From the NCBI GenBank assembly GCA_017518415.1, contig JAFWVC010000105.1, positions 1-34,812 on the forward strand: a DNA stretch of 34,812 bases, written 5' to 3'. The notes beneath the pieces are model-generated. The model was not told the origin of the DNA. It searched no databases and worked only from the letters and a program-made list of their open reading frames with translations. Positions 1 through 34,812 of the stretch are shown piece after piece. Numbering within the stretch: position 1 is the stretch's first letter; each line of letters begins with the position of its first letter. This stretch comes from Clostridia bacterium (GTDB taxonomy: Bacteria > Bacillota > Clostridia > Oscillospirales > Acutalibacteraceae). The position numbers and the translations under genes were made by a program.

Positions 1-2
1 GT

Positions 3-1067
3 TACGTCTTTTCTTCCGTGGACACCTTTCCCAACATGGTACTGCGCGGCAGCGGCGAGAAAAAGACCATCCTGATTGCGACCCCGAAGACCAAGAAGAT
101 GCTCAACATCAACAGCGGGGGCAATGTGCAGGTAGACAACATTGAGTTCCGCATGGCGGCCGCGCCCAAATATTCGGCAACCTTTTACTTTGATACGGCG
201 GCCTCCTATGTAGAAAACGTGTATGTCACCAACTGCGATTTTTACGATGCCTACAATGCGTTTACCGATGCGCGCGCTGACAACGTGATGATGTTCATGC
301 ATTTTGAGGACATCAACTGCTATGACGCGCGCAGCTCCACCTTCGATATTCAGGACTTTGAAGGCTTCATCTTTATGAAGCGCCTGAATATCGACAACTC
401 CAACTCCTATGCCAAGCACGGGGTGGAGCCGTTTGCGGCCATCAAGATCGACGACGTGCGCGGCACCATCTTTGAGGAGATGACCGTGACCGGCGCCAAT
501 ACCGGGTCCGAGGACGAGATCGGTTTCCACCTGCCGTCCCGGGTGGCGAATATGGCCTCCGTCTGGTGGGACCGCGTGACCATCAAGAATATGGGCGGTT
601 ACGGGGTTTTGATGGGCGGCACCAAGGCGTGCGTGCTGTGCTCGGTCATTGATACGCAGATCCTCCACTGCGGCGGCGGCATCTGTGCCGAAGGGATCAA
701 CGAGCTGCAAGTGGACCGCGTGACGATCGACGGCAACAAAGAAAGCGTACTCGGTCTGGACGGTATTTCTTTAAAGAATACCGTATATACGCACTTGTTG
801 CATGTAGTATCCAAAAACAACAGCGGCAACGGGTTGTCGCTAATCTCCTCCAAATACAACACCGCTGCGGATTGCACCTTTACCGGTAACGGGGACCGCG
901 GGTTTATCGCGCGCGGGGGTGCTTACAACGAGCTGATTTCCTCCACCTGTACGGACAATGCCAACGGGCAGGTGTCGCTGGGAGAGGAAAACTCGCTGGT
1001 GGATCAGGTAGTATACCGGGCGGACGGAACAAAAGGGTCGCTGACGGAAAACGGTCGGTTCGATTGA
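3..1067 (+). CDS. Type A1 beta-helix protein, 5'-truncated by window edge
   Basis: The reading frame is open from base 3 and aligns with A2 (2724-4322) from about A2 residue 180 onwards; a GTG at 18 is internal, not the start. The missing part would hold the signal peptide and the two head motifs. What remains is a right-handed parallel beta-helix of the pectate-lyase-like superfamily, with a strongly conserved block rich in Asp and aromatic residues (FYDAYNAFTDAR, then HFEDINCYDAR, then FDIQDFEGF) and the type A motifs NMGGYGV and ILHCGGG. Such folds occur in polysaccharide lyases, glycoside hydrolases, tailspikes and adhesins, and no catalytic residues can be assigned. The stop codon lies 13 nt before the B1 start, which has a GAGGAGG site. 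By analogy with A2 it is probably exported and lipidated. Confidence 0.85.
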   Translation, partial: YVFSSVDTFPNMVLRGSGEKKTILIATPKTKKMLNINSGGNVQVDNIEFRMAAAPKYSATFYFDTAASYVENVYVTNCDFYDAYNAFTDARADNVMMFMHFEDINCYDARSSTFDIQDFEGFIFMKRLNIDNSNSYAKHGVEPFAAIKIDDVRGTIFEEMTVTGANTGSEDEIGFHLPSRVANMASVWWDRVTIKNMGGYGVLMGGTKACVLCSVIDTQILHCGGGICAEGINELQVDRVTIDGNKESVLGLDGISLKNTVYTHLLHVVSKNNSGNGLSLISSKYNTAADCTFTGNGDRGFIARGGAYNELISSTCTDNANGQVSLGEENSLVDQVVYRADGTKGSLTENGRFD

Positions 1068-1080
1068 GGAGGAAAAGAAG

Positions 1081-2688
1081 ATGAAACGTATTGCATTTCG
1101 CGTGATTGCTACTGCGTTGGCGTGTTGCTTTTTGTGGATGTGCACGGCCTGCGGGCCCGATACTCCCGAAGACCAAAACGAGGGGGCGGTTGATATGAAT
1201 CGATTCGATAACATCAGCATTTTATCCTTCGGCGCTGCGGCGGACGGCAGCGCGGATATTTCCGCGGCGGTGACGGCCGGCGCGGCAGAGCTCGGGGACG
1301 AGCAGGCGCTGTTTTTCCCGAACGGAACGTATCTGGTCGGGCAGGACCTGACGATCGACTGCCCGGTCAAACTGTCCGGCAACGTGTCCATCCGGGTCGC
1401 CGCCGGCAAAACGCTGACAATCAACGGCCTGTTCGGTGCGGCGATCCAATCCATCTTTTCCGGGGAGGGCGCCGTGCGCTTTACCAACGCCTCGGTGTGG
1501 GGGTATCCGCAATGGTTCGCAGCCGATATTGAGACAACGGTAACCACCGAACTGTTCCAGAAGGCGATCGATTCGCTGCGCTGCGTATATCTGCAAAACA
1601 ACACCTATACCTTTGCCGAATTGAATATCACCAGGCCGATATCCATTAAAGGGATCGGTGCGCGGCGCATCCGCGTCAACGCGGAGAGGGGAATCGGACA
1701 TCTGTTCAACATCCAGAGCGACGACGTTTCCATCGAAGGGCTGAACATCAAGATGGACAACGCACCGGACGCCGTGTGCTTCTATTTCAACACTCAAAAC
1801 AGAAACCTGAAAAACATTTCCATCCTTTCCTGCGCCGTGGCGGAAGGCATTACCAGCCTGACCGACGCCGATTCAGACGCCTATACCGTGTCCGACGTGC
1901 TGCTCAGCGCCGTTGACTTTACCAACGTGCGCGGTACGGCGGTGTATATGCACGACTTTGTCGGTAATATCAAGATGGTCGAGGTGGCCATCCACCGGCG
2001 CCAATACAATAATGCAAAGTATAACATGGGCGTGCCCGGCGCTATTTTTGAAAACGCCGACGGTTTGACGCTGGAGCACTTCGACGTCAACGGCGAGGCC
2101 AACATCGTCAACGGCGTGCAGAAGAAATGGGTGGCCGACAACATCGGCGGCCACGGGGCCGTGTTCCGCCATTGCAAAAACGTGCGCATCATCCGTGCGC
2201 TGATGGAGTACCTGGCCGGCACCGGCTGGGTCATCGAAGATTGCGAGAAGTTCTATATGGAAAACGTCGAATCCTACACCTTCCACGGGCGCGGGTTTGA
2301 CATCGACGGCCTGAAAGATTCCGAGATCCGCGTCGTCAAGGCGTGCGTGGCCGGCGGCGATACCGACCGTTCGGAGGAAAACTTCCGCTTTTGCAACTGC
2401 TCTGATCTTCTGATCGTCGGCATCATTACCAACGGCTCGCGGGACGCCGCCGTTTCCCTGCAGGGTTGCCGTAAGGTGACGGTGGACGCCATGAGCATAT
2501 TTGAGAAATCAGACCGGTCGATCGGCTTGCAGGATCTCGGCGGGAACGCCGACGTGGTCATCAACGGCCTGATCGATTCCGGCAACGCCAATACGGCGGT
2601 TGAATTGACCGGTACCGGTATTACGATCCGCGACGCCCTTCTCAAGAGCGGCACCTATCAGGAACTCTCCCAGGCCGGGAAGTACTGA
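1081..2688 (+). CDS. Type B1 beta-helix lipoprotein
   Basis: A 535-residue protein starting at ATG 1081 behind GGAGG. The signal peptide ends in a lipobox-like CTAC, with Cys24 the likely lipidated residue. The first head motif (from residue 51, GAAADGSAD) and the second (WFAADIE, from W145) are degenerate: the GDGxTDD signature has been lost. The body is a beta-helix with coils carrying Cys at the same place (FRHC, IEDC, CNC, LQGC). It follows A1 by 13 nt and is probably made with it. Export to the outer face of the cytoplasmic membrane is inferred from the signal. The substrate is unknown, and a structural or adhesive role is as likely as an enzymatic one. Confidence 0.88.
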   Translation: MKRIAFRVIATALACCFLWMCTACGPDTPEDQNEGAVDMNRFDNISILSFGAAADGSADISAAVTAGAAELGDEQALFFPNGTYLVGQDLTIDCPVKLSGNVSIRVAAGKTLTINGLFGAAIQSIFSGEGAVRFTNASVWGYPQWFAADIETTVTTELFQKAIDSLRCVYLQNNTYTFAELNITRPISIKGIGARRIRVNAERGIGHLFNIQSDDVSIEGLNIKMDNAPDAVCFYFNTQNRNLKNISILSCAVAEGITSLTDADSDAYTVSDVLLSAVDFTNVRGTAVYMHDFVGNIKMVEVAIHRRQYNNAKYNMGVPGAIFENADGLTLEHFDVNGEANIVNGVQKKWVADNIGGHGAVFRHCKNVRIIRALMEYLAGTGWVIEDCEKFYMENVESYTFHGRGFDIDGLKDSEIRVVKACVAGGDTDRSEENFRFCNCSDLLIVGIITNGSRDAAVSLQGCRKVTVDAMSIFEKSDRSIGLQDLGGNADVVINGLIDSGNANTAVELTGTGITIRDALLKSGTYQELSQAGKY

Positions 2689-2723
2689 CAGCGGCACCGA
2701 TCAAAAGAAGGGAGAAAGCTGAT

Positions 2724-4322
2724 ATGAAACGAGTGTTTCGCCGCATAGCGGTCTGCCTTTTGGCAGGATATCTGCTGTTGGCCTGCGCCGGTTGTGCAGA
2801 AAAGGAAAGACCGAATATGGACAAGATTCTTTTACCTTATCAGCTGATGGATGGTGATATCTCCGTCAAGGCATACGGGGCAACGGGGGACGGGCAAACC
2901 AGCGACACGCAGGCGGTCGCCGACGCCTGTCAGGCGGCCGAAGAGCATGGGAAACGGTTGTTTTTCCCGGCCGGGCAATATCAGCTGTCCGCCGCGCAGA
3001 TCACCTTCCCGCAGCAGGTCAACGTCGTGTTCGAGCAGGGCGCCGTGCTGCTGCTCGACGCGTGGAGCAAACTGGCTTTTAACGGCCCGATCTCGGCCGG
3101 CGATTATCAGATCTTCAGCGGGGATATCCGGATCCAGATCCGCTCCTCGGCGGCCGGCAACCCGATGTGGTTCGGCGCCAAGGGCGACGGCGTGACGGAT
3201 GACACCGAAGCGTTCAAGACGGCGTGGAAGGTGTTCAATCAGCTGGACGTGCCGTATACCGAGGCTGGCTATGTAATCACCTCCATTGATACCTTTAAGA
3301 ATATGGCGCTGCGGGGGAGCAGCCATGAAAAGACCATCCTGGTCGCTTCACCCAGAACGTATAAGCTCTTCAACGTCATCGGCGGGGACCTGTCGGTCAG
3401 CCATATCGAGTTTCGAATGGCGGCGGCGCCGAAGTATTCATCCGCGTTTTATTTCGACACGGCCACCTCGTATATCGAAAACGTCTATATCACCGACTGT
3501 GATTTTTACGACGCGTACAATGCCTTTACCGACGCGCGCGCGGAAAACGTGATGATGTTCATGCATTTTGAGGACATCAACTGCTACGACGCGCGCTGCT
3601 CCACCTTCGATATTCAGGACTTTGAGGGCTTCGTCTTTATGAAGCGCATGTATATCGACAATTCCAACTCCTACGCCAAGCACGGGGTGGAACCGTTCGC
3701 CGCCTTCCTGATCGACGACGTGCGCGGCGACAACTTTGAGGATATTACCGTCATCGGCGCGAACACCGGCTCGGAAAAAGAAATCGGCTTCCACGTGCCG
3801 GGTGCGGTGGCTATGATGTCCGCCTTGTCGTGGAAGCGCGTGACTATACGGAATATGGGCGGGTACGGCATCGTTTTCGGGCAGGTGATCTTGTCCGAAA
3901 TCGTCGACTCGCAGATCCTCCACTGCGGCGGCGGCGTCTGTGCCGAAGGATTGTTGGAAGTTCAGATAGATAACCTGACCGTCGACGGTAATCAAGACAG
4001 CTCACTCGGCCTGGACGGTATCTTCTTCAATAATACCGTCTACTCGCATCTGACCAACGTGGTATCCAAAAACAACGGCGGCAACGGGCTGCGGCTTAAC
4101 AACTCCAACTACAACCTGGTGAAAGACAGTGAGTTTTCCAATAATGCCGACCGCGGCGTTCTGCTGTCCGGCGGAAAATGCAACGGGCTGTTTTCCTCTA
4201 CCTGCCTGGACAACGCCAACGGTCAGGTGTCGCTGTTCGCCGCCGAATCGCTGGTCGATCAGGTGGTGTACCGGGCGGACGGAACGGTCGGCTCGATCAC
4301 GGACGTCGGCCGGTTTGATTGA
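2724..4322 (+). CDS. Type A2 beta-helix lipoprotein
   Basis: A 532-residue protein from ATG 2724 with a GGGAG site upstream. The signal peptide ends in CAGC (Cys24 likely lipidated; Cys21 possible). Two head motifs are intact: GATGDGQTSD at 52-61 and WFGAKGDGVTDD at 149-160, both typical of the Pectate_lyase_3 family. Between them lies the strand-rich segment ending in SAGDYQIFSG. The helix body is nearly the same as A1, including long identical nucleotide runs. Asp residues in HFEDINCYDARCSTFDI are conserved in all three A proteins and are the best candidates for a binding or active site, but this is inference. It follows B1 by 35 nt and precedes C1 by 83 nt. Confidence 0.9.
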   Translation: MKRVFRRIAVCLLAGYLLLACAGCAEKERPNMDKILLPYQLMDGDISVKAYGATGDGQTSDTQAVADACQAAEEHGKRLFFPAGQYQLSAAQITFPQQVNVVFEQGAVLLLDAWSKLAFNGPISAGDYQIFSGDIRIQIRSSAAGNPMWFGAKGDGVTDDTEAFKTAWKVFNQLDVPYTEAGYVITSIDTFKNMALRGSSHEKTILVASPRTYKLFNVIGGDLSVSHIEFRMAAAPKYSSAFYFDTATSYIENVYITDCDFYDAYNAFTDARAENVMMFMHFEDINCYDARCSTFDIQDFEGFVFMKRMYIDNSNSYAKHGVEPFAAFLIDDVRGDNFEDITVIGANTGSEKEIGFHVPGAVAMMSALSWKRVTIRNMGGYGIVFGQVILSEIVDSQILHCGGGVCAEGLLEVQIDNLTVDGNQDSSLGLDGIFFNNTVYSHLTNVVSKNNGGNGLRLNNSNYNLVKDSEFSNNADRGVLLSGGKCNGLFSSTCLDNANGQVSLFAAESLVDQVVYRADGTVGSITDVGRFD

Positions 4323-4405
4323 CCGGCGGCATACCGCGCTGTATTTGTGGTCCATGATCCGGACGGATCTATGCTATATCGATTATTTTGGAAAGGAAGA
4401 ACGAT

Positions 4406-5908
4406 ATGACCAGAAAAGCATTCTCTTTGTGGTTGGCCGTCTGCCTGACGGTCGTACTGGTTTGCACGGTCAGCTTTACCGGCTCCGCAGACAGCGGCTT
4501 GCTGGATGAAGCGTTTACCAAGCAATCGTACAGCGTCAAAACGGCGGGGGCCAAAGGCGACGGCAAAACCGACGATACCGAGGCAATCAAGCAGGCAGTT
4601 GCCAATGTGACAAAGGACGGGCAAGGCAGCGTCTTTTTCCCGGCCGGCACCTATTTGGTCAACGGCAAGCTGACGATCGCCAACGCGGCGGAACTGGTGT
4701 TTGCCAAGGGCGCCATCCTGAAAATCGGCGCTTCTGCCACGTTCAAGATGTTCGGTACGATCGTCGCGGGCGATTATCAGGTCTTTGACGTGCAGGGCAA
4801 GTGGTCCGGTTTCAACGGCGTGTCTGTCGGCAACCCGATCTGGTTCGGCGCCAAGGGCGACGGGAAGACCGACGATACGGCGGCCCTGCAAAAGACATTT
4901 GACATCTTTTATCAGGTCAACGTGCCGTATACGGCTGCCGGCTACAAGGTGAAGGATCTTGCCATTCCGCACAGCTGCCGCATCACCGGCGCCAACCGCG
5001 AAAAACAGGTCAAACTGATTGCGGCCGCCGGCACGCAGAAGCTGCTTACCTTCAAGAGCAGTTACATGGAGTTTTATTCCTTTGACCTGGAAATGGCGGC
5101 TGCTCCCACGGCGACGGCCATCTATCTGCAGGACGACGGCGTGATCGAGCAAAACCGCTTTGCGGACGTCACCATCAACGACGCTTACCGCGCGGTGGAA
5201 GACAAGACAAATACCGGCAGCAACATGGTCATTACGACGGAGTTCATCAATTTCAAATGCTATCGCGGCAAGAACTCAGCCTTTGTGTGCCACGGCATGT
5301 GGGGTTTCATGTTCTTTAAAAACATTTTGGTGGACTTCTCCGCCAGCACGGTGAAAATGGACTTCCCGGCGATCGCGATCGAAAACAATGCCGGTATGAT
5401 CATGGACCACGTAACGGTACTCGGCAACAGCAACGCAACCGCTAATGCGCACGGCATCTATACCAAAAAGTCCGAAGCTATGTGGTGGAGCCATTGCACC
5501 GTTGAAAACATGGGCGGTATGGGCTTCAAACACGAGAGAGGCGGCGGCGCCAACAACTGGTTCTATTTCCTTGACTGCACCGTCAAAAACTGCAAGGATT
5601 ATTCAATCGGCCTGTTTAACAGCTTCTCTGAATCGATCCACAACTGCAAGCTGGAAGGCGGCAAAGGTGTTTATGCTTCCGGCAACGTGTGCCAGATCAG
5701 CAACACAGTGATCTCCGGCAGCAGCGGCAACGGCATCACAAACGAAGCAAAAGAATCTGTCTTTACCGACCTGACGCTGAACAACAACAAAGGGTACGGC
5801 ATCGTTTCCACCGCCAATAATTGCCAGTTGTATCATATTCAGGGCACCGGAAACACCAACGACCTGGTGAAGGTTTCCGGCAACGGCAGCCAATACGTAG
5901 AGAGTTGA
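4406..5908 (+). CDS. Type C1 secreted beta-helix protein
   Basis: I start it at ATG 4406 (500 residues), 6 nt after GGAAAGGAAG, rather than at the TTG at 4388 that lies upstream in frame. The N-terminus is a Sec signal peptide (hydrophobic residues 7-23, then TGSADS) without a convincing lipobox, so the protein is probably released or held by its partners. Head motifs are GAKGDGKTDD (48-57) and WFGAKGDGKTDD (from W146). The body shares NMVITT, MWGFMF and NMGGMGF with C2 and more distantly with type A. The 83-nt gap before it holds no convincing promoter. B2 follows after 19 nt. Function beyond beta-helix polysaccharide-binding or -cleaving potential cannot be read from the sequence. Confidence 0.88.
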   Translation: MTRKAFSLWLAVCLTVVLVCTVSFTGSADSGLLDEAFTKQSYSVKTAGAKGDGKTDDTEAIKQAVANVTKDGQGSVFFPAGTYLVNGKLTIANAAELVFAKGAILKIGASATFKMFGTIVAGDYQVFDVQGKWSGFNGVSVGNPIWFGAKGDGKTDDTAALQKTFDIFYQVNVPYTAAGYKVKDLAIPHSCRITGANREKQVKLIAAAGTQKLLTFKSSYMEFYSFDLEMAAAPTATAIYLQDDGVIEQNRFADVTINDAYRAVEDKTNTGSNMVITTEFINFKCYRGKNSAFVCHGMWGFMFFKNILVDFSASTVKMDFPAIAIENNAGMIMDHVTVLGNSNATANAHGIYTKKSEAMWWSHCTVENMGGMGFKHERGGGANNWFYFLDCTVKNCKDYSIGLFNSFSESIHNCKLEGGKGVYASGNVCQISNTVISGSSGNGITNEAKESVFTDLTLNNNKGYGIVSTANNCQLYHIQGTGNTNDLVKVSGNGSQYVES

Positions 5909-5927
5909 GAGAGGAGGAGAGGATGAC

Positions 5928-7769
5928 ATGAAAACGAAAAGATTGTTAGCCTGGATGCTGGCCGCGGTCATGCTGTGTGTGCTGGTCGGCTGCACGGGGG
6001 ACCCGACGCCCGACAGTTCCACGCAGGACCCGACGCAACCATCCGCCACTCAGCCGACGGAACCGTCCGTTTCTCAACCCACTGACGGGGATCCGACCTC
6101 TTCTCAGACGGATGAGCCGCCTACGACGCCCTCGTCGGCACCTACTGATCCCACTGCTACCGATCCGACGGATCCGCCTACGGATCCGCCTACGAATCCG
6201 CCCACCAATCCGCCTACGCAGCCCTCGACGCCGCCGGCCAGCAATACTTCGGCCGACGTGAAAGAGCAGGGCGCTAAGGCCGACGGCAAGACGGATGATA
6301 CCGAAGCTCTCAAGAAGGCAATCAACGCCGTCAAGAGCAGCGGCAACGTCTACTTCCGCACCGGTACCTATCTGATCAAAGGGGCTGTGACCATTCCGAA
6401 GGACGTCGTGATGGTCATGCAGCGCGGCGCGGTGATCAAAGTCGACAGCGGCGCGACGCTGACGATCAACGGTTGGATCGAAGCGGCGGATTCGACCATT
6501 TTTGCCGGCACGGGTACCATCAACGGTACGCCGCGTTCAGCCGGTAACCCGCTGTGGTTCGGCGCGGCCGCCGACGGCAACACCGACGACGCACCCGCCT
6601 TCCAAAAAGCGGTCGATCTGTTTTCCTACGTGCGTGTGCCGTATCGTCCGAGCAAATACGCCCTTACCGGTACGGTGACGATCAAAAAGCCGGTCCAGCT
6701 GATCGGCGAAGGTACGAGCAAGGTCGATCTGACGATCAAGAGCACGGCGCAGGCCGGTGCAAAGGCGTTCGTGATCCGATCCAGCAACGTGGAGATCAAG
6801 AATTTCAAAATCGCCGGGGTACAGTCGACCCAAAAGACCAATCCGTCGTCGGTGTTCTATTTCGACTGCTCCTCCGGTAACCTGTCCCACATCACGCTGG
6901 AAAATATCTGGTCCGGCTGGACGGCTCAGCTGCTCGGCGACTCGCAGACCAGCGGCAAGACGATCACCGACGTGACGCTGAAAAATGTCACCGCCAACTA
7001 TACCTTCAACGCTCCCGGCATCCACATGACCAATTTCAAGAGCGGCATCGTGCTGGATACCGTGCTGGTCAACCAGGTCGGTATGAACCCGAGGGACGTT
7101 AATCAACCGCTGTTCATCATCGAAAACTGCACCGGGCTGACCGCCACTCAACTAGACGTAGCCGGCGGTTACACGTACATGGAAAACGGTAAGCCGCTGT
7201 ACGACGTGTACGGTTACGGCGCAGACGGCATCGTCTTCAAAAACTGCTCCAACATCACGGTGGACCGTTTCATGGCCGACTATATCAACGGCTACTGCAC
7301 CAAACTGATCAACTGCACCAATTTCAAAGCGTACAGCTGGGTCATGTCGCTGTATGAGGACGGTGCGCTGTATATGGAAAATTGCAGCGACTGTCAGATG
7401 GAGATCGTCAAGTTCAACGGTATCCGCGGCGGGCAGGAAGCGTGCGACAAGCACAACGGCACCGCGTTTGTGATGAAGAACTGCCAGAATAACACCTTTA
7501 TCAACGCCCTGTTCCGGGCGAACATGGCGGACGGTATGGAGATTATCAACTCCACGGATAACGTCTTTAAGAACTTTGTTTTCAGCTGGAACAACGGCTT
7601 CTCTTACAAAGAGAACGGCAGCAGCAACCGAAACACTTTGATCGGCATCGTGATTTCTTCGAGCACCAGCAAAGCGTTTGAGCAGATCGGTACCGAAAGC
7701 AAAGTGATCGGCCTGACGGTCGACGGCCAGGCCTACGGCACCAAGACCGGTGCTTTCAGCGTCAGCTGA
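5928..7769 (+). CDS. Type B2 beta-helix lipoprotein with Pro/Thr stalk
   Basis: A 613-residue protein, ATG 5928 behind GAGGAGGAGAGG. The signal peptide ends with lipobox LVGC, Cys22 being lipidated. Residues about 23-108 are a Pro/Thr/Ser/Asp-rich linker ending in four DPPT/NPPT repeats. This is a flexible stalk that could cross the cell wall, and it is the longest of its kind in the array. The head motifs are GAKADGKTDD (from 115) and WFGAAADGNTDD (from W210), slightly diverged. The helix body shows regularly spaced coils with Asn-Cys (ENC, KNC, INC, ENC, KNC) about 20-25 residues apart, suggesting a stacked ladder. It is closely coupled to C1, and a hairpin lies after its stop. Confidence 0.9.
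   Translation: MKTKRLLAWMLAAVMLCVLVGCTGDPTPDSSTQDPTQPSATQPTEPSVSQPTDGDPTSSQTDEPPTTPSSAPTDPTATDPTDPPTDPPTNPPTNPPTQPSTPPASNTSADVKEQGAKADGKTDDTEALKKAINAVKSSGNVYFRTGTYLIKGAVTIPKDVVMVMQRGAVIKVDSGATLTINGWIEAADSTIFAGTGTINGTPRSAGNPLWFGAAADGNTDDAPAFQKAVDLFSYVRVPYRPSKYALTGTVTIKKPVQLIGEGTSKVDLTIKSTAQAGAKAFVIRSSNVEIKNFKIAGVQSTQKTNPSSVFYFDCSSGNLSHITLENIWSGWTAQLLGDSQTSGKTITDVTLKNVTANYTFNAPGIHMTNFKSGIVLDTVLVNQVGMNPRDVNQPLFIIENCTGLTATQLDVAGGYTYMENGKPLYDVYGYGADGIVFKNCSNITVDRFMADYINGYCTKLINCTNFKAYSWVMSLYEDGALYMENCSDCQMEIVKFNGIRGGQEACDKHNGTAFVMKNCQNNTFINALFRANMADGMEIINSTDNVFKNFVFSWNNGFSYKENGSSNRNTLIGIVISSSTSKAFEQIGTESKVIGLTVDGQAYGTKTGAFSVS
6171..6218 (+). repeat. Four 12-nt repeats coding DPPT/NPPT
   Basis: Four in-frame units, two exact copies of gatccgcctacg followed by two variants (aatccgcccacc, aatccgcctacg), encode DPPT-DPPT-NPPT-NPPT in the stalk of the B2 lipoprotein. 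In-frame 12-nt repeats can expand or shrink without breaking the gene, so stalk length may vary between strains (inference). Confidence 0.85.
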
Positions 7770-7782
7770 CCCACAAACCTCG

Positions 7783-7834
7783 TCAGAAAGCCCCGTCCCT
7801 GCTTCCGCAGGAGGCAGGGACGGGGCCCTTCTGA
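7783..7834 (+). terminator. Long hairpin between B2 and C2, no T-tract
   Basis: A 13-bp perfect GC-rich stem (7790-7802 with 7814-7826) sits inside a further 6-bp stem (7783-7788 with 7829-7834), separated by a small internal loop; the apical loop is 11 nt. The 3' side continues into cttctgatgc with no run of T, so it is not a classical intrinsic terminator. It may be a decayed terminator, an RNA-processing or stability element, or an attenuator setting lower expression of C2-B3. Confidence 0.5.
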
Positions 7835-7861
7835 TGCATTAAACAGCAAAGGAGAAACAAA

Positions 7862-9352
7862 ATGAAACATTTGAAGGGGCTCCTTTCCGTGGCGGCTGCA
7901 GTGGGGCTTTGTCTGGCTTGCGCGAGCGTAGCCGGCGCCGCCCCGCAAAAGGCCACCGCGTTCAACGCGGCGTATGCCGTCAACGTCAAGGATTACGGCG
8001 CCGTCGGCGACGGAACGACGGATGACGTGGAAGCTATCCAGAAAGCGATCCGGGCCGCCACACAGACAGAGGAAGAAGGCTCGATCTTTTTCCCGGCCGG
8101 TACGTATCGCCTGGCCGACAGCCTGTCGTTTGAACCTTTTCTGGAAGTCGTTTTTGACACCGGTGCCAAACTGATGGTGGAAAAAAACCTGAACATCCGG
8201 GCCCAGATCGTCGCCGGCGACCAGATCCTTTTCGAAGGCAAGGGCAATATTGTCGGCACCGCTGCCAACGACAGCGGCAATCCGGTCTGGTTCGGTGCCA
8301 AAGGCGACGGTGTGACGGATGACACGCTGGCTTTTGAGCGCACGATCAATATGTTCAAAAAGATCGACATCCCGTATCGGGAAGCCGGCTACGTTATCTC
8401 GAACCTCGAACTGAAAGGCGGAGCCGTTTTCCAGGGGGCCGACCCGGAAAAAAAGGCAAAACTGATCGCCACCGAAAAGACCAAGAGCCTGCTGACCATC
8501 AGCAGCAGTTATACCTCCGTACGTAACCTGACCCTTGAAATGGGCAAGAGTAAGTACGGCACCGGTATTTACTTCGACGACAACAAAAGCGGTATCGAGC
8601 AGTGCCTGCTGAGCAATATCGACATCAATGACGCCTATAACGCCGTACGGGATGCCGACCACGAAAGCAATATGGTCATTACGACCAAGATGGTCGGGCT
8701 CCATTGTACCAACGGCCGCAACACCGCCATTGAGATGAACGACATGTGGGGCTTCATCTTCCTGACGGACAGCGTGATTGACTTTTCCGGCAGTTCTGTG
8801 GAACTGACCTTCCCGCTGGTGTTTATGAAGGACAACGCCGGCTTCATCGGCACCAATTTGTTTATCAACGGCAAGCAGGGCGCATCCGACGCAAAGAACA
8901 ATGGGTTTGAAACAAGCAACTCGGTCGCCGTCTGGTTTGACAACTGCGACATTTCCAACGTCGGCGGCTGCGGGTATAAGTTGGAAAACAACGCGGTATA
9001 CAACTATCTGCTCAACTGCGACGTTTCCGACTGCGGGTTGTACGGCGTGGCCGTGAACGGCTGGGACTTCCAGACGGAAAACCTGAACGTGAAAAATTGC
9101 GGCTCCGACGGCGTGTATCTGAGGGGCGGCCACATGCAGCTGACCAACACCGCCGTTTCCGACTGCGGCCGCAACGGCGTGACCAGCCAGGCATCCTACG
9201 TACAGCTTGTGTCGCTCAACACCAGCCGGAACGGGTCGTTCGGTTTGAGCGATACCGGTACGCGCAATACCTTCACGTCGATTTCCGGCGACGGAAACGG
9301 CAACGGTTTGACCAGCGTATCCGAAGAGAGTTTGCTGGTATCGGCAGAATAA
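7862..9352 (+). CDS. Type C2 secreted beta-helix protein
   Basis: A 496-residue protein, ATG 7862 with AAAGGAG upstream. The Sec signal peptide ends at an AxA-type site (VAGAAPQ, about residue 25-27), so it should be cleaved by signal peptidase I and not lipidated. Head motifs are GAVGDGTTDD (from G46) and WFGAKGDGVTDD (from W143), both intact. The body matches C1 (INDAYNAV, NMVITT, MWGFIF, NVGGCG). It follows the hairpin after B2 and is followed 13 nt later by B3, the same tight C-to-B spacing as in the C1-B2 pair. It is probably extracellular. The beta-helix fold is well supported; enzymatic activity is not. Confidence 0.88.
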   Translation: MKHLKGLLSVAAAVGLCLACASVAGAAPQKATAFNAAYAVNVKDYGAVGDGTTDDVEAIQKAIRAATQTEEEGSIFFPAGTYRLADSLSFEPFLEVVFDTGAKLMVEKNLNIRAQIVAGDQILFEGKGNIVGTAANDSGNPVWFGAKGDGVTDDTLAFERTINMFKKIDIPYREAGYVISNLELKGGAVFQGADPEKKAKLIATEKTKSLLTISSSYTSVRNLTLEMGKSKYGTGIYFDDNKSGIEQCLLSNIDINDAYNAVRDADHESNMVITTKMVGLHCTNGRNTAIEMNDMWGFIFLTDSVIDFSGSSVELTFPLVFMKDNAGFIGTNLFINGKQGASDAKNNGFETSNSVAVWFDNCDISNVGGCGYKLENNAVYNYLLNCDVSDCGLYGVAVNGWDFQTENLNVKNCGSDGVYLRGGHMQLTNTAVSDCGRNGVTSQASYVQLVSLNTSRNGSFGLSDTGTRNTFTSISGDGNGNGLTSVSEESLLVSAE

Positions 9353-9365
9353 GGAGGGGAGAAGT

Positions 9366-11012
9366 ATGAATATGAGAAAAATCTTCCAAACAGCGGCTTT
9401 GCTGTTGACTGTCTCTGTGCTGCTCCTCTCTTTTGGCGGATGTCAGCCGGCTGATCCCGGATCTTCTCCGGACAGCGGAACAGATCCACAGAAAAATGCC
9501 GTTCTCGGCGAGACGTGTATCGGGTACGGTCCCAAAGCCGAAACGCCCTCCTTCGCCGCATCGGCCGACAACGTGGCCGATCTGGCGGCGCAAGGCGTCA
9601 AAAAAGACGGGCAGGCTGACGATGCCGAAGCTTTCCGCAAAGCGATCGACGCCGTCAAAGGCAAGGGATATATCTATCTGGAAGCCGGCCGGTATCGGAT
9701 CGGCTCCGACCTGACCGTGCCGGAAGACATGGTGCTGGCCTTTAACCGCGGCGCCCGGCTGGTCATTGACAGCGGCGCGACGCTGACGATCAACGGCTTT
9801 GTCGAGGCGGGCCGGTATCAGATCTTTGACGGCGACGGTACCGTCAGCGGCAGCATCCGCAGCGCCGGGTACCCGCACTGGTTCGGTGATCTGTCCGGTT
9901 CGGACGACACGGCTGCAATGCAGAAGGCGGTAGACGCCTGCCGGTACGTGCAGCTGCCCGCCGGTACCAATTACGATTTCGGCACCATCCACCTCAGAAA
10001 ACCGGTCACGGTCACCGGTACCGGCGCATATGATGTTGCCGTCAATTTCAGCAGCAAGGCGGACGTGCTGTTTTCCATCGAATCCGACAATGTAACGCTG
10101 CAATATCTGACGCCGAACGCGGGCAAAGGGGCCGGTGCTACGACGATTTTGTTCAACAACGCGGACAAAGATCTGTCCGGCATTACCCTTTACCGGATCA
10201 GGACCGCCGGCGTCGGCCGGATGATCGATACCGCCTCCGACGCGCATCACGTCACGAAGGCGGAGATGGTAAAAGTTTTTGTGGACAGCAGCCGGGATAC
10301 CGGTGTCCATTTGGTCAACTTCAAAAACGACATTACTTTGGATGACGTGCTGGTCAGCGACCTCGGCACGCCGGGCAAAGTGGATTTTCCGCTGTTCCTG
10401 TTTGAAAACTGCGAAGGCATGTATTTCATCAACACGGACGCGGCCGGCGGTGCCACCAAGGGGACCGGAGGGGACGGCTTCTATTTCAAAAATTGCAAGA
10501 AGGTCGAAGTAGGCCGTTCGATGGTGGATTACACCAACGGTTTCGGGCTGGTGCTGGACAACTGCTCCGATATGGTGCTCAACCACTGGATCAACTCGCT
10601 GTGCGAGAAAGGCTGCCTGTGCATCAAGGATAGCCGGGATATCGAGTTCCACATCACCAACGCGAACGGCAACGGCACAAAGCCCGGCGTGAAGGACTAT
10701 GACGCCGCTATCGTGGTCGAGAGCAGCAGCAACATTCTGTTCAACAGCGCTTTTATTCAGTCGCATTGCGGCGACGGCCTGCGGATCAAGGATTCCGACC
10801 ATATTACCGTGAATGACGCCATCATCACCAACATGGCCGGCGGTGGCTATGTGGAAGAAGGTACCAGCGACAACAATACCATCAAAGGGTTGACGATCAC
10901 CAATGTTTCCGGCACCGCCTTTCAGCAGGTCGGTGCACACAGCGTGACGTATGCGCTGATATGCGGCGACAAGGTAATGGAAGCCAAGGTCGAGGGCGCA
11001 GCCACCCGGTAA
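9366..11012 (+). CDS. Type B3 beta-helix lipoprotein
   Basis: A 548-residue protein, ATG 9366 behind AAGGAGGGGAG; an in-frame ATG at 9372 is less well placed. The signal peptide ends in FGGC with Cys26 as the likely lipid anchor, followed by a short Pro/Ser/Asp-rich linker. The head motifs are diverged: GVKKDGQADD (from G77) and WFGDLSGSDD (from W172). The helix body carries the type B Asn/Cys coils (FENC, FKNC, LDNC) and the segment SGATLTING shared word for word with B2, indicating common descent. It is tightly spaced after C2. A strong hairpin follows its stop and separates it from A3. Confidence 0.88.
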   Translation: MNMRKIFQTAALLLTVSVLLLSFGGCQPADPGSSPDSGTDPQKNAVLGETCIGYGPKAETPSFAASADNVADLAAQGVKKDGQADDAEAFRKAIDAVKGKGYIYLEAGRYRIGSDLTVPEDMVLAFNRGARLVIDSGATLTINGFVEAGRYQIFDGDGTVSGSIRSAGYPHWFGDLSGSDDTAAMQKAVDACRYVQLPAGTNYDFGTIHLRKPVTVTGTGAYDVAVNFSSKADVLFSIESDNVTLQYLTPNAGKGAGATTILFNNADKDLSGITLYRIRTAGVGRMIDTASDAHHVTKAEMVKVFVDSSRDTGVHLVNFKNDITLDDVLVSDLGTPGKVDFPLFLFENCEGMYFINTDAAGGATKGTGGDGFYFKNCKKVEVGRSMVDYTNGFGLVLDNCSDMVLNHWINSLCEKGCLCIKDSRDIEFHITNANGNGTKPGVKDYDAAIVVESSSNILFNSAFIQSHCGDGLRIKDSDHITVNDAIITNMAGGGYVEEGTSDNNTIKGLTITNVSGTAFQQVGAHSVTYALICGDKVMEAKVEGAATR

Positions 11013-11019
11013 CACAACG

Positions 11020-11056
11020 AGGGATCGGCACAGTTCTGCTGTGCCGATCCCTTTAT
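11020..11056 (+). terminator. Hairpin terminator-like element between B3 and A3
   Basis: A perfect 14-bp stem (11020-11033 with 11039-11052) with a 5-nt loop (ttctg) is followed by only three T residues and then A/T-mixed sequence. It could act as a leaky terminator that lets part of the transcription continue into the signal-less A3 gene, whose ribosome-binding site begins about 10 nt further on. Confidence 0.6.
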
Positions 11057-11079
11057 GCCCCTTAAAAGGAGGAACGTCT

Positions 11080-12492
11080 ATGAAAGAGGTACGGCTTGCC
11101 GGCAACGTGACCGGCGAACAACTGGATGCTCTGCTGTGTCCCGCGGCGCCGGGCGCGCGCGTCATCATCTGCGGCGTTTGCCGTTTTTCCGGTTGTTATA
11201 CCTTTTCTTCCAAGCATACGGTGATTTTCGGCACAGACGCATGCCTCTTTTTGGAAGAGCAGGCTGTGCTGTGCTTTGACTGCGTCATAGAGGCCGGGAA
11301 TACCCGTCTGTTTGACGGCCCCGGCACGGTAGAAATCCACTCGATGGCGCAGGGCAATCCGTTCTGGTTCGGCGCCAAGGGCGACGGCGTGACGGACGAT
11401 ACGGCGGCCTTTGTCCGTACGTGGCAGGTGTTCAACCAGATCACCCTGCCGTATACCGAAAACGGATACGTGCTCGACCGGATTGAGTTGCTGCCCGACC
11501 GGGTGCTGCAAGGGCAGCCGGACCAGCACCCGACCGTCAAGGCGGCACCCGGATGCACCAGGCTGTTTCACGTCACACGCGGGCAATGTGCGGTACATCA
11601 TATCCGGTTCGATATGGCGGCGGCCGCTGAACCGTCAACGGCATTCTTCTTTGATACGTCAGTAAAAAAAGAGGGCAGTATCGGCGTATCCCACTTTACC
11701 ATCACGCACTGTGAGTTCTACGACGCCTACCATGTGTTTACCGATGCGCAAAATACGGCTTTGATGTTATTCATGCATTTTGAGGATATTCTGTGTAAAG
11801 ACGGCCGCCATTCCACCTTTGATATCGAGGACTTTGAGGGTTTTATTTTCCTGAAACGTTTTACCATCGACAATGCGGATTCGATGCGCAAACACCATCT
11901 GACAAAAGCCTTTCCGGCGGTGGATATCGACGACGTACGCGGTACCATTTTTGAGGAAATGACGGTGATCGGCAGCAACTCCGGCCAGCCGGAAGAAATC
12001 GGCTTTTTGTTGCCGGGCAGCGTAGCACTGATGGCTTCACTTTGGTGGGACCGTGTGACGATCAAAGACATGGGCGGCTACGGAATTGTTTTCGGGCTTG
12101 CCGATACGCCGGATTCCGACGAAAACCGCATATCGACGGTGTTGTGCTCGCTGATCCATACCGACATCCTGCATTGCGGAGGAGGCGTGCTGGTGGATCG
12201 ATCCTGGGACCTGCAGATGGACGACGTGCGCATCGACACGCAGGGGTATCATGTGCCGGGAACCGCCGGAATCAGATTGAGCCGTTCCCGCAATTCTCAT
12301 CTGCTGAACGTGGTGTGCCGGGGGCATGGCGGTGACGGGATCGCGCTGGACCGGTGCGAACACATTACCACGGCCGGCTGTACACTTTGCGGCAACAGCG
12401 GGTTCGGATACAGCGACAGCGGGGGCACGGGCAACCTGATGACGCGCTGTTTGCTGGAACACAACGAGGCCGGCTCCGTTCACAAGGCATAA
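11080..12492 (+). CDS. Type A3 beta-helix protein without signal peptide
   Basis: I place the start at ATG 11080 (470 residues), 7 nt after AAAAGGAGG; the frame is open back to 11041 but those codons overlap the upstream hairpin. The N-terminus (MKEVRLAGNVTGEQ) has no signal peptide, no lipobox and no first GDG motif, although a strand-rich cap remains (EAGNTRLFDG). The second head motif WFGAKGDGVTDD is intact (from W96) and the body is clearly type A (EFYDAYHVFTDAQ, HFEDILCKDGRHSTFDIEDFEGF, NMGGYG counterpart DMGGYGIVFG, ILHCGGG). As written it would stay in the cytoplasm, unlike its exported relatives. Either it works on imported or internal glycans, leaves by another route, or is a remnant that lost its export signal. 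Confidence 0.85.
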   Translation: MKEVRLAGNVTGEQLDALLCPAAPGARVIICGVCRFSGCYTFSSKHTVIFGTDACLFLEEQAVLCFDCVIEAGNTRLFDGPGTVEIHSMAQGNPFWFGAKGDGVTDDTAAFVRTWQVFNQITLPYTENGYVLDRIELLPDRVLQGQPDQHPTVKAAPGCTRLFHVTRGQCAVHHIRFDMAAAAEPSTAFFFDTSVKKEGSIGVSHFTITHCEFYDAYHVFTDAQNTALMLFMHFEDILCKDGRHSTFDIEDFEGFIFLKRFTIDNADSMRKHHLTKAFPAVDIDDVRGTIFEEMTVIGSNSGQPEEIGFLLPGSVALMASLWWDRVTIKDMGGYGIVFGLADTPDSDENRISTVLCSLIHTDILHCGGGVLVDRSWDLQMDDVRIDTQGYHVPGTAGIRLSRSRNSHLLNVVCRGHGGDGIALDRCEHITTAGCTLCGNSGFGYSDSGGTGNLMTRCLLEHNEAGSVHKA

Positions 12493-12499
12493 AGCAAAT

Positions 12500-12555
12500 A
12501 AAAAAACTGGCGCGGGCTGCTTTGAGACAGCCGGCGCCTGCTTTTTTATTTTTAC
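12500..12555. terminator. Bidirectional terminator between A3 and the AEC permease
   Basis: The stem ggcgcgggctg (12509-12519) pairs with cagccggcgcc (12528-12538) apart from one mismatch. It is flanked by an A-run (12500-12506) on the left and a T-run (12542-12547) on the right, so it can end transcripts of the convergent A3 and permease genes. Confidence 0.8.
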
Positions 12556-13484
12556 AATTGAGCTAAAGCGATCAGGACAGGAAGCGTCAGAATGGAAAGG
12601 ATGGTGCTGAAAGACAACTGCCGGGAAGCAATGGCGGCGTCGTTGCCGAAGAGGGTGGCGAACAAGGTACCGTTGGTGGCGGAGGGGGCGCTGATCGGCA
12701 CCATAATGATCGGGATATAGTATGCGGGGAAGCGGCAGCCTTTCAACAGGGCAAAAGACAGCAGCGGTACGGCCAGCAGCCGGCAGCAGGAGATCAGCAG
12801 CAGTTTCCCGTCGCCCTTGACGGGACGGAACGGCGTTTGCGCCAGATAAAAACCGATGATGATCATGGCCATCGGAGTGTTCAGGGCGCCGAGCATCCCG
12901 ACCGGCTGGAACAGGATCTCCGGCAGTTTTATCCGGAAAAGATACAGCGGCAGCGCCAGCGCAAATCCGATGACGCCGGGGTTGACCAGAATACGCAGCA
13001 ACTTATATTTTTCGCCCGGCTTTTTGTGCAGATACACGCCGTACGTCCAGGCGGAAATATTGAATACCACCATGCAGACGGCTGCCACGCAGGCTCCCTC
13101 GTCACCGAACAAGGCCTGTGCCAGCGGCAGCGACATAAACCCGCAGTTGGAAAAAATAACGGCAAATTGCAGCACACACCGCTGCTCAGGTGCGCCTTTG
13201 TGCACGACCAGCCGGGCCAGTACGGCACCGATCACCTCCGAAACGGTAAAGGCCAATGCCGTCCATAACAGGATGCGGTTGCGCTCAGGCGTGGCTTCCA
13301 GGGACAGAAAGGATTTGACGATGGTGCAGGGGGTGATGACCCACAGCAGAATGGTGGTCAGCTGTGAGACCGTCGGCTTGGCGAGGCGCCTTGTCTTTGC
13401 CAGCGCAAAACCGATTGCGATCAGAATAAACATGATAGCTACCTGCTGCACGACGATCAGCAGGTTATGAAAAAAGAACTCCAT
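12552..13484 (-). CDS. AEC-family (auxin efflux carrier-type) permease
   Basis: A 310-residue integral membrane protein with about ten hydrophobic segments in two halves of five, as expected for the AEC/PIN superfamily. Recognisable features are the first-segment pattern IAIGFALAKTRRL, the N-terminal-half motif IFSNCGFMSLPLAQALFG, and the C-terminal-half motif ISAPSATNGTLFATLFG, which matches the AEC crossover region. Bacterial members carry small dicarboxylates such as malate or malonate, but the substrate cannot be told from sequence. It is a single-gene unit, divergent from the activase operon, with its own promoter at 13514-13542 and a shared terminator at its 3' end. Confidence 0.9.
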   Translation of the reverse strand: MEFFFHNLLIVVQQVAIMFILIAIGFALAKTRRLAKPTVSQLTTILLWVITPCTIVKSFLSLEATPERNRILLWTALAFTVSEVIGAVLARLVVHKGAPEQRCVLQFAVIFSNCGFMSLPLAQALFGDEGACVAAVCMVVFNISAWTYGVYLHKKPGEKYKLLRILVNPGVIGFALALPLYLFRIKLPEILFQPVGMLGALNTPMAMIIIGFYLAQTPFRPVKGDGKLLLISCCRLLAVPLLSFALLKGCRFPAYYIPIIMVPISAPSATNGTLFATLFGNDAAIASRQLSFSTILSILTLPVLIALAQL

Positions 13485-13513
13485 CTTCAGCCTCCCAAAG
13501 CTTCTGTCAACAC

Positions 13514-13542
13514 ATTATAGCCGTTAATTTATAAAAAGTAAA
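13514..13542 (-). promoter_or_regulatory. Predicted sigma-A promoter for the AEC permease
   Basis: Read on the minus strand: TTTACT, 17-nt spacer, TATAAT. The -10 box is a perfect consensus and lies 30 nt upstream of the permease start codon. Confidence 0.7.
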
Positions 13543-13583
13543 GAGAGAAATCCGTCCGGCACGCAAAAAGAAAGGCAAAACAC

Positions 13584-13612
13584 TTGTTTTATCTGCAAAA
13601 TCATGATATAAT
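13584..13612 (+). promoter_or_regulatory. Predicted sigma-A promoter for the activase operon
   Basis: TTGTTT at 13584-13589, 17-nt spacer, TATAAT at 13607-13612. It lies 36 nt before the ATG at 13649, which has its own CGGAGG site, and fits as the start of the operon running to tepA and ftsK. Confidence 0.7.
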
Positions 13613-13648
13613 TATCTATCTGTTGAATTGTTTTTTCGGAGGTTCAGC

Positions 13649-16639
13649 ATGTTTCTCGGAATTGATATCGGTTCTACCACCGTCAAAGTGGTTTTATTAA
13701 ATGATGAGTGTCAGACTCTATATCAGCAATATGCCCGCCACATGTCCCGCGTGCGGGAAAAGACGGCGGAAATGCTGCAGCAGCTGCGGCCGATGCTGGC
13801 CGGGCAGACCGTTCGGGCCGCCGTTACCGGCTCTGCCGGGCTGGGGCTGGCGAACTCTGCCGGGTTGCCTTTTGTGCAGGAGGTGTTTGCGGCCGCCGGC
13901 GCCGTACGGCGTTTCGAGCCGGAAACGGACGTTGTGGTGGAACTCGGCGGGGAAGATGCCAAAATCATCTTCCTGACAGGCGGGCTGGAGGAGCGGATGA
14001 ACGGCACCTGCGCCGGCGGAACGGGCGCGTTTATCGACCAGATGGCTACTTTGCTTGGTATTACGGTCGATGAACTGGATGAGTACAGCCTGCAGCACGA
14101 GCGGCTGTATTCCATCGCATCCCGCTGCGGTGTGTTTGCCAAGACCGATATCCAGCCGCTGCTCAACCAGGGCGCCCGCAAAGAAGATATTGCCGCAAGC
14201 ATCTATCAGGCGGTGGTCAACCAGACGATCGCCGGTTTGGCGCAAGGGCGGGAAATCAAAGGAAAAGTGCTGTTCCTCGGCGGGCCGCTGTTCTTTATGC
14301 GGGGCTTGCGGGAACGGTTTGTCGAAACGTTGCATTTATCGCCGGAAAACGCCGTTTTCCCTCAAAACGCCGATGTGTTTGTGGCGGTCGGTGCCGCGTG
14401 CTATGCGCAGAATTGCGCAGAGATCGGCTTTGAGGACCTGCTCACACGGGTGGAGACCTCCACGCAGCAGCAAAGCAGAACCAATACGTTGCCGCCCCTG
14501 TTTGCCTCCCGGGAGGAATACGAGGCGTTCCGGGCCCGCCATGCGGCCCATTGCCCGCCGCCGATGGATGAGGACGCCTATACCGGCGACGCCTACTTGG
14601 GGATAGATGCCGGCTCCACGACCACGAAAATGGTCCTGATCACCCCGCAGGGCGGCATTTTGTATACGTATTACGCTTCGAACGAGGGCAACCCCATCCC
14701 GATCGTGCTCGCGCAGCTGCGGGAAATATACAACCGTTTCGGCAGCCGCGTGACCATCCGCGGGTCAGCCGCTACCGGCTATGGGGAAGACCTGATCCGC
14801 AACGCGTTCCATATCGACAAAGGCCTGGTGGAAACGGTGGCGCATTTTCGTGCCGCCCATCATTTCAATCCGTTGGTCGATTTTATCATTGACATCGGCG
14901 GGCAGGACATGAAGTGCTTCCGTATCCGCAACGACGCGATCGACGGCATCCTGCTCAACGAAGCCTGTTCTTCCGGCTGCGGCTCTTTTATTGAAACGTT
15001 TGCCAAGGCGTTGGGTTACGACATCCGTACCTTTGCACAACTCGGGTTGTTTGCCGAGCACCCGGTAGATCTCGGCTCGCGCTGTACCGTGTTCATGAAC
15101 TCTTCCGTCAAACAGGCTCAGAAGGACGGAGCCGGGGTGGAGGATATTTCGGCCGGCTTGTCGATCAGCGTGGTCAAAAACGCCATTTATAAGGTCATCC
15201 GCGCGGCTGATCCGGCTGAGCTCGGAAAAAACATCGTCGTGCAGGGGGGCACGTTTTTGAACGACGCCGTGCTGCGCAGTTTTGAAACGGAACTGGGCAT
15301 CGAGGTGATCCGTCCCACCATTGCCGGCGTGATGGGCGCCTACGGGGCGGCATTGTACGCGATCGACTGCGTGAAAAACGGCAAAATCGACTCTGAAGTA
15401 TCCGCTCTGCTGACCATGAACGAGTTGGATACCTTCTCCCACACCTCCGCAGCCGTCACCTGCGGCCTGTGCGGCAACCATTGCCTGCTGACGGTCAATA
15501 CCTTCGGCGGCAAGCGCAAGTTCATATCCGGCAACCGCTGCGAGCGCCCGCTCGGAAAAGGCGAACAAAAGAACCTGCCGGATATGTTCCAATGGAAGTA
15601 TGAATATCTGCGCGCACTGCCTTCCGTCAACGAGCAAGTTCCGCCGATGACGGATCCCAAGACGGGCCGGCGTATGCGCATAGGGCTGCCGATGGTATTG
15701 AACATGTATGAAAACCTTCCGTTCTGGAACACCTTCTTTACCGCGCTCGGCTGTGAGGTGGTTCTGTCGCCGGAATCTTCCAAGAGCCTGTATACCAGCG
15801 GCCAGCATACCATCCCGTCTGATACCGTCTGCTATCCTGCCAAACTTTCGCACGGGCATCTGGAAGCGTTGATGGACCAGGGGATAGAACATATTTTTTA
15901 CCCATGCATGCCGTATAATTTCGACGAGCATAAAGGCGACAACCATTATAACTGCCCTGTGGTCGCATATTATCCGGAACTGCTGCACGCGAACAACAGC
16001 CGCCTGGCCGGCGTCCATTTCATGATGCCGTATTTCGGCTTGCACCGCCCGCATGATTTTGCAACCCATGCCGCCGCTTATTTCAAGCAGGAACTCGGTT
16101 TTAGGCCGGCTGCGGTGCGGCGTGCAGCCGCCGAGGCCTTCCGGGCGTATGAGGAGTATGTAAAGCTGATCCGGAAAACCGGAGATGAATACGTCGCTTA
16201 TGCGCGGGCGCATCAATTGCCGATCGCTGTATTGGCCGGCCGGCCGTACCATGTCGATCCGGAGATCAACCACGGCATCAACCGGCTGATCACGTCCTTC
16301 GGCCTGGTGCTTGTCAGCGAGGACGCCTTGGCGTATCATACGCCGAAAACGGCGCAGAAGGTGCTCAATCAATGGACGTATCACAGCCGGCTGTACAGCG
16401 CCGCCCACTATGTGACCACGCAGCCGGATATGCAGTTGATACAGCTTGTCTCCTTCGGATGCGGCATCGACGCCATCACTACCGACGAAGTACGTGCCGT
16501 GTTGGAAGAAAAAGGCAAGCTTTACACGCAGCTGAAGATTGATGAGATCACCAATCTGGGTGCGGTTCGCATCCGCATCCGCAGCCTGATTGCGGCGATG
16601 GAGACCAGAAGTTTGACGGAGGAAAACCGAAATGGCTGA
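13649..16639 (+). CDS. Double-ATPase acyl-CoA dehydratase activase with DUF2229 domain
   Basis: I start at ATG 13649 behind CGGAGG (996 residues). Two BadF/BadG/BcrA/BcrD-type ATPase domains are joined in one chain: the first opens with LGIDIGSTTVK, the second with LGIDAGSTTTK near residue 320. Each keeps two Cys exactly 39 residues apart (C121/C160 and C440/C479), the spacing of the [4Fe-4S] ligands of HgdC (C127/C166), so the chain can form the four-Cys cluster as a pseudo-dimer. A DUF2229-type region follows, with a Cys cluster at C605, C608, C612 and C631. In the family, ATP hydrolysis drives one-electron transfer to a 2-hydroxyacyl-CoA dehydratase. The next gene, overlapping by 8 nt, supplies the dehydratase-like partner. 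Its substrate is unknown. Confidence 0.92.
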   Translation: MFLGIDIGSTTVKVVLLNDECQTLYQQYARHMSRVREKTAEMLQQLRPMLAGQTVRAAVTGSAGLGLANSAGLPFVQEVFAAAGAVRRFEPETDVVVELGGEDAKIIFLTGGLEERMNGTCAGGTGAFIDQMATLLGITVDELDEYSLQHERLYSIASRCGVFAKTDIQPLLNQGARKEDIAASIYQAVVNQTIAGLAQGREIKGKVLFLGGPLFFMRGLRERFVETLHLSPENAVFPQNADVFVAVGAACYAQNCAEIGFEDLLTRVETSTQQQSRTNTLPPLFASREEYEAFRARHAAHCPPPMDEDAYTGDAYLGIDAGSTTTKMVLITPQGGILYTYYASNEGNPIPIVLAQLREIYNRFGSRVTIRGSAATGYGEDLIRNAFHIDKGLVETVAHFRAAHHFNPLVDFIIDIGGQDMKCFRIRNDAIDGILLNEACSSGCGSFIETFAKALGYDIRTFAQLGLFAEHPVDLGSRCTVFMNSSVKQAQKDGAGVEDISAGLSISVVKNAIYKVIRAADPAELGKNIVVQGGTFLNDAVLRSFETELGIEVIRPTIAGVMGAYGAALYAIDCVKNGKIDSEVSALLTMNELDTFSHTSAAVTCGLCGNHCLLTVNTFGGKRKFISGNRCERPLGKGEQKNLPDMFQWKYEYLRALPSVNEQVPPMTDPKTGRRMRIGLPMVLNMYENLPFWNTFFTALGCEVVLSPESSKSLYTSGQHTIPSDTVCYPAKLSHGHLEALMDQGIEHIFYPCMPYNFDEHKGDNHYNCPVVAYYPELLHANNSRLAGVHFMMPYFGLHRPHDFATHAAAYFKQELGFRPAAVRRAAAEAFRAYEEYVKLIRKTGDEYVAYARAHQLPIAVLAGRPYHVDPEINHGINRLITSFGLVLVSEDALAYHTPKTAQKVLNQWTYHSRLYSAAHYVTTQPDMQLIQLVSFGCGIDAITTDEVRAVLEEKGKLYTQLKIDEITNLGAVRIRIRSLIAAMETRSLTEENRNG

Positions 16640-17948
16640 GTTGATATATGACGAGACCGGCCGCCTGCTGTTTACCGAGGAAATGAAACGGGAGTATACG
16701 CTGCTTATGCCGCAGATGCTGCCGGTACATTTCACCATGCTGCAGCAGGTGTTCGAGCTGGAAGGATATCATGCGGTCATGCTCACAAGCAACCATCGCG
16801 GCATCATCAGCGAAGGGCTGAAATACGTGCATAACGATACCTGCTACCCGGCTTTGCTGGTCATCGGGCAGTTGCTGGACGCCGTGAAAAGCGGCAAATA
16901 CGATCCTCACAAGCTGGCGCTGATGATTACACAGACCGGCGGCGGATGCCGCGCTTCTAACTACATTCACTTGCTTCGCAAAGCACTGGTCCGCGCCGGA
17001 TATGAGTATATCCCGGTTATCTCGGTCAATTTGGCCGGGCTGGAAAAGAATCCCGGATTTTCATTGAACCTGAAACTGATCCTGCGTATGGCGTATTCCA
17101 TGATTTACGGGGATATCCTGGTCAACCTGGCCAACCAATGCCGCCCGTACGAGCTGATCGAGGGGGAAACGGACCGCCGGGTGGATCGGTGGGTCAGGCA
17201 ATTGCTGGCTCAGTTCCCGCAGCGGGGCGCTTTTCGCCGGGCTAACGTGCGCAAAAACTTTGCCGGGATCGTCGATGACTTTGCCTCTATCCCGGTCGGG
17301 CCGCGCAACAAGATCCGGGTCGGCGTCGTAGGGGAGATCTACATCAAATACGCACCGCTCGGCAACAATAATCTGGAAAAGTTTCTGTTGTCTGAAAATT
17401 GTGAGCCGGTTGTGCCGGGCGTAATGGATTTTATTATTTTCAAATGCGACAACCGCGTGGAAGATCATTTGATCTACGGCGGCAAAACAGGCACTTATCT
17501 GGGCGCCGGTCTGCTGAAAAAATACTGCGAAGGCCTGCAGCGGGACATGATCGCCGCCATCCGCCGGCAGCCCTGCTTCCGTGCTCCGTGCACCTTTGAA
17601 CATATCAAACAGTTGGTACACGGGTATCTCGGATACGGCAATAAAATGGGCGAAGGATGGCTGCTGACGGGAGAAATGCTGGAATTGATTGATTCCGGCA
17701 CCGTCAACGTGGTGTGTACCCAGCCGTTTGGCTGCCTGCCCAACCATATCGTCGGCAAAGGGATGGTACGCCGCATCCGCGAAACGCTGCCGCAATCCAA
17801 TATTGTCTGCATCGATTACGACCCGGGCGCGACCCGCATTAACCAGGAAAACCGCATCAAACTGATGTTGTCCAACGCGCGGCTGCAGCAGCAGAATAAA
17901 GAGGGCGGCCCCGGCCGGGAATATTCCGCCGTCTCCGGCGCAAAATAA
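16632..17948 (+). CDS. 2-hydroxyacyl-CoA dehydratase-like subunit
   Basis: A 438-residue protein whose ATG overlaps the end of the activase gene (atggctga), implying translational coupling. It resembles the C-terminal third of large Firmicutes proteins annotated as acyl-CoA dehydratase activase-related, and the D-subunit fold of 2-hydroxyglutaryl-CoA dehydratase. Candidate cluster or substrate Cys lie in NDTCYPALLV, GGGCRASNY and FGCLPNHI. The typical fused protein is about 1400 residues, matching the sum of these two genes, so this is the same system split in a linker. The in vivo reaction of this branch is not established. It ends with a stop directly before the hairpin that holds the tepA ribosome-binding site. 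Confidence 0.85.
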   Translation: MAELIYDETGRLLFTEEMKREYTLLMPQMLPVHFTMLQQVFELEGYHAVMLTSNHRGIISEGLKYVHNDTCYPALLVIGQLLDAVKSGKYDPHKLALMITQTGGGCRASNYIHLLRKALVRAGYEYIPVISVNLAGLEKNPGFSLNLKLILRMAYSMIYGDILVNLANQCRPYELIEGETDRRVDRWVRQLLAQFPQRGAFRRANVRKNFAGIVDDFASIPVGPRNKIRVGVVGEIYIKYAPLGNNNLEKFLLSENCEPVVPGVMDFIIFKCDNRVEDHLIYGGKTGTYLGAGLLKKYCEGLQRDMIAAIRRQPCFRAPCTFEHIKQLVHGYLGYGNKMGEGWLLTGEMLELIDSGTVNVVCTQPFGCLPNHIVGKGMVRRIRETLPQSNIVCIDYDPGATRINQENRIKLMLSNARLQQQNKEGGPGREYSAVSGAK

Positions 17949-17970
17949 AAGCCGGAGGTGATCCGGCTTG
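17949..17970 (+). promoter_or_regulatory. Hairpin enclosing the tepA ribosome-binding site and TTG start
   Basis: Directly after the upstream stop codon, aagccgga (17949-17956) and tccggctt (17962-17969) form a perfect 8-bp stem with loop ggtga. The strong Shine-Dalgarno sequence GGAGGTGAT (17954-17962) lies across stem and loop, and the TTG start (17968-17970) overlaps the stem's end. A ribosome finishing the upstream gene would open it, so translation of tepA is probably coupled (inference). Confidence 0.6.
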
Positions 17971-18654
17971 AAAAAAGAGGATCCGGAAACGAAACCGGCT
18001 GCCACACTGCACAAAATGCTGCAGGATACTGTGGACACCGGCGCCGTCACAACCGATAACGGCAGCCATATTCTGCATTGCCTGACCATTATCGGGCAGG
18101 TGGAAGGGCATTACACGCTGCCGGGCGACAATAAAACGACCAAGTATGAGCACGTCATGCCACAGCTGGTCGCGGTAGAGGAAAGCCGCGAGATCGAGGG
18201 GCTGTTGATCCTGCTCAACACGGTCGGCGGCGATGTGGAAGCGGGGCTGGCCCTCGCGGAACTGATTGCCGGCATGTCGAAGCCCACCGTGTCGCTGGTA
18301 CTCGGCGGCGGCCACTCGATCGGCGTACCGCTGGCGGTGGCAGCCAAACGGTCTTATATCGTGCCATCGGCCACGATGACGCTGCACCCCGTGCGTACCA
18401 ACGGCCTGGTGCTGGGGGTGCCGCAGGCGTTCCTGTATTTTCAGCGTATGCAAGCACGCATTACACGCTTTGTGACAGAACACTCCGGCATATCGGAGCA
18501 ACGCTATATGCAGTTGTGTACCAGTACGGACGAAATGACCACCGACGTCGGCACGATTCTGGACGGAAACGCCGCCGTAAAAGAGGGGCTGATCGACGCC
18601 TCCGGCTCTTTGTCGGATGCGTTGGGCGCGCTGTATGACATGATACAAAAATAA
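17968..18654 (+). CDS. tepA: TepA-type ClpP-family serine protease
   Basis: A 228-residue cytosolic protein starting at TTG 17968 after a near-perfect anti-16S sequence. The ClpP fold is recognisable: [17 protein letters not shown], the nucleophile elbow GGGHSIG (Ser117) and the catalytic His in LHPVR (His140), then a third Asp probably in the [13 protein letters not shown] region. It differs from true ClpP by GHSIG in place of GMAAS, the pattern of the B. subtilis translocation-enhancing protein TepA (YmfB), which is linked to export of presecretory proteins and removal of spore proteins at germination. As in Bacillus, it sits directly upstream of the FtsK/SpoIIIE gene, 50 nt away. A signal-peptide-peptidase-like role is less likely because there is no membrane segment. 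Confidence 0.88.
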
Positions 18655-18704
18655 AGGCGGCTTGGCCGCTTACATAGATTATTTATCAAAAGGAGAGATA
18701 CATA

Positions 18705-21137
18705 ATGGCAGCCAAACGACGTTCTCGCAAAAAAACGCCGGAACAGAAAGCCAGAATGGAGAAGAAGGCGCTGGCAAAACGGCAGATGACAGCGCTGCTG
18801 CTGTTCGTCTGCGCCGTGTTTTGCCTTTGCCTGCTGCTGATACCGGGGCAGCGGGTGTGGAGCGCGATGAGGAACTTCGTGTTCGGCGTGTTCGGCTGGT
18901 CCTGTTGGCTGGTACCTGTGTTTTTGTGCTATTTTTCCGTCATGCTGGCGCTGGAAAAGAGCGAACTGAAAACAAGTTCCGCTTTGCTGCAGTGCGTCAG
19001 CCTGATGGTGCTCGGCGCGAGTACGGTGCAGATCTTTGCGGAGAATATTGTAGACGGCGCCGGGTATTTCGGAACGATCGGCCAATCATACGCGGACAAA
19101 AGAGGCGGCGTACTTGGCACTTTACTCGGGTATCCGCTGGAATATTTTCTGGGCGACATCGGTGCCAAGATCGTGATCATTCTGCTGCTGTTTATTACTC
19201 TGATGCTGCTGTGCAACATTACGATGTCGGCCTTTTACAAAGCCGTTTATAAACCGATCCAAAAAACGAAGGAAACGGTGCAGCAGGCTATCGAAGATTC
19301 GCGCGAGCGCCGTCGCAACGCGAATATTGACGTCAATATAGATGACGACAAGTATTCGGACGGCGATACGGACGTGCTCGTACCGCCCGTCATACAAGGG
19401 AACGAGGAAGAATCCTCGGAAAGCAACGAAAAGTTCAACGCCTTTACACAGGCGGCTAAAAGTTTGCAGGAGGACGCCTCGCATCCGACGCCCCGCGTAG
19501 AGGATCTGCTGGCCAAGCAGCAAATCTCTTCCGACCCGGAAAAGTTACAGAACGATCCCGAAAAAAAGACGGCCGATCAAAAGGATGACACGGCTGCTGC
19601 CGCCGCCGAAGAGAAGAAGGCCGAACCGGTCAAAGCCTACCGCTATCCGCCGATCTCGCTGCTGTCCTCGCTGCAAAAGAATGACGAGGCGCAGAGCAAC
19701 GCGGAAATACAGCATAATGCAGATCTGCTGGTTAAAACGTTGAAGGATTTCGGGATCGTCACCCGGATCATCGATATTTCCCGCGGGCCGTCCGTTACGC
19801 GGTACGAATTGGAGCCGAGCGCCGGTGTAAAGGTAAGCCGCATTACAGGCTTGGCGGACGATTTAGCGCTGCGTTTGGCGACAACCGGCGTACGCATCGA
19901 GGCGCCGATTCCGAATAAAGCGGCCGTCGGCATCGAGGTGCCCAACAAAACGGGGCAGACCGTCTCGCTGCGCGAGATTCTGGACAGCCGCGAGTTTGCT
20001 GCTTCCAAAGGGCGCCTGACCGTAGCGCTCGGCCGGGATATTGCCGGTAAGGTCGTGCTGGCGGATCTGGGTAAAATGCCTCACCTGCTGATTGCCGGTA
20101 CGACCGGCTCCGGTAAATCGGTATGTACCAACGCAATGATCCAGAGCCTGCTATACCGCAACTCTCCGGAAGACGTACGGCTGGTACTGATCGATCCCAA
20201 GCAGGTAGAGTTCGGCATTTACAACGGTATCCCGCATCTGTTGACCAAAGTGGTGACTGATCCGCGCAAGGCGGCCGGCGCCTTGGGTTGGGCCGTCACG
20301 GAGATGCTCAACCGCTACAAGACTTTTGCCGAAAACAACGTGCGTGATATTACTGCCTACAATGATCTGGCCGCCGCCAGCGATACGCTGCAGAAGATGC
20401 CGCTGATCGTCATCGTGATCGACGAATTGGCCGACCTGATGATGGCCGCCGCCAACGAGGTGGAGGACGCCATCATCCGGCTGGCGCAGATGGCCCGTGC
20501 GGCCGGTATGCACCTGGTCATCGCCACCCAGCGGCCTTCGGTGGATGTTATTACGGGCCTGATCAAGGCCAACATTCCGTCCCGGCTGGCGCTGACAGTG
20601 GCTTCCGGCGTGGATTCCCGGACAATTTTGGACTGTGTCGGCGCCGAAAAGCTGCTCGGCCACGGCGATATGCTGTTTATGCCCATCGGCATGAGCAAGC
20701 CGATCCGCGTGCAGGGCTGCTTCGTGAGTGAAAAAGAAGTTAAGGCCGTTGTCGATTTTCTGAAATCCAATGCCGACGAGGAAGCCAAATACGACGAGGC
20801 GATCGCTCACGATATCGAACTGCGCGCGGCCGCCAGCGGCAAAAACAGTTCCAAATCCATCGCCGGGGATAGCGACGCCGACGGTGAGGAAAGCGAATAC
20901 GATGAGATGCTGCCGCAGGCCATCGAAGTGGTCGTGGAGGCGGGCATGGCGTCTACGTCTCTGTTACAGCGCAAGCTGCGCCTCGGGTACGCCAGGGCCG
21001 GCCGTATCATCGACGAATTGGAAAACCGCGGCATCGTAGGCCCCCACGAAGGCAGTAAACCGCGGCAGGTGCTGATTACCCGCCAGCAGTGGCTGGAAAT
21101 GAATCTGCGGGCCGAGGAGCCGCAGGAGAAGGGATAA
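18705..21137 (+). CDS. ftsK: DNA translocase FtsK/SpoIIIE
   Basis: An 810-residue protein, ATG 18705 with AAAGGAGAG upstream, close to the usual length of SpoIIIE. Four membrane segments are at about residues 28-47, 61-82, 94-112 and 153-173. An acidic, poorly conserved linker (about 190-310) is followed by the motor: the alpha/beta domains with Walker A GTTGSGKS at 465-472 and Walker B ending in IDELAD (Asp573, Glu574). The C-terminal winged-helix gamma domain (residues about 745-800, ASTSLLQRKLRLGYARAG) reads the orienting DNA sequences. It pumps chromosomal DNA across the closing division or sporulation septum. The tepA-ftsK order is conserved in Firmicutes. Whether this is the SpoIIIE or vegetative SftA-like copy is not decided, but four membrane segments favour SpoIIIE. 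Confidence 0.95.
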   Translation: MAAKRRSRKKTPEQKARMEKKALAKRQMTALLLFVCAVFCLCLLLIPGQRVWSAMRNFVFGVFGWSCWLVPVFLCYFSVMLALEKSELKTSSALLQCVSLMVLGASTVQIFAENIVDGAGYFGTIGQSYADKRGGVLGTLLGYPLEYFLGDIGAKIVIILLLFITLMLLCNITMSAFYKAVYKPIQKTKETVQQAIEDSRERRRNANIDVNIDDDKYSDGDTDVLVPPVIQGNEEESSESNEKFNAFTQAAKSLQEDASHPTPRVEDLLAKQQISSDPEKLQNDPEKKTADQKDDTAAAAAEEKKAEPVKAYRYPPISLLSSLQKNDEAQSNAEIQHNADLLVKTLKDFGIVTRIIDISRGPSVTRYELEPSAGVKVSRITGLADDLALRLATTGVRIEAPIPNKAAVGIEVPNKTGQTVSLREILDSREFAASKGRLTVALGRDIAGKVVLADLGKMPHLLIAGTTGSGKSVCTNAMIQSLLYRNSPEDVRLVLIDPKQVEFGIYNGIPHLLTKVVTDPRKAAGALGWAVTEMLNRYKTFAENNVRDITAYNDLAAASDTLQKMPLIVIVIDELADLMMAAANEVEDAIIRLAQMARAAGMHLVIATQRPSVDVITGLIKANIPSRLALTVASGVDSRTILDCVGAEKLLGHGDMLFMPIGMSKPIRVQGCFVSEKEVKAVVDFLKSNADEEAKYDEAIAHDIELRAAASGKNSSKSIAGDSDADGEESEYDEMLPQAIEVVVEAGMASTSLLQRKLRLGYARAGRIIDELENRGIVGPHEGSKPRQVLITRQQWLEMNLRAEEPQEKG

Positions 21138-21143
21138 TTTTCT

Positions 21144-23045
21144 ATGCCGTTTTTGCCGATTTCCGTTGCGGATATGCGCGCGCGGGGGTGGGACCGGGTG
21201 GATGCGGTGGTGATCACCGGAGACGCCTATGTGGATCACCCCAGTTTCGGCGCGGCTATTATCTCCCGCGTGCTGGAGGCGGAAGGATACCGGGTCGGCA
21301 TTGTGGCGCAGCCGCAGCGGGCGGAGGATTGCGCCGTCTTCGGCCGTCCGCGGCTCGGCTTTTTTGTAGGCAGTGGCAATATCGACTCGATGGTGGCGCA
21401 TTATACGGCGGCCAAAAAACCGCGCAATAAAGATTTTTACACGCCCGGCGGCCAAACGGGCCGGCGCCCGGACCGGGCTGCCACCGTTTACTGCCGGATG
21501 TGCCGCAGCGTTTTTCCGGATGCGCCCGTCATTTTAGGCGGTCTGGAAGCCTCCCTGCGCCGTTTTGCGCATTACGATTATTGGAACGATACCGTCATGC
21601 CGTCGATCCTGGTCAGCAGCGGAGCGGATATCCTGACCTACGGCATGGGGGAGCGGCAGACAATTGAGATTGCCCGCCGCCTGGACGAGGGCGAGCCGGT
21701 ATCTTCCATCACCGACGTACGCGGCACCTGTGTCCTGATTCCCGTGCGCGACTATATACCGCGCCCCTGTGCGGAATGCCCGCCCTTCGAGAGGGTCTGC
21801 GTACCGGATGAGGCTGGTAAAAAGCAGTACGCCATCTCCTGCAGGATCGAACAGGATGAACAGGACGCCGTACGCGGCAAACCCGTCATTCAGCGCCACG
21901 GGGACCGGATTCTGGTGCAAAATCCGCCGGCCCTGCCGCTGGATACCCCGTTTTTTGACCGGGTATACGAGCTGCCATACATGCGCGCCTGGCATCCTTC
22001 TTATGATGCGCAGGGCGGCGTGCCCGGCTTTGACGAGGTGCGTTTTTCTCTGGTACATAACCGCGGCTGTTTCGGCGCCTGCCATTTCTGTTCGCTCGCG
22101 TTTCATCAGGGGCGGCAGGTCACCTGCCGCAGCGAAGCGTCGCTGCTGCGGGAAGCGGAATTGCTGACCAAACAGCCGGATTTTAAGGGATATATTCACG
22201 ACGTCGGCGGGCCGACGGCTAATTTCCGCCGGCCATCCTGCAAAGGGCAACTGGTCAAGGGACTGTGCAAAGGCAAAATGTGTTTATTCCCGGCGCCGTG
22301 CCCCGCGCTGGAGGCCGACCATACCGAATATCTGCAGTTGCTGCGCAAACTGCGCGCGCTGCCCGGCGTGAAAAAGGTGTTCATCCGTTCCGGCATTCGT
22401 TTTGATTATTTGCTGGCGGATCCGGATGAGACGTTTTTCAAGGAGTTGGTCCGCTACCATATCAGCGGCCAGCTAAAAGTGGCGCCCGAGCATTGCTCGG
22501 CGCAGGTGCTTGCCTGCATGGGAAAGCCTGCGATCGAGACGTATCTGCGCTTCAAAAAGCGGTATTACGAGCTGACCGAAAGCGCCGGCAAAAAACAATA
22601 TCTGGTACCGTACTTGATGTCGTCCCACCCGGGCAGTACGATGAAGGACGCTATCGAGTTAGCGGTTTTTTTGAAAAAAGAAGGCCTGCATCCGGAGCAA
22701 GTGCAGGACTTTTACCCGACGCCGGGCACTATTTCCACTTGCATGTTTTATACCGGGCTGAACCCGTATACCCTCAAACCGGTGTACGTACCGCGTACCC
22801 CGCAGGAAAAGGCCCGTCAGCGCGCGCTGCTGCAATATTTTCTCCCGGAAAACCGCGCGCTGGTTCTGGCGGCGCTGCAGGCGGCGCACCGCACGGATCT
22901 GATCGGCACGGGACCGGATTGTCTGATTGCTTCAAGTCCGTCGATCGGGGGAAAGAAAGATGGCAGATTCTCAACCGGAAGAGGAAGGCAAGCTGCGCAT
23001 AGAGGACCTCGTCCAACTGGCAGACGAAAGAAACCGAAAGCGTAA
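21144..23045 (+). CDS. YgiQ-family radical SAM protein
   Basis: A 633-residue protein starting at ATG 21144, 6 nt after the ftsK stop, with AGAAGGG overlapping the end of ftsK. The radical SAM cluster motif is C309-x3-C313-x2-C316 in RGCFGACHFC, with the YgiQ-type N-terminal region (FLPISVADMRARGWD, TGDAYVDHPSFG) and C-terminal DUF3362-like region (PGSTMKDAIELA, PTPGTISTCMFYTG). The family is widespread and its reaction is not known to me; S-adenosylmethionine cleavage at a [4Fe-4S] cluster is expected. The last 86 nt overlap the following gene. The C-terminal tail after about residue 605 is basic and low in complexity, and may exist mainly because it is encoded across the overlap. Confidence 0.93.
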   Translation: MPFLPISVADMRARGWDRVDAVVITGDAYVDHPSFGAAIISRVLEAEGYRVGIVAQPQRAEDCAVFGRPRLGFFVGSGNIDSMVAHYTAAKKPRNKDFYTPGGQTGRRPDRAATVYCRMCRSVFPDAPVILGGLEASLRRFAHYDYWNDTVMPSILVSSGADILTYGMGERQTIEIARRLDEGEPVSSITDVRGTCVLIPVRDYIPRPCAECPPFERVCVPDEAGKKQYAISCRIEQDEQDAVRGKPVIQRHGDRILVQNPPALPLDTPFFDRVYELPYMRAWHPSYDAQGGVPGFDEVRFSLVHNRGCFGACHFCSLAFHQGRQVTCRSEASLLREAELLTKQPDFKGYIHDVGGPTANFRRPSCKGQLVKGLCKGKMCLFPAPCPALEADHTEYLQLLRKLRALPGVKKVFIRSGIRFDYLLADPDETFFKELVRYHISGQLKVAPEHCSAQVLACMGKPAIETYLRFKKRYYELTESAGKKQYLVPYLMSSHPGSTMKDAIELAVFLKKEGLHPEQVQDFYPTPGTISTCMFYTGLNPYTLKPVYVPRTPQEKARQRALLQYFLPENRALVLAALQAAHRTDLIGTGPDCLIASSPSIGGKKDGRFSTGRGRQAAHRGPRPTGRRKKPKA

Positions 23046-23967
23046 CCGTCGGTGGCGCCTGATCGCTCTTGTGCTGGCCGTCGCGCTGCTGTGCGGCGTC
23101 AGTTTCTGGAACGAGCGGCGGAGCGAACCGCTGCTGCCGACGTGGAGGCAGGTGTTTTCCGTCTTCGGCCTGACCGGAGAAGAAAAACAGCTGCAAGTAC
23201 CGGAAGGGCAGCTGCGCATCGACTTTCTCGACGTCGGGAACGCGGACGCTTCGGTCATCCGGCAAGGAGCGTGCACGCTGCTGATCGATGCGGGCAAGGA
23301 TCAGAATGCGGAGAAAATCTTCTCTTATCTGGACGCGGCCGGCGTGAAAAAGCTGGATTACGTGATCGTCACCCATTTTGATGACGACCATATCGGCGGG
23401 ATGGAACGGGTGCTCCGGCGCTTCCCGCCGGATCTGCTGATCTGGTCCCTGTCATACAAAACGCCTTCCACGGCTTTGTCGCAGGCGTTGATACAGACAA
23501 TCGAGGAGCAGAGCATCCCGGTGGTGAAGGCTGTACCCGGGACTGTTTACCCGCTCGGGGAGGCGGAACTGCTCTTGCTGGGGCCGAGTTTTGATTACGA
23601 AGACGATAACAACGCCTCCGTCGTTTGCCGCGTTGCTTTCGGTACGCGCGGCTTTTTATTCATGGGCGACGCCGCCCTGAAGGCGGAGCAGGATACGATG
23701 GAACTTTGGGGCGACCGGCTGCCGTCCGACCTGATCAAGGTCGGACACCACGGTTCCTCCGATTCTTCCAATATCCATTTTCTGCGGAAAGTCGCCCCGC
23801 AATATGCGGTGTTGACCTGCGGCGAAGGTAACCCTTACGGGCACCCGCACGCACAGCTGCTGCGCCGTCTGTCTTCCTGCGGTATACAGACGCTGCGCAG
23901 CGACGAACAGGGGAGGATCACCGTGCTGACCGACGGGAACAGCCTGGAAATCCTCACCGAAAAATGA
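22960..23967 (+). CDS. Membrane-anchored ComEC-like metallo-beta-lactamase-fold hydrolase
   Basis: I choose ATG 22960 (335 residues), 4 nt after GGGGGAAAG, over the upstream in-frame TTG at 22927. A charged cytoplasmic start (residues 1-27) is followed by one membrane segment (about 28-46), so the catalytic domain is outside. The domain begins LRIDFLDVGNADA and has the metal motif H139-F-D-D-D-H144 followed by IGG, then GHHGSS (His263, His264) and a late GHP. These match the C-terminal domain of ComEC/Rec2 and its stand-alone relatives. Roles in such relatives include nuclease activity during DNA uptake, but no channel domain is present here, so a DNA role is only a possibility. It overlaps the YgiQ gene by 86 nt and precedes mtaB by 21 nt. 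Confidence 0.9.
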   Translation: MADSQPEEEGKLRIEDLVQLADERNRKRNRRWRLIALVLAVALLCGVSFWNERRSEPLLPTWRQVFSVFGLTGEEKQLQVPEGQLRIDFLDVGNADASVIRQGACTLLIDAGKDQNAEKIFSYLDAAGVKKLDYVIVTHFDDDHIGGMERVLRRFPPDLLIWSLSYKTPSTALSQALIQTIEEQSIPVVKAVPGTVYPLGEAELLLLGPSFDYEDDNNASVVCRVAFGTRGFLFMGDAALKAEQDTMELWGDRLPSDLIKVGHHGSSDSSNIHFLRKVAPQYAVLTCGEGNPYGHPHAQLLRRLSSCGIQTLRSDEQGRITVLTDGNSLEILTEK

Positions 23968-23988
23968 TCCTGTCGGAAGGAGTCGGCC

Positions 23989-25281
23989 GTGAACGCTTAT
24001 TTTGTCACTTTCGGCTGCAAAGTCAATCAATATGAAACCCAGGCAATGATGCAGCAGCTGCAACGCTGCGGGTATCATACGGCCGAGTGGACGGAAGGAA
24101 CGCCCTGTGACGGAGAAACCGTCATCGTCGTCAATTCCTGTACGGTAACGGGGGAAAGCGACCGCAAACTGCGGCAGGCGCTGCACCGGCTGCGCCGCTG
24201 CTGCCCGCAGGCGGTACTGGTGCTTTCGGGTTGTTTTCCGCAGGCGTTCCCGCAGAAGGCGCAGGCGCTGACCGAAGCGGATATCGTGCTCGGCAACGCC
24301 TGCCGGGACCGTCTGCCGCAGTTGCTGCAGGCCTATCGGGAAACCGGCCGGCAAATTGTCGCCGTTGTACCTCATCCGTCAGAATACGAGGAAAAATCTA
24401 TCCGCTGCTTTGAAGGCAGGACTCGCGCCTTTATCAAAATAGAAGACGGCTGCAACCGCTTTTGCAGTTATTGTATTATTCCGTATGCCCGCGGCAGGGT
24501 GCGTTCCAAGCCGCTGGCGGCGCTGCGGGAGGAAACGGAACAGCTCGCCGCCGGCGGATACCGGGAGATCGTGCTGGTCGGCATCAATTTGACCGCCTAC
24601 GGGCAGGATCTTGGGCTGAATCTTGCCGATGCGGTGGAGACGGTCTGCGCTGTGCCGGGCATCCTGCGGGTGCGGCTCGGCTCGCTGGAGCCGGATTTTA
24701 TGACTGATGCTGTGATCCGGCGGCTGGCGCACTGCGAACAGCTTTGCCCGCAGTTCCATATAGCGCTGCAAAGCGGGTGCGATGCGACGCTGCGGCGTAT
24801 GAACCGGCGGTATGACTGCGCTTTGTTTGAAAACCTTTGCCGGCGGCTGCGCGCCGTCTTTCCGGACGGTACGCTCACGACGGATATCATGGTCGGCTTT
24901 CCGGGGGAAACGGCGGCGGATTTTGAGCAGTCCCTTGCTTTTTGTGAAAAGATCGGCTTTGCCCGGATGCATGTGTTTGCCTACTCGGTGCGGCCCGGTA
25001 CGGTGGCGGCCGGTTTGCCGGACCAGGTACCGGCAGCGGAAAAAGCACTGCGCAGCCGGCGGATGGGCGCCTGCGCGGCGGCTTTGGCCGAAAAGGCCGC
25101 CGCCTCTCTGGTCGGCCGCACGGTGCAGATACTGGTGGAAACCCGGCAGAAGGACGGCGCGTGGGAAGGATATACGCCCGGCTACATTCCCGTTCGGCTG
25201 TACCGGAAGGACGTACAGCCAGGGACCGTCATTCCGGTGAAAATCACCGGGCACGTCGCGGGCATTTGCCTGGCTGAGTAA
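23989..25281 (+). CDS. mtaB: tRNA t6A37 methylthiotransferase MtaB
   Basis: A 430-residue protein starting at GTG 23989 behind GGAAGGAG. It has the three parts of methylthiotransferases: an N-terminal UPF0004 domain with cluster Cys C10 (FGCKVNQYE), C51 (NSCTVT) and C82; the radical SAM domain with C155-x3-C159-x2-C162 (GCNRFCSYC); and a C-terminal TRAM domain. FGCKVNQYE and IPYARGRVRS mark the MtaB (YqeV) branch rather than MiaB or RimO. It adds a methylthio group to N6-threonylcarbamoyladenosine at position 37 of tRNAs reading ANN codons, giving ms2t6A. Its substrate base is made by the TsaD pathway, and tsaD lies one gene downstream on the opposite strand. Confidence 0.94.
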   Translation: MNAYFVTFGCKVNQYETQAMMQQLQRCGYHTAEWTEGTPCDGETVIVVNSCTVTGESDRKLRQALHRLRRCCPQAVLVLSGCFPQAFPQKAQALTEADIVLGNACRDRLPQLLQAYRETGRQIVAVVPHPSEYEEKSIRCFEGRTRAFIKIEDGCNRFCSYCIIPYARGRVRSKPLAALREETEQLAAGGYREIVLVGINLTAYGQDLGLNLADAVETVCAVPGILRVRLGSLEPDFMTDAVIRRLAHCEQLCPQFHIALQSGCDATLRRMNRRYDCALFENLCRRLRAVFPDGTLTTDIMVGFPGETAADFEQSLAFCEKIGFARMHVFAYSVRPGTVAAGLPDQVPAAEKALRSRRMGACAAALAEKAAASLVGRTVQILVETRQKDGAWEGYTPGYIPVRLYRKDVQPGTVIPVKITGHVAGICLAE

Positions 25282-25308
25282 CCAAAACCGGCCTTCGTCC
25301 ATACTATA
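25281..25308 (+). promoter_or_regulatory. Possible sigma-K-like promoter
   Basis: AC at 25281-25282, 17-nt spacer, CATACTATA at 25300-25308, fitting the published sigma-K pattern AC-N16/17-CATAnnnTA. The -35 part carries little information, so a chance match is quite possible. It lies about 55 nt before the Cys-rich protein gene and overlaps the left arm of the dyad at 25306-25348. Confidence 0.35.
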
Positions 25309-25348
25309 TTAGTGACGCTGCCCTGCACAGGAGCAGCCACACTAATAT
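25306..25348 (+). promoter_or_regulatory. Interrupted dyad before the Cys-rich protein gene
   Basis: atattagtg (25306-25314) pairs with cactaatat (25340-25348), and inside it gctgc (25317-25321) pairs with gcagc (25333-25337). There is no T-run after it and the GGGAGGG ribosome-binding site follows at once (25349-25355). It may be an operator or an mRNA leader structure rather than a terminator. Confidence 0.5.
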
Positions 25349-25363
25349 GGGAGGGCATCATCT

Positions 25364-26161
25364 ATGGCGGAAACCAACCGGATCACCGGCGAAGGCGGCT
25401 GCAAAGACGCCGTCTGCATCGACGCCGGGCGTGTATACGACAGTTGTTCCGACAAAGACTGTACGGAAGACCTGCGCGTGTATTTCACGGCAGAGGACCA
25501 GGCAGTCATCGACAGCGCAATCAGCGCGCGGGCCAAAAGCGCGGAAGTCATCACCACTTACATTGATGTGGAAACGCTCCCTTTTAACCGGGGGTATTAT
25601 TCCTGCGACCTGACTTTCTTCTTTGAAGTCAAGGTGGAAGTGTTTGCCAGCCGCACCGTCCCGAGCAGTATCCTCAACGGGCTTGCGGTATTCTCCAAAA
25701 AAGTGATTTTGTATGGCAGTGAAGGCAACGTGCAGGTGTTCAGCAGCGAGTACCGCGAGAACGGGCGGGACCCGCAGGAGATGCCGCGGCGGAATATGCC
25801 GCGCTGCGTGGTGCAGGTGGCGGAGCCGGTCGTGCTCAATACCCGCCTGGTACCGGTGTGCGACTGTCCGGCCGAATATACCTGCACCATTCCGGAAGCG
25901 TTGCAGACCCGTTACGGAGCACCGTTCGCCGACCCCGAAGACGGCAAGGCCGTGCTGGTGACGCTCGGCATTTTCAGCATCGTGCAGCTGGTGCGCAACG
26001 TGCAGATGCTTGTGCCGGTGTACGATTATTGTATTCCGGAGCATGAATGCGCGCCGACCGGCGACAACCCCTGCGACCTGTTCAAGAAAATGTGCTTCCC
26101 GGTGGACGACTTTTTCCCGCCGCAGAATGCGGGCAGCAACTGCGGCTGCAACCGCAGCTGA
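25364..26161 (+). CDS. Conserved Cys-rich clostridial protein, function unknown
   Basis: A 265-residue protein, ATG 25364 after GGGAGGG. It has no signal peptide or membrane segment. It holds about 17 Cys, mostly near the two ends: GGCKDAVCID and SCSDKDC at the start, CDCPAEYTC in the last third and CGCNRS at the very end. The middle (VETLPFNRGYYSCDLTFFFEVKVE, in two parts of conserved type, and KKVILYGSEGNVQVF) is beta-rich. I recall similar proteins across Clostridia, annotated only as hypothetical, and cannot check this here. Cys-rich cytosolic proteins with terminal Cys pairs are common among spore-coat components, and a sigma-K-like sequence lies upstream, so a sporulation role is a reasonable but unproven guess. 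It ends before a strong bidirectional terminator. Confidence 0.85.
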   Translation: MAETNRITGEGGCKDAVCIDAGRVYDSCSDKDCTEDLRVYFTAEDQAVIDSAISARAKSAEVITTYIDVETLPFNRGYYSCDLTFFFEVKVEVFASRTVPSSILNGLAVFSKKVILYGSEGNVQVFSSEYRENGRDPQEMPRRNMPRCVVQVAEPVVLNTRLVPVCDCPAEYTCTIPEALQTRYGAPFADPEDGKAVLVTLGIFSIVQLVRNVQMLVPVYDYCIPEHECAPTGDNPCDLFKKMCFPVDDFFPPQNAGSNCGCNRS

Positions 26162-26171
26162 ACGGTACGAC

Positions 26172-26199
26172 AAAAAGCCCCCTGATCAGGGGGCTTTTT
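26172..26199. terminator. Perfect bidirectional terminator
   Basis: A fully palindromic 28-nt sequence: A5, gccccctga, tcagggggc, T5. It serves the Cys-rich protein gene on the plus strand and tsaD on the minus strand, whose stop codon is 10 nt away. Confidence 0.93.
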
Positions 26200-26208
26200 A
26201 GCGGTTGC

Positions 26209-27216
26209 TTATTGTTCGATCGGCAGGGAGGCAAAGGCGTTAAGCGACAGATCGGCCGTATGCCCGGCCAGATATTCGTAATACGCCTGTGCGCCGATCA
26301 TGGCGGCGTTGTCGCCGCACAAAGCGAGCGGCGGCATATACAGCCGCAGGCCGGCTTTTTCGCAGGCGGCGGTCATGGCCGCCCGCAGGCCGGAGTTGGC
26401 CGACACCCCGCCGGCCAGCACAACGGTGCCGGCGCCCGTCTCGGCTGCGGCGCGCATGGTATGGTCCGTCAATATTTCTGCCACGGTGTGCTGCAGACTG
26501 GCGCACATGTCCGGCACGCAAATGCTTTCACCCTTTTGTTCCGCCTGGTGCAGCCGGTTGATCACGGCCGTTTTCAGGCCGGAAAAGCTGAAATCATACG
26601 GGTTGCCGTCCACGGCGGGCCGGGGCAGGGGAAAGGCGTGCGGATTGCCCTGCTGCGCCATACGGTCCAGCGCGATGCCGCCCGGATACGGCATGCCCAT
26701 GGAACGGGCCGCTTTGTCAAAGCATTCGCCGGCCGCGTCATCCCGCGTCTGGCCGATCATACGCAATCCGGTGTAGTCATCCAGATAAACCAGATGGCTG
26801 TGCCCGCCCGACACGACCAAGCAGAGGAAGGGCGGTTTCAGTTCCGGATGGGCCAGATAATTGGCGGCGATGTGGCCGCGCAGATGATGCACGGGAATCA
26901 GCGGCTTGCCGGCCGAAAAAGCCAGGCCTTTGGCAAAATTGACGCCCACCAGCAGCGCGCCGATCAGCCCCGGGGCGTAGGTAACGGCCACGGCGTCTAC
27001 GGCGTCGAGCCCAAGGCCTGCCTGCTGTAAAGCCTGCTTCGTCACAAGGGAAATTGCCTCCGTATGCCGGCGGCTGGCGATTTCCGGCACAACGCCGCCG
27101 TATATCCGGTGCTCTTCCACCTGCGTGGCCACGACGTTGGATAACAGCCGGCGGCCGTCTTCCACCACGGCGGCGGCCGTTTCGTCGCAGGAGGATTCGA
27201 TGGATAAGATGATCAT
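26209..27216 (-). CDS. tsaD: tRNA t6A transferase TsaD
   Basis: I choose the ATG at 27216 (335 residues), 10 nt after AAAGGCGG, over the TTG two codons upstream. The Kae1/TsaD signature is complete: LSIESSCDET at the start, the metal-binding H111-x3-H115 in HHLRGH, VVSGGHSHLV, LAGGVSANSGLR, and CGDNAAMIGAQA near the end. TsaD moves the threonylcarbamoyl group from threonylcarbamoyl-adenylate to A37 of tRNAs reading ANN codons, working with TsaB and TsaE, whose genes are not in this window. It is a stand-alone unit with its own promoter (27253-27281) and faces lgt divergently. The product is the substrate of MtaB encoded nearby. Confidence 0.96.
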   Translation of the reverse strand: MIILSIESSCDETAAAVVEDGRRLLSNVVATQVEEHRIYGGVVPEIASRRHTEAISLVTKQALQQAGLGLDAVDAVAVTYAPGLIGALLVGVNFAKGLAFSAGKPLIPVHHLRGHIAANYLAHPELKPPFLCLVVSGGHSHLVYLDDYTGLRMIGQTRDDAAGECFDKAARSMGMPYPGGIALDRMAQQGNPHAFPLPRPAVDGNPYDFSFSGLKTAVINRLHQAEQKGESICVPDMCASLQHTVAEILTDHTMRAAAETGAGTVVLAGGVSANSGLRAAMTAACEKAGLRLYMPPLALCGDNAAMIGAQAYYEYLAGHTADLSLNAFASLPIEQ

Positions 27217-27252
27217 ATACAAGATTCCGCCTTTTAGTTGTGGTATCGTCTT

Positions 27253-27281
27253 ATTATAGCGGCTTTTTGATGAAAAAGCAA
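27253..27281 (-). promoter_or_regulatory. Predicted sigma-A promoter for tsaD
   Basis: On the minus strand: TTGCTT, 17-nt spacer, TATAAT, 36 nt upstream of the chosen ATG. Confidence 0.72.
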
Positions 27282-27300
27282 TATCCGCCGATCTTTTCTC

Positions 27301-27329
27301 TTGACGGAACGGCGGCCGCGATATAAAAT
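27301..27329 (+). promoter_or_regulatory. Predicted sigma-A promoter for lgt
   Basis: TTGACG at 27301-27306, 17-nt spacer, TAAAAT at 27324-27329, 32 nt upstream of the lgt start. An overlapping TATAAA has a poorer 15-nt spacer. Confidence 0.65.
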
Positions 27330-27361
27330 AGAAGTATCAAAACATTGAAAGCGGGATCAAA

Positions 27362-28417
27362 ATGCTTATAAAAGCGGCAACGGAATGGATCACCTTTCCC
27401 AATCTCGGCTTCGAGATTGACGTAGACCCGGAGCTGTTCGCGTTTACCCTGTTCGGGCACGAGTTTTCCATCAAATGGTACGGTCTGCTGATCGCCGTCG
27501 GGTTTCTGCTGGCGGCCGCCTACTTTTTTGCCAGAGTCAAACGCATGAAACGGCCGGAACTGGATCCGGACCGCGTCATCGACGTGGCGCTGGTTTCCAC
27601 CATTTTTGCTTTTATCGGCGCCAGGCTGTATTATGTGCTGTTTTCCGGCCGGCTGTCGGAATATTTCGAAAAACCGCTGCGCATCCTGAACATTGCCGAG
27701 GGCGGGCTGGCTATTTACGGCGGTCTGCTGGCGGCTTTTCTCACGGCGTTGTGGATGTGCCGGCTGCGCAAGGTGGACGTACTGCGGCTGTTTGACTTTG
27801 CCTCTCTCAGCCTGCTGATCGGGCAATGCGTGGGCCGCTGGGGCAACTTTATCAATCAGGAAGCTTTCGGCACCAACACCGATCTGCCGTGGGCCATGTC
27901 CGGCAGCATCATCGCCGCGGGGATACACGGCACGGGGTACGACACCGCGCTGCCGGTCCATCCCACTTTTTTGTATGAGTCCCTTTGGTGTCTGCTCGGT
28001 TTTGTGGTTCTGCATATTGTCTCCTGCAAAGCATACAAATATAAAGGACAGCTTTTTTCGCTGTATATGGTCTGGTACGGTACGGGGCGTTTCTTTATCG
28101 AAAGCCTGCGGACCGACAGCCTGTATCTGTATAAGACCATCCGCGTATCTCAGCTGCTGGCGATCCTTTCGGTGCTGGCCGGCTGCGTGTTGCTGTATGT
28201 CTTTTATCTGAACAGCAAAAAGATGCCGCGCATGTTGCCCGTCGAAGAAGAAAAGGCGTCCGCCATTCTGCCGGATGCCGCGTCGGAAGAAGAGCGGCAG
28301 GAGCCGGATGCCGGCCGGGCGGCTGAAGAACCGGCAGAGGCCGGCGGCGTGCAGCCGGATGCGCCGGTCCTTTCCAAAGAGGAAGCGGAGTCCTCTCTGG
28401 AAACGGAGCAAAGGTAA
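27362..28417 (+). CDS. lgt: Prolipoprotein diacylglyceryl transferase Lgt, with acidic C-terminal tail
   Basis: A 351-residue polytopic membrane enzyme, ATG 27362 with a weak purine-rich site (GAAAGCGGG). It attaches diacylglycerol from phosphatidylglycerol to the lipobox Cys of preprolipoproteins, the step that would anchor the lipoproteins of the beta-helix array. Seen in sequence: IKWYGLLIAVGF, IARLYYV-type segment (IGARLYYV), EGGLAIYGG, the family signature GRWGNFINQEAFG, HPTFLYES and TGRFFIESLRTD. The catalytic part ends near residue 280. About 65 further residues, rich in Glu, Ala and Pro, form an extra tail that ordinary Lgt proteins lack. No terminator is visible after the gene, and the next promoter starts 16 nt downstream. 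Confidence 0.94.
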   Translation: MLIKAATEWITFPNLGFEIDVDPELFAFTLFGHEFSIKWYGLLIAVGFLLAAAYFFARVKRMKRPELDPDRVIDVALVSTIFAFIGARLYYVLFSGRLSEYFEKPLRILNIAEGGLAIYGGLLAAFLTALWMCRLRKVDVLRLFDFASLSLLIGQCVGRWGNFINQEAFGTNTDLPWAMSGSIIAAGIHGTGYDTALPVHPTFLYESLWCLLGFVVLHIVSCKAYKYKGQLFSLYMVWYGTGRFFIESLRTDSLYLYKTIRVSQLLAILSVLAGCVLLYVFYLNSKKMPRMLPVEEEKASAILPDAASEEERQEPDAGRAAEEPAEAGGVQPDAPVLSKEEAESSLETEQR

Positions 28418-28432
28418 ACGCGCCATTTGTTC

Positions 28433-28461
28433 TTGACTTTTTGTCGTTTTTTCTGTATAAT
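28433..28461 (+). promoter_or_regulatory. Strong predicted sigma-A promoter for the CxC membrane protein
   Basis: TTGACT at 28433-28438, 17-nt spacer, TATAAT at 28456-28461. It is the closest match to the consensus in the window, 32 nt before the ATG. Confidence 0.8.
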
Positions 28462-28493
28462 AAAATCAGTATGATTTGGAGAGGAGTTTTCAA

Positions 28494-28751
28494 ATGAAAG
28501 AGAAAAAATGCGGTTGGCTTTGCGTTGTACTCGTATCCGTTCTGGCAGCGGCTGTGACGGCGGCCGTATTGCTGCTGCGCGCCAAAAAGCGCCGTGAAGC
28601 GCTGTGCTTGTGTGAAGAGGAAGACGGTTGCGGCTGCGATTGCGGATGTGACTGCGCGTGCGATTGTGATGAATCCGCTGAAGAATCCGCCGAGGAACCC
28701 CCTGCAGAGTCCGCCGAAGAAAAAACCGAAGAACAGCCGGAAGAAAACTGA
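28494..28751 (+). CDS. Small single-pass membrane protein with CxC cluster and acidic tail
   Basis: An 85-residue protein; ATG 28494 lies 7 nt after GAGAGGAG. Residues 8-29 form one membrane segment preceded by KEKK, followed by a basic stop (RAKKRR), so the C-terminus is probably cytoplasmic. Then comes LCLCEEEDGCGCDCGCDCACDCD: about nine Cys in alternating CxC or CxD pattern (shown in parts: LCLC, then GCGCDCGCDCACDCD). The last 27 residues are almost all Glu, Ser, Ala and Pro. I do not recognise a family. The Cys/Asp run suggests metal binding, metallothionein-like, tethered to the membrane (inference). It has its own strong promoter and its own terminator, so it is a single-gene unit. Confidence 0.82.
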   Translation: MKEKKCGWLCVVLVSVLAAAVTAAVLLLRAKKRREALCLCEEEDGCGCDCGCDCACDCDESAEESAEEPPAESAEEKTEEQPEEN

Positions 28752-28756
28752 ATAAG

Positions 28757-28795
28757 AACGATACCCCTGAAAACGCTTTTTGGGGGTATCGTTTT
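28757..28795 (+). terminator. Terminator after the CxC membrane protein
   Basis: aacgatacccc (28757-28767) pairs with ggggtatcgtt (28783-28793), the loop holding a further short A/T stem. A four-T run follows. The stem ends about 40 nt before glmS. Confidence 0.75.
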
Positions 28796-28833
28796 GCAAC
28801 GCACCGCTTATTTTGAGCAAAGGAGTCACTTCT

Positions 28834-30660
28834 ATGTGTGGAATCGTCGGGTTCATCGGCCGCAAACCGGCAGCGCCGCTGCTGCTGGAAGGTCTGTCGA
28901 AACTGGAATATCGCGGGTATGATTCGGCCGGCATCGCCCTTGTGGGCGAAAAGGGGATAGAGATCTACAAATCCAAAGGCCGGCTGCAGATCCTTCGGGA
29001 CAAGATTCAGGACGGGAAAGACCTGCCGCAGACGGTAGGTATCGGGCATACCCGTTGGGCCACGCACGGCAAGCCCAGCGACGAAAACTCACATCCACAT
29101 CAAAGCAATGACGGCAATTTTGCCGTCGTGCATAACGGCATTATCGAAAACTACGCCGGTTTGAAGAAGGAACTGCAGGCGGAAGGGTTTACCTTTTTGT
29201 CCGAAACAGATACCGAAGTCGTCGCTCATTTGCTGCAAAAGTATTATAAAGGCGATTTCATGCTGGCTGTACGGCAGACGGTCGCCCGGCTGGAAGGCGC
29301 CTACGCGCTGGGCATTCTCTGTGCGGATTTTCCCAATCAGATCATCGCGGTACGGCGGGCCAGCCCGCTGATCGTCGGCCTTTCGCAGGACGCCAACTTC
29401 ATCGCGTCCGACATTCCGGCGGTATTGTCCCATACCAGGCGTTTTTTGCAGCTGGAGGACGGCGAGATGGCCCGGCTGACGTCCGGCGGCGTCGAATTGT
29501 TTGACGCGGACGGCCGGTTGGTGGAAAAGCAGGAGTTGAAAGTCTCCTGGGACGTCGACAGCGCCGAGAAGGGCGGTTACGCTCATTTTATGATCAAGGA
29601 GATCATGGAACAGCCCGACGTGATCCGCAAAACGGTTTCGCCCCGGCTGAAAGACGGCAAAGTTGTGCTGGACGGCGTCAAGCTGACGGAAGAACAACTG
29701 CGGAAGTTGAAAAAGTTGTATATCGTCGCATGCGGATCGGCCTATCACGTGGGGATGGTCGGCAAGTACGTCATCGAAAAAATGACCCGCATCCCGGTCG
29801 AGGTTGACTTGTCGTCCGAGTTCCGGTACCGGGATCCGATCGTCGACAAGGATTCTCTGGTGGTCATCATCAGCCAGTCCGGCGAAACGGCCGATACGCT
29901 GGAGGCGTTGAAGAACGCCAAGGCCAAGGGAGCCCGCATTTTGTCGATCGTCAACGTGGTCGGCAGTTCCATTGCCAGAGAAAGCGAAGACGTTCTCTAT
30001 ACGTGGGCAGGGCCGGAGATCTGCGTAGCTACCACAAAGGCGTATTCCACCCAGCTGGCGATGATGTATATTTTGGCTGCCTATATCGCGCAGACGCTGC
30101 AAACAGTACCGCAGGCGCAGCTGGATGCTTTTCTGGATGATCTGCTCCGGCTGCCGGAACAAATCGCCGAAGTGCTCAAGCTCGCACCGAAGCTCCAACA
30201 GATGGCGCAGCGCTACGCCTATCTGGAACACGCGTATTATATCGGCCGCAACGTGGATTACGCCGTTTCGCTGGAAGCATCGCTGAAACTGAAAGAGATC
30301 AGTTATATCCATTCCGAAGCGTATGCGGCGGGTGAGCTCAAACACGGACCGATCTCACTGATCGAAGACGGCACTTTTGTCGTCGGGCTTGCCTGCTGCG
30401 AGCGTCTGGCGGAAAAAATGCTTTCCAACGTTAAAGAGGTCAAGGCGCGCGGGGCAGAGGTGCTGGTCGTCACCAACGACCACGTGAAGGTCCATGCCGA
30501 CGAGGCAGATCATATTCTGCTTGTGCCTTACACCAATGAGATGATGTCCGGCTCGCTGGAAGTCGTCGTCATGCAGATGTTGGCATACTACATTGCGCTG
30601 GCCCGCAAGTGCGACATTGATAAACCGCGCAACCTCGCCAAAAGCGTTACCGTAGAATAA
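28834..30660 (+). CDS. glmS: Glutamine-fructose-6-phosphate aminotransferase GlmS
   Basis: I start at ATG 28834 (608 residues), 7 nt after AAAGGAG, because Met must be followed by the catalytic Cys (MCGIVGFIG), which becomes the N-terminal nucleophile after Met removal. The N-terminal half is the class II glutaminase (RGYDSAGIA, HTRWATHGKPSDENSHPH); the C-terminal half has two SIS sugar-isomerase domains (ACGSAYHVGM, SQSGETADTLEAL, AYAAGELKHGPISLIE) and ends in LAKSVTVE as usual. It makes glucosamine-6-phosphate from fructose-6-phosphate and glutamine, the first step to UDP-GlcNAc and peptidoglycan. The 82-nt leader is too short for a glmS ribozyme. A terminator follows immediately. Confidence 0.97.
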   Translation: MCGIVGFIGRKPAAPLLLEGLSKLEYRGYDSAGIALVGEKGIEIYKSKGRLQILRDKIQDGKDLPQTVGIGHTRWATHGKPSDENSHPHQSNDGNFAVVHNGIIENYAGLKKELQAEGFTFLSETDTEVVAHLLQKYYKGDFMLAVRQTVARLEGAYALGILCADFPNQIIAVRRASPLIVGLSQDANFIASDIPAVLSHTRRFLQLEDGEMARLTSGGVELFDADGRLVEKQELKVSWDVDSAEKGGYAHFMIKEIMEQPDVIRKTVSPRLKDGKVVLDGVKLTEEQLRKLKKLYIVACGSAYHVGMVGKYVIEKMTRIPVEVDLSSEFRYRDPIVDKDSLVVIISQSGETADTLEALKNAKAKGARILSIVNVVGSSIARESEDVLYTWAGPEICVATTKAYSTQLAMMYILAAYIAQTLQTVPQAQLDAFLDDLLRLPEQIAEVLKLAPKLQQMAQRYAYLEHAYYIGRNVDYAVSLEASLKLKEISYIHSEAYAAGELKHGPISLIEDGTFVVGLACCERLAEKMLSNVKEVKARGAEVLVVTNDHVKVHADEADHILLVPYTNEMMSGSLEVVVMQMLAYYIALARKCDIDKPRNLAKSVTVE

Positions 30661-30671
30661 CAGGTTCACAG

Positions 30672-30698
30672 GCCCTCTGCCGCCGCAGAGGGCTTTTT
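30672..30698 (+). terminator. Intrinsic terminator after glmS
   Basis: gccctctgc (30672-30680), loop cgcc, gcagagggc (30685-30693), then T5: a classical terminator. Confidence 0.93.
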
Positions 30699-30737
30699 CT
30701 TTGCAAAAAGCAGCGCAAAAATAGGAACAAATGTCGA

Positions 30738-30767
30738 TTGACAACCAGCCGAAAAATATGGTATTCT
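30738..30767 (+). promoter_or_regulatory. Predicted sigma-A promoter for the GH38 gene
   Basis: Perfect TTGACA at 30738-30743, 18-nt spacer, TATTCT at 30762-30767, 33 nt before the start codon. Confidence 0.7.
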
Positions 30768-30800
30768 CAAACCGCAACATATCGACAGGAGGTATATATC

Positions 30801-33800
30801 ATGCTGATCCCTCATTCCGTGTTTGACAAGTTGAACCTGATTTGCGCGGAGTACGAAAAACTCCGCTTTGCCGACGTTACCGAACTGCCGTGTGAACGGT
30901 TCGATACCTATGCCCATTTTCGTACGCTGCCCGCCGGGGAGTATACGCCGATCCGCCGGGGAGATCCTTTCGGCGACGACGACCTGACGATGTGGGTACG
31001 CTCCGTCTTTATTATGCCGCAGGAGCTGGACGGCAAGCCGGTATTCGTGCATTACGAGAACACCGGTATGGAAGCGCTGCTGGAGGTGGACGGCGTCCAC
31101 CTCGGCGGGCTGGACAGCAACCATCATTTTGTCCGCATCACACCCTGTGCCGCGGGCGGGCGGCAGCACGTGCTGGGTATTGAAAGCTATTCCGGCCGCA
31201 CGCTGCAGGGGGTGCATATCCATGATGTGCCGGGCGCAGATGCCGCCACCGTCGTAACGAAAAACTGCCGCCGGTTTGCCGGCGTCTTCCTGAGTGTGGA
31301 AAACCCGGTCGTCACGCAGCTGGTGTTTGATCTGCGCACGCTGCTGCAGCAATACAGTATATTTGAGGATCATCACTTTCGCAAAGCCCGCCTGGCCAAC
31401 TGCCTGCAAGGCGTGTTTACCGATTTGTACGCCTTGCCGGAGGAACACACGCCGGAGGAATATATGCCCGGCGTACAAAAAGCCATTCAACGGATGCGGC
31501 CGCTGTTGCAGGACCATAACGGTCCGAGTGCGCCGGAGTGTATCACAATGGGGCACTCTCATTTGGATACCGCCTGGCGCTGGACTTTGGAGGAGACGAA
31601 ACGTAAATGCGGCCGTACCTATTCCAGCATGGTCAACCTGCTGGACCAGTATCCGGATTTCTGCTTTATCCAATCCTCGCCGTACCACGCGGAGCTGACC
31701 AAAGATAATTATCCGGACGTGTTTGAACGCATCCTGTATCATTATCGCCGCGGCAAATGGGAGCCGAACGGCGCGATGTATATCGAACCGGACTGCAACC
31801 TGACCTCCGGCGAGTCGCTGGCCCGCCAGCTGCTTATCGGCCAGCGCACGACCCGGGAACTGTTTGACGGTTATACGGCGGATACCCTCTGGCTGCCGGA
31901 CACCTTCGGCTATTCCGCCGCGCTGCCGCAGCTGCTGCGTCTGGCGCACGTCAAATACTTCTGTACTACCAAACTGTACTGGAACGAGACAAACCGTTTT
32001 CCGTACGATACCTTTTATTGGAAAGGGCTGGACGGAGAATGCAGGGTACTGGCTCATTTCCACAAGGTGCATTTCCATCCCGATCCCGCCACGTTGGACA
32101 GCTTCTGGAAGGCGATCGTACAGCATAAAGACGTACAGAACGCCTTCCTGGCTCCGTTCGGCTACGGGGACGGCGGCGGCGGCCCGATGCATGAAATGAT
32201 CGAGGAGGCCTTGCGCCTGCGCGACCTGGAAGGTACACCCAAAACGCGCTTCGGCACCGTCAGTGAGTGCATGACACAGTTGGAAAAGGGGAGCGACGCC
32301 ATCCCGGAATACTGCGGGGAACTGTATCTGGAAGTACATCGCGGCACGCTGACCTCACTGGCAAAGACCAAAAAGCTGCACCGCCGCGCCGAGCAAAACC
32401 TGCATCATGCCGAATATCTTTGCGCGGTGGCTATGAAAGCCGGCATGCCGTACCCGGCGGACGCCTTTACCCGCCTTTGGAAGACGTTACTGGTCAACGA
32501 GTTCCACGACATCCTGCCCGGCACCAGCATTGCTCCGGTCAACGACCGCTGCCATCAGGAGCTGCAGCAGATCATCGACGAAACCGACGAGTGGATCAAG
32601 ACGGCGGCCGCCGTACTCACGCAGCCTGCCGGCGGGTACACGCTGTTTAACACCCTCGGCTGGGACAGGACCTCTTTGCTCAAGCTGCCGATCCCGATCG
32701 GCATGCAGGCGGAGGGCGCCGTGACCCAGAACGTGCAGGACGTGTTCGGCCATGCGTATCAGTTGTGCGCGGGCCTGCGTATCCCGGCCGGCGGCAGCGC
32801 ATACGTCACCGCCGTGCCGGAGCAGGAGGCGGAACGGAGCGCTTCGCCCTTCCGCTATGACGGGCGCACGCTGACAACGCCCTTCGCTGTCATCACGTTT
32901 GAAAAGGACGGCACCATCGCCTCCTGGATCGACCGGCCATCCGGCAGGCAGCTAGTCCGGGAAGGCGGCCGATTCAACGGTTTTTCCGTCGGCGAGGACG
33001 CCCCCACATACTGGGATAACTGGGATATCAATTATGACCAGAAGTTCAAACGCCATGCGGACAACCGCCTGCTCTCCCGCACGGTCACGGCGGACGGGCC
33101 GCTCAGCCTGCGTATCGAAAGCTGCTACCTTGTGGCCGAAGCCTCGCGCATCACACAGCAAATGGTGGTATACGCCACTACGCCGCAGGTCGATTTCGAA
33201 ACCATTGTCGACTGGAAAGAGCGGCACGTGCTGCTGAAAACCGTGTTCGATACCTCAATCTTTTCCGACACCGTGCGCAACGAGACGCAGTTTGGTTTTT
33301 TGGACCGGCCGACGACCGAGAACAATTCGGAGCAGCGCGCCAAGTTCGAAGTGTCGCAGCATAAATGGAGCGATCTGTCAGACAGCGGTTTCGGCGTCGC
33401 TTTGCTGAACGATTGCAAGTACGGCATTGCCGCGCGGGGAGGAAGCCTGTCGCTGTCGTTGCTCAAGAGCGGCACCCACCCGGATCCGCGTGCGGACGAG
33501 GGGCGGCACACCTTTATCTATTCGCTGCTGCCGCACAACGGCCCGTTCTCGGTGGAAACAGTGGTGCGTCCCGCGTACGAACTCAACTATGCACCGATCG
33601 TGCAGGCCGGTGCGCGCCCCGCCGCACAAACGGTGCCGCTGTGCGTCGACTGCGCCGACGTCATTGTGGAAACGCTGAAAAAGGCCGAGGATGAAAACGC
33701 CTGGATCGTGCGGTGCTACGAAGCGGGCCGCATGGGTACTTTTGCAAATTTCCGTTTTGATCCGTGCGTGCGGACGGTGGAGGAAGTTGACCTGCTGGAG

Positions 33801-33890
33801 GAAAAAACGGCCGACGTACCGCTGGAAGAGGGGAAAGCGACCGTTTACTTCAAGCCGTTTGAAATCAAGACATTCAAACTCGCTTTTTGA
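30801..33890 (+). CDS. Glycoside hydrolase family 38 alpha-mannosidase
   Basis: I start at ATG 30801 (1029 residues), behind AGGAGG; the longer open frame back to 30738 would overlap the promoter. GH38 features in order: zinc-binding and substrate motif GHSHLDTAW (His254, Asp256), the nucleophile in WLPDTFGYSA (Asp367), GYGDGGGGP, and the third-domain metal His in NEFHDILPGTS (His569). The C-terminal half is the beta-sandwich of GH38 (DNWDINYD, FGFLDRPTTEN). The length is normal for the family. There is no signal peptide, so it acts in the cytoplasm, presumably trimming imported alpha-mannosides with retention of configuration. It stands alone between terminator and promoter, with no transporter or sugar kinase next to it, so its substrate cannot be narrowed. 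Confidence 0.94.
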   Translation: MLIPHSVFDKLNLICAEYEKLRFADVTELPCERFDTYAHFRTLPAGEYTPIRRGDPFGDDDLTMWVRSVFIMPQELDGKPVFVHYENTGMEALLEVDGVHLGGLDSNHHFVRITPCAAGGRQHVLGIESYSGRTLQGVHIHDVPGADAATVVTKNCRRFAGVFLSVENPVVTQLVFDLRTLLQQYSIFEDHHFRKARLANCLQGVFTDLYALPEEHTPEEYMPGVQKAIQRMRPLLQDHNGPSAPECITMGHSHLDTAWRWTLEETKRKCGRTYSSMVNLLDQYPDFCFIQSSPYHAELTKDNYPDVFERILYHYRRGKWEPNGAMYIEPDCNLTSGESLARQLLIGQRTTRELFDGYTADTLWLPDTFGYSAALPQLLRLAHVKYFCTTKLYWNETNRFPYDTFYWKGLDGECRVLAHFHKVHFHPDPATLDSFWKAIVQHKDVQNAFLAPFGYGDGGGGPMHEMIEEALRLRDLEGTPKTRFGTVSECMTQLEKGSDAIPEYCGELYLEVHRGTLTSLAKTKKLHRRAEQNLHHAEYLCAVAMKAGMPYPADAFTRLWKTLLVNEFHDILPGTSIAPVNDRCHQELQQIIDETDEWIKTAAAVLTQPAGGYTLFNTLGWDRTSLLKLPIPIGMQAEGAVTQNVQDVFGHAYQLCAGLRIPAGGSAYVTAVPEQEAERSASPFRYDGRTLTTPFAVITFEKDGTIASWIDRPSGRQLVREGGRFNGFSVGEDAPTYWDNWDINYDQKFKRHADNRLLSRTVTADGPLSLRIESCYLVAEASRITQQMVVYATTPQVDFETIVDWKERHVLLKTVFDTSIFSDTVRNETQFGFLDRPTTENNSEQRAKFEVSQHKWSDLSDSGFGVALLNDCKYGIAARGGSLSLSLLKSGTHPDPRADEGRHTFIYSLLPHNGPFSVETVVRPAYELNYAPIVQAGARPAAQTVPLCVDCADVIVETLKKAEDENAWIVRCYEAGRMGTFANFRFDPCVRTVEEVDLLEEKTADVPLEEGKATVYFKPFEIKTFKLAF

Positions 33891-33972
33891 CCAAAGCGTA
33901 CGGTTATTCGTCAAAACGAACAAAATAATCTGAAGGTTGTGAAGATAAACGGTTTTTTTGGGAAGATTTCGC

Positions 33973-34001
33973 TTGCACATTCCATACGGGGGTTTTATAC
34001 T
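33973..34001 (+). promoter_or_regulatory. Predicted sigma-A promoter for the last gene
   Basis: TTGCAC at 33973-33978, 17-nt spacer, TATACT at 33996-34001, 34 nt before the ATG at 34036. The rest of 33891-33972 shows no feature beyond a T7 run without a stem. Confidence 0.7.
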
Positions 34002-34035
34002 GGTCATAGATCTAAATTTTTTAGGAGGGATTTCT

Positions 34036-34767
34036 ATGAAAAAAACCATGAGATTCGCCACCATATGTCTGGTACTGGTGTTTGCAGCCGTCACGGCGCT
34101 GTCCGCTTCGGCGGCGGAATGCAAACCGCAGATCACTTCGTATGACAACGGACAAGTCATGTGGTGGGTCGGCACCAACATCACCTGCACGCCGACGGAA
34201 GATACCGGCTTTACGCTCAAATCCATTGACGGTACCTCCGCTGGCGCCGACGTTGCCTGGGGCTTTACCTACGGGCAGCTGAAACAAACGCCTTACTTCC
34301 ATGTAGGCATCGCCAATACGGAAGCCGAGGAAGGCTCCGTATACACGAAGCTGTTTGCCCTTGTGAACAATTCCTCTTATGTTTTCTTTGATCCCTTTAC
34401 CTCCACGGTAGAAAACTGGGTGCACGCCAGCAGCGTCAGCGGCCGGCATGCGATCGACCTGAAAGCAGCTGCCGACGAAGCGCAGCCCTCTTTGGCCGAC
34501 GACGCGCTGATCATCCTCTTCCTGTACGTCAGCCATGACGGGTTGGATCCCGTAAGCAACGATACGCTGACGGTCACCGAGTTCTATCTGTCCGACACGG
34601 AGAGCACCTCCGCCGATACCGGCGACACGGGCAGCGATACCGGCAGCCAGAATGATAACCAGGGCAGCACCGGCGCTGACACCGGTGCGGATCCTGCTAG
34701 TGCCTTTTCGAGACTTGCGTCTATTGATTTTAGCCATTTATTATTGCTCCCGCGACAGAAAGGATAG
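34036..34767 (+). CDS. Secreted protein of unknown function, 3' end probably replaced
   Basis: I start at ATG 34036 (243 residues as read), 7 nt after AGGAGGG. A Sec signal peptide (MKKTMRFATICLVLVFAAV, AxA site near SASAAE) is followed by a compact domain of about 165 residues (YDNGQVMWWVGTNI, FTLKSIDGTSAG, LFALVNNSSYVFFDPF). A Thr/Asp/Gly/Ser-rich stretch from about residue 195 (DTGDTGSDTGSQNDNQGS) looks like a spacer before a wall or membrane anchor. The expected anchor (LPxTG or a membrane segment followed by Arg/Lys) is absent. The last ~22 residues (ASAFSRLASIDF and on) come from AT-richer sequence that does not look coding. I infer that the true 3' end is cut off near 34695. Confidence 0.7.
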   Translation: MKKTMRFATICLVLVFAAVTALSASAAECKPQITSYDNGQVMWWVGTNITCTPTEDTGFTLKSIDGTSAGADVAWGFTYGQLKQTPYFHVGIANTEAEEGSVYTKLFALVNNSSYVFFDPFTSTVENWVHASSVSGRHAIDLKAAADEAQPSLADDALIILFLYVSHDGLDPVSNDTLTVTEFYLSDTESTSADTGDTGSDTGSQNDNQGSTGADTGADPASAFSRLASIDFSHLLLLPRQKG

Positions 34768-34812
34768 TCGGAGAGTCAGTTTCCAAAAATAGCCATAATC
34801 GTTGATAAAAAC
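34696..34812 (-). other. AT-rich foreign-looking segment with start of a minus-strand gene
   Basis: From about 34695 to the window edge the base composition shifts to AT-rich. On the minus strand an ATG at 34737 has GGGAG 9 nt upstream and encodes MAKINRRKSRKGTS before running into the secreted-protein gene. A basic KxxKKGTS-like opening resembles N-termini of phage-type tyrosine integrases, but fourteen residues are too few to claim it. It may be the edge of a mobile element or a contig assembly junction. Confidence 0.35.

Follow-up and report, generated by a model that had tools for sequence, protein, structure and literature searches.

Paired paralogous beta-helix proteins in a Clostridia genome: a predicted two-subunit and probably carbohydrate-active complex

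An array of eight beta-helix genes

The window, meaning the whole stretch of 34,812 nucleotides analyzed here (contig C66, bases 1-34812), belongs to a Clostridia genome bin (G000) of 1.70 Mb in 121 contigs that is 99.4% complete. Within bases 3-12492 it carries eight beta-helix genes, all on the plus strand and all with open reading frames, in the order A1 B1 A2 C1 B2 C2 B3 A3. Using the best-supported starts (ATG 4406 for C1 and ATG 11080 for A3), the gaps are 13 nt (A1-B1), 35 nt (B1-A2), 83 nt (A2-C1), 19 nt (C1-B2), 92 nt (B2-C2), 13 nt (C2-B3), and 67 nt (B3-A3). The original prediction had described this array from the letters alone, and rechecking of the open reading frames and start codons reproduced its order and all seven gaps exactly. 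The features are as follows.

3..1067, plus strand: A1, A/C family (375 bits with the A/C profile versus 81 with the B profile); 5' end lost at the contig start; 68% identity with A2
1081..2688, plus strand: B1, B family (668 bits versus 161 with the A/C profile); N-terminal signal, lipobox ambiguous under the strict rule; partner A1 (13 nt)
2724..4322, plus strand: A2, A/C family; lipobox Cys21; unpaired; duplicate of A1 (75% DNA identity across 1063 bp)
4406..5908, plus strand: C1, A/C family (649 bits); Sec-type signal; partner B2 (19 nt)
5928..7769, plus strand: B2, B family (700 bits); lipoprotein (VLVGC); Thr/Pro-rich linker; partner C1
7862..9352, plus strand: C2, A/C family; Sec-type signal; partner B3 (13 nt)
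9366..11012, plus strand: B3, B family; lipoprotein (SFGGC); partner C2
11019..11053, plus strand: strong, terminator-like hairpin with a short T tail between B3 and A3; the same stem is flagged on the minus strand at 11020-11052
11080..12492, plus strand: A3, A/C family; without signal peptide; unpaired

From their N-termini, A2 is probably a lipoprotein and A3 probably cytoplasmic. The 73 nt around the hairpin fold at -34.6 kcal/mol, compared with -15.9 in shuffles (z -7.1), and this element could be a terminator or attenuator of A3. Given the strength and position of this hairpin, A3 probably stands as a unit of its own or is attenuated.

For most window genes, the scores with the A/C and B profiles, which were built from proteins of the window and its genome, lie several hundred bits apart, a clean split of the two types. 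Divergence within the families is high, most member pairs being 23-42% identical. A and C had been proposed as separate types, yet a tree of 46 domains merges them into a single family, with B as the other; both are reciprocally monophyletic (SH-aLRT 100). Judged by sequence, A/C and B are thus two clades of one old duplication.

Pairing across genomes

The window's genome holds 13 A/C and 11 B domains, together roughly 2% of its 1.7 Mb, and these form 11 A/C+B pairs in which only A2 and A3 of the window take no part. When starts with a Shine-Dalgarno-like site are chosen, the pairs have gaps of -4 to 19 nt and are found in both gene orders. Outside the array, the window's genome contains the following loci.

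C118: A then B
C55: A then B, 4 nt
C57: B then A, 4 nt
C14: two pairs, B then A (15 nt), then A then B
C16/C88: A then B over a contig break (388-base end overlap, 99% identical)
C96: fused gene of 1162 aa, first half B-type, second half A/C-type
C112: fused gene of 1229 aa, B-type first half, A/C-type second half

A second genome, G047 (the sheep-colon Clostridia MAG RGIG5554), has nine A/C and nine B domains, all of them paired: seven separate pairs, each B then A, and two fusions (C51 and C56), one per order. Taken together, the two genomes have four natural fusions, three B-A and one A-B. In the buffalo-rumen Clostridia MAG RGIG8085, an A gene and a B gene form one pair, A first, 9 nt apart. 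Neighboring A/C and B genes are found again at all other complete family loci of the window's genome and at all loci of G047, which takes the pattern of the array beyond chance, and at the complete loci of both genomes B is never without an A/C neighbor. The distribution is patchy. Among 394 genomes of the same taxonomic order, the A/C profile matches four, namely the window's genome, G047, and two more distant ones, G059 and G080, and in a 391-genome sample of the class, the B profile matches the window's own genome alone.

One locus departs from this layout. In the BRZ bin94 genome (L040, 118-4487), an A/C gene, a solute-binding-protein-like gene (so called from its sequence, with no family match), and a B gene follow one another. 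We considered it as a counter-example to pairing and rejected it: its A and B sit in non-matching parts of the trees, which suggests that they are not partners, and the locus most likely combines halves of two different pairs. An arrangement of the genes at random in related genomes, in both order and spacing, had been named as an outcome that would speak against paired genes. Order indeed varies, whereas adjacency is constant except at L040.

Several loci show features of their own. The contig ends C16/C88, C118/C116, and C14/C3 break within beta-helix genes with end overlaps that are 93-99% identical; the second C14 pair (93%) and the B gene of C118 (97%) reach such ends. Strain variation in the bin is probably the cause. 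At L038, the A/C and B genes are in frame and would form a single chain if the TGA were read as an amino acid; the remaining pairs suited to structure prediction are out of frame. In the C16/C88 pair (L009:316-4655, L014:1-1651), the A/C partner has an additional C-terminal jelly-roll-like domain, and several jelly-roll-like domains plus a List-Bact repeat (PF09479) precede the B helix.

G059 and G080 (L125-L129, L133, L134) harbor a second, more distant paired beta-helix system made up of families X and Y. Six of its pairs consist of separate genes, X followed by Y, and three are X-Y fusions; the subtrees are mirrored, and the invariant residues differ from those of A/C-B. In the tree, A/C and B group together relative to X and Y, though on long branches.

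Mirrored trees of the two families

Over 22 pairs, the distances among A/C domains and those among their B partners correlate with r=0.78, compared with a null of 0.016 +/- 0.096 from within-genome partner shuffles (0 of 20,000 as high). Leaving out the fusions gives r 0.80. For the seven separate same-contig pairs of the window's genome, the value is 0.76, which 145 of 20,000 shuffles reach. Of the 21 pairs that are adjacent or fused, 10 have the true partner as the best distance match, and all but two have it among the top three (G047_C25a comes 13th).

The same groupings return in both families: the three B-A fusions; C14b with RGIG8085; C14a with G047_C8, then C57; A1B1/C118/G047_C11b/C25b/C25c, joined by the A-B fusion C51; and C1B2/C2B3/C55/C16. 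The A/C tree requires a minimum of three changes of gene order and the B tree six, with adjacency retained.

Fold and invariant residues

The beta-helix nature of the proteins, part of the original prediction, was borne out by profile searches and structure prediction alike. A curated profile search matches PF12708 and/or PF13229 in all eight window proteins. The AlphaFold2 models of C2 (pLDDT 89.7, pTM 0.84, 13-row alignment) and B3 (pLDDT 85.7, pTM 0.83, 11-row alignment) each show a right-handed beta-helix preceded by an extra N-terminal module. Nearest to C2 is phi29 gp12 (Z 38.1, rmsd 2.3 A over 345 residues). The Sf6 tailspike scores Z 35 with C2 and 36 with B3, and CBA120 TSP3 is also among the best neighbors; tailspike-type neighbors overall reach Z 34-38 (C2) and 33-36 (B3) at rmsd 2.1-2.8 A over 324-365 residues. 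AlgE epimerase modules score about 36, the beta-helix adhesin PfbA is high-scoring too, and inulin fructotransferases rank lower for both models (Z about 28-31). A common fold proves no function.

By sequence, curated NCBI enzyme models match the eight window proteins weakly, far under their cut-offs and mostly in the N-terminal module, and this is also the part that tail-spike PHROGs match. GH55 is the top PDB sequence-profile match for A/C; similarity over the full length of both GH55 helical domains is absent, the best stretches covering about 60 residues of the N-terminal GDG..DDT module.

Despite the divergence, a few residues of the helix body hardly change. Their codons lie at the following positions.

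8651..8653, plus strand: C2 Asp264, 23/23 in A/C; homologous to B Asp288
8717..8719, plus strand: C2 Arg286, 22/23 in A/C (one Lys)
8780..8782, plus strand: C2 Asp307, 23/23 in A/C; unconserved in B
10227..10229, plus strand: B3 Asp288, 21/21 in B
10437..10439, plus strand: B3 Asp358, 21/21 in B; unconserved in A/C
10515..10517, plus strand: B3 Arg384, 21/21 in B; unconserved in A/C

A/C Asp264 and B Asp288 occupy one ancestral position, kept in 44/44 domains. The remaining ones are family specific: at the position of A/C Asp307, B has Ser, Asn, Thr, or Asp, and at that of B Asp358, A/C has mostly Thr. The A/C helix body also retains Trp358 and Gln404. Subunits with divided roles would look like this.

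Localization signals

Lipoboxes were called with a strict PROSITE-type rule. Only the B partner carries one in C1B2, C2B3, and RGIG8085, and only the A/C partner does in C25a, C25b, and C25c of G047; in C11a, C11b, and C45 of the same genome, both partners do. The four fusions each have an N-terminal one. Lipoprotein-like signals outside the strict pattern occur in B1, the A genes of C118 and C57, and the B genes of C55 and C14b. Under this looser reading, at least one of the two proteins is anchored in every exported pair, a pattern that would follow if the anchored partner holds the soluble one. The orthologous pairs C14a and G047_C8 lack a signal on A/C and B alike, so that here, too, the partners agree in compartment.

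The picture of an exported A/C protein with a lipid-anchored B, as initially proposed, fits pairs such as C1B2 and C2B3 but falls short as a general rule: the anchor can also be on A/C or on both partners, and one conserved pair is signal-less; nor is anchoring a trait of B alone, given the lipobox of A2. The broader proposal of co-translated partner pairs that diversified side by side is, by contrast, strongly supported by the 1:1 pairing in both orders, the fusions, the mirrored trees, and the reciprocal anchors.

Genomic neighbors and missing pathways

Genes that neighbor the A/C and B loci include a LacI regulator (C55), solute-binding proteins (G047 C11, L040), a GH127 gene (RGIG8085), and a GH38-like gene that adjoins the fused B-A gene on C96 (L130). 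The window itself encodes a GH38 alpha-mannosidase (30738-33890), 18 kb from the array.

Other families are missing. GH28 polygalacturonase (PF00295) has no match in the array proteins or in the genomes G000, G047, G059, and G080, and GH88/GH105 (PF07470) is found in none of these four MAGs, which are 85-99% complete. This disfavors an ordinary pectin/uronate-lyase pathway.

Relation to known systems

The closest beta-helix carbohydrate enzymes are monomers or homotrimers. Sugar grooves between two beta-helix subunits are found in the Sf6 tailspike, CBA120 TSP3, the PhiAB6 tailspike, and inulin fructotransferase (PMC6517402, PMC5314372), and the catalytic Glu362 and Asp426 of TSP3 even lie on different subunits (PMC6517402). 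GH55 enzymes, in turn, have two beta-helices per chain and bind glucan between them (PMC10637969). By analogy, the A/C-B couples and their fusions would fit this two-helix or inter-subunit groove plan, with two different chains.

None of these systems is the same, however. Sf6/TSP3-type tailspikes and phi29 gp12 share with A/C and B a right-handed beta-helix with a GDG..DDT start; yet the Sf6/TSP3-type tailspikes are homotrimers from one gene and sit on virions, whereas A/C and B are 1:1 paralogues, bacterial lipoproteins or secreted proteins, with the extra N-terminal module. The two-helix plan of the GH55 exo/endo-beta-1,3-glucanases is also that of the natural A/C-B fusions, but GH55 is a single gene, whose split form was not met in the searches made, and it resembles A/C merely in the short stretch described above. 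Inulin fructotransferase/DFA-IIIase (GH91) is a beta-helix with an inter-subunit site (PMC5314372). It, too, is a single gene, with 8-13% identity to our models, a likeness at the level of fold; no sequence-level relation to A/C or B was found. The A-module of AlgE-type mannuronan C5-epimerases resembles A/C and B in fold and N-terminal motif; it is a single chain with its own site.

GH136 lacto-N-biosidase has a similar gene organization: its two subunits are separate proteins in Roseburia hominis, whereas Eubacterium ramulus has them fused (PMC7335108). As proposed for A/C and B, both subunits are needed, whether or not they are fused; the organisms are again Clostridia, and the catalytic part is a beta-helix (PMC7335108). 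The GH136 partner, though, is an alpha-helical domain with a new fold, whereas the partner in A/C-B is a second, predicted beta-helix. The original prediction knew of no described system with the layout of the array. We likewise found none in the open-access literature and the family libraries that this comparison covered.

A predicted heteromeric complex and its alternatives

Taken as a whole, the data are explained best, in our moderately confident view, by an obligate A/C:B hetero-oligomer that is most likely a carbohydrate-active enzyme. Its parts differ in strength. A physical A/C:B complex is strongly inferred from the genomic and phylogenetic patterns and is very likely. That it is an enzyme rather than a pure binder, with an activity that is predicted, seems probable; this is favored by the few invariant Asp/Arg, the signal-less (presumably cytoplasmic) pair, and the LacI, solute-binding-protein, and glycosidase neighbors. 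That A/C and B chains share the candidate site is more tentative, with a little less than an even chance.

In such a complex, A/C and B would be two subunits, 1:1 or in a multiple thereof, both paralogous right-handed beta-helices, and co-translation or fusion would lead to stoichiometric assembly. The exported complex would be fixed to the outer face of the membrane via a lipid anchor that either partner, or both, would supply, while the conserved signal-less pair would act inside the cell. Its activity would be of the hydrolase type rather than that of a classical pectin/uronate lyase. The binding or catalytic site would be built from the separately kept Asp/Arg sets of A/C and B and would probably lie in the groove between the two rods, comparable to Sf6-type tailspikes, inulin fructotransferase, and the two-helix GH55 enzymes. 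Whole pairs would then have been duplicated several times, giving complexes of differing specificity.

Two alternatives, both of which we regard as unlikely to a similar degree, keep the partnership and change its purpose. Catalysis could reside in one partner, with the other serving as a dedicated folding partner or as a pseudo-enzyme needed to complete the site; the GH136 lacto-N-biosidase of Clostridia, where genes are likewise separate or fused (PMC7335108), is an example. The GDG..DDT modules, which are fuller in A/C than in B, would agree with that. Yet both partners are beta-helices with a common ancestor, and a decayed pseudo-enzyme would not be expected to keep, as B does, two Asp and one Arg of its own fully invariant. 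Alternatively, the pairs might be non-enzymatic, forming an adhesin or glycan-capture complex on the surface that offers oligosaccharides to transporters. Lipid anchors, the adhesin PfbA among the structural neighbors, the one pair with extra surface-type domains and a List-Bact repeat, and the solute-binding-protein neighbors all point that way; the conservation of a signal-less pair across two genera does not, and Asp/Arg that are strictly invariant despite great divergence suggest chemistry.

Improbable in our eyes is the absence of any physical partnership, the genes being operon paralogues that were repeatedly block-duplicated. Block duplication alone can give mirrored trees. Also at odds with the preferred complex are the two window A/C genes without partner (A2 and A3) and the pairs in which some other domain is a better distance match than the true partner. 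However, order flips while adjacency stays, and four fusions in both orders exist, which together count against block duplication as the sole cause of the mirrored trees; B is, moreover, always beside A/C at the complete loci of G000 and G047, and the anchors are reciprocal. Least credible by far is a domesticated phage tailspike locus. The nearest folds are phage tailspikes and tail-spike PHROGs match the N-terminal module, but the proteins carry Sec or lipoprotein signals, no phage genes were recognized in the 34.8 kb window, and tblastn against phages returned module-sized matches only (at most 21% of the query) and no full-length homologues.

Building on the preferred reading of an A/C:B enzyme, we see as possible, though rather doubtful, a new class of heteromeric beta-helix enzymes. 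A homo-oligomer with inter-subunit sites would have been duplicated, the copies would have kept complementary half-sites, and the two-rod unit would have been copied and re-fused both ways, yielding a panel of glycan-cutting complexes on the surface of gut Clostridia and, once, inside the cell. The candidate half-sites would be Asp264/Arg286/Asp307 in A/C and Asp288/Asp358/Arg384 in B. If so, the X/Y system of G059 and G080 would be a parallel case. Strictly paired paralogues in a large, patchy family with fusions in both orders would make a clear natural case of a homomer turning into a heteromer. The proposal leads to testable predictions on which partners fit and which residues complete the site, and it indicates unassigned glycan-active complexes in Clostridia of the ruminant-gut type.

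Additional observations

At L012 (9989-15513), a LacI-type regulator and a membrane-anchored surface protein (P0002, no Pfam match) are followed by C and B with 4 nt gaps, an arrangement that, by its predicted genes, looks like a carbohydrate operon. Several large neighboring open reading frames at L013 and L122 were considered as context and set aside, as they look like antisense shadows and are uninformative.

Further along the window, bases 25364-27030 contain two overlapping open reading frames of 265 and 327 aa with no Pfam match. Bases 26172-26199 form a perfect 28-base palindrome, and perfect palindromes of 26-30 bases are also present in L012, L014, and L132.
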